64,000 bases of DNA, taken from positions 868,001-932,000 of the forward strand of contig NZ_CP009505.1 of assembly GCF_000970045.1 (NCBI RefSeq), read 5' to 3'. The first letter of the stretch is position 1, and each line of letters begins with the position of its first letter. This document shows, piece by piece, positions 1 through 64,000 of the stretch. This stretch comes from Methanosarcina sp. MTP4 (GTDB lineage Archaea > Halobacteriota > Methanosarcinia > Methanosarcinales > Methanosarcinaceae). A model generated the notes under the pieces. The model was given only the letters and a program-made list of their open reading frames with translations. It was not told where the DNA came from and made no database searches. The position numbers were made by a program, and so were the translations under genes.

Positions 1-51
1 TACTGGTCTACCTGAAATTAAATTTTGAATATTTCGTAGATTATATTCATC

Positions 52-1302
52 TCATACAGTTTTTTCAAATAGGTCTGCTAGTTTTTTTGTAAGTCCCTCT
101 CTCCTATATTTTGATATGTTTTCAAGTGAAAGTTGGGTCATTTCCACATTTTTTTCCCATAAATTGTACAGATATAGTAATTTTGCAAGTATATCCTTTT
201 CATCGATAGGATTTGCAAATATGCCTGATCCAATTTCCTTTATTATATCTGAAGCGTCACTATCTTGATTAGCTAATGCTAAAATAGGTTTCTTGAAGGC
301 GATATATTCAAATATTTTTCCGCTAGTTATTTGTCGAACGTTATTTTGTGATTCCATTATAAAAACTAGTGAGTCTGCCATTTTGAGATAACCTAGACTT
401 TTATTGTGTGAGACATAACCTTCTAATTTTACGCAGTCTTTAATCCCGTATTTATATACTAATTGTTTATACTTTTCATCAATGTTACCTACAAGGTATA
501 ATCTTATTTTGTTGTATATTTCTGGGTTATCGGTTTTAAGCAAACAAAGAGCTTTAAATAGGTAGCTTGGATTTCTGGAAACACTTTGTAAAGATCCTGT
601 GTAAACGAGATTAAAGTAGTTTTTTTCTTTTTTTACATTCTCTATTTTTTCCATATCTTCTGTATCAAATCCGTTAGTTATAGTTATAAATTTCTCCGGA
701 TGTTTTATGCTTCCAAAGTACTTTTGGAAATCTTTTTTCATTGATGGAGTTGCAAGAACTACTTTCTCAGAATGTTTTACACAAATTTTGAACATCAACT
801 TTTCGATTTGATCTCTCCACTTCATGAGTGTGCGGACATGCCTCCTGGGATCCAGTATCCAGGCATCTCTAAAGTCAATTATCAAAGGTTTGCCTGTAAA
901 AAATTTCAAAATGCATCCTATGAAATAACTTGAAAAAGGGTCCCCAGTAACATAAATGACATTAATTTTTTCCTTTTTAATTTGTTTAAATCCTTCAAAA
1001 ACTGCAAATGGAATCCACCAAATACTGAAATCTGGGATAGAAATTACATAAATTAAGTGATGAATCATGTTTCTTTTTTTCGGGATTCTGGGTTGGAGTG
1101 TTCTTGTTCTGATTATATGTGTATCTGATGGAATATCTTCTAGCAATGTCTGATCTAAAACTGGGATTATTTGTTTTTTAGAAGTTAAAACAATTGGTTT
1201 CCACCCGTAAGTTGGCAGATACTTTACAAATTTTGCAGTTCTTTGTACTCCTCCACCTCCTTGGGGGGGGAAATAACAGGATATTATAAGAGCTTTTTTC
1301 AT
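52..1302 (-). CDS. Glycosyltransferase, GT4 family
   Basis: A GT-B fold sugar transferase, about 416 aa, likely cytoplasmic and acting on a lipid-linked or surface glycan. The N-terminus has a beta strand followed by a glycine-rich loop (PPQGGGGVQRTAK, about residues 12-24), typical of the acceptor domain of GT4 enzymes. The C-terminal half contains the nucleotide-sugar domain with SGKIFEYIAFKKPILAL, the usual GT4 donor-site region. I start at the ATG at 1302; a GTG three codons upstream is possible, and no clear ribosome binding site decides it. It lies directly downstream of, and in line with, a second GT4 gene, so the two are probably co-transcribed. The sugar and acceptor cannot be told from sequence. 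The gene is AT-rich like the rest of the left edge. Confidence 0.85.
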   Translation of the reverse strand: MKKALIISCYFPPQGGGGVQRTAKFVKYLPTYGWKPIVLTSKKQIIPVLDQTLLEDIPSDTHIIRTRTLQPRIPKKRNMIHHLIYVISIPDFSIWWIPFAVFEGFKQIKKEKINVIYVTGDPFSSYFIGCILKFFTGKPLIIDFRDAWILDPRRHVRTLMKWRDQIEKLMFKICVKHSEKVVLATPSMKKDFQKYFGSIKHPEKFITITNGFDTEDMEKIENVKKEKNYFNLVYTGSLQSVSRNPSYLFKALCLLKTDNPEIYNKIRLYLVGNIDEKYKQLVYKYGIKDCVKLEGYVSHNKSLGYLKMADSLVFIMESQNNVRQITSGKIFEYIAFKKPILALANQDSDASDIIKEIGSGIFANPIDEKDILAKLLYLYNLWEKNVEMTQLSLENISKYRREGLTKKLADLFEKTV

Positions 1303-1354
1303 TTTTTTCACAACATGATTTTTATTTTATCCCCTACATTCTCTAAGTATCACT

Positions 1355-2350
1355 TTAACTCATTGACCTGATAGTTTCCACCAACTTCCTTTCTCTCTCT
1401 TCCGTATCAAATAGTTCCATAACTCTTTGCCTTGCAGAAGGCCCATTTTTAGATAAAAGTGCTTTTTTAATTGCTTCGGCTGTTGCTTCAGGATCTCCGT
1501 ATGGCACCACAAATCCGGTATCTCCTGCAACTTCTGACATTGCCCCACGTTCTGTAATAACAGGTACACATTCACAGGACATGGCTTCAATAAGTGCGAC
1601 GCCAAAGGATTCATAATATGAAAGTTGGCAATATACTTTAGCTTTTTTTAGCCACAATGCAACTTCTTCATGGGGTATTAAACCAGTAAAATGTACATTT
1701 GGTTGTATTTCTTTTAATTTTTTAAGAATAGGAATGTCATAATCCCCAATAACCACAAATTTTGTACTAGGAAATTTTGCAGAAGCTTTTACAAAAGTAT
1801 CAATTCCTTTAAGTTTACACCTTGCATTTGTGGAATTCCCTATGGTGATCACAATATCTTCTTTTTTTTGATCCGATCTGAATTTATTGGTATCTATGCT
1901 ATTATGTATGACTTTGAGTTTTTTAGGTTTAGATGTCTTCAAAATATCATTTTCACTGAATTTTGATACTGAAATGATTTTATCTGCGTTATTGAGTATA
2001 TATTTGACTCTTTTGGCAAGTACTGGCTCTAACAAGGCTCCATACCTTATCTCTGGTTCACAGGCGACTTCAAATCCTCCGATAACTACAATAGATTTCT
2101 TTCCAAGCAACTTAGCCAGTTTTACCATTGCATAAGCATGATTATTAGCAAACCATGCAAAAGCTACATCAGCCCATAAGATCTCTCTAACGATACTGGT
2201 TACTAATTTTATTTTTTGATACAAATTTGTTTTTTTTCTCCCCACATCTATACATCTGGTGTCAAAGTTGTTTTTGAGAATTTCTATGTCCTGTTGAATA
2301 AATGAATGAGTCCCAGCATGTACGAATATAACTTTCTTTTTTTTTGCCAT
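1355..2350 (-). CDS. Glycosyltransferase, GT4 family
   Basis: A 331-aa GT-B glycosyltransferase. The C-terminal domain (about residues 165-331) shows the EX7E donor motif in YESFGVALIEAM, followed by a predicted nucleotide-binding loop (GAMSEVAGDTGFVVPYGD). The N-terminal domain is short and begins with a lysine-rich stretch before the first strand (KKVIFVHAG). The ATG at 2350 is the only sensible start. It precedes the other GT4 gene on the minus strand with about 50 bp between them, which suggests one operon. The role is probably addition of one sugar during assembly of the surface glycan transferred by AglB, encoded 3 kb away; substrate unknown. Confidence 0.85.
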   Translation of the reverse strand: MAKKKKVIFVHAGTHSFIQQDIEILKNNFDTRCIDVGRKKTNLYQKIKLVTSIVREILWADVAFAWFANNHAYAMVKLAKLLGKKSIVVIGGFEVACEPEIRYGALLEPVLAKRVKYILNNADKIISVSKFSENDILKTSKPKKLKVIHNSIDTNKFRSDQKKEDIVITIGNSTNARCKLKGIDTFVKASAKFPSTKFVVIGDYDIPILKKLKEIQPNVHFTGLIPHEEVALWLKKAKVYCQLSYYESFGVALIEAMSCECVPVITERGAMSEVAGDTGFVVPYGDPEATAEAIKKALLSKNGPSARQRVMELFDTEERERKLVETIRSMS

Positions 2351-2553
2351 TTACAAATCACTTAACTTTATATAATTTTATACAAATGGTCTTCTTTTTG
2401 CCATCAACTTTCAATTCCCAAGGTTCAAAAGTTGTTTCTTCTAAGGTTTGGTTATCTTATACACAATTTTTTTATTTACAATTGATGTATTTCTTCAAAT
2501 GAAGATATGCCTGTTAAATATAAATATGTGATATCCCTACTTTAGTGATTGTA

Positions 2554-3501
2554 ATGAATGATATAACTTTTGAAGGTGGTTTCAAAGAAACTTCTGAACT
2601 ATTGAATTGTATTTCAGTGATCATTCCTGTATACAATGATTTTTCAGGGCTAAAAGACACTTTGAAGAGTTTAATCGCTCAAAAGTATCCTTCAAATCAA
2701 TTTGAAATAATAGTTGCTGATAATGGTTCCAGCGATAGCACCTGTGATGTTGCCAGGGAATTTATGGAAAAATGCCCTGAAACTGTAAAACTAGTAGTCG
2801 AAAACACAATACAAAGTTCCTATGCTGCCCGAAACAAAGGCATACAAATCGCTAAAGGATCTCTCATAGCTTTCGTAGATGCCGACATGACCGTAGAGAG
2901 GGACTGGCTATCGAGAATCAACGCCTCAATGCACAAAAACCTGGCCGATTACCTGGGCTGCAATGTGGAAATTTATTCTGAGAGTGAATCTATCTGTGCG
3001 CTTTATAACAAAATGGCAGGTTTTCCTGTTGAAGAATACGTTGACAAACGCCATTTCGCTCCTACCTGTTGCCTTGTGGTCCGGAGAAATGTTTTTGACG
3101 AAGTTGGTTTTTTTGATCCTAAATTAATTTCCAGCGGGGATTATGAATTCGGGAACAGGGTATATTCCTCGGGTAGAAAATTGTACTATGATCCATCCAT
3201 AATAATGAAACATCCTGCTCGAACTTCTTTCAGGCAATTGATTAAAAAGTCTTTCCGAGTGGGGAGGGGCTTTTACCAGTTGTCAAAATTTTATCCAGAA
3301 CTCCACCGGAATATGTACAGAAACGCAAATCCTATGAATAAATCAGGCAGTTCCTGGAAACTGTTTACTTTTGGAAAAGGGAATGATATCTGGGACTCTG
3401 CTTCAATTCCAATGAAGATTGCTTTTGTTTTAATTGACCTTGCAAACAAGGCTGTAAAGCCTGTTGGGCATTTTTATGAAAAATATAAAGGTACAAACTG
3501 A
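2554..3501 (+). CDS. Glycosyltransferase, GT2 family
   Basis: A 315-aa GT-A inverting glycosyltransferase. The order of motifs is classical: SVIIPVYND (nucleotide-binding strand, about residue 22), ADNGSSDST (about residue 55), and AFVDADMTV, which holds the metal-binding DxD. A downstream D-E region (SSGDYEFGNR) resembles the catalytic base motif. No membrane segment is evident, so it is probably cytosolic or loosely bound to the membrane. The ATG at 2554 is preferred over an in-frame GTG at 2545; neither has a strong ribosome binding site. It is transcribed away from the GT4 pair and toward the membrane-bound GT2. Sugar specificity is unknown. Confidence 0.87.
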   Translation: MNDITFEGGFKETSELLNCISVIIPVYNDFSGLKDTLKSLIAQKYPSNQFEIIVADNGSSDSTCDVAREFMEKCPETVKLVVENTIQSSYAARNKGIQIAKGSLIAFVDADMTVERDWLSRINASMHKNLADYLGCNVEIYSESESICALYNKMAGFPVEEYVDKRHFAPTCCLVVRRNVFDEVGFFDPKLISSGDYEFGNRVYSSGRKLYYDPSIIMKHPARTSFRQLIKKSFRVGRGFYQLSKFYPELHRNMYRNANPMNKSGSSWKLFTFGKGNDIWDSASIPMKIAFVLIDLANKAVKPVGHFYEKYKGTN

Positions 3502-3554
3502 ATAAATGTTTTTTTTCCATTTTTGCCTTTCAACCTTTCTATCTAAACTTCTTT

Positions 3555-4682
3555 TTATACGTTCTCCCTATCTATCGCCTTCCAGATATGCACCCCTTTA
3601 AACATATACCTCAAACTAAACAGAAGGTATATCTGGTGCCAGATGAAGGAAGATACGAGATTCGAACTGCTGATCCCGGATATAAGTGCAAGCGTAAACA
3701 GAGCCAGGATCCCAACTCCGTATATCAGACTTATTTTTGCAGCCAGGTACGCCCATAATATAACACTCGTAAAAAATGCGGCCGGGGCTATGAAAAACAT
3801 CAGAATCCTTAAAGGAAATACGATAAACCCGAATTTCCTTGAATTCGAAAATGCGAGATCAAGATTGTAAAATGTAGCCTCAAGCAGTCTTGCAGATCTT
3901 CTAAGTTTCTGCCTTCTCTGCTGCCCGAGGTCTTCCGTGATATATTCATAAAACTTCGCGGCTGGCTCATACAGGCACCTGTATCCGTTACGAATGATCC
4001 TAAGTGCCATTCCGGCATCCGACGCCCCATGGGTTTCGGGGATTGGAGAAAAGGCTTTTTTCTTAAGAGCTATGAGGGGGCCGTTAAAACAGTAAGTGGA
4101 ATCGATCCCACTTTCCCAGGTGCACATCTTGCCGTAAACCGAACGATAGGCTTTTTCCGAACCTGTGGTGAATGAACTCTTTTTAATTACGGGTTCAAGC
4201 TCGCCGCAAACCGCTCCGATTTTTTCGTCACTTAACAGCCTTCCGATAGCATAGTCAAGGGCATTCTTTTCAAATACGACGTCTGCATCGGTTGTAACCA
4301 CTATCTCGGTCTTTGCTCTGGAGACCCCCAGGTTTACAGATGCGTTTGTGCCTGTACGTTTTTCTTTTACGATGACTTCTCCTGAGATCCCGTATTCCTT
4401 AAATGCTTTTTTAGCCAGTTTTACAGTATCATCTGTTGACTGGTCGTCTACCACGATAGCGTGGATAAGCTCTGATGGGTAATTTATATCTCTCAGGTTT
4501 TTTATTCTGTTTTCAATTACTTCACTCTCGTTATATGTGGGAATTGAAACAGTGATTCGCGGGTAATTTTTAACTTTTACCGGTTCAGGTTCTTTTGTAA
4601 TCAAAACCGCAACTATGTAAATAGAATAAACTGTTATGGGTATCAAACTTGTGAAAAGAGTGAGCGTTAAAAGCGAGTTCAT
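3555..4682 (-). CDS. Membrane GT2 glycosyltransferase
   Basis: A 375-aa processive-type GT2 enzyme. An N-terminal membrane helix (about residues 5-27) is followed by the GT-A domain with SIPTYNESE, VVDDQSTDDT and the DxD in VVTTDADVVF. A QQRRQKLRRSARL segment (about residue 265) stands where cellulose-synthase-like enzymes have the Q-x-x-R-W acceptor motif. Two or three C-terminal membrane helices follow. This layout is that of dolichyl-phosphate-linked or polysaccharide-synthesising GT2 proteins. The ATG at 4682 is chosen; a GTG three codons upstream is possible. It converges with the upstream GT2 gene, the two stops lying only about 55 bp apart. It probably acts in surface glycan synthesis. 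Confidence 0.85.
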   Translation of the reverse strand: MNSLLTLTLFTSLIPITVYSIYIVAVLITKEPEPVKVKNYPRITVSIPTYNESEVIENRIKNLRDINYPSELIHAIVVDDQSTDDTVKLAKKAFKEYGISGEVIVKEKRTGTNASVNLGVSRAKTEIVVTTDADVVFEKNALDYAIGRLLSDEKIGAVCGELEPVIKKSSFTTGSEKAYRSVYGKMCTWESGIDSTYCFNGPLIALKKKAFSPIPETHGASDAGMALRIIRNGYRCLYEPAAKFYEYITEDLGQQRRQKLRRSARLLEATFYNLDLAFSNSRKFGFIVFPLRILMFFIAPAAFFTSVILWAYLAAKISLIYGVGILALFTLALISGISSSNLVSSFIWHQIYLLFSLRYMFKGVHIWKAIDRENV

Positions 4683-5149
4683 ATCGTCCACTTCAATGCA
4701 TCAATAATATATATTTTTTAACCTTGTATCACAAAGTTTATAAATAACCTTGTTTCTGAATCTGAATGTATTATTTTCATGCATAAAAACCCAATAAAAT
4801 GAATGTTTTTATAGATTTAATTCTAATTAGTATTCATTACACAGTTCTGGATTAGATTGATAAATCAATTCTTTCTTTGAGAATTTAACTCTGTATAACG
4901 ATCTGTCCATCACTTAATTCTATATTCATCACTTAATTCTATCAATCACTGACACCATCCACAGAATTAAAATCCAGACAAAAAATTTACCTTTATGTAG
5001 AATTAATTCCTTTCATGAAATTGAATTCTCTTTATAAGTTATCACTAAAAGGTCCAAATTTCTGATATCTTAATTAGAACTTAAAGTTTTATTAAAGCTT
5101 AAATGTTTATTAGAACTTAAATATTTATTAGAACTTAAGAGTGTATTAC
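4683..5149. other. AT-rich divergent promoter region
   Basis: The region between the divergent membrane GT2 and aglB has no open frame of note. It contains two copies of a 16-base element (CATCACTTAATTCTAT, about 4909-4924 and 4927-4942) and, next to aglB, four 18-bp tandem units that are listed separately. Promoters for both genes must lie here, but no single TATA box stands out against the AT-rich background. Confidence 0.5.
5073..5144 (+). repeat. Four 18-bp tandem repeats abutting aglB
   Basis: Four consecutive 18-bp units of the form ATTAGAACTTAAATATTT occupy 5073-5090, 5091-5108, 5109-5126 and 5127-5144, with a few substitutions. The array stops five bases before the aglB ATG and takes the place where a ribosome binding site would be expected. 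It may hold the promoter or a protein-binding array, or it may be simple slippage product; the sequence cannot decide. Confidence 0.85.
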
Positions 5150-7666
5150 ATGACTGCTGAAAGCAAGAGTCCAAAAAAGTTGCTTGAAAGCCTTCCGTAT
5201 TTTGTGGGGATCATTATTTCATTTCTTGTTGCTCTCCACATCAGAACTCTCCCGAAGGCTGGTGTGTTTCTTTCGAACGGATTTGTGAGGTTTGGGGGAA
5301 ATGATCCCTGGTACCATCTTCGAAACGTTGAGTCCATTCTCCACCATTTCCCGAATATGCTCTGGTTCGATGCTTATACACATTATCCTTTCGGGACGGA
5401 CCAGGTCTTTGCTCCCTTATTCGATATGTTTCTAGCTTCGGTTATATGGGTCCTCGGTGGAGGGAATCCGGATCAGGACCTGATCTATAATGTGTCCGCA
5501 TACTATCCGGCATTCCTCGGAGCCCTGGTGCTGGTCCCCACATACTATGCGGCAAAATGGGTATTCGATGACAGAAGAGTGGGTCTTCTTTCCGTGTTCA
5601 TTCTTGCGGTCCTTCCGGGGCAGTTCCTGTCCCGTTCAATGATAGGTTTCAATGACCATCATATTGCAGAAACCCTTCTAAGTACGGTTACTGCGATGTT
5701 TTTCATAATGGCACTAAATAAAGCAGGCAAATATGAAATCTCTTTTGAAAAAATTAAGAACAAGGACTTTGCTTCCTTAAAGGGTATTCTCCCCTATCTT
5801 TTGCTAACCGGAATTTTTCTTGGAGCCTATGCTCTTGCCTGGAAAGGTGCCCTTTTCTTTGCCTTTATCCTGGGCGCATACATCACGGTTCAACACGTCC
5901 TTGACCATATGAAGGGTAAACCTACGGATTATGTGGCGATTTCCGGGATGTTTATTTTTGCTGTTGCTTTTTTCATAGTGATGCTGACCCCTCATCTTGG
6001 GGGTACCAAATCCCTTCACATGAAAGGACTACTTGCTGGAATTTTTGCTTTTCCTATCCTCACGGGCATCTCCGTTTTTATGAATAATAGGAAGCTTCCG
6101 AAATACTATTATCCCTTTACGCTTGGAGTGCTATTTGTTGCCGGAATCGGACTGGCCAAAATTATATCCCCTTCTATTTTTGCACTGATCATGTCTGTCT
6201 TCAGTTATTTCCTGAGGACCGGCGGTGCACTTACGATTGCCGAAGCCTCTCCATTCTTCAGCAGAGGCGGGTTGGAACAGCTCTATGTGCAGTTTGCATA
6301 TGCAGGATACGTTGTGTTCCTGGGACTTGCGCTGCTTGTCTATGAAATCTACAAAAGAAATGGGCAGGAGAAAAGCTTCCTGCTTATCTGGACCCTGATG
6401 ATTTTCTGGGCAATGCTTCAGCAGAACCGTTTTGCGTACTACTTTTCGGTGAATGTCGCCATCCTTTCTGCCTATTTTGCGATCTGGATTGCGGACTCTG
6501 TAGGTTTGAAATCCCTTTCGGAGGATTTCAAAGCAAAAGTAAAAACCATTGCAGAAGTCCCTGACTTTCTCAAGAAAAATCTTGACGCTAAAAAAGCTTT
6601 TTCAATAGTTGTGCTTCTGGTTTCTGCGCTTGTTCTCATCGTCCCGAGCTATGGCGCTGCGATGGAATACACTAAAGGCACGGGAGGTCCCAACGGTCCC
6701 TGGATCGAAGCAACCCTCTGGCTAAACTCCAACACTCCTGACCCGGGCCTGGATTTCTATGAAAATTATGAAATTCCCGCTGACGGGGAACTTTACTCCT
6801 ATCCTGACTCCGCTTATGGTGTCATGTCCTGGTGGGACTACGGCCACTGGATCGAAGTCATCGGTCGAAGAATTCCGAACGCAAACCCCTTCCAGCAGGG
6901 GGTCGGTGGCCGCAGGAACAGCCTTGAAGAACCAAACAGACCCGGGGCTTCCACCTTCTTCACCGCTCAGTCCGAAGAAGAGGCCACGGCGGTTCTGGAA
7001 GCTATCCATCCTGACCCCGATAAAGTTGCAGCCCGTTACGTCGTCTCAGACGTGGAGATGGCAACAGGCAAGTTCTATGCAATGACTGCCTGGACTCTGG
7101 ACTCCGAGGGCTACTACGAATCGACCTTTACAGGAAATGGGTACCAGACCCTGCCTGCTCTGCGCTACTACAATTCCATGGAAGCCAGGCTCCACCTCTT
7201 TGATGGGACCGGGCTTGAGCAGTACCGCCTGGTCCACGAGACCTGGGCAGGGCAGACAGCTGAAATGGGGTACAAGCAGGTGTTCAATTATCTCTATCTC
7301 ACTCAGCTTGCTGCGGATGACCCCCGGGGTAAACTTGCCGAGGAGGACACCGGCTACGTGAAGATTTTCGAATACGTAAAAGGTGCAAAAATAAGCGGAA
7401 CTGCTTCCCCGAATGAGAAGGTCATGATAAACACAATCATTATGACAGGGCAGGGCAGGGATTTTGAATACTCCCAGTCTACAACTGCGGATGCGGAAGG
7501 CAGGTACGAGTTCACAGTGCCTTACTCAACCGAAGGGCCGATTTCCGGGGAGACCCAATTTGACACGGCTCCCATCAGGCCTTATCTTGTAAGTTACGGA
7601 AGCACGACAAAAGAAGTAGGGGTTAGTGAAGAAGCCGTTTTGAACGGCGAAGAAATTAAAGTTTGA
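5150..7666 (+). CDS. aglB: Dolichyl-phosphooligosaccharide-protein glycotransferase AglB
   Basis: The archaeal oligosaccharyltransferase (STT3 family), 838 aa, moves a lipid-linked glycan to Asn of N-X-S/T sequons on exported proteins such as the S-layer. About a dozen membrane helices fill the first 500 residues. The first external-loop acidic motif is seen in GGNDPWYHLR, and the second in GFNDHHIAET. The soluble domain begins near residue 510 and carries the family signature WWDYGHW (about residue 563). DVEMATGKFYAM is a candidate for the DK-type motif. An Ig-like beta domain closes the protein (about residues 745-838). The ATG at 5150 is chosen over an in-frame GTG at 5141; no Shine-Dalgarno is present. 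It stands alone, followed by a terminator hairpin, beside glycosyltransferases that could build its donor. Confidence 0.95.
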   Translation: MTAESKSPKKLLESLPYFVGIIISFLVALHIRTLPKAGVFLSNGFVRFGGNDPWYHLRNVESILHHFPNMLWFDAYTHYPFGTDQVFAPLFDMFLASVIWVLGGGNPDQDLIYNVSAYYPAFLGALVLVPTYYAAKWVFDDRRVGLLSVFILAVLPGQFLSRSMIGFNDHHIAETLLSTVTAMFFIMALNKAGKYEISFEKIKNKDFASLKGILPYLLLTGIFLGAYALAWKGALFFAFILGAYITVQHVLDHMKGKPTDYVAISGMFIFAVAFFIVMLTPHLGGTKSLHMKGLLAGIFAFPILTGISVFMNNRKLPKYYYPFTLGVLFVAGIGLAKIISPSIFALIMSVFSYFLRTGGALTIAEASPFFSRGGLEQLYVQFAYAGYVVFLGLALLVYEIYKRNGQEKSFLLIWTLMIFWAMLQQNRFAYYFSVNVAILSAYFAIWIADSVGLKSLSEDFKAKVKTIAEVPDFLKKNLDAKKAFSIVVLLVSALVLIVPSYGAAMEYTKGTGGPNGPWIEATLWLNSNTPDPGLDFYENYEIPADGELYSYPDSAYGVMSWWDYGHWIEVIGRRIPNANPFQQGVGGRRNSLEEPNRPGASTFFTAQSEEEATAVLEAIHPDPDKVAARYVVSDVEMATGKFYAMTAWTLDSEGYYESTFTGNGYQTLPALRYYNSMEARLHLFDGTGLEQYRLVHETWAGQTAEMGYKQVFNYLYLTQLAADDPRGKLAEEDTGYVKIFEYVKGAKISGTASPNEKVMINTIIMTGQGRDFEYSQSTTADAEGRYEFTVPYSTEGPISGETQFDTAPIRPYLVSYGSTTKEVGVSEEAVLNGEEIKV

Positions 7667-7680
7667 ATGTAAATTTTTTG

Positions 7681-7715
7681 AACGCACTTTCTTGTGCGTT
7701 TACTTTTCTTTCTTT
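7681..7715 (+). terminator. Hairpin terminator after aglB
   Basis: A perfect 7-bp stem, AACGCAC (7681-7687) and GTGCGTT (7694-7700), with a six-base loop, lies 14 bases after the aglB stop. It is followed by a long pyrimidine-rich run. The T-rich tract alone would suffice for archaeal termination; the stem is an addition. Confidence 0.6.
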
Positions 7716-7899
7716 TTCCTGCTTTTTTTCTTTTTTCAGCAGTCTTTTCTTCTTCTTGCCGTTTTTCTTTTTTCAGTATTTTTTTCCGGACTTTACCTTT
7801 TGCTTTTTCCTTGAACTTCCCTCCAAAATTTCCAGTTGAGCTCTTATTTTCCGCTACTTACATATACTAGTAAAAAAACCTACATGCCAGGTGAATACT

Positions 7900-8406
7900 A
7901 TGGAAAACCCTATCAAAGGCCGAGTCTGGATTTTCGGGACCGACATCGATACCGATGTTATCATCCCCGGGAAATACCTGCGGACCAAGGACATGCAGGT
8001 CTTTGCAGCCCATGCCATGGAAGGCATAGACCCTGAATTCGCTAAAAATGTGAAGGCTGGAGACATCATTGTTGCCGGGAACAACTTCGGCTGCGGCTCG
8101 TCACGGGAACAGGCCCCGCTTGCCCTGAAATATGCCGGTGTGGCCTGCATTGTCGCAAAGTCCTTTGCAAGGATCTTTTTCAGGAATGCCATCAATGTTG
8201 GGCTGCCCCTTATGGAAGCGGATGTCGTGTGCCAGGAAGGGGATGAGATCGAGGTTGACCTGCTCAAAGGCGAGGTCTCCGTTCCGGTCAGGGGCACATT
8301 CGAAGGAAACAAACTCCCCGATTTCCTGCTCGAGATCCTGACCGATGGGGGGCTTGTGGCGCACAGGAAGAAGCTCCAGAGCCAGGAAATGAAAAAGGAA
8401 AGCTGA
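7900..8406 (+). CDS. Aconitase-superfamily small subunit (LeuD / homoaconitase type)
   Basis: A 168-aa swivelling-domain subunit of a two-part hydro-lyase, which with a separate large Fe-S subunit isomerises isopropylmalate (leucine pathway) or homocitrate and its longer homologues (2-oxosuberate for coenzyme B). Recognisable segments are [13 protein letters not shown] near the start, the catalytic-loop [14 protein letters not shown], and [17 protein letters not shown]. The specificity loop after IIPGK reads YLRT, a sequence reported for methanogen homoaconitase small subunits, so a coenzyme B role is favoured, but LeuD cannot be excluded. The ATG at 7900 is preceded by CAGGTGA at proper distance; a GTG at 7891 is less likely. 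The large subunit is not in the window. A LeuB/AksF-type dehydrogenase lies 1.7 kb downstream on the same strand. Confidence 0.88.
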
Positions 8407-8475
8407 AGCTAACCGAAGATAACTGAAGATAACCGAAGGAAAACGGGTTAAAAACCTGAATTTGAAGCGATCCCT

Positions 8476-9336
8476 ATGATCTTTCCCGACGAGTACAAAT
8501 GCGTGGGTGTATCAAAAGCCCTTCCCGAGGGCACGGAAGAGCCCATTTATTTCCTGACAGAGTATCTGATAGTTGAAAAAGAGGACCTCGAGTCCGGAAG
8601 TACTGAATACTCTGTCTACTACGTGAAGAAAAGCGGAAATGAGCTGCTCAGAAAGGTTGAATCCCTTGAGCTGATAGCCTCTGGAGAAGAGGTGGTCAGG
8701 TACGAAAAGGAACTGAACATAAAGGACCGTTCCCTCCTGATCGAAACCGCCGCGAAACTCTGCACCGGAAAGGTAAATACCGTCATTTTTACCGGTGTGG
8801 ACAGGCACGTAACAATTGTCCATGATCCTGATCCCTCAGTCATCCTTGAAATCGAGATTCTGGATGTTGCTCCTCCAACTCCTTCCTGGCTTTCCCAGGT
8901 TGTACGGAGGCTTGAAGCAAGCGGGATTTTCGGGGACCTACAGATCCGTTTCACGGAAAACACGGTTGACTTAAGGCAGTTCGAAGGGGAAAATACGGTT
9001 TTTCCCTGCAGTTCCTCGGGGCTTGAAGGAAAATGCCTTGACTCGGACGTGCTCACCGAAAACGGGCACCTGCTTGTGGGCTGTGAGATCTCGAAGTCTC
9101 TTTTTGAGATGCGCTTTCCGGAACTTGAGTATTCCTTCGTGAATCTCTGTCCCTTCAAGTCCGAAATAGTAGTGCCCACAAAGCTCTTCATCACCCGCTG
9201 CTGCAGGTCCGAAAAATCAGGACTTGTCAACATCAACGGCATTGAAGGGGCGGTTGTGCACTGGGGAGCTTCGGAATATCAGGTTTCGGAAGCCATCAGA
9301 AAACTTGTGAACAGGTACAGGGAAAAAGAGCTTTAA
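8476..9336 (+). CDS. Conserved hypothetical protein
   Basis: A soluble 286-aa protein that I do not recognise. It has no signal peptide or membrane segment. The first half is mixed alpha/beta. The second half has scattered cysteines (FPCSSSG, EGKCL, VGCEI, NLCPF, and a CC pair in TRCCRSE) that could bind a metal, but they do not form a standard cluster motif. It begins 69 bp after the LeuD-like gene, and the intervening sequence carries three near-copies of GAAGATAACC. Length, codon use and the SPECT of charged residues look like a true gene of this genome. Its position between amino/oxoacid-pathway genes could suggest a link to them, but nothing in the protein says so. Confidence 0.7.
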   Translation: MIFPDEYKCVGVSKALPEGTEEPIYFLTEYLIVEKEDLESGSTEYSVYYVKKSGNELLRKVESLELIASGEEVVRYEKELNIKDRSLLIETAAKLCTGKVNTVIFTGVDRHVTIVHDPDPSVILEIEILDVAPPTPSWLSQVVRRLEASGIFGDLQIRFTENTVDLRQFEGENTVFPCSSSGLEGKCLDSDVLTENGHLLVGCEISKSLFEMRFPELEYSFVNLCPFKSEIVVPTKLFITRCCRSEKSGLVNINGIEGAVVHWGASEYQVSEAIRKLVNRYREKEL

Positions 9337-9364
9337 ACAAATTCTCTTCTGGAAATGCTTTTTT

Positions 9365-9399
9365 CAGGAGCATGGGTCCTGATTGAGTCCAGGCTCCTG
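9365..9399 (+). promoter_or_regulatory. Leader hairpin upstream of mntP
   Basis: An inverted repeat CAGGAGC (9365-9371) / GCTCCTG (9393-9399) lies about 60-95 bases before the mntP start. A structured leader before a manganese exporter recalls manganese riboswitches, but I do not see the yybP-ykoY consensus core, so this is only a hairpin. Confidence 0.35.
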
Positions 9400-9461
9400 A
9401 TGAAATGCCTGGCTCAGTATCCGGGCAAAATTTCATTTGAAAACGATATGGAGTACATTCA

Positions 9462-10022
9462 ATGTCTTTTCTTACAAACTTCCTTCTAGCTCTCGGGCTT
9501 GCCATGGACGCATTTGCAGTATCCGTATCCAGTGGATCGACTGTACGGCCTTTTCGGCTAAATGATGCCCTGAAAATGGCGGTTTTTTTCGGGGGTTTCC
9601 AGGCCTTCATGCCGGTGCTGGGTTGGGTCGGGGGAAGTGCGGTAAGTGGCTTTCTCTCGGAGTATGCTCCCTGGATCGCTTTTGCGCTTCTGGCTTTTAT
9701 CGGAGGCAAAATGATATACGAGGCCCTTTACGGGGACCCGGACGGGAAGGTAAGTTCCCTCAGTTATTCCGTGCTTTTCCTGCTTGCCGTGGCAACAAGC
9801 ATTGACGCCCTTGCGGTCGGGATCAGCTTTGCGTTTCTGGACACCCCTATTCTTGAGCCCGTAATCATTATAGGCTGTGTGACCTTTTTCATGTCCTTTT
9901 GGGGGGCTATCCTGGGGCACAGGATAGGGCATTTCTTTGAAAGTGAGGTTGAAATCCTGGGGGGGCTCATCCTGATTGCGCTTGGCGTTAAAATCCTTGT
10001 CGAACACCTGCTATGGATCTAA
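9462..10022 (+). CDS. mntP: Manganese efflux pump MntP
   Basis: A 186-aa membrane protein of the MntP (DUF204) family, which exports Mn2+ across the cytoplasmic membrane. Six membrane helices are arranged as two repeats. Each repeat carries the conserved acidic helix: GLAMDAFAVSVSSG near residue 15 and SIDALAVGISFAF near residue 110, the aspartates being the likely metal ligands. A GGAG lies eight bases before the ATG. The gene sits between the unknown protein and the LeuB/AksF-type gene, all on the plus strand, and has a hairpin in its leader. Length and motifs fit the family well. Confidence 0.93.
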   Translation: MSFLTNFLLALGLAMDAFAVSVSSGSTVRPFRLNDALKMAVFFGGFQAFMPVLGWVGGSAVSGFLSEYAPWIAFALLAFIGGKMIYEALYGDPDGKVSSLSYSVLFLLAVATSIDALAVGISFAFLDTPILEPVIIIGCVTFFMSFWGAILGHRIGHFFESEVEILGGLILIALGVKILVEHLLWI

Positions 10023-10091
10023 ATGTAGTTCTTCGGGTTCGGGTTCGTCAGGTTCATATACTCTCTCGCAGTCTCAATCTTTGAGGTGAGG

Positions 10092-11084
10092 ATGACGAAA
10101 CTTGCGGTAATAGAAGGTGACGGAATAGGAAGGGAAGTGATCCCTGCAGCCCTGGAAGCCCTGGATGCTTTCGGGCTCGATATTGAAAAAGTGTCCCTGG
10201 AACTTGGATATGCCCGTTGGGAGCGGACCGGGACTGCGATGTCGGAGGAGGACCTCGAGATTATAAAGGGATGCGATGCGGTCCTGTTCGGGGCTATCAC
10301 TACGGTGCCTGATCCGAACTACAAGAGCATCCTGCTGACCATCCGGAAGGAACTGGACCTCTATGCCAATGTCCGGCCTATAAAGCCCCTGCCCGGAGTT
10401 ATGGGTGTGACCGGCAGGAATGATTTTGATTTTGTGATTGTCCGGGAAAACACGGAAGGGCTCTATTCCGGAATTGAGGAGCTCCATGAGGATTTTTCCA
10501 CCACCCAGAGGCTTGTCACCCGGAAAGGTTCCGAAAGGATTGCGGAATATGCCTGCAAACTTGCAAAAGAGAGGAAGAACCGGTTGACCATTGTCCACAA
10601 GTCAAATGTCCTTAAATCCGACAAACTTTTCCTGGACGTCTGCCGGGAGACTGCCAGTGCCCGCGGCGTCGAGTCCAATGACATGCTCGTGGATGCCATG
10701 GCTTACAGCCTCATGATGCGTCCCGAGAATTACGATGTTGTGGTCACAACCAACCTCTTCGGGGACATCCTGAGCGACATGTCCGGGGCTCTGGTGGGAA
10801 GCCTGGGGCTACTGCCAAGCGCGAATATCGGCTCAAAGTACGCCTTTTTCGAGCCCGTACACGGGAGCGCACCTGACATTGCAGGAAAGGGCATTGCAAA
10901 CCCACTTGCGGCAATTCTCTGCGTAAAGATGCTGCTTGAATGGATGGGGGAAAAAAGAGCTTCACTCATTGACGAGGCTGTCGGCTACGTGCTTCAAAAG
11001 AAAATTGTACCTCCCGACCTGGGTGGCAATTCCACCACGGCGGAGATCGGGCATGCGGTTGCAGAATATCTTAAGAAGTTCTGA
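10092..11084 (+). CDS. Isopropylmalate / homoisocitrate dehydrogenase family
   Basis: A 330-aa NAD(P)-dependent beta-decarboxylating dehydrogenase. It oxidises isopropylmalate (LeuB) or homoisocitrate and homologues (AksF). Seen are the N-terminal [12 protein letters not shown], the substrate arginine region [26 protein letters not shown], the catalytic lysine region VHKSNVLK, the metal-binding [14 protein letters not shown], and the cofactor loop [18 protein letters not shown]. The arginine-loop reading LDLYANVRP is shared by homoisocitrate-type enzymes, which together with the YLRT small subunit upstream fits coenzyme B synthesis; this is suggestive only. The ATG at 10092 follows GAGGTGAGG closely; the GTG at 10086 has no such site. 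Downstream are short GAA/CTGA-rich repeats. Confidence 0.92.
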
Positions 11085-11162
11085 TGGTCTGAATAATTTC
11101 TGATAGCCTGAAGAAGTTTTGATCAACAACTCTTCTCCGATTGGCTCGTTTGCTCCGGTGAG

Positions 11163-11321
11163 TCAGATATTTTCTCCCGTCTGCAAAACTTCTTTTTTTC
11201 TTCCTCTTTCTTCAGTTCCTGAAATCAGTTCTGCAAAGCAGACTTCCTGGCTGGCTCTGAAGCTTTCAAACTGTTCGTAATAATGAGTTCTTTGAACAAG
11301 TCCTTTAAAATATTCATCCAT
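11163..11321 (-). CDS. Small protein, 52 aa (paralog of 12535-12669)
   Basis: A short gene below the usual size cutoff. Its ATG at 11321 is preceded by AAAAGGGGGATAA, a strong ribosome binding site nine bases away. The N-terminal 22 residues (M-D-E-Y-F-K-G-L-V-Q-R-T-H, then YYEQFESFR) match the N-terminus of a second small gene 1.2 kb away at 16 of 22 positions, while the C-terminal halves differ. This sharing of a conserved head and the good start site support real translation. The rest is charged, with a GTEERGRKKE stretch. It has no membrane segment and I know no family for it. It diverges from the acetolactate-decarboxylase-like lipoprotein gene. Confidence 0.65.
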   Translation of the reverse strand: MDEYFKGLVQRTHYYEQFESFRASQEVCFAELISGTEERGRKKEVLQTGENI

Positions 11322-11529
11322 AAGTTTATCCCCCTTTTATACCCATAGAAATATAGTATCTTATATTTTATAAATATTTACTATCAGTAAGTATAAATCG
11401 TATTCAGGTTTTTAATACATCATGAGTTAAAATATTTAAGAAGAAACCTTTTTCAATCTTCCAATATTTCACTCTGTCATATCTCTTACTCTATCATATC
11501 TACACTTTATCTTGTCATGAGGCTTGTAC

Positions 11530-12381
11530 ATGAAAAAACACAGTTTTTTAATTCTGGCAATAGTTTTCGCATCTCTTCTCCTCTCCGGATGTGCTGAACG
11601 TAATGGCGATACCGGGAATGATATGGAGGTCGAGCTTTCGGGTGTTGATGAAGTCCCTCCGGAATCAGCTGGTTTGGAAAACGACGTCCTCTATCAGGTC
11701 TCCACCCTTGATGCCCTGCTCCAGAGTGTCTATGACGGCATTCTTCCTATCGAAGAGCTTGAAACTCACGGGGATTTCGGGATCGGGACTTTCGACGGAC
11801 TCGAAGGGGAAATGCTTGCCCTTGACGGAGATTATTACCAGATAAAAACCGATGGGCTTGCCTACCCTGTTTCCGGGGAAATGACCACTCCTTTTGCCAC
11901 GGTAACCTTCTTTGAAACAGACGAGAGTTTCGGGCTGGAGGGGCCAATGAACCTCACGGAACTCGAAGCTTTCCTGGACTCAAAGCTCCCTTCGGAAAAT
12001 CTCTTCTATGCAGTCCGGGTTGAGGGAAACTTTTCCTTCATGAAGGCGCGAAGTGTTCCAAAGCAGGAAAAACCGTACCCCAGGCTTGTGGACGTTGTCT
12101 CAACTCAGGCAGTCTTTGAATTTGAAAATATAAGTGGCACACTGGTAGGGTTCAGGGCTCCCGACTACGTGAAAGGAGTCAATGTGCCGGGCTACCATAT
12201 TCACTTTATTACCACGGATAGGAGCGCAGGAGGGCATGTCCTTGACTTTGAGCTTGAAGAAGGGGATGCCGCAGTTGACATCACCAGGGCTTTCTTCATG
12301 GAACTTCCTACCAGCGGCGACTTTTATGAAGTGGAACTGGGTCAGGATCTTCAGTCTGATTTAGAAAGGGTTGAAAAGTAA
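11530..12381 (+). CDS. Acetolactate-decarboxylase-like lipoprotein
   Basis: A 283-aa exported protein. The N-terminus is a lipoprotein signal peptide, with a hydrophobic run ending in the lipobox LLSGC (Cys about residue 21), so the mature protein should be membrane-anchored outside the cell. The body matches alpha-acetolactate decarboxylase (BudA/AlsD): HGDFGIGTFDGLEGEM, LDGDYYQI, TPFATVTFF, then GFRAPDYVKGVNVPGYHIHF and DRSAGGHVLDF, which carry the zinc-binding histidines. That enzyme turns acetolactate into acetoin. An extracellular copy in a methanogen is odd, so the true substrate may differ. Start ATG 11530 has GAGG seven bases upstream; a TTG at 11524 is unlikely. The gene is flanked by two minus-strand small paralogs. 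Confidence 0.85.
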   Translation: MKKHSFLILAIVFASLLLSGCAERNGDTGNDMEVELSGVDEVPPESAGLENDVLYQVSTLDALLQSVYDGILPIEELETHGDFGIGTFDGLEGEMLALDGDYYQIKTDGLAYPVSGEMTTPFATVTFFETDESFGLEGPMNLTELEAFLDSKLPSENLFYAVRVEGNFSFMKARSVPKQEKPYPRLVDVVSTQAVFEFENISGTLVGFRAPDYVKGVNVPGYHIHFITTDRSAGGHVLDFELEEGDAAVDITRAFFMELPTSGDFYEVELGQDLQSDLERVEK

Positions 12382-12396
12382 TTTTATGCTTTATTG

Positions 12397-12414
12397 AAGC
12401 TTTTCAGCTTTTTT
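12397..12414 (+). terminator. Terminator after lipoprotein gene
   Basis: A 5-bp stem AAGCT/AGCTT with a four-base loop runs straight into six T residues, 16 bases after the lipoprotein stop. Short, but in the right place. Confidence 0.45.
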
Positions 12415-12534
12415 ATCCCCTGAGCTTTTTCTTTTTATTTTCCCTCTTTTATTTTTCCAGTTTCCTCTCTTTTCCTCAGAATGCTCTCTGATGTCTTTAC
12501 CCCTGGTTTCCAATTAGGTCCTTATTTTAGAAGC

Positions 12535-12669
12535 TCAGGCAGGATATTTGAGTTCCGGCTCTGTTACCGGCATGTCCTGAAACTGCCTGGAAATATGGGT
12601 GTTTCTGAAGCTTTCAAACTGTTCGTAGTACAGGGCGCGTTCGACCAATCCGTTGAATAACTCTTCCAT
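12535..12669 (-). CDS. Small protein, 44 aa (paralog of 11163-11321)
   Basis: The ATG at 12669 has GAGGTT eight bases upstream. The protein begins M-E-E-L-F-N-G-L-V-E-R-A-L, then YYEQFESFR, the same head as the 52-aa protein at 11163-11321, and then diverges into a proline-containing tail (MPVTEPELKYPA). The two copies bracket the lipoprotein gene on the opposite strand. No known domain; soluble, acidic, with the aromatic YYEQF helix as the conserved core. Conservation in amino acids with differing codons points to selection on the protein. Confidence 0.65.
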   Translation of the reverse strand: MEELFNGLVERALYYEQFESFRNTHISRQFQDMPVTEPELKYPA

Positions 12670-12902
12670 TGTTTTAACCTCAATAACTAAATTACTTCAG
12701 TACTTATTAAGCTCAGCCAAGCTGGGTGAAAGTATTATCCGGGGATCTTTGAGGCTGTATTTAAGAGGGTATTGACGCCTGTTGATGCATCTGTTGATGT
12801 GTCCACTAAGTAGTCCATTGATGTGTCTACTGAGTAGTCTAATGATACTGAAAAATAGAATGTGGGCAATTTTTTATTGTAAAGTCCTTGACTTGTATTA
12901 TT

Positions 12903-14108
12903 TTATTCTTTTGAAATCTCCGCAAGTTTCCTTCCGAGGTCCCTGCACATCTCCAGTTCCGATCCTTCCGGCCTGTACCTTACCTGGATGCCCGGTTCGA
13001 GGAGCTCCACTCCTGAGTTTTTCAGTTCTTGTTCTATAGTTTTTACGGCACCTCCTCCCCAGCCGTAGGAGCCGAAGGCTGCGGCTTTTTTCTTCGGGGG
13101 GCGTAGGCCTTTCAGGTAGGCAAGAAAGTCCCCTACGGAAGGAAATATCCCGTTATTCAGGGTGGGGGAGCCGATAGCAAAGGCTGCCGAATCCAGCATC
13201 TCTTTCATGATGTGGTTCCGGGTATTTTTCCGGAGGTGCAGGAGTTTTACCTCCACTCCGGCTTTCCGGGCGGCTTCTGCAATTTCCTTCGCCATTATTT
13301 CGGTGCTGCCCCACATGCTGTCATAGATCACGAGGACTTTTTCCCTTACCTTTCCGTTTGCCCAGGTGGTATAGGCTTTCAGGATTTTGTCGAGGTCCCG
13401 TTTCCAGACCACGCCGTGGGATGGGGCGATCTGTTTGGGGGAAATCCCGTACTCTTTAAGCCTTCCCAGGTAGCGGAGAAGGGGCACCCCGAAGGGCATG
13501 AGGATGTTGGCGTAATACTCAGCAGCGGCGGGGATCAGGTCTCCGACTTCATAATCATAACGTTTGGAAGTGGCAATGTGCTGCCCGAAGGCATCATTTG
13601 AAAAGAGGATACTGTTTTCTATCAGGAAAGTCTCCATGCTGTCAGGCCAGTGGAGCATGGTTGCTTCCAGGAATACCAGGGTTTTGCTGCCCAGAATCAG
13701 CTGGTCCCCGGTCCGGACAATTTGAAAGTCCCAGTCATCGCAGCCAGAGGGCTTGAAATAGCCGTCCAGAATGTCCCTGCCCCGCCTCGTTATGAAGATG
13801 CTTGCATCCGTGTGCTCCTTCAGTTCCGCAAGGGCTCCGGCATGGTCCATTTCCATGTGGTTTACCACGATATAATCGATTTTCGCAGGGTCAATGATCT
13901 CCCGGATACGCTCCAGCATCTCCCCTGCAAAATCGGCCTTCACGGTGTCGATGAGGGCGGTTTTCTCCCCCACTACCAGATAGGCGTTGTAGGTGGTTCC
14001 CTCCGGTGTGGTAAAGCCATGAAAGTCCCTCCCGTTCCAGTCAATTGCCCCTACCCAGTAAACCCCTCTGGCAAGCTCAACGGCTCCGCCTCTTTCTCCA
14101 CTTTCCAT
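12903..14108 (-). CDS. fprA: F420H2 oxidase FprA (flavodiiron protein)
   Basis: A 401-aa A-type flavodiiron protein that in methanogens reduces O2 to water with reduced F420. The metallo-beta-lactamase-like domain (about residues 1-255) holds the diiron ligands in HMEMDHAG, in LHWPDS and in APSHGVVW. The flavodoxin domain (about 256-401) starts with VLVIYDSMWGSTE, the FMN phosphate loop, with SPTLNNG and GSYGWGGG around the flavin. The ATG at 14108 is preceded by GGGGGTT. It is the distal gene of a long minus-strand set of oxygen-defence and redox genes, 90 bp after the rubrerythrin-like gene. Confidence 0.93.
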   Translation of the reverse strand: MESGERGGAVELARGVYWVGAIDWNGRDFHGFTTPEGTTYNAYLVVGEKTALIDTVKADFAGEMLERIREIIDPAKIDYIVVNHMEMDHAGALAELKEHTDASIFITRRGRDILDGYFKPSGCDDWDFQIVRTGDQLILGSKTLVFLEATMLHWPDSMETFLIENSILFSNDAFGQHIATSKRYDYEVGDLIPAAAEYYANILMPFGVPLLRYLGRLKEYGISPKQIAPSHGVVWKRDLDKILKAYTTWANGKVREKVLVIYDSMWGSTEIMAKEIAEAARKAGVEVKLLHLRKNTRNHIMKEMLDSAAFAIGSPTLNNGIFPSVGDFLAYLKGLRPPKKKAAAFGSYGWGGGAVKTIEQELKNSGVELLEPGIQVRYRPEGSELEMCRDLGRKLAEISKE

Positions 14109-14198
14109 GCCAACCCCCTGAAGACCCCCGATTTCCTGAATGATTCTTTCTTCAATGCTTTTTTCCTGTTTGGGCTTTATTTTTTCTGAGGCTTTTTT

Positions 14199-14705
14199 TC
14201 AGGTCTGCATCCTGAAATCAGTGATAGATTCGAGATAGCTGTCAAGAAGGTCATAATGGATGCTCTCGTACCCGGCCAGCATCTCGAAAAACTTTTTCCG
14301 CGTCTCGTCCTCGCTCAGTTTTGCCAGTTCCATGTAGAAGTACTCGCTTTTCCGCTCATGCCTCATTGCTGCGATAACGATTCCGATTGCTCCCAGCTCC
14401 ATGTGGCCATAACCGGTTTCAGTTTCCTCAAACTCCGGGGTAAAGGACTGGCCGCTTGGAATTTGGATCTCAATCTCAGGGAGCTTTTTTGTATCCCTGT
14501 ATTCTTCCAGGTAATGCAGGTGTTTTGCTTCCTCATCTGCCAGATACTTATAGAGGTCCTTTAACTGGATACTATCTGTGGTGGCTGCTTTCTCCATGTA
14601 AAAGGTTCTGGCTTCTTTTTCCCTTTCTGCTGCAAGGGCTATGGCTTCATCAAGGTCTTTGAGCTTGCTCACTTCATCAACGACTTCCTGGAATGCGTAT
14701 TTCAC
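14199..14705 (-). CDS. Rubrerythrin-like ferritin-fold protein
   Basis: A 168-aa four-helix diiron protein of the rubrerythrin family, lacking the usual C-terminal rubredoxin domain. Two ligand pairs are seen: EREKEARTFY with EEAKHLHYLEEY, and RHERKSEYFYME with YESIHYDLL. Such proteins reduce peroxide or act in iron-related stress defence. I start at the GTG at 14705, which has AAAGGGGGT ten bases upstream. A longer open frame reaching 14882 would overlap the archaeoflavoprotein gene out of frame and has no homologous look. Its neighbours FprA, superoxide reductase and flavoproteins fit peroxide removal, the electrons probably coming from one of the nearby flavoproteins. Confidence 0.88.
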   Translation of the reverse strand: MKYAFQEVVDEVSKLKDLDEAIALAAEREKEARTFYMEKAATTDSIQLKDLYKYLADEEAKHLHYLEEYRDTKKLPEIEIQIPSGQSFTPEFEETETGYGHMELGAIGIVIAAMRHERKSEYFYMELAKLSEDETRKKFFEMLAGYESIHYDLLDSYLESITDFRMQT

Positions 14706-14778
14706 AGTTATTTTACCCCCTTTATACGGTGTTTTTGGTTCAACTTTTCTTCCGGCTTCCGATCCCCTGTCAGTTCCT

Positions 14779-15354
14779 TTAAACTTCCGGTTTTTCCATC
14801 CCCAGGAGGTCATAGATGTCATAAGGACTTTTGAGCAGGGTGATGTTTTCCATCCGGGCCAGTTTTTCCGAGTTGCTAACATCTACCTCTCTCATTGTGA
14901 GTTCAAAAGTCCGGCCTGTGGGTGCGGAAGTCTTTACAGTGCCCCTCTTCTGGTCAACGGGCAGGATATAGATGGGAGTCGAGCCTTTTGCAGTCTGGGA
15001 CACCGCATTCGTTACCAGGGTATCAGCAATCCCGTGGACGATCTTTGCAACCGTGTTGGCAGTTGCCGGGGCTACCAGGAGGAAGTCGTAATACCCCATC
15101 TGGAGCGGGCCTGCAATGAATGGTGAGTTGGGTCCCGCATCCGTCTTGAAATTGGGGAAGTCCTTCTGGATTTTGTCCCAGAGGTGATACCATTTCATTA
15201 CGGTCTCTCCCTCCCTGGATAGGAAAACCATTGTTTCGACCCCTGTCCGCTTTTTGAGATCTACCATCGTGTTGTAGGTCTCTATCATCTGGTCCCCCGA
15301 GCCAGTTATAGCCCATGCGATTCTCTTGATCTTTTTAGCTACCACTTCCACCAT
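14779..15354 (-). CDS. Archaeoflavoprotein / DmrB-like flavoprotein
   Basis: A 191-aa FMN-binding flavoprotein of the Rossmann-like type (IAWAITGSGDQM at the N-terminus, and APATANTVAKIVHGIADTL in the middle, the phosphate- and isoalloxazine-binding segments). Relatives are the archaeoflavoprotein AfpA, an electron partner of iron-sulfur flavoproteins, and the methanogen dihydromethanopterin reductase (DmrB/DmrX). Which of the two roles applies cannot be decided here; the next gene being an iron-sulfur flavoprotein favours electron transfer. The ATG at 15354 has GAGGAGTGA at good spacing; the in-frame GTG at 15363 overlaps that site and is less likely. Confidence 0.82.
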   Translation of the reverse strand: MVEVVAKKIKRIAWAITGSGDQMIETYNTMVDLKKRTGVETMVFLSREGETVMKWYHLWDKIQKDFPNFKTDAGPNSPFIAGPLQMGYYDFLLVAPATANTVAKIVHGIADTLVTNAVSQTAKGSTPIYILPVDQKRGTVKTSAPTGRTFELTMREVDVSNSEKLARMENITLLKSPYDIYDLLGMEKPEV

Positions 15355-15519
15355 ACAAATCACTCCTCAAATATAGTTTCATTAATTTCGATTGTATTTT
15401 TGATCGGCTAAGTATGTTAAATTTTTTATCAGCTTGAATTTAAATTCAAAATCAGGTATTTATTAAAGAGGCGCCGGTTTTCAGGTATGTCCGGATCAGG
15501 ATTTCTGGCTTTAATCCGG

Positions 15520-15659
15520 TCTCCCCTTTTTGTCCCCTTTCCCTTTTTGCCCCCTTTCCCTTTTTGTCCCTTTTTCCCTTTTTACCCCTTTTGCCTTTTT
15601 ACCCCATTTGCCTTTTTTCCCTTACCCCTTTTTTATTCCTTTTATTTCCCTTCTTTTTC
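15520..15659. repeat. Polypyrimidine tract (CCCCTTTTT-type repeats)
   Basis: About 140 bases of the plus strand are C and T with very few other bases, made of loosely repeated CCCCTTTTTG/A blocks. The tract lies just after the iron-sulfur flavoprotein stop and before the archaeoflavoprotein gene. On the transcribed strand it is purine-rich. It slightly overlaps the 3' end of the iron-sulfur flavoprotein gene. Confidence 0.8.
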
Positions 15660-16310
15660 AGGCTGTTTGGGTTTTTCTGAGGGTCCGGCCTTTTTCACCA
15701 GCTGTGCAGTTTGGATGAATTTTTTCATGGTTTTTCGAAGGCTCCGCATCCCCTCAGAATCTTCGGAAACTCCCTCTGGCCCTTTGTCCTGAGACCAGAA
15801 TGTAGCTCCTAAATTGGCTCCGAATGAACCTCCACCTACCGGAATCATTTCGTTTATTATGTAGAAGTTGTGGATGGTCTGGAGTGCAGGTTCCTGGCCT
15901 CCTATCCGGTCCCCTCCATCGGCAATCCCCATTCCTACCTTATTCAGGAAGGCTTTCGGGTCTTTTGCAACCACGGCCCTTACCCGGTCCATGATTGTCT
16001 TTGTCTGGGCACTGATGGTCCCCTGGTAGACGGGGGTCCCGATGATCCAGGCATCAGCCCACATCATTTTTTCATACAGTTCGGCCGAGATGTCGTCCTT
16101 GTGGACACAGCCCTCTCTTTTCCTGACACAAAAATCACAGTGAATGCAAAAATTCAGCTTTTTTCCTTTCGCAGAAAAATAATCGGTTTCCGCGTTGTAT
16201 TTCTCCCTTGCAATCCGCAAGGCTTCCTGGACCACATAATCAGTCGCCATTTTTCTGGGACTCCCGGAGATCCCCAGAATTTTTATGCTTTCGGATTCAG
16301 TTTCGGCCAT
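15642..16310 (-). CDS. Iron-sulfur flavoprotein (ISF family)
   Basis: A 222-aa NADPH-FMN-reductase-fold protein with a compact 4Fe-4S motif, C-x2-C-x2-C-x6-C, in CIHCDFCVRKREGC (about residue 54-67). The FMN loop is ISGSPRK near the N-terminus, and GTPVYQGTISAQTKTIMDR lines the flavin. ISF proteins in methanogens take electrons from ferredoxin and reduce O2 or peroxide. The ATG at 16310 is preferred (GGTGAGG just upstream) over the ATG at 16325. The C-terminus ends in a lysine- and proline-rich tail (KAGPSEKPKQPEKEGK) that runs into the polypyrimidine tract, so tail length may vary between strains. Confidence 0.88.
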   Translation of the reverse strand: MAETESESIKILGISGSPRKMATDYVVQEALRIAREKYNAETDYFSAKGKKLNFCIHCDFCVRKREGCVHKDDISAELYEKMMWADAWIIGTPVYQGTISAQTKTIMDRVRAVVAKDPKAFLNKVGMGIADGGDRIGGQEPALQTIHNFYIINEMIPVGGGSFGANLGATFWSQDKGPEGVSEDSEGMRSLRKTMKKFIQTAQLVKKAGPSEKPKQPEKEGK

Positions 16311-16458
16311 GTCCCTCACCTGCATTTTCTACTAATAATTATATACATTGTAATACATATTAGGGTATGCTCTGAGTTTTTTCTCTTTTCTCTCTTCTCT
16401 TCCGTTTTCTTACATATCCGGGTTATTTTTTTCATTATATCCGTTTTCTCTTTTCCAT

Positions 16459-17856
16459 TCACCCTTTTAATTTCCTGTAAGTTACTGCAAGGAAAACGAT
16501 TGCCAGCATTCCTGCTGCCCCTATTTCCGGAATTCCAGGACTTGAAGTCTCGGTTTCAGGGTAAGTTGCCATATCTATTACCGGTACGGTATAGGTGCCT
16601 TCCCCGAAGAGCTCGTCGATATGTTCCTGGGAAGCTGAGCGGTAGTGCAGGACCGATTTTATGGTGATTGGAGGTGTGACTCCTTCGGGCATCACAAAGG
16701 AATGGTTTTCCAGCACCGAGGCTTTCGGGGGAATTCTGTTATCGTAAAGGATGCTTTCTGCTTCCCAGACTTTTAAGGTGGGTTGCCCTTCGGAATTCGC
16801 AAAGACCGTATGGTAGACTGTTGCTTCCGGGTCTATTTCTCCTGCTTCGTCCAGGGCTCCGGAATGGTAAAGCTCCTTCCCTTCTGCGTCTGTTGCGGTA
16901 AGTTCCAGCCAGATTTCCCTGTCTTCAGTGACTCCACTTGGGATTTTATGCCCTGCCCCGATGTTTTTTATCTCCACTTCAATGTCCACGGTTTCCCCGG
17001 CTTCAGCTGCTTCCGGGGCTTTTACGTCCAGGGCTGCGGCATGCTGCAGGTATTCTATTGCCCGTTTTTCATGCCTGCCTTCTCCGAGGGCATCTGTTAC
17101 GAAGGCGTTACCCCCCACAAAGTAGTGGGTATAAACATGCTCCCTTTCCGGGCCGCTCGAGGTAGCTTTTCCCGGATTCGCTTCATATTCGACAATCCCG
17201 GGTGTCATGTGGCAGTCCTGGCACTGGACTCCTTCTTCCGCGTACGGGCTTTCTTTCCACTCCGTGTAGGTGGCTGCAAGGGTCAGGTTGTTGGCAGGGT
17301 GGTAGATATTGTGGCACATCCCGCAGTATTCGGATTGCGTGTAGAATTCGTGGGCTTCGACTTCATGGGCAGGGGACTGGGCGTCTGTCCTGCGGCCCCA
17401 TTTCACGTCCCCGGGGTCGAGCACGTAGGGAGCGTTTCCTATCCCTTCGCTTTCAGCGACAGCGTGACAGAAATCACACTGGACTCCTTCTTTTGCGACC
17501 TCGCTCAGGCCCGAACCGTCAAGGGGCGGGATTTCTTCCGAAACCACCCCGATGGGAGTGTGGCAGCGGGAACAAAATCCTTCAGGGAGCCCTTCTGCTT
17601 CTGCAGTAGCGCCGTATTCCTGCAGCATTGCCTGGTAAAAGAAATCCTCATCGGAGTTTGAGTGCATGGACCCATCCCATTCTCCGAAAGAGTTGCCGTG
17701 GCAATTGGAACAGAGCCCGGACCTCGTAAACTGGCCCGATACAAAATCCCCCGGTTCGCTCTGCTCTGCAGCCGCGGGGAGTGTCCCTGCGAGTCCTGCA
17801 ATAAAAAAAAAGGTAAATAAAATGGTAATTAGAAGTCCCGGCTTTTCCACCGTCAT
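16459..17856 (-). CDS. Five-heme c-type cytochrome, cell-surface
   Basis: A 465-aa exported multiheme cytochrome. The N-terminal signal peptide (about residues 8-30) is followed by five CxxCH heme sites: CSNCH, CSRCH, CDFCH, CGMCH and CQDCH, all in the first half, in an arrangement like cytochrome c554-type proteins. The second half is a beta-rich domain (NIGAGHKIPSGVTEDREIW). The C-terminus, SSPGIPEIGAAG followed by a hydrophobic helix and RKLKG, looks like a PEF/PGF-CTERM-type sorting tail, so it is probably anchored to the outside of the membrane. I start at the ATG at 17856, with AGGGGG upstream; a longer frame to 18033 overlaps the superoxide reductase gene. The protein could carry electrons to extracellular acceptors. 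Confidence 0.92.
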   Translation of the reverse strand: MTVEKPGLLITILFTFFFIAGLAGTLPAAAEQSEPGDFVSGQFTRSGLCSNCHGNSFGEWDGSMHSNSDEDFFYQAMLQEYGATAEAEGLPEGFCSRCHTPIGVVSEEIPPLDGSGLSEVAKEGVQCDFCHAVAESEGIGNAPYVLDPGDVKWGRRTDAQSPAHEVEAHEFYTQSEYCGMCHNIYHPANNLTLAATYTEWKESPYAEEGVQCQDCHMTPGIVEYEANPGKATSSGPEREHVYTHYFVGGNAFVTDALGEGRHEKRAIEYLQHAAALDVKAPEAAEAGETVDIEVEIKNIGAGHKIPSGVTEDREIWLELTATDAEGKELYHSGALDEAGEIDPEATVYHTVFANSEGQPTLKVWEAESILYDNRIPPKASVLENHSFVMPEGVTPPITIKSVLHYRSASQEHIDELFGEGTYTVPVIDMATYPETETSSPGIPEIGAAGMLAIVFLAVTYRKLKG

Positions 17857-17894
17857 TCCCCCTGCATAGTTTCCTTTAAGTTTTTTCAGGTTTT

Positions 17895-18380
17895 TCAGGC
17901 TTTCCAGGAACACTTCCTGCCTTTGCCTTCTTCTCCAGACATGACCTCTATTTTCCTGGCTGCCTCCCAGAGCCCGTGGATGTTGCAGTGTTCCCGGGCG
18001 TACAGGTTCGTTATCACGGACTTTTCTCCGCACTCTCCGCAGATGTTCACTCCGTGTATAGTGCAGGTTTCAATTTCTTTGATGGCGATCAGGGCCTCAT
18101 CAGCTTCTACCCTGAAAGTGGCCCGAGCATTCTCATCGGAAGGCGACAGTTCTTTGCGCCCCACGAGCTTGTTGCGCAGATAAAGCTCAACCCATTCGAT
18201 GAAGTGTTTTTCCTCCATCACATGCGGGATGCTGCCTACGGTCACAGTGACCTTGAAGGGCTCTCCTGCAATCACGGTTTCGGGAGCTTCGATAATAGGT
18301 AAGTGTTTCTTTTCGCCTTCGGTCAGGTTTTCAGGGTCAACCGGTTTGTTTACTTTCTCTTCAGCTGCAATTTCGGCCAT
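17895..18380 (-). CDS. Superoxide reductase, methanoferrodoxin-like
   Basis: A 161-aa superoxide reductase that reduces superoxide to peroxide. The mononuclear iron site is recognisable: the HVMEEKHFIEW segment supplies histidines, and EHCNIHG near residue 135 supplies the cysteine and last histidine. Extra cysteines (CTIHG, ICGECGEKS, and a late GRKCSW) lie where methanoferrodoxin of Methanosarcina binds a 4Fe-4S cluster, which ordinary desulfoferrodoxins and neelaredoxins lack. Start at the ATG 18380, with GGAG nine bases upstream; the ATG at 18395 is the alternative. Peroxide made here could be removed by the rubrerythrin-like protein in the same gene set. Confidence 0.88.
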   Translation of the reverse strand: MAEIAAEEKVNKPVDPENLTEGEKKHLPIIEAPETVIAGEPFKVTVTVGSIPHVMEEKHFIEWVELYLRNKLVGRKELSPSDENARATFRVEADEALIAIKEIETCTIHGVNICGECGEKSVITNLYAREHCNIHGLWEAARKIEVMSGEEGKGRKCSWKA

Positions 18381-18395
18381 GGTTTTTTTCTCCAT

Positions 18396-19032
18396 TTTAT
18401 TTTTTATTTTCTATTTTTTTATCTTGAGAATTCGATTTTTTCACTCTCCTCCTTCAGTTTCCACTCCCACCCTCAATTATTTTTTGGAGTGGATATAGGG
18501 GAATCCATTGGTGTATATAACGTCCCGAAAGTCCGGGATGTTAAGCAAGCCTGGTTTCGTAAACGTGGCCTGAAACCTATGGGTGGATGCAAAGTCCGGA
18601 AGGTCCGTGTGTGGACAGTTTCCACTATCCACTGGTGTCTTCTATACCCTCCGTTTCTCAAGGGATTTTTTATATGCGCCCTGTAAACAAATGTCCCCTG
18701 AAGCAGACCCCCGCTTCAAAACTTGCCGTGACCAACAGCATAAGCGTTACAGTTACAGGAAACTGCTTGCTTCTTGCTTTCCTGGCCGATTCTTGCGAAG
18801 AGCGCTACTCTTGCGAAGAGCGCTACTTTTTGATTTCTGCGGATCAATCTTCCCATTATTTTCCCCTTTATATCCAAATCAATGTCCGCATTCATCCTGG
18901 GCCGTGGATAGTTCTGCTCTTCCTACCTGTTTGCCCTGGCGGTAGAGTCCGACTCACCCGACATAGTGCCTTTCTTTCATAGGGAGTGGGATCTCTCTCG
19001 TCACCACGTTCACTTCTATCGAGCTTTTCCCT
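18396..19032. other. Gene-free stretch with candidate structured RNA
   Basis: Between the superoxide reductase and the AhpD-like gene there is no convincing reading frame. The first part is AT-rich; 18520-18660 is GC-richer with several hairpins (reported separately). Further on, an 18-bp unit TCTTGCGAAGAGCGCTAC is perfectly repeated twice at 18791-18808 and 18809-18826. Confidence 0.6.
18520..18672 (+). ncRNA. Candidate structured RNA
   Basis: A GC-richer block in AT-rich surroundings with consecutive hairpins: ACGTCCCG/CGGGATGT (18520-18527 with 18534-18541, 8 bp), GGTTTC/GAAACC (18553-18558 with 18572-18577), and GTCC/GGAC or GTGGA/TCCAC around 18603-18625. TATA-like elements lie just upstream (GGATATAG at about 18491, TGTATATAA at about 18512), and a run of six T follows at 18665. 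Strand is inferred from this order. No known RNA family is recognised. Confidence 0.3.
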
Positions 19033-19383
19033 TTATTTTAACAGCTTTAGAGCTTCCCTGCATGCTGAGATTGCGGGAGCTCCCGAAGTTATGAAGATGA
19101 CGTCCATGGTTTCCATGATCTCTTCTTTGGTGGCTCCGTTATTGAGGGCATTTCTCATCTGAGCCATGGTACAGGCTTCGCACTGTTTGGAAGCCACAAC
19201 CGCAAGGGCCATCAGGCTCTTCACCTTTGCCGGGAGGGCACCGTCGGACAGGAGTTTCTTGTTACAAACTCCGTATTTGTGCACGAACCTGGGATCAATC
19301 TCTTTCAAGGTTTCCAGAATTCCCGGGGTAAAGCCTATCTTTTCCCCCATCTCTTCAATTAACTTTTCTGCTTCTTCTGGCAT
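19033..19383 (-). CDS. AhpD/carboxymuconolactone-decarboxylase-like protein
   Basis: A 116-aa helical protein of the AhpD-like superfamily. The redox pair C-x2-C is in [12 protein letters not shown], with the usual following histidine position replaced by methionine or glutamine; such proteins act as small thiol peroxidases or disulfide reductases. The [13 protein letters not shown] stretch after it is typical of the family. The ATG at 19383 has a strong GGAGGT seven bases upstream; the longer frame to 19398 overlaps this site. Its place in the oxygen-defence block suggests peroxide removal, with the electron donor unknown. Confidence 0.87.
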
Positions 19384-19527
19384 TATACTTACCTCCACTC
19401 GATTTTAAGTATTAAATTTAAAATTATTAATTACTATTTATTTAATCAATATATACGTTCTCCGGTGGTATACCCCCCAGGCTTTTCATTCTTCCTCAGG
19501 TTCTCTCTGGGATCCGTCTCCCTCCGG

Positions 19528-19752
19528 TTATACGCAGAACCCGGGCCCGAGAATCGTATCTACACATTCCTGACAAAGCATTCTGGGAAGGTCTTTTTTA
19601 AGCATCTTGTGGGCCAGCGGGTATCCTCCCCCTTTCATGGGCACATCCAGTTCCTTGACGTGGTCCATACATATGCCTTTCCCGCATACGATGCAGACAC
19701 TTACAGCTTCGGTATCTTTCCCTTCTTCGGCACAGTCATAGCACTTCAGCAT
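19528..19752 (-). CDS. DUF2180-type zinc-binding small protein (copy 2)
   Basis: A 74-aa protein with four C-x2-C-type knuckles: KCYDCAEEGK, CIVCGKGIC followed by MDH, and CQEC near the end. The spacing suggests two zinc sites in a B-box-like fold; the family is DUF2180, found in archaea, function unknown. The ATG at 19752 has GAGGGTGA directly upstream. It is a diverged tandem copy of the gene at 19793-20023, in the same order and strand, and both lie at the promoter-proximal end of the redox gene set. Confidence 0.8.
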   Translation of the reverse strand: MLKCYDCAEEGKDTEAVSVCIVCGKGICMDHVKELDVPMKGGGYPLAHKMLKKDLPRMLCQECVDTILGPGFCV

Positions 19753-19792
19753 CGAATCACCCTCATTTACCCGGTACCTTCTCGATGGTACC

Positions 19793-20023
19793 TTAACAAA
19801 CCTCGTCAAACATGCAGTTTTCCTTCAGCGCTTCATGGCAGGGAATGCAAACAATCCGCTTGATATTTTCAAGGTCCGGTTTCAACTCGATCGGATAGTC
19901 CCCTTCCCACGCCGGGGTTTCCTCATGGATCAGGTGTTCTTTGCAAACCCCTCTCCCACACACGATACAGATCGCAACGGCGTCCGTGTACTTGCCTGCT
20001 TTGGCGCATTCATAGCATCTCAT
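19793..20023 (-). CDS. DUF2180-type zinc-binding small protein (copy 1)
   Basis: A 76-aa paralog of the downstream protein, with matching cysteine and histidine positions (RCYECAKAGK, CIVCGRGVCKEHL, CIPCH). The second half is more acidic than in copy 2 and ends with two more cysteines (ENCMFDEVC). It likely binds zinc; whether it binds nucleic acid, protein or acts as a redox sensor is unknown. The two copies are 40 bp apart and read as one operon. Confidence 0.8.
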   Translation of the reverse strand: MRCYECAKAGKYTDAVAICIVCGRGVCKEHLIHEETPAWEGDYPIELKPDLENIKRIVCIPCHEALKENCMFDEVC

Positions 20024-20085
20024 CGCTTTTCCCCTGATTAAAAAGTTCTTTCTAATTTCAGATACTTATGGATTTAAACTGTCTA

Positions 20086-20207
20086 ATGGATCTGTTTTTC
20101 AATCCAACCAATCTTTAGATGGATCTGTTTTTCAATCCGGCCAATCTTTAGACGGATCTATTTTCATTCCGACCAATCTTTAGATGGATCTATTTTCAAT
20201 TAGACCC
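20086..20207. repeat. 33-bp tandem repeat, 3.7 copies
   Basis: Units ATGGATCTGTTTTTCAATCC plus AACCAATCTTTAG run at 20086-20118, 20119-20151, 20152-20183 and a partial at 20184-20207, with increasing divergence. The array lies upstream of the DUF2180 pair (minus strand), so it occupies their promoter region and the 3' side of the desulforedoxin-like gene. Confidence 0.85.
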
Positions 20208-20395
20208 ATATTTTAAAGGGAATTTATCGTTATGAACGATTCAAGAACAATTCCCACATAATAGTGTCAAAAGTGTCTCAAAATAATTTTTACTTCAAGA
20301 TACTTCCTTTAGCGAATGATTCTTATGGAGACACTAATCTATGCGGGCGCTCATACCTCTAATTTTCCGGACGGATTTAATTGCTTACGGGAAGT

Positions 20396-20524
20396 TCACT
20401 CTTCTTCCACACGGGTCATGTCCTGCCCGCAGCAGACGAGAGTTCCGCCTCCAGCTTTTGTAACGACCACTTCGTTACCGCAGATTTCACAGCGGTATTT
20501 TTCCCCTACAGCCGAAACAGCCAT
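20396..20524 (-). CDS. Desulforedoxin-like 42-aa iron protein
   Basis: A very short gene. The ATG at 20524 follows AAGGGGGTGAAAG. The 42-residue product has YRCEICGNEVVV and, after a glycine-rich turn, LVCCGQDM: the four cysteines C-x2-C and C-C of the desulforedoxin/desulfoferrodoxin N-terminal domain, which bind one iron in an FeS4 centre. As a free-standing domain it would be an electron carrier, and its place at the head of a block with a superoxide reductase that lacks this domain suggests it is the missing partner. Family fit is strong; partner is inference. Confidence 0.88.
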   Translation of the reverse strand: MAVSAVGEKYRCEICGNEVVVTKAGGGTLVCCGQDMTRVEEE

Positions 20525-22160
<1,636 letters not shown>

Positions 22161-22218
22161 TTTTTTCCATTACATCTTTTAATAACATTTTGAAAAACGT
22201 TTTATATCACTTTGAAAA

Positions 22219-22260
22219 ACCTCCTGCCCGTAAGGGCAGGAATATCAAGGCATTGGAGGT
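22219..22260 (+). promoter_or_regulatory. Alternative hairpins in the mer-fpoF spacer
   Basis: CCTGCCC (22223-22229) and GGGCAGG (22234-22240) form a perfect 7-bp stem closed by a GTAA tetraloop. Overlapping it, ACCTCC (22219-22224) is the exact complement of GGAGGT (22255-22260), the ribosome binding site of fpoF. The two pairings share bases and cannot coexist, so the spacer could set the fpoF level relative to mer or protect an RNA end. Confidence 0.6.
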
Positions 22261-22266
22261 AACTAA

Positions 22267-23307
22267 TTGCCACCAAAAATTGCAGAAGTCATTGAAAATG
22301 ACGTTTGCGCAGCCTGTGGGGCATGCGAAGCCGTATGTCCTATCGGGGCTGTTACCGTGAAGAAGGCGGCAGAAATTCGAGATCCGAACGACCTGTCCCT
22401 GTATGAAAAAGGGGCTGGATACCAGGTTTGTGAAGGCTGCTTTACCTGCGGCAGGGTCTGTCCCGTAGTTGACGGTTTCATCGACGATGAACTTGCAAAC
22501 GTGCGTAGTTTCTTTGGCGCAAAAGCCAAAGATTCCGTAGGAAGCCAGGACGGTGGAGTATCCACTGCCTTGCTGAAGGCTCTCTTCAGGAAAGGTGAAA
22601 TCGACTGTGCTGTCGGGATTGCCAGAAATGAGAACTGGGAACCTGAAGTGGTCCTGATTACAAGTGCTGAAGACGTGGACAAGACCAGAGGGACCAAGTA
22701 TACCTCGGACCCCGTACTTACGGTTCTCAGGGAAGCTTTTGAGAAATACAACCGGATTGCAATAGTAGGTGTGCCCTGCCAGACCCATGCGGCAAGTTTG
22801 ATCCGGGAAAATGTTAACGAAAAGATCGTGCTCATCATCGGGCTGCTCTGTATGGAAAGTTTCCACCATGATGTGATGCTCGAAAAGATCGTCCCCGAGA
22901 TTCTGCAGGTCAAAACCGAAGACATCGTAAAGATGGAATTCACCAAAGGTAAGTTCTGGGTCTACACAAAAGACGAAGAAGTCCATTCCGTGGCCATCAA
23001 GGAAATTGCAAAGTTTGCCAGGAACCCCTGTCACAACTGCTGTGACTACACCTCGGTCTTTGCCGACATTTCCGTAGGTTCGGTTGGTGCTCCTGACGGC
23101 TGGAACTCGGTCTTCATCCGGAGTGAAACAGGTGAGAAGTACTTCAACATGGTTCGCGATGAATTTGAAATCAACGAAGACCCGAAGCCTGGCCTGGATC
23201 TTGTCGAAAAGCTCATTGGCATGAAGCGCAAGGGCAACGCCGAGCATTTCCTGGAAGTCTGCGAAAAATTCAGTTTTGAGACCGGCATCCGCAACGAAAC
23301 GGTCTGA
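22267..23307 (+). CDS. fpoF: F420H2 dehydrogenase subunit FpoF (FrhB family)
   Basis: A 346-aa FAD and iron-sulfur protein that oxidises F420H2 and feeds electrons into the membrane Fpo complex, and can also reduce ferredoxin. Two 4Fe-4S motifs open the protein: CAACGACEAVCP (about residues 14-25) and CEGCFTCGRVCP (about 58-69). The FrhB-type flavin domain follows, with the KTRGTKYTSDPVL and VGVPCQTHAASL segments. The start is a TTG at 22267, supported by GGAGGT six bases upstream and by the family's MPPKIAEVI beginning. It is the second gene after mer. Confidence 0.95.
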   Translation: MPPKIAEVIENDVCAACGACEAVCPIGAVTVKKAAEIRDPNDLSLYEKGAGYQVCEGCFTCGRVCPVVDGFIDDELANVRSFFGAKAKDSVGSQDGGVSTALLKALFRKGEIDCAVGIARNENWEPEVVLITSAEDVDKTRGTKYTSDPVLTVLREAFEKYNRIAIVGVPCQTHAASLIRENVNEKIVLIIGLLCMESFHHDVMLEKIVPEILQVKTEDIVKMEFTKGKFWVYTKDEEVHSVAIKEIAKFARNPCHNCCDYTSVFADISVGSVGAPDGWNSVFIRSETGEKYFNMVRDEFEINEDPKPGLDLVEKLIGMKRKGNAEHFLEVCEKFSFETGIRNETV

Positions 23308-23399
23308 CACCGAAAGTTCTTACACTGAATGTAGAGACAGACCGGAAAACAGGCTGGCCAGAACAAAAAATCCATACAAATTCAGAAAGGAGATCCGGG

Positions 23400-23921
23400 A
23401 TGATGCGAGCCTTTTACATCGGACGATTTCAGCCGTATCATTTCGGGCACCATAAAGTGATCACACGGATAGCAGAGGAAGTGGACGAACTGGTCATAGG
23501 GATCGGAAGTGCTCAGAAAAGCCATGATCCCAACGACCCTTTCACAGCAGGGGAACGGGTGCTTATGCTCCACAATGCCCTGGAAGACCTCAGCATCCGG
23601 CATTACATTCTCCCCATCGAAGATGTAAGGTATAATTCAATCTGGGTCCACCACGTTGCGGCCAGGACCCCTCGCTTTGACGTGGTGTACTCGAACAACC
23701 CTCTTGTAATTCAGCTTTTCAGGGAAGCCGGTTTTTGCGTCAAGGAGTCCCCTCTTTACGTCCGGGATACATTTTCGGGCACCGAGATCCGGAAACTGAT
23801 GATTGCCGGAGATGAGTGGAAACACCTGGTCCCGAAACCCGTTTCCGATGTAATCGAGGAAATCGATGGGGTAACCCGTCTTCGGAATGTGGCAAAAAGC
23901 GACAATAACTCTTCTTTGTAA
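23400..23921 (+). CDS. nadM: Nicotinamide-nucleotide adenylyltransferase (archaeal NadM)
   Basis: A 173-aa nucleotidyltransferase that joins NMN and ATP to NAD. The N-terminal GRFQPYHFGHH holds the HxGH-type motif of the superfamily, and FSGTEIRKLM near residue 125 is the second ATP-binding motif. The length fits the archaeal enzyme. AAGGAGAT sits five bases before the ATG at 23400; the next codon is also ATG. It lies 92 bp after fpoF on the same strand, possibly in one transcript, which may be coincidence. Downstream it converges with the AK6-type kinase gene across a 17-bp tandem array. Confidence 0.93.
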   Translation: MMRAFYIGRFQPYHFGHHKVITRIAEEVDELVIGIGSAQKSHDPNDPFTAGERVLMLHNALEDLSIRHYILPIEDVRYNSIWVHHVAARTPRFDVVYSNNPLVIQLFREAGFCVKESPLYVRDTFSGTEIRKLMIAGDEWKHLVPKPVSDVIEEIDGVTRLRNVAKSDNNSSL

Positions 23922-23950
23922 TTGTTTTTCTTCCCTAAAACTCTTCTTTT

Positions 23951-24036
23951 CAGGTTTTTGCCTGGAACAGGTTTTTGGCTGGAACAGGTTTTTGGCTGGA
24001 ACAGTTTTATTGCCCAAAACAGGTTTTTGGCTGGAA
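23951..24036. repeat. 17-bp tandem repeat, 5 units
   Basis: Units CAGGTTTTTGGCTGGAA occur at 23951, 23968, 23985 and 24020, with one degenerate 18-base unit at 24002. The array fills the short convergent space between nadM and the kinase gene. Confidence 0.85.
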
Positions 24037-24044
24037 CTCTCTTT

Positions 24045-24638
24045 TCAGGGAACAGAGTTTATCCAGTCCAGGGACCCGGGCCTGAATTCATCCAGCTCTT
24101 CCTCTTTTCCGCCCGCCAGGTAATCTATGATTTTTTCCACATCCCCTGCGGTTTCTTCCGCCGTCCTGCCGGTGGTGTTCACTTCATATACCTTTTCACA
24201 CCATTCGTCGGCTTCAACAAGGATCAGGTCAATAGCTTCGGCTTCGGCATTCTCGTTTATTTTCTCCTCGGAATAGCCGCGCTTCTCAAGCCTTTTTTTC
24301 AGCTCGGGGGGATATGCCCTCAGCACGATCACGGTATCTGCGATATGGTGGGCGAGGTGGCTTTCAAGGATGAATATTTCTTCGTTATTGTGGCCTTTAT
24401 TCTTTTTGTGACCTTCGTCCTTTTCGTTTTCTTCAGTTCCAAGGATCCCTTCCAGGCGCACCCTGACAAGCTCCATATCCGCAATAACAGCGTCCCTTTT
24501 TTCATCGACTTCAGAATAGAGTTTTTCTTCTTTAATCAGGTCATTGAGGTAGATGACTTTCCATCCCCTGCGTTTTTCCAGGAGTTTGCCAACGGAAGTT
24601 TTTCCCGTGCCCGGAGTGCCTGTAAGTCCTATGAGCAT
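24045..24638 (-). CDS. AK6/Fap7-type adenylate kinase
   Basis: A 197-aa small P-loop kinase. MLIGLTGTPGTGKTSVGKLL at the N-terminus is the Walker A region, ESHLAHHIADTVIVLRAYP holds the lid-side histidines and strand of the family, and RLEKRGYSEEKINENAEAE is the conserved helix. Archaeal and eukaryotic relatives are broad-specificity nucleoside monophosphate kinases tied to small ribosomal subunit maturation. I start at the ATG 24638, because upstream residues of the longer frame (to 24716) have no family match. No ribosome binding site is visible, so it may be leaderless. A glutamate-lysine and asparagine-rich insert (TEENEKDEGHKKNKGH) sits in the middle. Confidence 0.87.
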   Translation of the reverse strand: MLIGLTGTPGTGKTSVGKLLEKRRGWKVIYLNDLIKEEKLYSEVDEKRDAVIADMELVRVRLEGILGTEENEKDEGHKKNKGHNNEEIFILESHLAHHIADTVIVLRAYPPELKKRLEKRGYSEEKINENAEAEAIDLILVEADEWCEKVYEVNTTGRTAEETAGDVEKIIDYLAGGKEEELDEFRPGSLDWINSVP

Positions 24639-25198
24639 GGAGAAGGAAATGGAACTTATCGCAGTTATACTTAGTGCCGGGCCTGGAGGGACCGGTTGTC
24701 GGGGATTGCTGTGCAAGCGTTTGTATCCTTTGGCTTTTTGGGGCTACGTGCTCTCACCGGTCGTGCCCGCACGACCGGCTTTTTCCGTAAAAATTGAAAT
24801 GAAAAACTAACAGGGCCTCAATCCTCCACTGCTCCCCTTTTTCATAAATAAAGCTCGATCCACTCTGCGCCGAATTTCTGAGTTTATTTAGCTGTGAATT
24901 CTATTTAGCTGAGAACTCCGATCCGGGTTCTTTTAAGGTTTTTCTCGAGTTTTTCCTCGCCTTATCATGCGGGACGTGGGGGTGCTTTCGATGATGTTAT
25001 ATCGAAAATTTCGGGCTGTTCTGAGGTGATGCAGTCCCGGGAGTAAACGGTTCTGAAGACAACCCCATCTGAATACGTCATTCAGGTTGTTCCGGATTCT
25101 GGATGGGCTTTTCTTCCCCACTCCCTCTTTTTATTCATCTTATCATTTGTTAGTTTTTTGCTCATTTTTTGTTCATCAGTTTCTGTTAATTTTCCCCT
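24639..25198. other. Gene-free stretch
   Basis: About 560 bases without a supported gene. A strong hairpin with T-run lies at 24757-24784 (separate entry). A 62-codon minus-strand frame at 24933-25121 is arginine-rich but matches nothing I know and has no good start site. The remainder is AT-rich. Confidence 0.5.
24757..24784 (+). terminator. Orphan strong terminator-like hairpin
   Basis: CCGGTCGTG (24757-24765) and CACGACCGG (24770-24778) make a perfect 9-bp stem with a four-base loop, followed by CTTTTT. It is oriented for plus-strand transcription, but the nearest plus-strand gene upstream (nadM) ends 830 bases away with an opposing gene between. Confidence 0.5.
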
Positions 25199-27511
25199 TT
25201 ACCAGCCTCTCCTCTCCAGCACCGTGACGATTCCCAGGTACCCGTCAACTGCCAGGTAGTCCCCGTTTTTTATGAGTTTTGTCGCATCCGGGACGCCTGT
25301 TACGCAGGGGATGCCGTACTCCCGGGCAATTATTGCTCCGTGGATCAGCATCCCTCCTCTTCTCTCCACAATTGCGGAGCAGAGGGGGACGATAAAGGTC
25401 ATGTTGGGATCCACGGCATCGCAGACAAGAACTTCTCCTGCCTTGATGTCATAGAGGTCGGACTCCTGCAGGATGACCCGGGCAGAGCCCTGGGCTGTCC
25501 CGGGACCCGAGGGGTTTCCAAGGAGCTGTCTTGGCTTCAGCTTTTCTTCGGTTTTTTCTGGTTTTCCCGGGGCTTTTTTCCATTCAAGGGGGTATTTGGG
25601 ATCTTTGAGGGTTTTTATCATTTTTTCTGTTATTTCTTCTATTATGGGTTCCAGATTTGGAATCTTCTCAATTTCAGGAAGTTCTGCTTCTTCCAATCCT
25701 CTTTTTTTAAGCCTTTTTTCCCCTTCAAGGAGAGCTCTTCTAAGTTCGGCTTCGATTTTCCCGAGGTAAATATTGTCATCGTCCCGCAGGCGGTAACTTG
25801 CACGCCCCAGGTCCAGGAGTTCGGCAGCAAACTGTTTTTTTTCGCCTTCGAACCGGGAAAAAAAGTTATCTTTCAGCTTCCTGATTCGGTCCGGTTCTTC
25901 TGTTTTTTCAGGAGATGCAGGAGCTTGAGACAATGGAGGTCTGGAAGCCATTTCGACCAGCAGCCTGACAAGGCCTTCTCTTGCGGTGGAACTTTCCGAA
26001 TAGCTTCCTCCGTACTCTGAAATAAAGGCATCAAGTTCTTTCCCGAGCCCGGGGTCCGGGGTGAGCTTTTTTGCTTTTTGGAGAAGATCCGGGGCTTTCC
26101 TCAGCTTCCCGGCCATTTCCTCGAGTTTTCGGTTGCGCTCAAGGCTCAGCATGCCGGTACCCGAGAGGAGGTCTGCAAACTCATAGGGGTCTTTCGGGTT
26201 CACGGTTTCATTGTAGACCTGCCCGAAGAGCCGGGTCCCGTGAGCAAAGGGGATAAACTCATCCCAGTAGATGTCATGCCATTTCCGGTAGATTCCTGCC
26301 CTTCTTTTGATTTCCTCTGCAAGGGTGCTTTCCGTGAGCCCTGAAAGCTTTTCTTTTTCCAGTTCCCGGGCTTCGGCCTGCATTGCAGGGATATGCTTTT
26401 CTTCGATGGTTTCCCGAAGTTCTTTCAGGTTCCCGAAACTGCGCCGCAGGCTCAGGTACCAGAGCCTCTTTTCTTCCCGGTCTTCCCCTACGAGGGTGGT
26501 GATAGGCCTGGATTGGAGTGTATAAAGGGTATTGTCGCGAATGGTCCATTCCACGTCTTGAGGTTTTCTTCTACCTTCTCTGCTTCCGAATAGAGCTTCC
26601 ACTTTGAGGGTCAGGTTGAAGACTCGCGTGACTTCTTCCTGGGTGAGGGGTGAGCTTTCTTTCAGGTTTTCGGGGAGTTCCCGGAGCTCGGTGCCCTCTA
26701 CGGTTCCGAAAACCCCCCATTCCCTCTCCACATGGTAGTGTTTTTTTATGTTTCCGGATTTCCTTTCGAGGACCCAGCGGTCCGGCTCAACCGTTCCATC
26801 CACAAGACCTTTGTTCAGCCCGTAAACGGCTTCAACAAGGGCTTCTGATGCGTCTTCCGGGTTCATCCCGAAGGCCACGCCGGAAACCCTGCCTTCCACG
26901 ATTTCCTGAATTAACACTGCCATTGCGCTTTTAAAAATGTCCAGCCCCATCTCTTTCCTGTAAAGCAGGGCTGAATCCGACCAGAGGGAGGCCCAGACCA
27001 GGCGCAGATGTCGGAGTACGGCCTCTGCTCCCCGTACGTTCACGTATGAGGCGTGGATCCCTGCAAAAGAGGTTTTTGCGGAATCTTCCCCCGGGGCTGA
27101 GGACCTGACTGCAACCGCTTTTTCCCCGAAATACCCGGCAATCTTTTCTTCAAGTTCCTTTTCCATCCCCAGGGGAAACGGGGTCCGGGCAAACATGTGC
27201 TTGATTTTTTCCGAGAGGTCCCAGAGTTCCTCCCAGCGCATTTCCTCAAAGGGCTTGCGGTTCAGTTCGAGAAGGATCCTGCCCCGAAGGCCTGTCCTGT
27301 CAACGTACTCGTTGTAAGCTGCAGTGCCTATGCAGGCGCCCCAAGGGACATTTATACCTTCTTTTCTTCCCTCTTTCTTCAAAAAACCGAGGGCTGAAGC
27401 TTTACCCCCGCAAAGGTTCCCGGTCTTTTCAACTTGTTTTTTTTCGGCATTTTTTCCTGTCGTTTCCCAGATTTCCCGGATCTCCTCGATAGGAATAAGC
27501 CACTTTCCCAT
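25199..27511 (-). CDS. PEP-synthase-like phosphotransferase, no PEP-binding barrel
   Basis: A 770-aa protein with an N-terminal ATP-grasp domain of the PEP synthase / pyruvate phosphate dikinase type (GKASALGFL, AVAVRSSAPGEDSAKTSFAGIHASY, VEGRVSGVAFGMNP) and a C-terminal swivelling domain with the phospho-histidine in RRGGMLIHGAIIAREYGIP. The C-terminal TIM barrel that binds PEP or pyruvate in true PpsA is absent; instead a charged helical region (about residues 370-650) lies between the two. That layout is like rifampin phosphotransferases and related kinases of unknown substrate, so it probably moves a phosphate from ATP through histidine to an unidentified small molecule. ATG 27511 has GGGGGG eight bases upstream. 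Confidence 0.87.
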   Translation of the reverse strand: MGKWLIPIEEIREIWETTGKNAEKKQVEKTGNLCGGKASALGFLKKEGRKEGINVPWGACIGTAAYNEYVDRTGLRGRILLELNRKPFEEMRWEELWDLSEKIKHMFARTPFPLGMEKELEEKIAGYFGEKAVAVRSSAPGEDSAKTSFAGIHASYVNVRGAEAVLRHLRLVWASLWSDSALLYRKEMGLDIFKSAMAVLIQEIVEGRVSGVAFGMNPEDASEALVEAVYGLNKGLVDGTVEPDRWVLERKSGNIKKHYHVEREWGVFGTVEGTELRELPENLKESSPLTQEEVTRVFNLTLKVEALFGSREGRRKPQDVEWTIRDNTLYTLQSRPITTLVGEDREEKRLWYLSLRRSFGNLKELRETIEEKHIPAMQAEARELEKEKLSGLTESTLAEEIKRRAGIYRKWHDIYWDEFIPFAHGTRLFGQVYNETVNPKDPYEFADLLSGTGMLSLERNRKLEEMAGKLRKAPDLLQKAKKLTPDPGLGKELDAFISEYGGSYSESSTAREGLVRLLVEMASRPPLSQAPASPEKTEEPDRIRKLKDNFFSRFEGEKKQFAAELLDLGRASYRLRDDDNIYLGKIEAELRRALLEGEKRLKKRGLEEAELPEIEKIPNLEPIIEEITEKMIKTLKDPKYPLEWKKAPGKPEKTEEKLKPRQLLGNPSGPGTAQGSARVILQESDLYDIKAGEVLVCDAVDPNMTFIVPLCSAIVERRGGMLIHGAIIAREYGIPCVTGVPDATKLIKNGDYLAVDGYLGIVTVLERRGW

Positions 27512-27631
27512 AGTTTAGCCCCCCTTTTATTCGGATTCGCCGGGAACTTTTCGATAAATTCGAAACGATAAATTCGAAATTATTCCCTGCCACCGATTAA
27601 AAAATGTATCCCGGATGCATTCCTGAATAAC

Positions 27632-28153
27632 TTATACCTTAACTTCCACAACGTGCTGAAAGTGGCTTACCACTATGTATTTTTCGACATTGATTTTCAG
27701 GAATGCATTTGTGGGTGAGTGCAGGAAATCCACCAGATACGGGTGTTTCATGAGGTAGATATTTTCCATGATCTTGAGTTCGAAGTCCTCCACAGGCTCA
27801 ATCTTCCCCAGAACGGTCACAGCCATGGAATCTCGGAAATCCTCAAGTATGTTTTTCCGGTTATCAATAAGCAGAGATACCGAAGGGTTTGTCGAGAGGT
27901 TGGCGTATTTACGGGTTGCCTTCGTGGTTGAAAAAAGCAGGTATTTCAGCTTCTCATCCGAAGCAAAGGCTACAAGGCTGACATAGGGTGTTCCTTCTCC
28001 CTGGGTCGCAAGGACTGCAAGGGGCTGGGATTCAAAGAGTTCTCTCAGTTCTTCGAGGAGCCTGGTTTTTTCAAGCCCTTTACTTTCTACCAGGGTTTCC
28101 CCACCCCTCACTTCCAGTTCGTGAGGAAGAAGGGATGCAATTTCATCTTTCAT
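27632..28153 (-). CDS. Pyridoxamine-5'-phosphate-oxidase-like FMN-binding protein
   Basis: A 173-aa split-barrel flavin protein. The core runs from LFESQPLAVLATQGEGTPYVS (barrel start) through FSTTKATRKYANLSTNPSVSLLID, which is the usual FMN-phosphate region, to TVLGKIEPVED. Proteins of this family bind FMN, F420 or heme and include small reductases; the exact cofactor is not clear. The start is the ATG 28153, with AAGGAGT seven bases upstream; TTG 28159 overlaps that spacing. It is on the minus strand between the PEP-synthase-like and cytochrome-b5-like genes. Confidence 0.85.
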   Translation of the reverse strand: MKDEIASLLPHELEVRGGETLVESKGLEKTRLLEELRELFESQPLAVLATQGEGTPYVSLVAFASDEKLKYLLFSTTKATRKYANLSTNPSVSLLIDNRKNILEDFRDSMAVTVLGKIEPVEDFELKIMENIYLMKHPYLVDFLHSPTNAFLKINVEKYIVVSHFQHVVEVKV

Positions 28154-28278
28154 ACCCAATACTCCTTTTCTTCAAACTGTCTTTCAATTTCGTTTCTGTG
28201 TCATTTCTTCCCAGAATGCCGTTTCTCACGCATGCCTGTCCGATTGAAGGTCTTTTCGCCCTCTTTCCTGAATCCCGA

Positions 28279-28512
28279 TTACTCCTTCAGGGTTCCCACA
28301 ACAGGATAGTCTTCAAAGACCTCCGGGCCGTGGGGTGCTTCGTCGTTCATGCTCTCCGAGAGGTCCTGTCCGGCATCGTGGAGACCCTGGTGGTTTCCGT
28401 CTTCCCAGAGGTAACTATCCGAAACGTCGTAGACCTTCCCCTCGTAGGCAACGTACATTTTCCCGTCTTTTCCATTGTATTCGGAAAGCTCTTCGGGTGT
28501 AAATTCTTTCAT
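28279..28512 (-). CDS. Cytochrome-b5-like heme-binding small protein
   Basis: A 77-aa free-standing cytochrome b5-type domain. FTPEELSEYNGKDG and YVAYEGKVYDVSDS are the typical opening, and WEDGNHQGLHDAGQDLSESM replaces the eukaryotic HPGG heme loop, with histidines at NH and LH as candidate ligands; APHG follows near the second ligand position. Soluble variants of this kind occur in methanogens and clostridia and may bind heme or another ligand. AGGGAGAT lies upstream of the ATG. Redox function is likely but unproved. Confidence 0.85.
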   Translation of the reverse strand: MKEFTPEELSEYNGKDGKMYVAYEGKVYDVSDSYLWEDGNHQGLHDAGQDLSESMNDEAPHGPEVFEDYPVVGTLKE

Positions 28513-28550
28513 TTTCCATATCTCCCTATTTATTTTTGCATACGGAATTT

Positions 28551-28700
28551 GTTGTTACAGAACTGGTTGTTACAGAACTGGTTGTTACAAAACTGCTTGT
28601 AGCTCTATTCTTAGTTATAGGTTTAATTGTAGTTTTAGTCGTAGTTTTAGTCGTAGTTTTAGTCGTAGTTTTAGTCGTAGTTTTAGTCGTAGTTTTAATT
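28551..28700. repeat. 15-bp and 12-bp tandem repeats
   Basis: Three 15-bp units GTTGTTACAGAACTG fill 28551-28595. A separate array of six 12-bp units GTAGTTTTAGTC fills 28629-28700, ending a few bases from the DUF255 stop codon. The minus-strand frame through them is open (threonine-lysine repeats), but the start is poor and I regard it as non-coding. Confidence 0.85.
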
Positions 28701-28706
28701 GTATTA

Positions 28707-30809
<2,103 letters not shown>

Positions 30810-30827
30810 TGCAATTCCCCCTTTTTA

Positions 30828-31085
30828 TCAGGCTCCTGTTCCCCCTCGGGCAAGTATCCTGCCTTTCAGGACTTTTAACTTCCCAATACCTTCCCCGGCA
30901 AGGATCAGGGGAACCGTTCTCAGCTCCCTTTTTCGTGGCAGTTTCATATAATTTTGAAAGCACTCCCGCCCCGGATCCACAAGCGCTTCATCCCCCGATT
31001 CCCTGATCCACTGCAGGTGGATCTTGCAGGAATGTGGATTCAACTGTTTAAAGATAATGTCCGTTCCAACTCCCCCCAATTTCAC
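30828..31085 (-). pseudogene. Possible remnant of an MBL-fold hydrolase N-terminus
   Basis: An 85-codon frame with a GTG at 31085. Its first third reads IIFKQLNPHSCKIHLQW, then EALVDPG, which resembles the opening strand pair of metallo-beta-lactamase-fold proteins. After that the similarity stops and a basic tail follows. No HxHxDH is present. It may be a decayed head of such a gene or a chance similarity. It lies directly upstream of the DUF255 gene on the same strand. Confidence 0.3.
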
Positions 31086-31537
31086 ACAGATGATTCGATC
31101 CAGTCTTCTATTTCTGGATGTCCAAGGTTTATACTATTAGGTTTTTGGATAATGGTTATGAATGATTATGAGTACTGACCCCGAATAGTCTCATGAATAC
31201 TGGCCGCTAATGATATTATATTGTCAACTGAACTCATTTTTTTAATGAAATTCTGTTGTCAACTGAAATCATATTTTAAATGGAATTGTTTTGTTAAATG
31301 AGGTCATGTTAAATGAAATTATTTTGTTAATTATGTTTGACCTCTATCCCGATTACTCTCTGTCCCAAAGCCTAAGATCTCAATTAATGCCTGAAAAAAA
31401 TTCGATTATAAAATCCCCATTTTAGATAGTAATCCCCTGAATATCAATATATCGGTATTTCAGGGGGTTTAGTGACATTTCAATGGTTTCGCAGGTATTT
31501 TTAGGGTTCAGACTTATTATTCCCGGCTTTTGGAGTT
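31086..31537. other. AT-rich gene-free stretch with hairpin
   Basis: Contains two imperfect copies of TTGTCAACTGAA (about 31218 and 31258). A hairpin CCCCTGAA (31434-31441) / TTCAGGGG (31459-31466) lies some 70 bases beyond the DUF47 stop and may end its transcript. No gene is seen. Confidence 0.5.
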
Positions 31538-32227
31538 TTACCGCCTGAAAAGCATTGTCCTCAGGCTGTCAGCGGCTATTGCGGCTCTGTCCGCAACATC
31601 GCCGATTTTCTCCACGAGAAAAGTCAGGTGGCAGATCCCGGATCCTCCAAAGATCTTTTCGTTTGCGAAGATCTTTTTCAAAAGTTCACTCTCTATAAGG
31701 TCCACCTCATGTTCCAGTTTTTCTACCTGGGGGACAAGAGCCAGGGTTTGCCTGATTTTATTTTTATCCGGATTTTTGAAGATTTCGTAGAAACTGGAAA
31801 CAAGCTCTTCGTAGACCCTAACAGTCTCAAGAGTAGCTCCTGAAAGCCTAAGGAAACCCGTTTTCATGTCTTCAGGGAGGGAATCGGCCCGGAGAGTCAG
31901 CCAGTAAGCGGCACTCTGGGCACTGTTCAGGATTTCGTCCTGCTGGTTTAAAAAAAAGAGAAGGTCTTTTGCGTCTACCGGCAGTAGCATGGAAGACGGA
32001 AGACTTTTCCGGATCTCATGCTTTATGGCATCGGCTTCTGTCTCTATCAGGTCAGCCTCGGAACTTTTAAGTTCCACAAGCTCCATGTTCCCTGAACAGT
32101 ATGCTTCCACTCCTTCTTTCAATTTCCCGGCTGCAAGTACCCCCTTTCTGGCATGTTCTTTAAAGGGAAGCGGAGGGACTTTTGAAAAAGGACCTAACAG
32201 GGAGCGGACAAAATCCCTGTATTTCAT
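31538..32227 (-). CDS. DUF47 / PhoU-like protein
   Basis: A 229-aa all-helical protein of the DUF47 family (TIGR00153), a PhoU-like fold. These proteins usually sit beside Pit-type phosphate transporters and regulate them through metal-bound helices. Family-like segments are SSEADLIETEADAIKHEIRKSL and FLNQQDEILNSAQSA. Here no transporter is next to it, which is unusual, so a partner must be elsewhere. The ATG at 32227 has only a weak upstream site. Confidence 0.85.
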   Translation of the reverse strand: MKYRDFVRSLLGPFSKVPPLPFKEHARKGVLAAGKLKEGVEAYCSGNMELVELKSSEADLIETEADAIKHEIRKSLPSSMLLPVDAKDLLFFLNQQDEILNSAQSAAYWLTLRADSLPEDMKTGFLRLSGATLETVRVYEELVSSFYEIFKNPDKNKIRQTLALVPQVEKLEHEVDLIESELLKKIFANEKIFGGSGICHLTFLVEKIGDVADRAAIAADSLRTMLFRR

Positions 32228-32575
32228 ATCTTTTCAACTCCCCGGAAGTCCGGGATGTTCCGGAAGAGGTGTCTCCTTTCCCTTGATTTTTTTCAAATTT
32301 CCCGTTTCTCCCATAAAATATTTTCCCCGTTAAATTGCGATATATAAATATAACTATGTGCCTGAATAATATGAACCTTCGCTTTCAGCTGCCTCTGACA
32401 ATGGTATTTACAGTTTCTGGAAATGGATCCGGTAGCTGTTCAAGCTACTGTTTAGATCGTCGTTCAAGCCACGGTTTAGATCGTCGTTCAAGCCAGGGTC
32501 CGGCAGTGTTTCAAACAGTGTCTTTATGTCCAGGGGATCTTATGAGTCCTTATGGAATTTTTCAAAGACTCCCCT
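32228..32575. repeat. Gene-free stretch with 24-bp tandem repeat
   Basis: Two 24-bp units GTTCAAGCCACGGTTTAGAT plus CGTC at 32438-32461 and 32462-32485 and a partial third to about 32499, downstream of the prenyltransferase gene. The rest is unremarkable AT-rich DNA, with the promoter for the DUF47 gene presumably near 32250-32330. Confidence 0.7.
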
Positions 32576-33514
32576 TCAGGAAAATCCCTGCCTTTTAATC
32601 GGCCTGAGGTTTCCGAACTCTTCTAATTTTTCTTCGTATTTTCCGGCGTCGAACATCTTTACTATTTTTAAAGCCCGTACCGAGTTTTCCCGCTTCTTTT
32701 CGGCTCTCCTCACCTGGTAGATCCGAATAGAACGAAGGAGGTCGATTTTCCGGAACTCGGGCCAGTACGGAGCGCAGAAATATGCCGCACATTCGCTTCC
32801 GTTAGCCTGCCAGGGCAGGAAATTGGAAACCCGCTCGTCCCCCCCCGTCCTGATGATAAGGTCTACGTTTGGGACTGCCAGCCCGGGAGACGGATAAAGG
32901 TGGTTTGAAATCAGGTTTTCGCTCACGTCCTCAAGGGAGAGCTCTCCCCTTGAAACCCGGCATGCGATTTCCCTCACGGCCTGGATAATGTCCTGTCTCC
33001 CGCCGTAGGCAATGGCTACGTTAAGGTAAAACCTGTCGTAGTGTTCGGTCGCCTTTTCGATCCTGTCAATTGTCTCGTTCAGGAAATCAGGCAGTTTGCT
33101 CCTGTCTCCTATAACCCTGACCCGCATTTCCTTTTCATGGGTCCGGGGGTCTTTATAAAGCTTCAAGAACTTCCGGTCTATGAGGTTAAAGAGCCCGTCC
33201 ACCTCCTCCCCGGGACGGTGGAAATTCTCTGTGGAAAATGCATAAAGTGTAAGCTGCCGCACCCCTATTTCATGGCACCACTCAATCACCTGCTCAGTGG
33301 TCTCTGCCCCTATGAAGTGCCCGTAACTTTTTGCCTTCCCGAGCTTTCCCGCAAACCTGCGGTTCCCATCCATGATCACCGCGATATGTGCGGGGATCTC
33401 CGAGTGATGAATTTCTTTTGCGAGCCTCCGCTCGTATTCCCGGTAAAATACACTGAAGGTCCGGTTTTTCAAAAATCTGAGCCCCACCTTGAAGCCGGAA
33501 CTTATTGATCTCAT
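32576..33514 (-). CDS. uppS: cis-Prenyltransferase (UppS/dolichyl diphosphate synthase family)
   Basis: A 312-aa enzyme that adds isopentenyl units in cis to make the long polyprenyl diphosphate from which the dolichyl-phosphate glycan carrier is formed. Motifs are intact: [12 protein letters not shown] with the catalytic aspartate, [23 protein letters not shown], and [15 protein letters not shown]. The protein is longer than bacterial UppS, with an extra N-terminal segment of about 40 residues and a basic C-terminus, as in other archaeal members. It would supply the lipid used by AglB and the flippase encoded elsewhere in the window. The start ATG at 33514 has no strong upstream site. Confidence 0.93.
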
Positions 33515-33916
33515 TTTTAAGCTTCTTATGCGTTTTCCCCCTAATATATAAAGCTGGAAAATCTGTATAGATTTTATCTCATTATGTACTCTGATACTTT
33601 CTTTTATTCAAGGTATTTATAATTTCTTTTGGCAGGGGTTCTCTGCAAAAATAAGCAGTGCCATTCTCCCAAATTCTGCATCGAAATTCGAAACACTTTA
33701 TTTGAACTGCTTTTTTAATTCCTTTTCTATTTCTTTTAAACTCCCTTTAAACTTCTCCTTTAAATTCCTTCTTTTGAAAGACAAACTAATTATGACTTTT
33801 TTGAATCCGAGCAGAACTCTGGCAGAATAAAATAAGAAGCTCAAAGAAATTCATACAAAAAAGAATGACAATAAGGGGCAATAAACCCCGGTAAAAGGAA
33901 AGTAATCAAGTGCGGC
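33515..33916. other. Gene-free, T/C-rich stretch
   Basis: Between the prenyltransferase start and the DUF2551 stop. Contains a pyrimidine-rich run (about 33700-33780, repeated CTTTTAAATTCC-like blocks). No gene or clear hairpin seen. Confidence 0.5.
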
Positions 33917-34186
33917 TCAGTAGTTTTCAAGCACGGAGCCGACGATAGTTTTGTAAGTGTTTTTCAGGGAGTAAACGTTGTGGTCTCCTGTAACGTTAAT
34001 GCTCAGGATTCCTAATCTCGTGTTCATTAGCCCGACCATGGCCGACACCCCCCGGTAGCTTACCTCGAATTCCCCGCTGTCAAGGAACTCATAAACTTCA
34101 CCGGTGGTGAACTTGTCTCCGGTCAGGAAGAGATTGAGCACAACCTTGCGTATCCCGCTCTCGTCCCTGCCGAGATACTTAATCAA
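33917..34186 (-). CDS. DUF2551 winged-helix-like protein
   Basis: An 89-aa soluble protein of the methanogen family DUF2551. Residues 1-60 have the helix pattern of a winged-helix domain (GIRKVVLNLFLTGDKFTTGE, then YRGVSAMVGLMNTRLGIL), so it may be a small transcription regulator. The start is a TTG at 34186, with AAAGGGT about ten bases upstream; no ATG or GTG is available before an in-frame stop. It stands alone in long AT-rich DNA. Confidence 0.75.
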   Translation of the reverse strand: MIKYLGRDESGIRKVVLNLFLTGDKFTTGEVYEFLDSGEFEVSYRGVSAMVGLMNTRLGILSINVTGDHNVYSLKNTYKTIVGSVLENY

Positions 34187-34912
34187 TCTCGCTCTTACCC
34201 TTTCTTCCGTAGTCTGCAGTTTCTGACACCTCAGTTAATGATAATTTGAATTATTATTGGTACTGGATTATATTATATGTTACTATTTGATTCTTAGCTA
34301 TAAAGGTATGCGACCTGCTTTTCAGGGCAGTGAGAATCGAATACCCTATATCTTTATCGTTTATATATTTTAGGATTACTTTTTGAGGATTGGTTACATT
34401 AAAGTATAAAATCGGTCTTTGTTGTCAAAATTAAAAATAAGAAACTTCAAGTTCTCTGGAAGTTATAGGGCATCCGGGTCACAGGTTAATTTTGATATGT
34501 TTCTCTCAAGAACTAAATAAGGGTATAAAGTAATTTTAAATCTAAAAAAGCATTAATTCCGTTCTTATTTCTCTCACCCGGCAGCACGATTGGTAAAAAT
34601 GTTATTCAATATTTCAAACTTATACCCGGTCGTCATGACTTTTTAAGAAACATTCTTCAGAAACTTGGTTTCCAAAACTATTTACTTATTTTTAACCATT
34701 ACTTCTTATTAAAGTGTGAAAACACAAATTTGGCACATACAGTTCTTCATGGGGTCAGACTTTTCTGAGCAGTTTCCTGAATTATTCCCCCGGTTAGGTG
34801 TAATTGACCGTTTTTAAGGTGCAGGCGCCGCTCAAAAATTAAAAAAGTTGGGCTGGGTATAAGTTTTTGTGGGAGAAACTTTGTTTATATATATGGGGTC
34901 AGTGGGTCTGCA
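34187..34912. other. AT-rich gene-free stretch
   Basis: About 725 bases with no credible gene in any frame. It separates the housekeeping-like left part from the accessory region. A short GC-richer segment near 34800-34860 shows no clear structure. Confidence 0.5.
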
Positions 34913-35434
34913 ATGTTAATTTTCGGGCACATCGTTTTTACGATTGGAATTTTCTTCATGCTTGAGCGTATTCTTCCGGCACTCAGAGGCAGGCTTGATT
35001 ACCGTTACATAGCTTTCGGAGCCCTGCTGCCAGACATTCTCGACAAAATGGTCGGCAGGGTAATTTTTGCCGAGATTCTCGCAAATGGGCGAATTGTCGG
35101 GCATACGCTTGTGTTTTGTCTTTTTATCGCATTACTGGGTTACTATCGCTATGGGAAGAGCAGGGACACAGGTTTGTTCCTGATATCTGGAGCATGTTTT
35201 TTCCACCTGCTTGAAGACCGTATGTGGGATAAGCCTCATACCTTATTCTGGCCGGCTTTTGGCTGGGAATTTCCTAAGGTATGCTGTTACGGAGGGGGTC
35301 TGGATTACTTTCTGAATATGGCCACGATCGGTTATGTTCCGTCTCTTTGTCCCTGTTTCATTACCGAGTTTATAGGTTTAATCATAGCGGTAATAATATC
35401 TGCAATTTACCTGAGGCGCAGGTTAATTCATTGA
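34913..35434 (+). CDS. Membrane-bound metal-dependent hydrolase-like protein (YdjM/DUF457 type)
   Basis: A 173-aa integral membrane protein with four or five helices. Conserved polar residues sit at membrane edges: GALLPDILDK, GHTLVF and HLLEDRMWDKPHTLFWPAFGW, the pattern of the YdjM/LexA-regulated membrane hydrolase family, whose D and H residues are thought to bind metal. Substrate is unknown, probably a lipid. It lies just upstream of the phosphopantetheinyl transferase gene (66 bp) on the same strand. A second protein of the same broad type is encoded at 52072-52656. Confidence 0.8.
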   Translation: MLIFGHIVFTIGIFFMLERILPALRGRLDYRYIAFGALLPDILDKMVGRVIFAEILANGRIVGHTLVFCLFIALLGYYRYGKSRDTGLFLISGACFFHLLEDRMWDKPHTLFWPAFGWEFPKVCCYGGGLDYFLNMATIGYVPSLCPCFITEFIGLIIAVIISAIYLRRRLIH

Positions 35435-35499
35435 GTTGCAGGTACTTTTTTTATAGGGGTTGTAACTGATATTTTGTAACGGATATCTCGTGAACAGGC

Positions 35500-36216
35500 A
35501 TGCAAACTGAAAGCTTAAAGGCAGAATCTCAGGTTGTTCCGGAAGTATCTCCGATCACTCCGGACCATACTCTCCCGGCAAATATGCCCTGCTTATGGGA
35601 ACAGAATGATATTCTTATCTTTCTGGTTGACCTGGAAGATTACGGCACATTGAGTACGGAATGCCTTGACGATATGGAAATGGAAGGCCTGGAGAGATTA
35701 AAAACCGGGTATTTCAGGAAAAGGTACATTATTTCCAGAATGGTCCTGAAATATATTCTGTGCAGAATTCTTAAAGGACATTCCGTCTCCGACATGGCTA
35801 CTTATAAGGATAAATGCGGAAAGGTCCATGTAAGCAACCATGAAGAATTACATGTCTGTATCTCATATACTGAAAATATTGTCGTTCTTGCAGTCTCAAA
35901 GTTTGAGCTTGGGGTTGATATTGAGGTTAAAAAAAAGCGGTCTCTTGCGAACATTTCTAAATACCTGAATAAAAAAACTTTTCAAACCGATAAATCCGTA
36001 AATTGTCTCGATCTCTTAACGACCTGGACCCTGAAAGAAGCGTATTGCAAGTTTTCGAATAAAAGTATTTTTTCTACTTTTTATAGGGAATTGGATCTTA
36101 ATAATGTCAGTTATTCAAGCTATATTATAGACAACGAATACATACTTTCCCTCATTACTTCTGAAGGCTGGCATACTATCAATATAAGCCTCCTCGAGAA
36201 AATAGCCTTTCCATGA
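35500..36216 (+). CDS. 4'-Phosphopantetheinyl transferase, Sfp type
   Basis: A 238-aa enzyme that moves the phosphopantetheine arm of CoA to a serine of a carrier protein. The two-half Sfp layout is seen: RKRYIISRMVLKYIL in the first half, then ISYTENIVVLAVSKFELGVDIEVKKKRS with the magnesium-binding D and E, and TTWTLKEAYCKF (W-x-x-KEA) with the last metal ligand and lysine. All key residues are present. The substrate is almost certainly the acyl carrier protein encoded 1.4 kb downstream. Such transferases are rare in methanogens, which lack ACP-based fatty acid synthesis, so acquisition with the cluster is likely. Confidence 0.9.
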   Translation: MQTESLKAESQVVPEVSPITPDHTLPANMPCLWEQNDILIFLVDLEDYGTLSTECLDDMEMEGLERLKTGYFRKRYIISRMVLKYILCRILKGHSVSDMATYKDKCGKVHVSNHEELHVCISYTENIVVLAVSKFELGVDIEVKKKRSLANISKYLNKKTFQTDKSVNCLDLLTTWTLKEAYCKFSNKSIFSTFYRELDLNNVSYSSYIIDNEYILSLITSEGWHTINISLLEKIAFP

Positions 36217-36327
36217 AACTTAACTCTCTATGAGAACTTAACTTCTCTATGAGAACTGGTTCTAAAACTTAGAACTGCAATTTTTGGAGCCTCCTCCCTA
36301 TGCCCTATTCATGTTCGTACTCTATTC

Positions 36328-36597
36328 ATGTTGATAATGGTGTGTTCAAATCACATACTAAAACAATACTTATTGAATTTCCAGAGTAATCTTTTTCTTT
36401 CTTATTCCCTGAGTTTGGTGGGGGTTCTATGCAGAATCCTTTCTAAAAGGCGGTCTTTAAACTTTCCAAGAAACATTGTTTCTCATCTTTATTATGAAAT
36501 TTTATTTCAATATTTTTTTATTTTATGGGGTTATATAGCACTTGCTGATGTCTGGCTATACATACCTTTCCTCACAGGCAGAAATTATAAAAAATAG
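36328..36597 (+). pseudogene. Possible C-terminal remnant of a membrane glycosyltransferase
   Basis: An 89-codon frame. Its second half (YYEILFQYFFILWGYIALAD and a basic tail GRNYKK) looks like the last membrane helices of a GT2-type glycosyltransferase. No catalytic part is upstream in any frame. It is most likely a fragment left by rearrangement; the match is weak. Confidence 0.25.
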
Positions 36598-36891
36598 TTT
36601 GAATTTAGCATCTCAAATAATTGATAAAAATTCTACTATCATGGCGAACTGTTCTGGAGTGCAGTTTTTCATGTCTGAGATTATTGAAACATGACATATT
36701 CAATATTTGGGGGATAGGGGTATAAGTTTATCAGGAGAAGTCTCACCTGGGTCGATGTTTATCCTTCCAGCTTTTGATAAGAAGTTGTGATAGAGACTGT
36801 TGCTAAATGAAAAAGGTGAACAATATAATAATTAACATGGTTATGTGCCATGGGGGGACAAGAAAATAAGTGGCACTGTTAAGACATGGTG

Positions 36892-37136
36892 AACAATATA
36901 ATGGGTGACGTGACTAAGACATGGGGGCAATATAATGGGTGATATGGCTAAGATACGGGGAACAATATAATGGGTGACGTGACTAAGATACGGGGAACAA
37001 TATAATGGGTGACGTGGCTAAGATACGGGGAACAATATAATGGGTGACGTGACTAAGATACGGGGAACAATATAATGGGTGACGTGGCTAAGATACGGGG
37101 AACAATATAATGGGTGATGTGACTAAGAAATAGGGG
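36892..37136. repeat. 35-bp tandem repeat, 7 copies
   Basis: Units AACAATATAATGGGTGACGT plus GACTAAGATACGGGG follow one another without spacers at 36892, 36927, 36961, 36996, 37031, 37066 and 37101. Successive copies alternate between GTGACTAAG and GTGGCTAAG, which points to growth by duplication of a 70-bp pair. More degenerate pieces precede (from about 36822). Confidence 0.93.
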
Positions 37137-37153
37137 ATAATATAAATAATTCC

Positions 37154-37403
37154 GACTTACCCGACATGTTCTCTAGAAAATAACATTTTTTAGCTATCGT
37201 TTTTGGATTATTGCTCTAAAATCCACAATTATTATCTCAAGAACCTTCGGGAAATGAAAGTTGGAAGCTTTTAATGAAGGCACGAGGGCGAAAAGTGTGG
37301 GAGATTTCAAAAACACACGTTTGAAAACCAGGGCAGTTTTCAGAGAAAACGATATTAGGAACAATGGTGAAAATTGAGAAGACACCTGGATAAAGTGGGA
37401 TAA
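37154..37403. repeat. Dispersed repeat, copy 1 (~250 bp)
   Basis: Aligns over its length with 46332-46583 in the same orientation, roughly three quarters of bases by eye. It begins GACTTACCCGACATGTTCT and ends near AAAGTGGGATAA. The minus strand of both copies can be read as similar peptide pieces (QTCVFEISHTFRPRAFIKSF here), so it may come from an old coding element. Confidence 0.75.
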
Positions 37404-37605
37404 TTGATATGGGGAACAATATAACAAATGATAAGGGTGACAATGTAAATAATTTATATGAGAAACAATATAAATAATTGATAATACGTAAATACTAATG
37501 GGGATTACTCAAATATTTACGGGGATATTAACACAATGATGCACTAAAGTGTATACTACTCATGTTGTTTTATCCACTATACGAAATTAGGGGGGCTAAG
37601 GTCGA

Positions 37606-37851
37606 ATGGAACATATAAAGAATGATATACTTGATTATCTGAAAGACAATTCTTTTATGGACACGAGCATTGGCTTGAATGATAACGATTCTCTCACCCA
37701 GAACGGCATCATGGATTCGATTGGACTGCTTGAATTGATGGACTATATCTGTGAAAAATATGCCATAGAAGTTCCCGAAGATATGCTGACGCCGGAAAAT
37801 TTTGACTCACTGCAGGGGATCACTAACCTGATTGTCAAACTGGTGAAGTGA
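37606..37851 (+). CDS. Acyl carrier protein
   Basis: An 81-aa acidic four-helix carrier protein. The phosphopantetheine site is GIMDSIGLLEL with Ser38, matching the DSxGxxEL pattern. The helix II and III residues (MDYICEKYAIEVPEDMLTPENFDSL) are typical of stand-alone carriers in biosynthetic clusters, close to D-alanyl or aminoacyl carrier proteins. The ATG follows GGGGGGCTAAGG. It overlaps or nearly touches the next gene, the AMP ligase, which is expected to load it. ACPs are unusual in methanogens. Confidence 0.93.
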   Translation: MEHIKNDILDYLKDNSFMDTSIGLNDNDSLTQNGIMDSIGLLELMDYICEKYAIEVPEDMLTPENFDSLQGITNLIVKLVK

Positions 37852-37856
37852 GAGAT

Positions 37857-39335
37857 ATGAGGATCGATGCTTATATCGCGGAATATGCCAGAAGAACTCC
37901 TCAGCAAATAGCTCTGGAAGAAGGCAAAAAATCCATCTCCTACAACTGTCTCGATGAAGATATAGATACTATTGCTTCGTCTATGGGGGACTTCGGGCAT
38001 TGCAGGTTTGCAATCCTGGCAGAGTCAGGCATACAATACATAAAGATTCTCATGGCAGTATACCGGTCAGCCAACATTGCAATACCTCTTCCGATCGAAT
38101 TCCCGAAATTCAGTCTGGAGCAAATTCTTGATAATGCCCACGTCAATAATATAATTGCAACAGAGGCACAGTACTCTAGATATGGTGAGGACTTTTTTGG
38201 GCGTTTTGGAACGGTTGTTGTTGTTTCAAATGACACTTCAGTAAAGACCCTGCGTAAAAATATAGTAAATGAGGCCAACAATCCGGAACTGAGGCTGGTG
38301 CTGTACACGTCTGGCACGACAGGCACTCCAAAAGGGGTCATGTTAAGTGATCGAAATCTGGTAGCAAATGCAGAATCGATAATCGAGGTTCTCAGCATAA
38401 GTTCCGGTGATAAGGGCGCACTGGTAATATCTCCACACCACGCTTTTGGTAATTCCATAATCGATTCCCACCTGATGGCCGGGGGGGCTGTCAGAATCGG
38501 AAGCATGAATTTTATGGAATCTACATTCAGCTTGGTTGAATCAGGGGTATCCGTATTCTACGGAGTGCCAAGTACTTATCGGATCCTCCTCCGCTATCCA
38601 GAGAGGTTCAAAAAGGCATTTGAAAATGTCAGGACTGCCGCATCCGCAGGTGGAGGAATGGACGCATTAACCGTGAAAGAGATAAACGAGTTGAGTCCCT
38701 GTACGGTGATTCTGCCGATGTATGGCCAGACTGAAGCTACAGCACGCCTGGCATACCTGCCACCAGAGGACGTGGACGAGTTCGTTGATACGATAGGCAA
38801 GCCGATTCCCGGCGTTATGCTTGACGTATTCGATGATGAAAACAGGTCGGTAGGGCCGAACATAAGGGGGGAACTGGTTGCCAGGGGTGAGAATATTCTA
38901 TTAGGTTACCTGGACGACGAGATCGCCACTGAGAATAAGCTCATAAATGGGTGGATGCACACGGGAGACCTTGCACAGAAATTACCCAATGGTTATTTCA
39001 GGCTGCTTGGCCGCAAGGACGACCTCATTAAAATAGGCGATCACCGCGTGAATCCGAGGGAAATTGAAAAACACATAGAGAATAACACTGAGGTTTCCAG
39101 GGTTTTTGTCGTACCGGTTTCCCACGAGCTTATGGGGACTGCGATCAGCCTCATGATCATCCCGAAGGAAGGGACAGAAGTTGATGCTCTTTTTTCATTC
39201 TGCCGGAAGAATTTGCCCGGGTACCTGTGTCCCAGGGAGATACTTTTCATCGACCATCTCCCATTAAGCGAGAATGGGAAGATATCCAATCGGTCAATTA
39301 TAGGGGAGTACCAAAATGTCAAGAATAGTGTGTAA
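37857..39335 (+). CDS. Acyl-AMP ligase (AMP-binding / ANL family)
   Basis: A 492-aa adenylating enzyme that activates a carboxylic acid with ATP and passes it to a thiol, here probably the neighbouring carrier protein. Core motifs are complete: LYTSGTTGTPKGVMLS (ATP loop), MYGQTEATAR, GWMHTGDLAQ, FRLLGRKDDLIKIGDHRVNP (hinge) and SENGKISNRS with the catalytic lysine. The acid pocket cannot be read with certainty; candidates are small hydroxy, amino or fatty acids. The ATG at 37857 lies five bases after the carrier protein stop; a GTG at 37848 would overlap it. Its end overlaps the next gene by 20 bases, so these genes are translationally coupled. Confidence 0.93.
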   Translation: MRIDAYIAEYARRTPQQIALEEGKKSISYNCLDEDIDTIASSMGDFGHCRFAILAESGIQYIKILMAVYRSANIAIPLPIEFPKFSLEQILDNAHVNNIIATEAQYSRYGEDFFGRFGTVVVVSNDTSVKTLRKNIVNEANNPELRLVLYTSGTTGTPKGVMLSDRNLVANAESIIEVLSISSGDKGALVISPHHAFGNSIIDSHLMAGGAVRIGSMNFMESTFSLVESGVSVFYGVPSTYRILLRYPERFKKAFENVRTAASAGGGMDALTVKEINELSPCTVILPMYGQTEATARLAYLPPEDVDEFVDTIGKPIPGVMLDVFDDENRSVGPNIRGELVARGENILLGYLDDEIATENKLINGWMHTGDLAQKLPNGYFRLLGRKDDLIKIGDHRVNPREIEKHIENNTEVSRVFVVPVSHELMGTAISLMIIPKEGTEVDALFSFCRKNLPGYLCPREILFIDHLPLSENGKISNRSIIGEYQNVKNSV

Positions 39336-40320
39336 AAAGTGTGTTCTGGACTCGGATATGCCAGGCATAGATATCAATGAGGAAAGTGGGCTCTGTCATT
39401 TTTGTGAGACGTATGTCCCTCTTTCTGCGCAGGACAAGAGGGAATATCTGGCAAAAATGGAAGAACTCTTCAAGGAATACGGAGGCAGGGGTAAGTATGA
39501 TGTGGTTTTTGCACTTTCCGGGGGCAAGGACTCTTCATACACACTTCACAAACTCAAAAAAGAATATCCTTTCCTGAAAGTCCTGGCTGTCCAGTTCGAT
39601 AATGGTTTCATATCTGACAACGCGGTAGAAAATGCGAAAAAGATGTGTAAGCTCACAGGATCTGATTATTTTAAACTAACAATGGAAGATGAGGTCCTGT
39701 ACGAAACTTTCCGGAAAGCCGCGGAATCCCGCGATGCATTCCCCAAGTTAGCCAAATACAGGGCCAGCGACATATGCAACACCTGTATTAGTATCATCAA
39801 GCAGAAGTTGATAGAAGAGGCTATTGTTCAGGATGCACCTTTCATTATGTTTGCCTTCACACCGGGGCAGTCTCCTAATCCCATAATCCCCCTGAAGGCT
39901 AATTTTATACGGTGGTCCAGGAACATTTTTGAAAAACAACTTCAAAAAATTGACATTGATGATAGGGATGAGAGGTTCCTGATTAAAAACGAGGTTATTG
40001 AAAATATGGGCAAGGAGGGACCGAGGATGCTTCATCCTCTGTGTCTGTGGGATTATAACGAAGGTAAGATTCTGGAGTCCCTGGTGAAGATCGGGTGGAA
40101 CCCTCCGGATCTCAATGACAGCAATTCAACCAACTGTACATTGAATTCTTTTGCCTGTTATAACCATCTGGAAAAATACGGGATCCACCCGTATGCCTTT
40201 GATATAGCAGGAATTGTCCGAAGTGGGGATATGTCAAGGGAAGAAGGCCTGGAAAAACTTCACCAGGAGCTATCACAACCACTGATAGAGGAAGCTGCAA
40301 AGAAACTAAATTACGGGTGA
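39316..40320 (+). CDS. PP-loop amidotransferase, WbpG-like (N-acetyl sugar amidotransferase family)
   Basis: A 334-aa ATP pyrophosphatase. The N-terminal zinc ribbon (CKKCV, then GLCHFC) and the adenylation loop FALSGGKDSSYTLHKL match the WbpG family, which in bacterial O-antigen synthesis turns an acetamido group on a sugar into an acetamidino group. A further C-x2-C-x pair is in ASDICNTCISI, and NSTNCTLNSF is near the end. The usual partners, HisH- and HisF-like ammonia suppliers, are not in the window. It overlaps the ligase gene and has GGGGAG ahead of its ATG. A role in amidating or amidinating a carrier-bound or sugar substrate is inferred. Confidence 0.85.
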   Translation: MSRIVCKKCVLDSDMPGIDINEESGLCHFCETYVPLSAQDKREYLAKMEELFKEYGGRGKYDVVFALSGGKDSSYTLHKLKKEYPFLKVLAVQFDNGFISDNAVENAKKMCKLTGSDYFKLTMEDEVLYETFRKAAESRDAFPKLAKYRASDICNTCISIIKQKLIEEAIVQDAPFIMFAFTPGQSPNPIIPLKANFIRWSRNIFEKQLQKIDIDDRDERFLIKNEVIENMGKEGPRMLHPLCLWDYNEGKILESLVKIGWNPPDLNDSNSTNCTLNSFACYNHLEKYGIHPYAFDIAGIVRSGDMSREEGLEKLHQELSQPLIEEAAKKLNYG

Positions 40321-40665
40321 ATGACTCTCGAAACCTGTTACTTGATATTTGATATCTGATATTTGATATTTGATATCTGATATTTGATATCTGATATTTG
40401 ATCTCGGTATCTATTCGTTGCTGTTCAAAACCTTGACACAGGTTGCTTAAAATACAGCTCCTTCCGGTTGAGTTAAGAGCATTCCATAATTAATGCTATT
40501 TCCTCAAAATCAGTGGTAGCTATTTCCTCAATCCCCACATGTAAAATTTCTTAATTCACAATGTTGCGTCAAAGTCTGTAATATTATATCAAAGTTTGTA
40601 ATATAATGTCAATTAAACGTTAACGATCAAATGTCAATCATCTGACCATTATGGGGGGCAATATC
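40321..40665. other. Spacer with 7-bp tandem repeat
   Basis: About 345 bases between the WbpG-like and NadE-like genes. From about 40342 to 40402 it consists of the 7-mers TGATATT and TGATATC in turn. No gene. A separate promoter for the next two genes may lie in the AT-rich remainder. Confidence 0.7.
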
Positions 40666-41664
40666 ATGCAAATGATAGATTCGCAATTAATGGACATACA
40701 AATAATGGACAAACTTAACGGGAACATTGAAAAGCTTGCAATGGAGCTCAGGGGCTTTATCAAAGACCAGGTTGCCGGTTTTAAGAAAAAGGGGGTGGTA
40801 ATAGGAGTTTCGGGAGGAGTCGATTCCGCTGTAGCTCTTACGCTTTCCGTCCGGGAACTTGGAAAGGAGAACGTTTACTGTCTGCTTCTTCCTGAAAGGG
40901 AATCGGCTCCTTCGAGTAAAACCCTCGGGGCAGAAATCTGTGAAAGCCTAGGTGTGGCTTATGAAGAGGTACCTATCTCCCATATACTGGAATCCCTTGA
41001 TATCTATGGGAGGAAGGACATAATCATAAAGAAGACCTGCCCGGAATATGACCCTCAGGTCCACAAAACATCCCTGGTACTGCCTGATTTCCTGAACCAG
41101 GGATTGTTGAACGTCCCGTATATACAGTTGATAAAAGACGGGGAGACAGTTGGAAAATACAGGTTGAAGGCAAGTGATTATCTGGAACTTATCGGACTTC
41201 AGAACGTCAAACAGAGGTCCAGAATGATAGTCCAGTATATGTACGCTGAGAAGATGAACTATCTCGTTTGCGGCACGACCAACAAGACCGAGATGGTCCT
41301 CGGCCAGTTCGTGAAATACGGGGACGGAGGTGTGGATATTGAACCTCTGGCGGATTGCTATAAGACCCAGGTCTACTCTCTGGCAAAATATCTTAATGTC
41401 AACGAAGAGATTATACGGAGGCCGCCAAGTGCTGACACCTGGAGCCACTACACCTCTGATGAGGACTTCTACTGGCGCATGCCCATTCATGTAATGGATC
41501 AATTACTGTATGGTCAGGAACATCAAATGCCCGTAGAAGTAATTGAGAAGAACACCGGACTGTCCGAAGAGACCATACTCAAAGCTCAAAGGCACATTGC
41601 TAGAATAAAAGGTACTACCGAATATGTGCGGGCCGCCGCACCTATCTACTCTCTGGATAGTTAA
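40666..41664 (+). CDS. Diverged NAD-synthetase (NadE) paralog
   Basis: A 332-aa PP-loop enzyme of the ammonia-dependent NAD synthetase fold. GVSGGVDSAVALTLS is the ATP pyrophosphatase loop; QNVKQRSRMIVQYMYAE, CGTTNKTEMVLGQFVKYGDGG and CYKTQVYSLAKYLNV follow family order. It is some 60 residues longer than normal NadE, with an insert around residues 105-155. The usual PSADLWxGQTDExELG segment, which closes the active site over the nicotinate part, reads PSADTWSHYTSDEDFYWRMP. So the substrate is probably a different carboxylate to be amidated. ATG 40666 has GGGGGG 9 bases upstream; the ATG at 40651 overlaps it. It is followed by the reductase gene. Confidence 0.87.
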   Translation: MQMIDSQLMDIQIMDKLNGNIEKLAMELRGFIKDQVAGFKKKGVVIGVSGGVDSAVALTLSVRELGKENVYCLLLPERESAPSSKTLGAEICESLGVAYEEVPISHILESLDIYGRKDIIIKKTCPEYDPQVHKTSLVLPDFLNQGLLNVPYIQLIKDGETVGKYRLKASDYLELIGLQNVKQRSRMIVQYMYAEKMNYLVCGTTNKTEMVLGQFVKYGDGGVDIEPLADCYKTQVYSLAKYLNVNEEIIRRPPSADTWSHYTSDEDFYWRMPIHVMDQLLYGQEHQMPVEVIEKNTGLSEETILKAQRHIARIKGTTEYVRAAAPIYSLDS

Positions 41665-41744
41665 GCCGCAGCTTTTCCCCGGCTGGTTGCTTCATGGGCC
41701 GCTCTCCGGCTGGTTAAGTACACGAGGTAGGTACAGGAGGAAAA

Positions 41745-42485
41745 ATGCTTACAGGCAAAGTGGTGCTGGTAACAGGTGCAAGTAGGGGGATTGGAAGAGC
41801 TACAGCCTTGCTGGCAGCAGAGAACCATGCACATGTGATCATAAACTACAACCGGAGTGAGGAAAATGCAGTTGAACTTGTGGACCTGATTCGTGGGAAA
41901 GGGCTCCAGGCTTCGTTGCTCAAGGCCGATGTCTCATCCGAAGCCGAGGTAAGGGACATGTTTCGGGCTATTCGGGAGAAACATTCCAGTCTCGATGTGC
42001 TGGTAAACAATGCGGGGATCATGCAAAATAACCTTCTGATGCTGAGCAATACGGAACTCTTCGACCGTACCATCGCCACTAACCTGAAGGGGACGTTCCT
42101 GTGTGCCAGGTACGCATCAAACCTGATGAAGAAGCAGGGTGCCGGCAGGATTATCAATTTATCTTCCACCATAGGACTCCACGGGAATGTCGGGCAGACA
42201 GTATATTCTGCAAGCAAGGCTGCAGTTGTCGGATTTACAAAATCCGCAGCAAAGGAACTGGGCAGGTATGGCATAACTGTCAATGCCATCGCACCCGGTT
42301 TCATTGAAACTGACCTTCTCAAAGATCTCAAACCTGCTCTCAGGGAAAAAATGATTTCCAATATCGCTCTCGGACGTGTCGGTATTCCCGAAGATGTTGC
42401 AAAGGTGGTATTATTTTTGAGCTCGGATCTCGGGGAGTATGTTAGTGGAGAAGTCATTGTAGTCGACGGCTGTCAGATTATGTGA
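41745..42485 (+). CDS. FabG-like short-chain dehydrogenase
   Basis: A 246-aa classical SDR. The cofactor loop is TGASRGIGRA, NNAGIM follows, the catalytic serine is in NLSSTIG, and YSASKAA holds tyrosine and lysine. Closest in look to 3-oxoacyl-ACP reductases, which reduce a carrier-bound 3-oxo group with NADPH. With the carrier protein cluster upstream, a carrier-bound or sugar substrate is likely, but SDR specificity cannot be read from motifs. GGAGG precedes the ATG. It is the last gene before the insertion sequences. Confidence 0.9.
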   Translation: MLTGKVVLVTGASRGIGRATALLAAENHAHVIINYNRSEENAVELVDLIRGKGLQASLLKADVSSEAEVRDMFRAIREKHSSLDVLVNNAGIMQNNLLMLSNTELFDRTIATNLKGTFLCARYASNLMKKQGAGRIINLSSTIGLHGNVGQTVYSASKAAVVGFTKSAAKELGRYGITVNAIAPGFIETDLLKDLKPALREKMISNIALGRVGIPEDVAKVVLFLSSDLGEYVSGEVIVVDGCQIM

Positions 42486-42841
42486 TTGTGGGCCATAACA
42501 GCGTTTATGGTGCTGTCATGGCTTTTATTTCAGGACTTAGAGTAAGTATTTAACGGTTTTTTGAAGGTCTTTAGTGATGGTATGTATTCTTTTTCGAATT
42601 CGACCTCATTTATGGGGTGAATAAATCGTGTTAAATATTGGTCAATTCAGTAGCTTAAATTTCTTAGCCAATGACCTATGAATAGGATTTTATTCATCTT
42701 AAGTAACTTGACTTTGTCACATTCCCTTGGATTTTCCAGCGAAATCTATAACATTGAAACTATAGATTCGTTGTCATTAATGAGATAACTTCTGATTTTA
42801 TCCTGTCAAATCGGATTTCTGTAGAAAAACTCTTTTTTGAT
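42486..42841. other. Spacer before the IS701-like element
   Basis: AT-rich with no gene. The left end of the insertion sequence must lie here; I could not define its terminal inverted repeat by eye. Confidence 0.45.
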
Positions 42842-44134
42842 ATGCATTTCGATTCTTGTTTTCAAACAAAAACTCGTTCTTGCATTTCGAAATGCATTGA
42901 TTACCTTAAAGGCTTGATTCTCCTGCCAAGCAGGAGAAATCTGAGAAAGATGGCAATTTATAGCTCCAAAAGGTCTGACAACCAAGCTTTAAGCCACTTT
43001 CTCTCAAACTCTCCATGGCCTCATAAAAACCTTCTCAGATCGGTTCGAACAAAAGCCATTGAAACTATAGGTCCAAATGGTGTTATTATACTTGACGAAT
43101 CAGGTATGAAAAAATCGGGAAACAGTTCTGTTGGAGTCTCACGCCAGTATTGCGGCAACCTGGGAAAGGTAGACAATTGTCAGGTTGGTGTCTTTCTTGC
43201 TTATTTTAAAGGAGGCAAGAGAACATTGATCGATTTCAGGTTATATCTGCCTGAAAACTGGGTAGAGGATAAAGAACGTTGTTTGAAGGCGAAAATACCT
43301 CCTGAAAAGATAAGGTTCCAGACCAAGTATGAACTTGGACTGGAAATGATTGATAACGCAATAAATGAGGAAATCCCTTTTTCCTATGTCACAATGGATG
43401 GGTTTTATGGAGAAAATCCAACGTTACTGACTGAACTTGAAAACAGAAGTATAACCTTTGTTGCGGATATAGCTTCTAATACTCAGGTTTATCTTGAAGA
43501 ACCAGTTGTTGGAATCCCTGAGAAAAAAGGATCAAGGGGAAGACTTCCTACTATACCTAAAGTGTTGAATATTTCACCTATAAAAGTGAGTTCACTTTCC
43601 AGTTTACGAGATAAATGGAAACTGATCAAAGTTAGAAAAACGGAAAGAGGGCACAAAAAAGTCTATTTTAAAGCTTTACAAGTCTGGAGAAGGCAGAATG
43701 AGCTTCCTTGTGAAAAGCCGTTATGGCTTCTCATAAGTAAAGATGCAAAAACAGGGGAAGTAAAACACTCACTTTGCAATGCAGCAGAGAATACTTCACT
43801 TGAAAAGCTTGCAGAAATGCAGAGTTCAAGATACTGGGTAGAGAGAGCGTTTCAGGACGCAAAACAGAATTGTGGAATGGATGAATACATGGTTAGAAGC
43901 TGGAATGCATGGCATCATCATATGGCGATGGTAATGCTTGCAATGCTTATTTTGATCTCATACCAGATGAAATTCAGAAAGTTGCACAATCAAGTTTCAA
44001 TTCCTGCTGTCATTGAAATCATGAAGTTTCATAATCCTCTGAAAGTGATGAATGCTACACAACTTGCCATGAAAATAAATCAGGATAATGAGATGAGAGT
44101 TAGGGCAAGGTTAAGCAGGTTAAAAGGATCATAA
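42842..44134 (+). mobile_element. IS701-family transposase (DDE), apparently intact
   Basis: A 430-aa transposase. Catalytic triad candidates are in GVIILDESGMKKSG (D), SYVTMDGFYGE (D) and SRYWVERAFQDAKQ (E), with GVSRQYCGNLGKVDNCQVG typical of the IS701/DDE_5 group. The C-terminal region holds the WHHHMAMVMLAMLILISYQ helix. The frame is complete, so it may be active. It sits directly after the carrier-protein cluster and back to back with a second IS, inside the interval bounded by the two dispersed repeats. Confidence 0.88.
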
Positions 44135-44346
44135 TATTTGAGATTTGATTGAAATGGGCTGAATTCTTGTTCCCGATACTGGTAAGTATATAATTTTGGT
44201 GGAAATGGGTGAAAATTTGTAGAAGATAAGGTTCTCAATTAAGAGAGATAGAATTTGACTTGACTTTCAAAGATGCATGATTTTCCGTCATCAAGCGACT
44301 ATATTTGTGTAGGCCTAAGAAATGAATGATCCTAATGATAGCGTTT

Positions 44347-46012
44347 TTATTGAGATGGCAGGTATTTTCCCAGGTTCAAGAAAGAGAATAATGATGCTTG
44401 CTTTGTGCTCATCTCCTCCATAATTATTTTACTTTCATTTGATTTTTTTTCCTGGACAACCGCCAGCCTTATTTCCGACAAATTTTCAATGAGTTTCCTC
44501 ATAGATAATCCATATCTTTTGGTTTCCCAGGCTAAATATCTGTAGAAAAGTAAGCCAATTATGGACAGAAACACATGAACTCTAATATTTTCGTCTTTAT
44601 GGTGATAAACAGGTCCTACAGGGACAAGCAAGTGATCGTTCAATAGCTTAAAATCATCCTCTATAGCGCCTTTGTTGTTGTATGTCTGCACAATTTTTTT
44701 GGTATGCCACTGATGTTTATCTGTAAACAGTAGATTTTTTCCAAATGATTTTTCACACTTGTTTTCATTTTCCTCATCAATCCAGAACTTTAACTGGGGC
44801 TTTTTCTTACCTTCCGGAACATCAGTTATTTCATATTTCACTTCAGTCCTGTACTTTTTGATAATTATGTCAGCAACCTCTTTTTCCACGCTGCTTCTGT
44901 TTCTTGCTTTTCCTCTGTTGCTTTCCAGTCTCTTCTGTAGATCCTCCAAATTCTCAATTATTTTTGATTTATTTGATTCATAAGTTCTTTTTTGAAGTTT
45001 GTAAGTTCCTTCGTTGTAGGTTATCACGGTTGTAAACTCGGTCCCGTAAAACTGGTGCGTTGTCCGAAATCCATAAATTTTATTGTCTTTTGAAGTCTCA
45101 TATAAATGTTTAAATTTGGAGAGGGGAATATCAAGCAGCTCTTCGGCCTGATTTGCTTTTACAGCCCCTACAAAATTCATCTTTGAAGTTACCTTCTCAA
45201 TGTTGTCCTTAGAGTTGTTTCCTTTATCAAAAACAAGAACAAAGGTCTTCCGAACAAATATTCAACTCAGACAGACGAGTTATTATTTTGTCTATTAGGC
45301 CTGAAAATTCCTCTGAATCATGAACATTTCCAGGATATGTTTCGTGAATAAAAGGGATGTTATAATCATTTGCAGCCAGTGCTACAGACACCTGATTTTT
45401 GTCTTTACGATGCTTTTTGTTATACCCTTTATGAAGAAGTTCACTTTTTTCATCATGATTGGTAGCATAGGTAAACCAGTTTGATTCATCCACAAATAGT
45501 ACAGAGGGAGTCAACCCCTTTTTTACAAGAACTTGGCACAGATCGTCCTCGATTTTTTTCATTGTGTCAGAATCGATGTAGCTCATTTGATTCAAGAAAT
45601 TCTGACAACTTAATCTGTGTGGAAAGTTCCACATAAAAGCTAAGGTGGATTTATTGAACCATTCTTCGATACCGTTTTCACTTAGAACTCCATGACTTTT
45701 TCCTATAATATCAAGTAAAAGATATTCCCCTACACTCAAACCATCTATTGACTTTTTTTCAGTGTGACTGTTTACGATATCAACAAATCCAAATTCTTCA
45801 TTCACATGAAGAAGTGCGGCAACTTTGCCGTATTCAAAGGATCTAAGTTTAATATAGGGCAATGATTCACACAGGTTTTTCATCTCAAGTATCTTTTCTG
45901 CGTTGCCCAGATAGACCTGAAAAATAGTTTTCACTTTTCCATTAACTCTACCAGTTTTAACAATATACCAGTATGATTTACCGTTGATTAATTTCTGTTT
46001 TAAAAAAACCAT
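44347..46012 (-). pseudogene. IS1634-like transposase split by a frameshift
   Basis: Two adjoining minus-strand frames (45227-46012 and 44347-45180) together make a full transposase of about 550 aa. The first half has a catalytic aspartate region SVLFVDESNWFTYATN and ETYPGNVHDSEEF; it then shifts frame near 45240-45255. In the other frame the missing link reads TFVLVFDKGNNSKDN, which contains the second catalytic aspartate, and continues to the second half, where GAIEDDFKLLNDHLL supplies the glutamate region and VHVFLSIIGLLFYRYL the family C-terminus. A single-base indel explains this. Programmed frameshifting is possible but no slippery run with a stem is evident. Confidence 0.85.
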
Positions 46013-46806
46013 ATAGTTTATTTAGGCATTACATATATAAATACTTTTTGAAAAAAACAATATCAATAGACTTTTTAAAGTGAATTAGATACTTAGGCTC
46101 TACAAACGCATTTTTTGAACACGTTCTCTTGCTATTGATTTTTGTGGAAAATCAAGGGGAAAATCGCGTTTCTTTGAAAGCTGAGTTTGAGAATAGATAA
46201 AGAATATTAATTTTTTAAATTGTAGGGGAAATTGGATGAAATATGAAAGTATGATCTGGAAAAAGAGGTTAATCTGACAATGTCAAGGTAATCAAAAAAA
46301 TGTAATCTATAATCAAATTCATCATTTAACTGACTTGTCCGACATGTTCTTTTAAAAATAACCTTTCTCTTGCTATCTTTTTTAGGTGATTGCTCAAAAA
46401 TTCACAATTATTATCTCAACTGAATCTTCGGGAAATTGAAGTTGGAAGCTGCCAATGAAGGCATGAGGTCGAAATATATGGGACATTTTGAAAACATATG
46501 TTTGAATGGCCTGGGAAGTTCCCAGAAAAACGACAGCTAAAAAATTGTGGAAATTAAATAGACAGCTGTGGGAAGTGGGATTTAACGATTTTAGAGTTAT
46601 TACCCATCCCCGCAGAAAGTTTCGGGTATTTGGCTGAAGCAAATACCGGGTAAATTCACATCGATCCCAGAAACTTGCATCCAATAAGCACACTTTTGAA
46701 TTTTATCGATTCCTTAATGGTGCAATGCTCTGCAGAGGATGGGATACGTAAGTTACAATCCAGGGACATGATGGTATGTCCTGCAGGTTCCGGAAAATCC
46801 AATTAC
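46013..46806. other. Spacer with dispersed repeat copy 2
   Basis: No gene. 46332-46583 is the second copy of the ~250-bp repeat. Beyond it are small hairpins, for instance GGTATTTG/CAAATACC near 46626-46650 and a bulged CAGGGACAT/ATGTCCTG at 46761-46783, past the stop of the membrane protein gene. Confidence 0.6.
46332..46583. repeat. Dispersed repeat, copy 2 (~250 bp)
   Basis: Same orientation as 37154-37403. Starts GACTTGTCCGACATGTTCT and ends near GGAAGTGGGATT. Best conserved in the middle (CACAATTATTATCTCAA and GAAGTTGGAAGCT). The minus-strand peptide QTYVFKMSHIFRPHAFIGSF mirrors that of copy 1. Confidence 0.75.
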
Positions 46807-48696
46807 TCAGGGACCATGGTTAAATCCTGTAACACTTTTTGAATCGTAAATTTTGTTATACATTATTAAATCGTCCCATAATGTGCCTTCCTTGTAATAA
46901 TAAACTAAATTGCCTTCCCATGTAGTTCCAGATACAAATTCTTCACCAGGTGCTGCATATAATTTCAAAGGTCTTTTTTCTAACTCGGATTCTCTAATCA
47001 AAAAGATGTCATCCGGTTCATCCCTTAATATTTTCTTGTTTGTACTGCCTACCTCTATAATATGGCTTTTATCTTTGTATTCGGAAAAGGAATAATAACG
47101 AGAAGTCACATAATCAGCCATCACATATCCTTCAGTGACAGAAGCGATATGTTCGAAACTTGTCTCTTCTTCATTGGTTAAATAATACGTATAAAATGGT
47201 CTTTTAACTAAAGGATTATCTGATGCAGTAAAGTCATTTGACACGGTTAGGAATGTCATTGATATAAACAGTATTACTGCAAGAATTTTTAAATATTTTT
47301 TGGATTTCGAGTACATTTCATAAAATCCAATTGAACCGGTTAATCCGATAAACAAAAAAGTATATTCTCCAAACCTTGCAAGATTAAAATTACTGGCAAG
47401 CTTATTGAAAAGCAGAGTTGGGCCAGGGAAGGTGATAGCCACTGTAAAGAGTCCTATCATGCAGAATATTTTTCCAAAAGTGGATGCCCTCTTTGATTGC
47501 AACGTTGAAAAGAAACCAATTATTACAAAAAGTAACAGTGGAGTATATTGTAAATAATTAAACAACTCACTTAATGGTGTATAAAATACAGATTCTGTTA
47601 GTACTCCGGAAGGTGCAGACCTCGTGATGTTGTACACTAAAGTCTCAAACAATATTATTCCGTAATATAACCAGTAAACTAACGTCATGCATATTGCTAA
47701 AATTATAAACTTGAATGATAGAAGAGATTCATCATTCTCCTTATTATATATTTTTTCCAGAAAATAAATCGCAAACAGGATCGATAATACAAATGGCATT
47801 GAAGCCGTGTGAAACGCAATCAACGAAAAGACAAGGATGATAGCTGCGAATACTTTTGCCGGATTTTGCGGGTCCAGTAAGACTAATATTAGCATAATCT
47901 CTAAAAATGACACAACGCTCCTTGGAATCGATTGCATCCCATAAAGTATAACTTCAGGGTAAATAGAAACAAATAGCGCTGATAACAATGCGATTTTACT
48001 ATCTTTAAATATTTTTATTGAAACAAGGTATGAGACTACAGGTACAAAAGAATAGATTACTCCATTTGTTACGAACATTATTTTTTGAGCAGATAATGAG
48101 ATTCCAAGGACATTTTGCATAAATGCGCATAAAATATGCCACAGAGGAAACGGTTTGTATACATCGAATATTTCAGTTACAAATGCGGCATTTATTACAC
48201 TTTCTATAAGTTTCAAATGGCCAATCGGATCTGTTCTTCCAATGAAGAAATCATAATTTAGAGTCACTCCCCAAATTATATTTACAGTTAGGATCACCAT
48301 TTGAAGCAGGATAATGGGCACTTTTTTTTCTGACACTTCAAACATTAGTATTTCCAGTAATACTAAACCGTACATGACTGCAATGACCAGATAATAGGCA
48401 AATGGTCTAACATCAAATACCTGGAGCAGGCTTATTGAAATAAAAAAGAAAATAAAATAAATACTGACAAAAGATGAAAATAATTTAGGATTAAATGTCT
48501 CAAAGCTGGTTTCGTTTCCTTTTAGTTTTATGTGGATTATTGGTGCCAGAATCATAGGGACTGCAAGATAGGTTCCCAAAAGAGAAAGATTACTCTGTCC
48601 AAGAATTAACGGAATCGTTACTCCTGCAACTCCTAAAATAGGGAGCAGGTAGAGAAAAGTTTTACTGATTAGTGTGAAGTTATTCAATCTGGCCAT
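46807..48696 (-). CDS. Multi-pass membrane protein, GT-C glycosyltransferase-like
   Basis: A 629-aa protein with 12 or more membrane helices over the first 480 residues and a soluble C-terminal domain of about 150 residues (from NDFTASDNPLVKRPFYTYY on). An acidic motif in the first large loop, GRTDPIGHLKLIE, is placed like the catalytic aspartate of GT-C enzymes that use dolichyl-phosphate sugars. A sugar transfer role at the outer face of the membrane is the best guess. The start is the ATG 48696 (a GTG lies three codons upstream). Strongly AT-rich. The repeats upstream and the flippase beyond put it in the surface polysaccharide region. Confidence 0.72.
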   Translation of the reverse strand: MARLNNFTLISKTFLYLLPILGVAGVTIPLILGQSNLSLLGTYLAVPMILAPIIHIKLKGNETSFETFNPKLFSSFVSIYFIFFFISISLLQVFDVRPFAYYLVIAVMYGLVLLEILMFEVSEKKVPIILLQMVILTVNIIWGVTLNYDFFIGRTDPIGHLKLIESVINAAFVTEIFDVYKPFPLWHILCAFMQNVLGISLSAQKIMFVTNGVIYSFVPVVSYLVSIKIFKDSKIALLSALFVSIYPEVILYGMQSIPRSVVSFLEIMLILVLLDPQNPAKVFAAIILVFSLIAFHTASMPFVLSILFAIYFLEKIYNKENDESLLSFKFIILAICMTLVYWLYYGIILFETLVYNITRSAPSGVLTESVFYTPLSELFNYLQYTPLLLFVIIGFFSTLQSKRASTFGKIFCMIGLFTVAITFPGPTLLFNKLASNFNLARFGEYTFLFIGLTGSIGFYEMYSKSKKYLKILAVILFISMTFLTVSNDFTASDNPLVKRPFYTYYLTNEEETSFEHIASVTEGYVMADYVTSRYYSFSEYKDKSHIIEVGSTNKKILRDEPDDIFLIRESELEKRPLKLYAAPGEEFVSGTTWEGNLVYYYKEGTLWDDLIMYNKIYDSKSVTGFNHGP

Positions 48697-49331
48697 ACAG
48701 TTCACATCTGAATCATAGTCACAATTTCAATTTTAGTTAATTGACCAACTCAGTTTCAAAACCCGGTGTGTTAGAACCGGTTTTCTCGGTAACACTTACT
48801 TTCCAGGTAGCTTCAATGCCGGAATCGCCCAACTAATGGAATTTGATGAAATAAGGCATCTTCAGCCCAACTCATTATTTTTTATAAAAGAGCTGAGACT
48901 TTTGAGAATGTCTAATCTCTATGGTGTTTTTCCTCCCCCACAAAGGAAATATGAGATATTAGTGTAATTGCTTCCAAATTAGTAGGCAATCATAATTACT
49001 CTCGAGAATGTTTGATCTCTCTATGGTATTTTTCCTCCCCCACAAAGGAAATCTAAGATATTAAGTGCCCGCTACGAAATAACCTGTGCAACTTATTATT
49101 CATTGTAACTTCAATTGGAGGCCTTGATCTTGTAAATCAAGATGTTCAATCGGAAATATGCAGAGGTTGTTTTGCAACGAGTTCGAAGTTCAATTATTTA
49201 CACATTAGAAAGCCGCCACTTCGTGTAATTAATCTCAAGAACGTTCAACCTCTCTATGATAATTTTTCCCTTCCCCCAATAAAGGAAACACGATATGTCA
49301 GGTGTAACAGGTTCCATTTTGGACTATTACT
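48697..49331. repeat. Spacer with three imperfect ~60-bp repeats
   Basis: Copies begin at about 48904, 49004 and 49234. Each has GAGAATGT-like, CTCTATGGT, TTTTTCCTCCCCCACAAAGG and AGATATT-like segments in that order; the third is the most diverged. In the first two, TTTCCT and AGGAAA can pair around the C-run, and ATCTC with GAGAT outside. No gene is seen. Confidence 0.7.
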
Positions 49332-50609
49332 TTATGCAATGTATGGAAGTTTTGGTATATATAGTTTTATGAAGTATACTCTTACTAACGCTGTGAATAT
49401 TAAAGAGGTGGATGTGGCAATTGCCGCTCCTGTTATTCCGTATTTAGGTATCAGGATGATATTAAGCACCACGTTCATCAGTGCACATATTAACGATATT
49501 TTAAACATGACATTCACTTTTCCTATACCTGGCAGGGTACCATTAATAGAAGAAATGGGACCATATATCAAGCTTCCAACTAATAGAATTAATAGGGGCT
49601 CGTATGCCGATAGAAAATCTTCTCTAAATAACATCTCGATCAAAAATTGACCTAGCAATAAAATTGATAGAGAAGCAAATAAGGTAATCACGAAAACTCT
49701 TAGTACAGTAATTTTTATCAGTTTGTTTATATTGAGATAATCGTTTTTCCCATGGAAATTTGCTATAGCAGGGGTTATTACTTTTTGGACTGAGTCGGGA
49801 ATTAGCCTTAATCCTTCTATAAAAAGTACCGCAACAGCATAGTACCCTACCTCAGTTTCATTCATAAAATGCCCCACCATAAGGCTGTCGATCTGTACAT
49901 TAAGCATCGCTATGGAGTCTGCGAGGACGATATAGAGCCCGAACCATAAGACTTTATTTAAGACTGTGCGCAGGATTGCCTGTTCAGAAGTAAAGTACTC
50001 TCTGATGAAGGTCAACGATAGCAGCCCTACCACAATTGTCGGTGCAACCAAACCGATTACTGCACCCTTAACACCCATGTTCAGAAGCATCACCAGAACG
50101 ATTGACACAATCATAACTGATCCATGCTGAGCGATGTTCACAACGGCATACCGTTTCATCTTACGCAGACCATTTAGAGTACCAATGACTGCTTTCTGCA
50201 TGGCTATGAAGGGAAAGCATAACGCCGTGATCTTCAGAAGATCAACCATTTCAGGGTTGTGGAAGAACTGAATCGAAATAAATCCCGATAGCAGGTACAT
50301 CAGTACACTCATAAAAGATCCGGTTACAATAGACCCAACGATTCCAGAGGAAACAAAACTCGTGATCTGAGGCAGGTCATCATTATATTCAGCAACGTAT
50401 TTGATCAAAGCTGTACTAATTCCGAATGCTGCATACTGCATGCCGAACATGTAGATCGTAAAGACCAGGGTGTATAAGCCGAGTCCCGAGGGTCCCAGTT
50501 CCTTCCCTAATACAATTCTAAGCAGCAGATGTGCAAAAGAGGCTGTCGCAAGACTGATGAACGACCACTGTACATCTTTCATCGTTTTGCTGAATTTTAG
50601 ATTGAACAT
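49332..50609 (-). CDS. Flippase, MOP/Wzx family
   Basis: A 425-aa polysaccharide flippase with about 12 to 14 helices. The first helices (FISLATASFAHLLLRIVLGKELGPSGLGLYTLV) and the mid-protein MLNVQIDSLMVGHFMNETEVGYYAVA are typical of Wzx/RfbX proteins, which turn a lipid-linked oligosaccharide from the inner to the outer face of the membrane. It could deliver the glycan to AglB, or serve a separate surface polymer. AAGGT lies upstream of the ATG at 50609. Convergent organisation is absent: upstream is an AT-rich divergent region toward an acetyltransferase gene. Confidence 0.9.
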   Translation of the reverse strand: MFNLKFSKTMKDVQWSFISLATASFAHLLLRIVLGKELGPSGLGLYTLVFTIYMFGMQYAAFGISTALIKYVAEYNDDLPQITSFVSSGIVGSIVTGSFMSVLMYLLSGFISIQFFHNPEMVDLLKITALCFPFIAMQKAVIGTLNGLRKMKRYAVVNIAQHGSVMIVSIVLVMLLNMGVKGAVIGLVAPTIVVGLLSLTFIREYFTSEQAILRTVLNKVLWFGLYIVLADSIAMLNVQIDSLMVGHFMNETEVGYYAVAVLFIEGLRLIPDSVQKVITPAIANFHGKNDYLNINKLIKITVLRVFVITLFASLSILLLGQFLIEMLFREDFLSAYEPLLILLVGSLIYGPISSINGTLPGIGKVNVMFKISLICALMNVVLNIILIPKYGITGAAIATSTSLIFTALVRVYFIKLYIPKLPYIA

Positions 50610-51082
50610 TGGATTGACCTTTGAAATCTAAAAGATAAGTAATGATAAATTAAAATTATATCATATAAATGTTTGAGGATCTAAATTCCGAATTTTGGCT
50701 CTGTAGAAATCCTCAATTAACGCAAATCATCTCTATCACTTCTTTGCATATGTGCCATTCATGATGGCAATAAGCTTTACAAAGTTACGATGGTCCGTAC
50801 TTATATAGCCCTTCAATAAAACAAGAAGTAAAAGCTGATGTTGGGTATAAACTCCTTTGGAATATTTGCAGGAATAAAGGTTCAGTCTGGAAGACCGACC
50901 TGTCTTCAAACTGATCTTAACAAATTTAATATACATATTTGATCATATAGAATACTCCTTCATTTTTTGTGGGGACAAAAAATGAGGACCTCGTATAGTT
51001 CCAATTTTTATAAAATTCTCACTAAAAAATTAGTTGGGATTTCTACAAAGCCGGGGAAATAATTTTCAAAATTGAGAGGGTG
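50610..51082. other. Divergent promoter region with a 10-bp hairpin
   Basis: No gene. At 50961-50984 CATTTTTTGT and ACAAAAAATG form a perfect 10-bp stem with a GGGG loop, about 100 bases before the acetyltransferase start. GAGAGGG at 51074-51080 is its ribosome binding site. Confidence 0.6.
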
Positions 51083-51601
51083 GTGCAAATAAAAATTCGA
51101 AAAATAATATCAAATGCTCTTAATTCATTAAGGCTTTTTTACTACAGATTAATCGGGATTAACATTGGAAAATATACCTATATTTCACCAAAGGTCTATA
51201 TAGATAAATCTGAGAAGAATCTTATCGAAATTGGTGAAAATTGCTATATTACTCGAGATTGCATAATACTCTGCCATACTCAAGCATATCAGGGTGGGCC
51301 ATTAAAATTATGGGGTTCAAATGAGAGAGGAAAGGTAAAAATTGGAAATAATGTTTTTGTTGGAGTTGATAGCGTTATTCTACCAAATATAACTATTGGA
51401 AACAACGTAGTTATTGGAGCGAAGTCGCTTGTTAATTCAGATATCCCCCCAAACTCGATAGCATTTGGAATTCCCTGCAAAAAAATAAAAAATTTAGATG
51501 AAGTGATTTCAGATATCCCCCCAAACTCGATAGCATTTGGAATTCCCTGCAAAAAAATAAAAAATTTGGATGAAGTGATGACAGCTGGAGATAGTAAATG
51601 A
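51083..51601 (+). CDS. Hexapeptide-repeat acetyltransferase with duplicated C-terminus
   Basis: A 172-aa left-handed beta-helix acyltransferase. Hexapeptide turns run through INIGKYTYISPKVYIDKS, VKIGNNVFVGVDSVILPN and ITIGNNVVIGAKSLV; the catalytic histidine is probably in ILCHTQAY. It likely O- or N-acetylates a sugar using acetyl-CoA. The closing segment (SDIPPNSIAFGIPCKKIK and NLDEV) is present twice in tandem, the result of a 72-bp in-frame duplication at 51436-51507 and 51508-51579. The two copies differ at only one or two bases, so the event is recent. The start is one of two adjacent GTG codons (51080 or 51083). Confidence 0.87.
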   Translation: MQIKIRKIISNALNSLRLFYYRLIGINIGKYTYISPKVYIDKSEKNLIEIGENCYITRDCIILCHTQAYQGGPLKLWGSNERGKVKIGNNVFVGVDSVILPNITIGNNVVIGAKSLVNSDIPPNSIAFGIPCKKIKNLDEVISDIPPNSIAFGIPCKKIKNLDEVMTAGDSK

Positions 51602-52071
51602 AACCTGGATTGATGGAATAAAATTGTTTATTACAGGTATGGACCCTCTAATTTAAGATCTAGTGGCACGAAACTTATTATGACTTCCGCAGTTGCCTGC
51701 AAAGCAGACAACTTTTTAATTTTTGCCATTCGTATGCCAGGGCATATTTTCGATATCTAATAAATTGAGTTACAGCATTTCTTATCTCTACTTTGTTTCA
51801 AATCATTACTTCAAGTTCTTATTCTTTGCATTTCAAACCTTAGAAATACTCTTATTGCCATCATAATATGTGCTCTCAACACATCATTTCCCCTTATCTG
51901 ACGGCGCTCTACTCTACAGAACTGTTCTAGTCCTCTATGATACTCTTATTCTTCGATGTCATCAGACCAGAAACGTCATTCCGATGGCTTTCAAATTTCA
52001 TCCAATATTCTAATGTAATATTTTTAAGAGGACAAGACATCCCTATATACCTTTAATAAAATATTCTAATT
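51602..52071. other. Gene-free stretch with terminator
   Basis: Apart from the terminator hairpin at 51692-51717 nothing is seen. AT-rich, with TTTAATAAAATATT-like promoter sequence near 52050 before the membrane protein gene, which starts without a clear ribosome binding site. Confidence 0.5.
51692..51717 (+). terminator. Hairpin terminator after acetyltransferase
   Basis: GTTGCCTGC (51692-51700) pairs with GCAGACAAC (51704-51712) with one mismatch and a three-base loop, followed by five T residues. Confidence 0.6.
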
Positions 52072-52656
52072 ATGCCTTATCCAGTTGCACATGTTCTATT
52101 CTTTGTGTTCTGTATCTGCGCAGTAGCAGTCTATGTTACTGTGGGGGAACTCTTCCGCAAGGAACTTTCCCCGAGGGGCATCAAACAGATCCTATTACTA
52201 CTATTTGTGGGTGGTTTATGTTCACTGTTCCCGGATAGCATAGTCGTTTATAACTTCCTAATAAATGGAACTCTTGAACACTGCTGGATCGGCCCGATCC
52301 CGACACATTCATTATTATTCAGTTTTTCTGCAATCCTATCTGGAGCGTTTATCGGATATATAGTATATCGGAATTTTGGGAAGGCCGTATATATGAGCCT
52401 TTTTGCCGAGGCTGCGTTCCTTTCACACCTGTTGCTAGACGATATTGATGAAGGCGGCGTGGTTTATTTTTATCCGATATACAATCAACCAATCAGTGTG
52501 TTCTCGTATATGGGTGTGGGTTTTTTAGAAGTTAATTTAGTCCATTACTTGATAGCATCTTTTGTGTCTGTTTTCTTTATTTACACAATAATTATGATGG
52601 CATTGTTTGCATTGAATCGTTTTGGTTTTGAGTTCAGATTCAGATCCGAAAAGTGA
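52072..52656 (+). CDS. Membrane-bound metal-dependent hydrolase-like protein (second copy)
   Basis: A 194-aa membrane protein with five or six helices. The polar residues of the YdjM-like family recur: LFPDSIVVYN, PTHSLLFSF, and HLLLDDIDEGGVVYFYPI. A metal-dependent hydrolase on a membrane substrate is likely; the substrate is unknown. It is a distant relative of the 34913-35434 protein. It is transcribed alone. Confidence 0.75.
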   Translation: MPYPVAHVLFFVFCICAVAVYVTVGELFRKELSPRGIKQILLLLFVGGLCSLFPDSIVVYNFLINGTLEHCWIGPIPTHSLLFSFSAILSGAFIGYIVYRNFGKAVYMSLFAEAAFLSHLLLDDIDEGGVVYFYPIYNQPISVFSYMGVGFLEVNLVHYLIASFVSVFFIYTIIMMALFALNRFGFEFRFRSEK

Positions 52657-53001
52657 TCCCTATCCCGAGTTTCGCAGAATTTGAAACTTTGTATTTTTTC
52701 AGGCGGGCACAAAATGTGGCCAAATAACTCTGGTGGATAAAATCATTTAGCAGAAAAAGAAAAAGAAGAATTCCGTCATTAAATAATTCATTCCTTTTGT
52801 AAATCCGGATTGGAATAATTGTATGAAATTCCAAAAATATTTTTGAAAACTGTAAACTGGGTTTGCCTGGCAAAAGCCGGAGAATATTACATCAAAAGAG
52901 AATAACCAAATTCATGAAAAAGTTAGGGATATTAATCTAAAGTTACTGTTAATCAATTGATAATCTGTCGCTACACTCGCGGATAAAAAGGGTGACAACT
53001 G
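52657..53001. other. Gene-free stretch
   Basis: AT-rich convergent space between the hydrolase-like gene and the acetyltransferase. Nothing recognised. Confidence 0.5.
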
Positions 53002-53655
53002 TCAAAGCCGGGTCTTAATTCTACCAGTAACATCCGGTCGTGAGGGGGAGTTACTGTCCGTGTCTTGAGAAACAGATTCATTAGATTTATTCTGATGGAT
53101 TTGGGACTCTTCATTTTGCTGATGGTTTTCATGAATTCCTCCCCAGGACTCAACATCCAGCTTTTTTACAACTCGAGCCGGGAATCCCAGAGCAAGACTA
53201 TTCGGAGAGATATCACGACTAACCACTGATCCAATTCCGATTATAGAATTTTCCCCGATTTCAACCCCTTGCGTGATTATACATCCTGGATTTACACCAA
53301 CACCGCCCCCGATTTTTATGGGGGCCATGCTTCTTGGATAAGCATCTCTAGTGGTTAAACTGCCTCTTGTGTGGGCAGACAGTATACAGCGATCCCCAAT
53401 TTCGGCATAATCTCCTATAGTGATTAATTCAGGGTGAATCCTATCAAAAATCACATCATACCCGATGTATACATTTTTACCTATATTTACGCCTCTCATT
53501 TTATGAAATTTCGCTCTCCAAGAAGGGACTGGAAGACATGAGGCAAGTCTTTCCAAAACCCAATTTTTGAAATATTTCATCCCAAACAGGATTTTATTAC
53601 TCTGATAATAATCAGCTACTTCACTATAAGTTATTTTATCCCTGTCAGATATCAC
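53002..53655 (-). CDS. Hexapeptide-repeat acetyltransferase with disordered tail
   Basis: A 217-aa acyltransferase of the serine/galactoside acetyltransferase type. The beta-helix core spans about residues 52-170 (VNIGKNVYIGYDVIFD, ITIGDYAEIGDRCILSAHT with the catalytic histidine, IKIGGGVGVNPGCIITQG, ENSIIGIGSVVSRDI, then LGFPARVVKKL). After residue 175 comes a tail rich in N, Q, S and D (HENHQQNEESQIHQN and on), probably unstructured and not part of the usual family. The GTG at 53655 has GGGGGG seven to eight bases ahead. Likely sugar O-acetylation. Confidence 0.87.
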   Translation of the reverse strand: MISDRDKITYSEVADYYQSNKILFGMKYFKNWVLERLASCLPVPSWRAKFHKMRGVNIGKNVYIGYDVIFDRIHPELITIGDYAEIGDRCILSAHTRGSLTTRDAYPRSMAPIKIGGGVGVNPGCIITQGVEIGENSIIGIGSVVSRDISPNSLALGFPARVVKKLDVESWGGIHENHQQNEESQIHQNKSNESVSQDTDSNSPSRPDVTGRIKTRL

Positions 53656-53801
53656 GGTAGTCCCCCCATCTTACGGTGAAAATCACATGTCTCACTTACA
53701 ATTACTCTTCCACCAATAAATACATATTTCCTGTACCCTTCTCTATTATGTCTATCAAAGTGACAGCACCATTTATTTTGGGACAAACGTTCTACTGGTT
53801 T

Positions 53802-54929
53802 TTACCCCCTGTTTACAATTTTTACGAGCAGTGATTTTTTGATTTCTACCGCATCGTTAGGACACAGTTCGCGGCAACAATAACACTGGATACATTTTTC
53901 ATCGTTGATCCTGAGTGCATCTCTCACTTCCTCAATGGCATTTGCCGAACAGTTCAAAATACATGCTTTGCAAAGTGTGCATTTTGAAGTGTTGATGAAG
54001 GGCTTTACTGTGAAATACCTCCTGAGAGTCTTTCGGAGAAACGGCGGTATTAGGGTGGTGATTCCACCGGTTGGCTTTTTGAAACTGACCTTTACCTCCT
54101 CCAGCGGAGTTCCTAAAAGTTCCGGATGCCTGGCACCAAATCCCCTCTCAAGTGCGGCTTTGTTTGTCGGGACCTGCATTGGGTCAAAACCGATTAGTTC
54201 CGATGCCACCATATCCAGGGCCGCACAGTCATAACTTGCCATGACCACTCCCACATATGCAGGAGTGCCTCCAGCCGGGCCATCCCCTTCCATTCCTACC
54301 ACTCCGTCCATAACTGCAAGCTGAGGTTTGACAATAGAGTAGATATCTACAACCGCCTCCCCGAAAAGTTCACGGTCTTCCAGGAAATGCGCCTGCTTTC
54401 GGATTTTCCTGGGCACAGTGCCAAAAAAGTTTTTGACTGCTCCTGTATAGAGTGTGAGCTCATGGGTCTTGAGCTTTGGAAGAGAAATTATCACATCCGC
54501 CTCAAGCACAGCCTTTGATATATAAAGGCGTGAAAACTGCCTGGCCCCAGGTACATCAACCTCGACAAAACCCAAAGTCTCAAAATTGATGAGTTCCGCA
54601 CCGAAACTCGAGGCGGCAGCTTCAATACCCGATACCCTGAATGCTTCCGCAGTGGTAGTGGAATCAGGCCTTGTAACTCCGGCTCCGTCCCCTATAAGCG
54701 GAATACCCCCTGCCTCTGAAACCAGTTCACACATCGCCGATACCACTGCAGGGTGAGTAGTGACTGCATCTTCCGGGGGTCGAATGGCAAGTACATTGGG
54801 TTTAAGCAACACACGGGAACCCGGAAATATTAGGTTCTCAAGGCCGCCGATCAGGTCAAGAGCTTCTTTGATCGCATTTTTTACGTCTGAATAATCGGAG
54901 CAATGCAAGATGGAAACTCTGGTGTTCAT
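53802..54929 (-). CDS. DUF362 protein with two 4Fe-4S clusters
   Basis: A 375-aa protein. The DUF362 domain (about residues 1-290) has VLLKPNVLA, THPAVVSAM, GDGAGVTRP, SLPKLKTHELTLYTGAVKNFFG and MDGVVGMEGDGPAGG. The C-terminus is a two-cluster ferredoxin: CTLCKACILNCSANAI and CIQCYCCRELCPNDAV. DUF362 ferredoxin proteins are common in anaerobes, with unknown substrate; electron transfer to a bound molecule is assumed. The ATG at 54929 is chosen; the GTG at 54935 is an option. Its link with the neighbouring sugar genes is not clear. Confidence 0.9.
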   Translation of the reverse strand: MNTRVSILHCSDYSDVKNAIKEALDLIGGLENLIFPGSRVLLKPNVLAIRPPEDAVTTHPAVVSAMCELVSEAGGIPLIGDGAGVTRPDSTTTAEAFRVSGIEAAASSFGAELINFETLGFVEVDVPGARQFSRLYISKAVLEADVIISLPKLKTHELTLYTGAVKNFFGTVPRKIRKQAHFLEDRELFGEAVVDIYSIVKPQLAVMDGVVGMEGDGPAGGTPAYVGVVMASYDCAALDMVASELIGFDPMQVPTNKAALERGFGARHPELLGTPLEEVKVSFKKPTGGITTLIPPFLRKTLRRYFTVKPFINTSKCTLCKACILNCSANAIEEVRDALRINDEKCIQCYCCRELCPNDAVEIKKSLLVKIVNRG

Positions 54930-55387
54930 GATCACACATCGACATTAAGTTTTGAGATCTGTTTTATGAAGGTCTCTTTTTTGCTTTTTTTACGGAATTT
55001 TAAGCGTGGCACGAACACTCCCAGTTGATTGAAGCGTGGCACGCCAGTGAAACTTTGATTTTGGTTTGATTAACTGGTTGAAATCCTCCCAGTTCTCTTT
55101 GATTATATCTTGATCAAAATGGGAATTTTTTCAATATCTACCTTCGTCTTTTTTCAGGGAGTATCCGTTTTAATTCATTGAACCTTTTTGTGTAGTTTAA
55201 ATACTGTAGACAAAGTATGCCATGTGCAAGATTTAAACTACAACAGTTTGTTTTTCTCTACCTTTTTTTCAGGGTAAGTTTCCGTTAGACTGAGTAGTTT
55301 TTATGATAACTTTGTATTTTTTGTATGTGAGATCCTTTTCTTATCTTCAATTTTGATGTGCAGGGATAAATATGCTCTTGAAAACTT
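54930..55387. other. Gene-free stretch with dispersed repeat
   Basis: Holds a repeat at about 55020-55065 (CCCAGTTGATTGAAGCG and on to GCCAGTGAAACTTTGATTT) that recurs at 60041-60085, and two related segments TCTACC plus TTTTTTTCAGGG near 55138 and 55258. No gene. Confidence 0.6.
55020..55065. repeat. Dispersed 45-bp repeat, copy 1
   Basis: CCCAGTTGATTGAAGCGTGG plus CACGCCAGTGAAACTTTGATTT. It matches 60041-60085 at most positions in the same orientation. GCGTGGCACG also occurs once more just upstream (about 55003). Confidence 0.7.
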
Positions 55388-56707
55388 TCAGTACCCCTTC
55401 CCAAGGCCTAAATATTCAATGTTAATGATACTTGGAAATATATTTTTACAATCAACTACCACAGGAGATTCCATTAGTTTGGTGAAATCACTTGTATTTA
55501 TTTTTTTGAATTGATCATGATCAACGACAAATATCACACAATCTGCACCTTTTAATGCATCTTCCATGTTCTTTTCAGAACAGAACTCTCCGACATTAGT
55601 CTTTATCGATTTTGCATAAGGGTCATAAACCTTAATTTGGGAACCAAGATTCACAAGTTCTTCTAATATTTTTTTGGCTGGTGATTCTCTTGTGTCAGCA
55701 ATATTTTTCTTATATGCTATTCCCATCACTGCAACTGTTGATCCGTATATTCTCTTATCTACCTTTTTCAGACCACTTTCGACCAGATTCACAGCGTGTA
55801 TTTTCATGTAATTATTGATTTCACCGGAAGTTTCAATAAATCTCGGTATAACGCCATATTTTTTCGCCTTATATGACATATAGAAAGGGTCCAGGGGGAT
55901 GCAATGGCCTCCAATCCCGGGGCCCGGGTAAAATGGCATAAACCCATACGGTTTTGTCGATGCAGCATCAACTACCTCCCATGTGTCTACACCCATTTTT
56001 TCAAAGATTAAGGCTAATTCATTCACGAGAGCAATATTGACATTTCTGAAGATGTTCTCTACAATTTTTACTGATTCAGCTGTTCGAGCATCTTTTACAT
56101 TCACAACCCTGTTGATAATGCTTCCATAAAGCAAAGATGCAATTTTAGTACATTCTTCATTAATACCCCCAACTACTTTTGGAGTATTGGTAACAGTATA
56201 TTCCTTATTTCCAGGGTCGATCCTTTCCGGAGAATAAGCAAGACCAAAATCAACTATGGCTTTAAGTCCGGAATTTTCTAATATTGGAAGAACAACCTCT
56301 TCGGTAGTTCCGGGATAGGTTGTACTCTCTAAAATCACAAATTGTCCTTTCCTCAGAACATTAGCAATTGTGCTGCATGAACTCTTTATGTAACTCAAAT
56401 CAGGTTCGTTCTCATTTGCTAGAGGTGTCGGGACACATATTATTATAAAATCACATTTTTTGAGATCTTCACATTTATTTGTTGGATAAAATGACTTATT
56501 CAAATGAACATTTAAAACTTCATCAGATACGTCCTGTATATGGGAGGTTCCCTTCAGTAAATGGTTAACCAATAAGTCATTTACTTCATACCCTACTACA
56601 TTGAACTTTTCAGAAAACGAGACCGCAAGTGGAAGGCCTACATAACCGAGGCCGATCACACCGATATTTGCCGTTCTATCTTCGATTTTTGTAATTAGTT
56701 CTTTCAT
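55388..56707 (-). CDS. Nucleotide-sugar dehydrogenase (UDP-ManNAc/GlcNAc 6-dehydrogenase type)
   Basis: A 439-aa NAD-dependent enzyme that oxidises C6 of a UDP-sugar to the uronic acid. The Rossmann start is IGVIGLGYVGLPLAV; ICVPTPLANENEPDLSYI and LESTTYPGTTEEVV follow; the catalytic cysteine is in GPGIGGHCIPLDP; the C-terminal domain has GIAYKKNIADTRESPA. This is the WecC/WbpA type, so a UDP-HexNAc uronate for the surface glycan is likely. The ATG at 56707 has GGGGGG upstream; the one at 56725 overlaps that site. It is 38 bp after the DUF354 gene on the same strand. Confidence 0.93.
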   Translation of the reverse strand: MKELITKIEDRTANIGVIGLGYVGLPLAVSFSEKFNVVGYEVNDLLVNHLLKGTSHIQDVSDEVLNVHLNKSFYPTNKCEDLKKCDFIIICVPTPLANENEPDLSYIKSSCSTIANVLRKGQFVILESTTYPGTTEEVVLPILENSGLKAIVDFGLAYSPERIDPGNKEYTVTNTPKVVGGINEECTKIASLLYGSIINRVVNVKDARTAESVKIVENIFRNVNIALVNELALIFEKMGVDTWEVVDAASTKPYGFMPFYPGPGIGGHCIPLDPFYMSYKAKKYGVIPRFIETSGEINNYMKIHAVNLVESGLKKVDKRIYGSTVAVMGIAYKKNIADTRESPAKKILEELVNLGSQIKVYDPYAKSIKTNVGEFCSEKNMEDALKGADCVIFVVDHDQFKKINTSDFTKLMESPVVVDCKNIFPSIINIEYLGLGKGY

Positions 56708-56744
56708 GGCATTCCCCCCACTCATGAAAAAAATACTTCAATTC

Positions 56745-57785
56745 TTAATTATGTTGTCCTACGAGATCGAACACGAGATCAACCATAAACTTTGTAACAT
56801 CGATCTTCTCTGCCAGCAACTTCTCCCGTTTAGTTTTTCCTTCTTGCCTCAAATTAGGATCTTTCAATAGGTTGATTGCCTTATCAAATGCCTCTCTTTC
56901 CATTGATTCTGGATTAGTGCAATTATAAACCAGGTCATATTTCTCCTCTTCCTCATCCATGTACCCCAACCTCAGAGTATTAACATAAATCGCATGTGTG
57001 CCCAGGATCGCACATTCAGAAGCTGTCGTTGCCCCTTCCCCTATGTACAATGTGGCATAATACAACAGATCATGCAATTTTTCCGGAGAAATTTTCATTT
57101 TATATTTTTCTAACTCAGGATCAAGTTTTGCCTCTGAAGTGATCAATACACGCCCATATTTTTCGAGCTCTTTTACGAATTCCATCTTGTTTTGTATTCC
57201 ATGCTGACCAATATCATGGCTTGCCCCCCAGGATACAAATCTCAAAATTATGTAAGTGTCATCCTCACTTAGTCCAAGTTCTTTGAGAACTTCCGGGTTT
57301 GGGGTGAAATAATCCGGATGCAAGTATGCAAGTTCATGGTAACCATTGTATAGAACATGTTTTTTGCCCAGATTTTTAGTATAACAGTCGGGAGTGCAAA
57401 TACACGATACAAAGGGAAAAGATGCATAGTTGATAAGTTTTGCATGTTCTGTATCCGTAAAACTAATTGATTTTGCTTTTGTGATTTTTGAGACGTGTGC
57501 GCCAAATATATTCCCAATACCAACAATAATATCTATATCGTACTTTTTTTGTGTTTTGTAAGTTTTCAAATCCCCCTTACTTAGAAGCTTTGCATATCCA
57601 AATAGGCCATTGGCGCTTTTTCCATATACTTCATACTTAAAATTATATTTATTCAAAAGGTCTAAGGAAACCTCCTTATCAACCGTGTTTATAATCACTT
57701 TATGATCACGTTTTTGCATCTCCCAAATAAAATTCTTAAAAAAATGCACATGCGCAGGATGACCAATATCAACCAGAATTTGCAT
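56745..57785 (-). CDS. DUF354 glycosyltransferase-like protein
   Basis: A 346-aa GT-B-like protein of family DUF354. It opens MQILVDIGHPAHVHFFKNF and later has FTDTEHAKLINYASFPFVSCICTP and IGEGATTASECAILGTHAIYVNT, which resembles the nucleotide-binding half of UDP-GlcNAc-using enzymes. Archaeal members lie in polysaccharide gene clusters; activity has not been settled, a glycosyltransferase or epimerase being the usual proposals. It comes just before the nucleotide-sugar dehydrogenase and is likely in one transcript with it. Confidence 0.88.
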   Translation of the reverse strand: MQILVDIGHPAHVHFFKNFIWEMQKRDHKVIINTVDKEVSLDLLNKYNFKYEVYGKSANGLFGYAKLLSKGDLKTYKTQKKYDIDIIVGIGNIFGAHVSKITKAKSISFTDTEHAKLINYASFPFVSCICTPDCYTKNLGKKHVLYNGYHELAYLHPDYFTPNPEVLKELGLSEDDTYIILRFVSWGASHDIGQHGIQNKMEFVKELEKYGRVLITSEAKLDPELEKYKMKISPEKLHDLLYYATLYIGEGATTASECAILGTHAIYVNTLRLGYMDEEEEKYDLVYNCTNPESMEREAFDKAINLLKDPNLRQEGKTKREKLLAEKIDVTKFMVDLVFDLVGQHN

Positions 57786-58003
57786 AACTCAATCCCCATT
57801 ATTAATTTTCTAAACTTGTACACTAATCACGGTTACTTTTTGAATTTCATATATTTGTCCGGTTATTTTCTATGTCGATTCTCTTATCCAGATCTTTTTT
57901 GTTCGTTCTTGGATGAGTAGGGACTGTCAAGTTTTTAGTTGTCATCTTTTTAGCTACTGGGAAATCTGGAGATTTTTCATAGAGCAGGTTCGGAAGTGAG
58001 TCT

Positions 58004-58918
58004 TCAAGATATAGAATTTTCAAAAAATTCATTTACATTTTTGTAACTCGAAAAGGCATAACCGGAATCCGATGGGATATGGTACCAGTCTTCAATGTCG
58101 AATGTGGCCGATAACGAATTATTTCTTATTCCCCTCATACGCTGGCTCATACTGTTACGTTTCATCAAAATCTTCTTTCCGGTATTGACTGCCAGATCCG
58201 CTGAATAATATAAGCCCCATCCGGCAATACTTGAAGACCATCTCTCCGGATGGGTTAAAATATAAAAATTATTGTATTCTCCTTTCCTTATCATCTCTAT
58301 AAGATCCTCTGTTGTATTTGCAAAGACCTGTTCATTTTTGCCGGGGATATAATCCCTTATATTGTTTCCAAAGCTCCACGTTCTCCCGGTATCGGATAAG
58401 TAGTTGAGATCATCTCCTGCAGAGAGGTAGGCTTCCCCGATTATTTCGAAGTCCCTGAAATCATGGGTATTCCAGAGGTCAAGGTTATTGTATTTTGATA
58501 GGGGTCTTCCATGCATGGAGACCGTTCTTACCTCACAAATCTTTCTGAAATCGTCCAGACGGGATCGGAACAGGTCGATGGCTTCTTTGGGATCTCCGTC
58601 TGTCTCACTTAAGGTCTCGTAGTGATAGCCGATTTCATGACCCATGTCTCTGATCTTGCGTATGATGTTGGGTTTGAACACGCTTTTGATTGACCTGAAA
58701 TAGTATGTTGCTCTTATGCCGAGTTCTTGTTCAATCTTTGCAGTCGTGAGAGAGTGCCCCGGCATCCTGTCAACATCGTGGCGCATCAATATGAAACGTT
58801 CCGGATGCTTGTTATTCAGGTATTCGGTTATTGTTACTGTAGGGTAGGTACTGGATATTGCCTCACAGAGTTGGCGGAACCGATGGATCGTGAAATCATG
58901 TTCTTTAATGGTCAACAT
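58004..58918 (-). pseudogene. Polysaccharide deacetylase-like protein fused to the truncated start of a second
   Basis: The frame encodes 304 aa. Residues 1-260 look like a NodB-related deacetylase (LMRHDVDRMPGHS with the metal-binding aspartates, GHEIGYHYET, SMHGRPLS, ILTHPERW). From about residue 268 a new beginning appears: SLSATFDIEDWYHIPSDSG and YKNVNEFFEN, which is the N-terminus typical of another deacetylase family, and then the frame stops. So a second deacetylase gene is truncated and joined to the first. A 61-codon frame (57847-58032) continues downstream but does not look like the missing part. The first domain may still work. Confidence 0.7.
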
Positions 58919-60134
58919 TAGAGATCACCGCAGTTATTTTTTTGGACTTTCAAAGCTATTTAACTCAACCCAACATATGATGTTTGCAATGTTCATTCTT
59001 GGTCATCTCTTTCTCACACTTACTATTTTTTCTTGAAGGTCTTAAGGTTCCATCTGGCAGACATTATTTTGATTATCGGCTCCTTGTTGTGGGTTCATCG
59101 TTGCTTCTTGAACCTTCTCGACAGGTCCATTGACAATGTTGTTCGCTATTTGGTGACTGCAACCTGCTGTTCACGTAGTTTGAGTTCTTTTAATCATCTT
59201 TCTTATAGGTAAATCTAAGATGACCATGTGACTACGTACTGCTTTGAGAGTTGTGCAACTGTCCATATGGTGGTCTCGCATTAAAAGAGGAAAAAGTCTC
59301 CCCACAATCCTCGTTGGGCATCTAAGTTAAATTCATGCCCCTCCTCGACGCCAGGGACTTAACTTCTAGCTCTATTAAATATGAAAAAATTTTATTTTTA
59401 GATGGATAAGTCGGACATAACTTCGAATTTGCAGGCAATAAATCCCCCATTTATTTATTCCGCAAATTTCTGTTAAAAATATGTCTGCTCACTTATCTTG
59501 TTCTCAAAGTTATATAACTAATTGCAAAATACTATTTGTAAAAATAAATAATTTTGGAAACAATGTTCCTGAAAAATGTTGCCTAAAACTATATATATTA
59601 AAAAGCGGAATCAACTCTTCATTTTGGATCAAACAACGTCAGTGATTTTCTTTTCCAATAATTTGGAGATCAAACATTCAGAGGTTTGTTTGCTTAAATT
59701 ATGGCTAATGTGTTTGTTTTTACTTTGGCTTGAGTTATTATGTGCTCAAGTTTAAATCCTCAAAATCAATCTCATTAGGCTGATTTTGCTCGTGCTGAAC
59801 AGTGCATGTGATTCGGTACAAAATCCTGATACTTAAGATTAGTCACTAAAAAATAAAGGAACAAGAAGCCTTGTAAAAATCGTTCCTCGTGTAATTTTTA
59901 TAAAACTAAAGTTTAATTTATAGTCAACTCAACAATTAACTAAAATTTTTATTTTTTCATTAAATGTTTTTTAATATATAAATCAAATTTGAAATGATCT
60001 CATAAATAATTTCTGTTTTTTAGTTTATTCCAGTCGAATACCCAGTTGCTTGCAGCGGGGTGCGCCAGCGCAACTTTGATTTCGTCAGGTAAAAAACTCG
60101 GGAGGAGATTCCGAAAACAATTCCCGGTGAAAAA
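58919..60134. other. 1.2-kb gene-free stretch
   Basis: The longest empty interval. 59030-59380 is less AT-rich and has broken short frames without known family, perhaps a decayed gene; the rest, to 60030, is very AT-rich. A copy of the repeat seen near 55020 lies at 60041-60085. Confidence 0.5.
60041..60085. repeat. Dispersed 45-bp repeat, copy 2
   Basis: CCCAGTTGCTTGCAGCGGGG plus TGCGCCAGCGCAACTTTGATTT. With copy 1 it brackets the sugar dehydrogenase, DUF354 and broken deacetylase genes. Confidence 0.7.
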
Positions 60135-60368
60135 TCAGCGTTTTGAGTTTGCATAAGAAAATACGTTAAATAAAATCCACGCCCCGCAGCAGACCCAGAA
60201 AATAGGGCCAGCAGTACTTATCAAGAACTCACCTGCGGCGGGATTTTCAGGATTTATTTCAATATACAGGGACCCGGCAGTCATAAGCAGAAAGCTCCCG
60301 ATGGTAAAAAAAAGGAATACAAACCTTGCTCTGGATGCCTTTGGATCGGGGCGGGAAAATCCATTCAT
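60135..60368 (-). CDS. Small two-helix membrane protein
   Basis: A 77-aa protein with two hydrophobic helices (about residues 17-37 and 50-70) joined by a short acidic loop (EINPENPAAGEF), and a basic N-terminus (PDPKASRARF). I do not recognise the family. The length, codon use and membrane pattern support a real gene; it lies between a repeat and thiI. Confidence 0.6.
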   Translation of the reverse strand: MNGFSRPDPKASRARFVFLFFTIGSFLLMTAGSLYIEINPENPAAGEFLISTAGPIFWVCCGAWILFNVFSYANSKR

Positions 60369-60841
60369 AAGTTAACATTAACATGGGAAAATAAATAATT
60401 TTTTAAATTTTCCGACGGTCAACAGCGTGAAGGCCTACATGTAACTAAACATGCTAAAGTACAAAAAGAAAAGCTAAAATATACCTGAAAAGGCGGGCGT
60501 TAACTGTTCCTAAAAATATGAGGTTGTGGATTGAACCTGTGGATTGAACTTGTGGATTGAACTGGAGGTTGGTTGATAATCTCCAAAAAGATAACGCCCT
60601 AATTATTTACACGGGATATATGTTATATAAAGTATTTCAGTTTTATATATTTATCAAAGAATATATCCCATTTCTATATAATTTAAAATTATATTAGGTA
60701 TATATATATTATTTATGTTAATACTTTATGCTGTTTATGGCACAGGCTCAGGTCCGTATTTTCCCGGAATAATTATTGAAAAAAAGGACGGAAACCCGCA
60801 TTTCCTTGTGCCCTGGAGAATACGGGAACTTTCCTAGACTC
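60369..60841. repeat. Gene-free stretch with 13-bp tandem repeat
   Basis: Three 13-bp units TGTGGATTGAACT run at 60525-60537, 60538-60550 and 60551-60563. The rest is AT-rich (TATATA runs near 60700). No gene. Confidence 0.75.
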
Positions 60842-62158
60842 TCAAAGTTTATAAATTTTTGCTGCGCTGAGAGCTTTTTGAACCATTGCTTCAACATCCA
60901 GCTTTTTTTCCTCATGAACAATGAGGTCATATTCTGCCTTAACCTCGGGGTGTTCGGGAACTGCGGTGCAGCCCCCTGCAGGCCTGGTGGAGATCTCATA
61001 GGTCCCTATCCTGCGGGCAATATCCACGATTTCACTTTTGTCAAAGGCGATCAGGGGGTGGTAGACAGGAACCGCAAGCTGGTAGATTTCAGCGTACATG
61101 TTGGCTGCTGTCTGGGACGCAACCTGTCCCAGGGAAGAACCGGTAATAACGCCGCTTGAACCTTCCTTTTTCATTACTTCATAAGCCTCCCGGTACATCA
61201 TGCGCTTGCAGAGGAGACAGGTATTTTTCCGGTTACAGGTATCAATGAAGGCACGAAGGTTAGGGCCATGAGGAAGCTCATAAGTCGTGAACTGGTGCCC
61301 CGGCGCCCAGGCCTGAAGCTGGCGGATGCAGTCAAAGGCCCGCTCTCTTGCGGCGTCTTCGGCGTAAGGGGAACCATTGCAGTAGACGGGGATGATCATG
61401 ACCCCACGTTTCATCAGAAGCCATGCCGCAACAGGGGAATCGAGACCTCCGGACATGAGCACCACCATGCTTCCCTGGGTCCCAAGGGGAAGGCCACCTA
61501 CGCCAGGGAATGTTTCCAGGTAAATATAAGCAAGTTTTTGCCGCACCTCTACAAAGATCTCCTTGTTCGGAGATGTCAGGTCCACCCTGGGAGTTTTTCC
61601 TTCCATCTCCAGAGCTTCCCATACAGCGTCCCCGCATGTTTTTCCAACATCTGCGGAGGAGAAAGGATGATTCCCACTTCTCCTGGCCCGGATGGCAAAG
61701 GACTCCCCTTCCAGGATAAGCCCCGACCCAAGGGTAGCACAGACCCCGGAGGCACTTTCAAGGTCAGGCTCTGCTGTCACTGCAGGGGAAGCCGAGACAA
61801 CCCCAAAAACATCTGCTGCTGCTTTTGCTGCACGGTGATCGGTAGTTTCAATGAAGATCCTGCCCCATTCCCGCCTGATCTGAGTAAACTCAATGTCCCT
61901 GGAAGCCAGCATCGCTGCTATGTTTTTCACAAGGACTTTCTCATACCAGTTCCGGACCCCCGTGCTTTTCAGAGCAAGCTCTCCATACCGGACAATGATG
62001 ACGTCAACAGGAACCCCTATGGTTCGGGGATCTGAGATGGAACCGGAATCACCACGGGTTCCTCCGGAAGCAATAACCTTACTTTTGCTCTTGTTTCCGG
62101 CTCCGCTGGCAGAACCGGTTTCAAGAAAATTTTCGGTGTCAGTAGAACGGTCTTTCAT
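60842..62158 (-). CDS. thiI: tRNA 4-thiouridine synthetase ThiI
   Basis: A 438-aa enzyme that activates U8 of tRNA with ATP for sulfur transfer. A ferredoxin-like and THUMP region (about residues 50-215; VDVIIVRYGELALKSTGVRNWYE, REWGRIFIE) precedes the PP-loop domain with VLMSGGLDSPVAAWLL near residue 230. The C-x2-C pair in NTCLLCKRMMY and a lone cysteine in RPAGGCTAVPEHP are the candidates for sulfur relay; a rhodanese domain is absent, as usual in archaea. The first 45 residues are a low-complexity Ser/Gly/Asp extension not found in most homologues, so the true start may be a little downstream, though no better start codon is seen. Confidence 0.93.
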   Translation of the reverse strand: MKDRSTDTENFLETGSASGAGNKSKSKVIASGGTRGDSGSISDPRTIGVPVDVIIVRYGELALKSTGVRNWYEKVLVKNIAAMLASRDIEFTQIRREWGRIFIETTDHRAAKAAADVFGVVSASPAVTAEPDLESASGVCATLGSGLILEGESFAIRARRSGNHPFSSADVGKTCGDAVWEALEMEGKTPRVDLTSPNKEIFVEVRQKLAYIYLETFPGVGGLPLGTQGSMVVLMSGGLDSPVAAWLLMKRGVMIIPVYCNGSPYAEDAARERAFDCIRQLQAWAPGHQFTTYELPHGPNLRAFIDTCNRKNTCLLCKRMMYREAYEVMKKEGSSGVITGSSLGQVASQTAANMYAEIYQLAVPVYHPLIAFDKSEIVDIARRIGTYEISTRPAGGCTAVPEHPEVKAEYDLIVHEEKKLDVEAMVQKALSAAKIYKL

Positions 62159-62643
62159 AGATACTAACGAGTAAGGACGACATGGGGTTTAAAGCTTTCA
62201 GGAAAAAAGAATTTTTTCTGGTAGAAGGGGAAACCTAAAAAGAAAACAAAACGAAAATTGAATGAATTATGGGGTAACAGGAATAATATTGGAAAAATTA
62301 ACTGATAAATTGTGCTGTCATCTTCATAAATGGACCAGGTGACTCTCAAAAGAGTACAACTTAGGGAGCTCGAAGACTTAAATTTACTGCGGTTTCTCGA
62401 TTTATTCAAAATGGAGGGATTATAAAAAACGGGAGCATGAGGTGGGTACAATTATTCCGTATTAAAAATATACAAACTGCAATATTATTTTTGGAAAATC
62501 TATATAAGTTAGTAAGTGCATAGTAATGTATGGTATTGTGTAACATGCACAATATCATAGACATTGGGTAAGACTGGGAACATTGCCCACTATCGGAACG
62601 ACGCAAGCAAAGAGAAAACAACCACGCCAGGGGTGGAGTACCA
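62159..62643. promoter_or_regulatory. Intergenic region with likely promoter
   Basis: AT-rich and gene-free. GGAAAATCTATATAAG at about 62493-62508 is a good match to an archaeal BRE/TATA pair for plus-strand transcription, giving a leader of some 110 bases to the small membrane protein gene at 62644. Confidence 0.5.
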
Positions 62644-62823
62644 ATGGATACTCTGAAAGGGCTTGCAGGGAAATCGATAGTAACAGCTGTTGCATTTTAC
62701 AGCCTGTTGCTTGTTCTGTTCCCTGTTGGCTGGATCGTTTTGCTCGGGACTGCCGTTAGGAGGCCGAGCACCGATAAAAGATCTGTAGAAGCGAGAATCC
62801 TTGGGGCAGACATTGATGTCTGA
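62644..62823 (+). CDS. Small single-helix membrane protein, 59 aa
   Basis: An ATG at 62644 with GGGGTGGAG nine bases upstream. The product has a short polar head (MDTLKGLAGKS), one long hydrophobic helix (about residues 12-37, FYSLLLVLFPVGWIVLLGTA) and a charged tail (VRRPSTDKRSVEARI and then LGADIDV). No family is recognised. Just short of a 60-aa cutoff. A TATA box upstream and repeated hairpins downstream suggest a small transcription unit. Confidence 0.6.
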   Translation: MDTLKGLAGKSIVTAVAFYSLLLVLFPVGWIVLLGTAVRRPSTDKRSVEARILGADIDV

Positions 62824-63603
62824 AACCCGAGATAAGGGCATGGGTGTCAGAAACATAACAAGGAAACCCGCAAGGGAGTCCAGACAACATTCTCGTCGCT
62901 CAGCACCGGTGTCGAAACAAACAAGGAAACCCGCAAGGGTTCTCTGGTAAACATTCGCACCACCCTCTTGTAATCTGCAAATTGGTTTCAAGCGGGTGTC
63001 AGAAGTAAACAAGGAAATAGCAGCTTCAAGTCATATTCGGCAACTCACGGAATTAGAGGCAGTTTCGGAGGGATACCGAAATCGACGAAGAGCCGCAGTT
63101 TTCAGGAAACATTCGGGCAACCCACTTTTTTTTATTATTATATTTTTTGTTATATTTTGTTTGTATTAACTTTTATTTTACCCTTATTTGCTTGATTTTT
63201 ATTTGTTTTGGTTTTACTCCAACTCTTATATTTATTTAAGTAGATCTTACTTTGTTTTGATTTATGTACTTATTTGTTTTGGTATTTTTTCGATGATTAT
63301 ACATGTGCGATGGTTTATTTAAGTCACATCCCCATGTACGGACATACTTGTGTAAAACTTTAACTCTCTGGTGTTACAAAGGATTTTCCCTGCCCCGGAC
63401 AAGGGTCTCCGGGTCAACCAAACAAAATAAGCCCAGGAACCAGGGAATTTACCTCCCGCATGTACTAAATTACAGATTACACAAAGGGAGTTACATTCGG
63501 AAAAGGCCTGACATCGGAAAAGGCCTGACACCGACAAAACCATTTTTTTTCCTTTGCCAATTATTCGCCCTGGTTCCTCGAGACTATACCCTTACTTTCG
63601 GGT
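62824..63603. repeat. Stretch with repeated GNRA-type hairpins, then AT-rich DNA
   Basis: The 20-mer AACAAGGAAACCCGCAAGGG occurs exactly twice, at 62857-62876 and 62920-62939; each has CCC and GGG closing a GCAA tetraloop. A third partial copy (AACAAGGAAA) is at 63008. Each is preceded by GGTGTC. From about 63120 the DNA is very AT-rich, with no gene up to the acidic repeat protein. Confidence 0.75.
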
Positions 63604-64000
63604 TTATTCACCGGCTTCGGGGATGTAGTAACCGGTCCGGTTAGATTCATCGGAATCTTTATCCGACTCATTATCCTGTTCTTCATCAGTCACTTCATCC
63701 TGTTCTTCGTCAATCACTTCACCAGCTTCTGGGATGTAGAAACTGCCATTTTCATCAGTCACTTCATCCTGTTCTTCGTCAATTACTTCACCAGCTTCTG
63801 GGATGTAGAAACTGCCATTTTCATCAGTCACTTCATCCTGTTCTTCGTCAATCACTTCACCGGCTTCGGGGATGTAGAAATTATCGTATTCATCCGGTTC
63901 GGGGACATAGTCTGCAGGCAGGGGATTTATGGTCATGTTTTCGGCCGCATATTCCGAGAAGTTCTCTGAGCCTCCATACCACCTGTTTGGCAGGGCAAAG
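63604..64000 (-). CDS. C-terminal part of an acidic tandem-repeat protein (runs off the window)
   Basis: The frame is open from the right edge, so only the last 131 residues are seen. At the edge it reads ALPNRWYGGSENFSEYAAEN, then MTINPLPADYVPEPDEYDN. After that comes an acidic repeat of 23 residues (FYIPEAGEVIDEEQDEVTDE plus NGS), 69 bp per unit, with about three copies, and a last YYIPEAGE right before the stop. The ATG at 63936 is internal. Such acidic, Thr/Ser-bearing tails are common at the end of secreted or surface archaeal proteins. Family not identifiable from this part. Confidence 0.75.
   Translation of the reverse strand, partial: FALPNRWYGGSENFSEYAAENMTINPLPADYVPEPDEYDNFYIPEAGEVIDEEQDEVTDENGSFYIPEAGEVIDEEQDEVTDENGSFYIPEAGEVIDEEQDEVTDEEQDNESDKDSDESNRTGYYIPEAGE

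Follow-up and report, generated by a model that had tools for sequence, protein, structure and literature searches.

A putative carrier-protein operon with a NadE-like ammonia ligase in Methanosarcina sp. MTP4

Archaeal lipid synthesis is generally held to be independent of acyl carrier proteins (ACPs). A stretch of 64,000 nucleotides from Methanosarcina sp. MTP4 (contig NZ_CP009505.1, positions 868,001 to 932,000; hereafter the window) encodes a free-standing ACP together with a phosphopantetheinyl transferase (PPT), an adenylate-forming ligase and two further enzymes that resemble WbpG and NadE, which raises the question of what such a carrier serves in a methanogen. Our analysis points, with a probability of about 0.5, to a single operon in which an acyl group with an amide is made on a dedicated ACP and then passed to a surface glycan.

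Extent and layout of the operon

All six genes named in the initial annotation (Sfp-type PPT, ACP, ligase, WbpG-like, NadE-like and FabG-like) were recovered as intact open reading frames on the + strand (Table 1). The contact described between the ACP, ligase and WbpG-like genes was borne out by overlaps of 4 bp (ACP/ligase) and 20 bp (ligase/WbpG-like). Compared with a congener, dN/dS was 0.09–0.19 for the ACP, the ligase, the WbpG-like enzyme, the NadE-like enzyme and the short-chain dehydrogenase/reductase (SDR), indicating purifying selection; the value for the PPT was 0.42.

The true unit is larger than these six genes. In the closest relative, the operon runs on into an Fe–S protein of the DUF362 family and then a hexapeptide acyltransferase, and in relatives the DUF362 gene lies directly 3' of the SDR or NadE-like gene. 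In the window, both genes lie at 53–55 kb, separated from the operon through an IS-associated rearrangement. The locus had been described as lacking an acyltransferase, which does not hold, as the hexapeptide enzyme adjoins the operon in relatives and GNAT, MBOAT or Acyl_transf_3 genes do so in other lineages. A tandem-GNAT acyltransferase recurs next to the NadE-like gene in Methanomicrobia and Planctomycetota, and weakly in rhizobia. The acyltransferase type varies by lineage, and none is visible at some loci.

Table 1. Genes of the proposed unit, with positions in the window.
Feature	Position	Strand	Basis
Sfp-type phosphopantetheinyl transferase (PPT)	35500..36216	+	PF01648 match just under cut-off, intact motifs
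Free-standing acyl/aminoacyl carrier protein (ACP)	37606..37851	+	PF00550 match, Ser38 in DSI motif
Stand-alone adenylate-forming ligase	37848..39335	+	both AMP-binding domains, core motifs
WbpG/WbuX-like (NASAT-like) PP-loop enzyme	39316..40320	+	WbuX/NASAT match below cut-off, tetracysteine, SGGKDS
NadE-like ammonia ligase, distinct clade	40651..41664	+	NF002048 subfamily
FabG-like short-chain dehydrogenase/reductase (SDR)	41745..42485	+	FabG equivalog match below cut-off
Left-handed beta-helix (hexapeptide) acyltransferase	53002..53655	-	final operon gene in relatives; candidate acyl transferase
DUF362 protein, two [4Fe-4S] motifs	53802..54935	-	adjoins SDR or NadE-like gene in relatives

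Carrier, activating and probable nitrogen-adding enzymes

The PPT is diverged, scoring 20.9 bits against PF01648 (Pfam ACPS; gathering cut-off 25 bits), and retains intact Sfp-type residues (GxDxE and WTxxEA..K). Across 13 orthologues, G138, D140, E142, W176, E180 and K184 are invariant, and in the second motif (W..KEa..K) the first Lys varies. Ser38 of the ACP, initially reported as intact, was kept in all 14 aligned orthologues, as was D37. Among the closest solved relatives of the ACP are peptidyl, prolyl and D-alanyl carriers that are likewise free-standing. With 20.5 bits against PF00550, the ACP sits at the 20.8-bit cut-off and was missed when the whole genome was searched with that model; its genome-wide count rests instead on a family profile. 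Family-profile searches found one ACP and one PPT in the genome, in each case the operon's own.

The ligase is complete, as the initial annotation had it, with both AMP-binding domains and the ANL core motifs including the C-terminal Lys. Judged from sequence alignment, it lacks the amino-group-binding Asp of NRPS A-domains and DltA, with His at this position in Methanosarcinaceae and Tyr or Phe in others. NRPS-type loading of an alpha-amino acid was rejected on this ground, and the loaded acid is probably not a classical alpha-amino acid. The sole PF00109 match in the genome is weak (23.7 bits), in agreement with the reported absence of a ketosynthase. Fatty-acid synthesis was rejected because there is no dedicated ketosynthase, and a genome with one ACP, one PPT and no such enzyme fits the dedicated carrier-protein pathway that had been proposed. 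The SDR scored 270.1 bits against the FabG 3-oxoacyl-ACP reductase equivalog, below its cut-off of 297.75, and the predicted structure of the DUF362 protein had a mean pLDDT of 42.

The NadE-like protein carries the NCBI model name NAD(+) synthase. Taken at face value, this name would reduce the locus to a redundant NAD synthetase with unrelated genes beside it by chance, a reading we consider hardly credible: a canonical NadE is encoded elsewhere in the same genome, the operon is conserved and comes and goes as a whole, and the residues at the canonical substrate end are replaced. The protein matched NF002048 with 469 bits (cut-off 313) and falls into a clade that spans archaea and bacteria and is split from canonical NadE with support of 100/99. 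It shares the fold (Foldseek E-value 1e-16), the P-loop and the ammonia-ligase core of NH3-dependent NadE (PDB 2E18, 1XNG), but differs by its clade and by an inserted segment, containing three beta-strands, that separates the two NadE halves. The clade keeps the ATP/ammonia core (SGGxDSA, GTxNKxE, KYGDGG), whereas at the substrate end the canonical L197 is T in 25 of 26 sequences, D or Q takes the place of E204, and most sequences have R instead of G208 and a hydrophobic residue instead of K254. Because these residues are replaced, the substrate is probably not NaAD. Canonical NAD synthesis was rejected for this enzyme, given the separate NadE and the changed residues, and the annotation of the clade as NAD(+) synthase across archaea and bacteria is probably wrong.

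The WbpG-like enzyme shares with the WbpG/WbuX NASAT enzymes (PDB 8WEX) the PP-loop SGGxDS, four zinc-type cysteines and a C-terminal SG-D-REEG motif; C6, C9, C27, C30 and the S68-G-G-x-D-S loop are invariant. Unlike in those systems, its gene and that of an ACP-type ligase overlap. Its tetracysteine and PP-loop match to LpNASAT, together with UDP-sugar dehydrogenase genes near some loci, would fit a pathway in which it makes an O-antigen-like acetamidino sugar, the ACP part acylates that same sugar and the NadE-like enzyme amidates a sugar carboxylate (for example of ManNAcA) rather than an acid on the ACP. We regard this as improbable. The score of 116.7 bits against WbuX/NASAT (TIGR03573) falls short of the 203.2-bit cut-off, and no HisF2/HisH2 ammonia partner was found in or near the operon, the HisA/HisF-type genes of the genome (two clear and one weaker) all being distant from it. 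On these two grounds, we also rejected the idea that the WbpG-like enzyme carries out a classical acetamidino synthesis by itself. The NadE-like gene, moreover, tracks the ACP and ligase even in bacteria without a WbpG-like gene. No plasmid matches to the WbpG-like protein were found.

Distribution and genomic neighbourhoods

The genes form one unit that is gained or lost together. Among 101 Methanosarcinaceae genomes, 42 have the ACP, the identical 42 have the NadE-like gene, and the PPT is present in every one of them; the ligase, WbpG-like and NadE-like genes are contiguous at 29 of 30 loci of this family. The SDR and DUF362 genes are each absent from about half of the family's loci. In one genus, probably Methanolobus, two genomes (G346 and G429) carry the whole set and most of the genus lacks it.

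The co-occurrence extends to bacteria. Loci of the NadE-like clade usually hold an ACP, a ligase and a second nitrogen-adding enzyme, which is WbpG-like or, in most bacterial versions, a glutamine amidotransferase of the AsnB type. ACP and ligase were each detected at 18 of 24 such loci, compared with 0 of 55 (ACP) and 1 of 55 (ligase) for canonical NadE controls; the HMMs behind the 18/24 counts drew in part on these very loci, which favours detection there and leaves the control zero unaffected. Outside Methanosarcinaceae, no ACP was detected in the examined flanks of 6 of 18 clade loci. Rhizobial asnB–ACP–ligase–nadE operons (Shinella, Mesorhizobium, Sinorhizobium, Nitratireductor) hold ACP and ligase genes together with a NadE-like gene from this clade, but have AsnB in place of the WbpG-like enzyme and contain no SDR, DUF362 or PPT gene. 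Indolepyruvate oxidoreductase genes lie beside some second copies (L036, L043), at a few related loci only.

The proposed link to surface glycans was upheld in part. Outside Methanosarcinaceae, the neighbours are enriched in glycosyltransferases, Wzz/GNVR proteins and hexapeptide acyltransferases, none of which appears in the top list of the canonical NadE control, and further include polysaccharide export, Wzy_C and flippase genes. Such glycan clusters surround the operon in bacteria (Planctomycetota, Latescibacterota, Desulfobacterales, Luteitalea, Shinella) and in archaea (the examined genome of the probable Methanolobus genus, at locus L038, probable M. thermophila genomes and Methanoregula relatives). 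Several Methanosarcinaceae loci (Methanococcoides and some Methanosarcina), however, have housekeeping neighbours with no glycan genes immediately adjacent, and the S. meliloti copy lies beside minCDE, likewise without them. These stand-alone operons, and the presence of the cispentacin AmcB and petrobactin AsbD carriers among the closest ACP models, would suit the same carrier chemistry ending in a free small metabolite that leaves the ACP (an osmolyte, signal, cofactor side chain or antibiotic-like amide). Against such a product stand the bacterial and archaeal glycan clusters listed above, and no recurring thioesterase or exporter was seen at the loci. We consider a free metabolite possible but rather unlikely.

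Proposed pathway and comparison with the Dlt system

For transfer to a surface glycan, the reading we prefer, six steps can be proposed. The PPT, with its intact motifs and its co-occurrence with the carrier, would turn apo-ACP into holo-ACP. The ligase would then adenylate a free acid and load it onto the ACP, a prediction well supported by the motifs, the gene overlap and the carrier type. The NadE-like enzyme would use ATP to activate a second carboxylate and add ammonia, giving a carboxamide; such amidation of the tethered acid is likely. The WbpG-like enzyme, or an AsnB-type enzyme in most bacterial versions, may add a second nitrogen, for example converting amide to amidine. In the weakest step, the SDR and/or the Fe–S DUF362 protein might adjust the oxidation state; the initial annotation had likewise inferred reduction and/or amidation of the loaded acid. 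Finally, an acyltransferase, of the hexapeptide type in Methanosarcina and of the tandem GNAT, MBOAT or Acyl_transf_3 type elsewhere, would transfer the group from the ACP to a glycan sugar, at an amino or hydroxyl position, a surface glycan being a plausible acceptor.

Part of this scheme resembles the Dlt system (DltA, DltC, the MBOAT protein DltB, and DltD), in which a stand-alone ligase and a free carrier likewise prepare an acyl group that is destined for a polymer at the cell surface. The operon's ACP and ligase are weakly similar to DltC and DltA, and an MBOAT-like gene adjoins one planctomycete locus of the NadE-like clade. In contrast to Dlt, the ligase lacks the Asp for an alpha-amino group, two extra nitrogen-ligating enzymes are present, and the operon contains neither the MBOAT protein DltB nor DltD; archaeal loci have a hexapeptide or GNAT transferase instead.

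The literature covered, which was partial, yielded no paper describing these genes together, whether in methanogens or in exopolysaccharide clusters. Tentatively, the operon may represent an undescribed cross-domain module: a NadE-derived ligase would amidate ACP-tethered acids, a second nitrogen-adding enzyme would act alongside it, and the result would be a new amide or amidine class of acyl groups on surface glycans; in methanogens, the module would be the cell's sole carrier-protein pathway. Settling the substrate of the NadE-like enzyme would correct the NAD(+) synthase annotation and expose a common archaeal and bacterial route to amide groups on surface polymers. Genetic tools exist for M. 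acetivorans. Across much of a methanogen family, a single carrier, a single activating enzyme and a single ligase are retained as a co-inherited operon.

Organization and distribution of the operon in Methanosarcinaceae

The window derives from a 4.21 Mb, single-contig Methanosarcinaceae genome. The six genes placed on one strand by the initial annotation were all recovered as intact ORFs. Of the carrier protein (ACP), ligase and WbuX-like genes, described as overlapping or touching, the first two share 4 bp and the last two 20 bp. A spacing of 1.4 kb, which includes a tandem repeat, lies between the phosphopantetheinyl transferase (PPT) and ACP genes, and 0.33 kb separates the WbuX-like and NadE-like genes. 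Pairwise dN/dS against a congener was 0.09–0.19 in five genes and 0.42 in PPT.

The WbuX-like protein, used as query over 393 genomes of the phylum, was present in 32, of which 30 were Methanosarcinaceae. The proposed co-occurrence held: the ligase gene was adjacent in all 30 fetched Methanosarcinaceae loci, and a NadE-like gene was present in 29. Profiles of ACP and the NadE-like enzyme matched an identical set of 42 of 101 Methanosarcinaceae genomes; PPT matched these and three more (two weakly, one an incomplete genome). In one genus, probably Methanolobus, most genomes lacked all three genes and two carried all three; in the one examined, the block adjoins sugar-dehydrogenase, deacetylase-like and glycosyltransferase genes. 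The operon genes are intact, conserved, under purifying selection, and gained and lost together. By these profiles, the genome of the window encodes one PPT and one ACP. It also encodes a separate canonical NadE (298 bits), and a search of it for a dedicated ketosynthase found none, as the initial annotation had stated for the cluster.

The 20-kb neighbourhoods gave the gene order PPT, ACP, ligase, WbuX-like, NadE-like, SDR, DUF362 (an Fe-S protein) and hexapeptide acyltransferase. The entire series lies on a single strand in one congener locus (L032), and genera other than Methanosarcina have the operon with SDR, DUF362 or both. The layout of the window fits an inversion whose breakpoints lie after SDR and beside DUF362; 3' of SDR, the arrangement recurs in a second congener locus (L033).

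Features of the window and of related loci
Feature	Position	Strand	Remarks
PPT, ACP, two-domain AMP ligase, WbuX-like PP-loop protein, NF002048 NAD-synthase subfamily, FabG-like SDR	window 35,500-42,485	+	six intact ORFs; Pfam and NCBIfam
YdjM-like membrane protein	window 34913-35434		flanks region
35-bp tandem repeat	window 36880-37128		between PPT and ACP; about 7 copies, 91% matches
AT-rich 7- and 21-bp tandem repeats	window 40335-40402		between WbuX-like and NadE-like genes
IS701 transposase, IS1634 gene in two pieces	window 42842-46012		point where DUF362 and acyltransferase parted from operon
Second YdjM-like membrane protein	window 52072-52656		flanks region; kept beside acyltransferase in relatives
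DUF362, hexapeptide acyltransferase	window 53.0-54.9 kb	inverted relative to operon	behind IS701 and broken IS1634 genes
PPT with TAG at codon 76	L046 (genome G252) 12823-13506	-	
PPT with TAG at codon 76	L049 (genome G032) 6385-7068	+	
DUF362 split in two ORFs	L035:6938-7750		intact copy in L036, same genome
Two different NadE-like clade genes	L076 (Aminicenantes) 3681-6300		back to back, ACP between

A core common to archaea and bacteria

When the alignment of NadE-like sequences was used to search a genome collection, archaeal matches came from Methanomicrobiaceae, Methanoregula, a pacearchaeote and a thaumarchaeote, and bacterial matches from Latescibacterota, Planctomycetota, Aminicenantes, Acidobacteria, Desulfobacterales, Polyangiaceae and Anaerolineae. 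Further matches, in rhizobia and Azospirillum, were found among plasmids. In a maximum-likelihood tree, 25 of 26 NadE-like sequences formed one clade (support 100/99) with canonical NadE outside. A Caldiserica protein (L083) grouped with two Thermotogales sequences, also outside. Loci of the clade contained ACP (18/24), ligase (18/24), WbuX-like (12/24) and AsnB (8/24) genes, whereas control loci of canonical NadE had 0/55, 1/55, 0/55 and 0/55; the HMMs derive partly from the counted loci, and the reliable part is this contrast. Beyond Methanosarcinaceae, ACP and ligase were each found at 12 of 18 loci. ACP, ligase and the NadE-like enzyme form a core common to both domains. No description of this module was found in searches of one open-access library, which is not proof of novelty.

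Enzyme features and a possible glycan product

The NadE-like enzyme retains the PP-loop SGGxDSA, GTxNKxE and KYGDGG..K of NadE. L197 of canonical NadE is replaced by T in 25 of 26 sequences, E204 by D or Q, G208 mostly by R and K254 mostly by hydrophobic residues; the C-terminal Lys region of NadE touches the dinucleotide. The predicted model (pLDDT 80) has a NadE fold (best PDB match 2E18, E 1e-16) with an added three-stranded segment, approximately residues 137–172, between both NadE halves. All adenylation motifs are intact in the ligase. Where NRPS A-domains carry an amino-group-binding Asp, the ligase has His here and Tyr or Phe in other lineages, which makes a classical alpha-amino acid an unlikely substrate. 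The ACP is similar to free-standing carriers of aminoacyl groups, among them prolyl and D-alanyl carriers. The WbuX-like protein shares four cysteines and the PP-loop with the Legionella NASAT structure (PMC10607449) and scores below the NASAT family cut-off; unlike in NASAT systems, HisF and HisH were not found in the operon.

There is good support for a pathway in which PPT would activate ACP and the ligase would load it. With moderate support, the NadE-like enzyme would amidate a carboxylate of the ACP-tethered acid, a second nitrogen being supplied or added by a WbuX-like or AsnB partner. Transfer of the acyl group onto a surface glycan is plausible. Among 105 proteins neighbouring 15 NadE-like loci outside Methanosarcinaceae, glycosyltransferases (7 GT4-type, 3 GT2), Wzz/GNVR (4) and hexapeptide transferases (4) were most abundant, and these were absent from the commonest families around canonical NadE, the control. 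Single loci also had polysaccharide export proteins, Wzy_C, flippases, PGA_cap, MBOAT, GDSL or Acyl_transf_3. The surface-glycan link drawn by the initial annotation thus agrees with enrichment outside the family, but glycan genes were not found around some loci (Methanococcoides, S. meliloti). Next to the NadE-like gene, Methanomicrobia and Planctomycetota repeatedly carry a tandem-GNAT acyltransferase (about 370 residues), to which Shinella, Nitratireductor and S. meliloti have weak matches (in S. meliloti 11 kb from the NadE-like gene); its role would fall to the conserved hexapeptide transferase in Methanosarcina.

Possibly recoded genes and additional copies in relatives

The operon PPT of three Methanococcoides-type genomes (G252, G041, G032) contains a single in-frame TAG. 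Because dN/dS downstream of it is 0.28 and the catalytic motifs are intact, this PPT may contain pyrrolysine. Second and third operon copies (L036, L042–L044) have no adjacent PPT, and some adjoin indolepyruvate ferredoxin oxidoreductase-like genes; in one, the NadE-like gene has a TAA stop, and another keeps the WbuX-like gene and has lost the NadE-like one.
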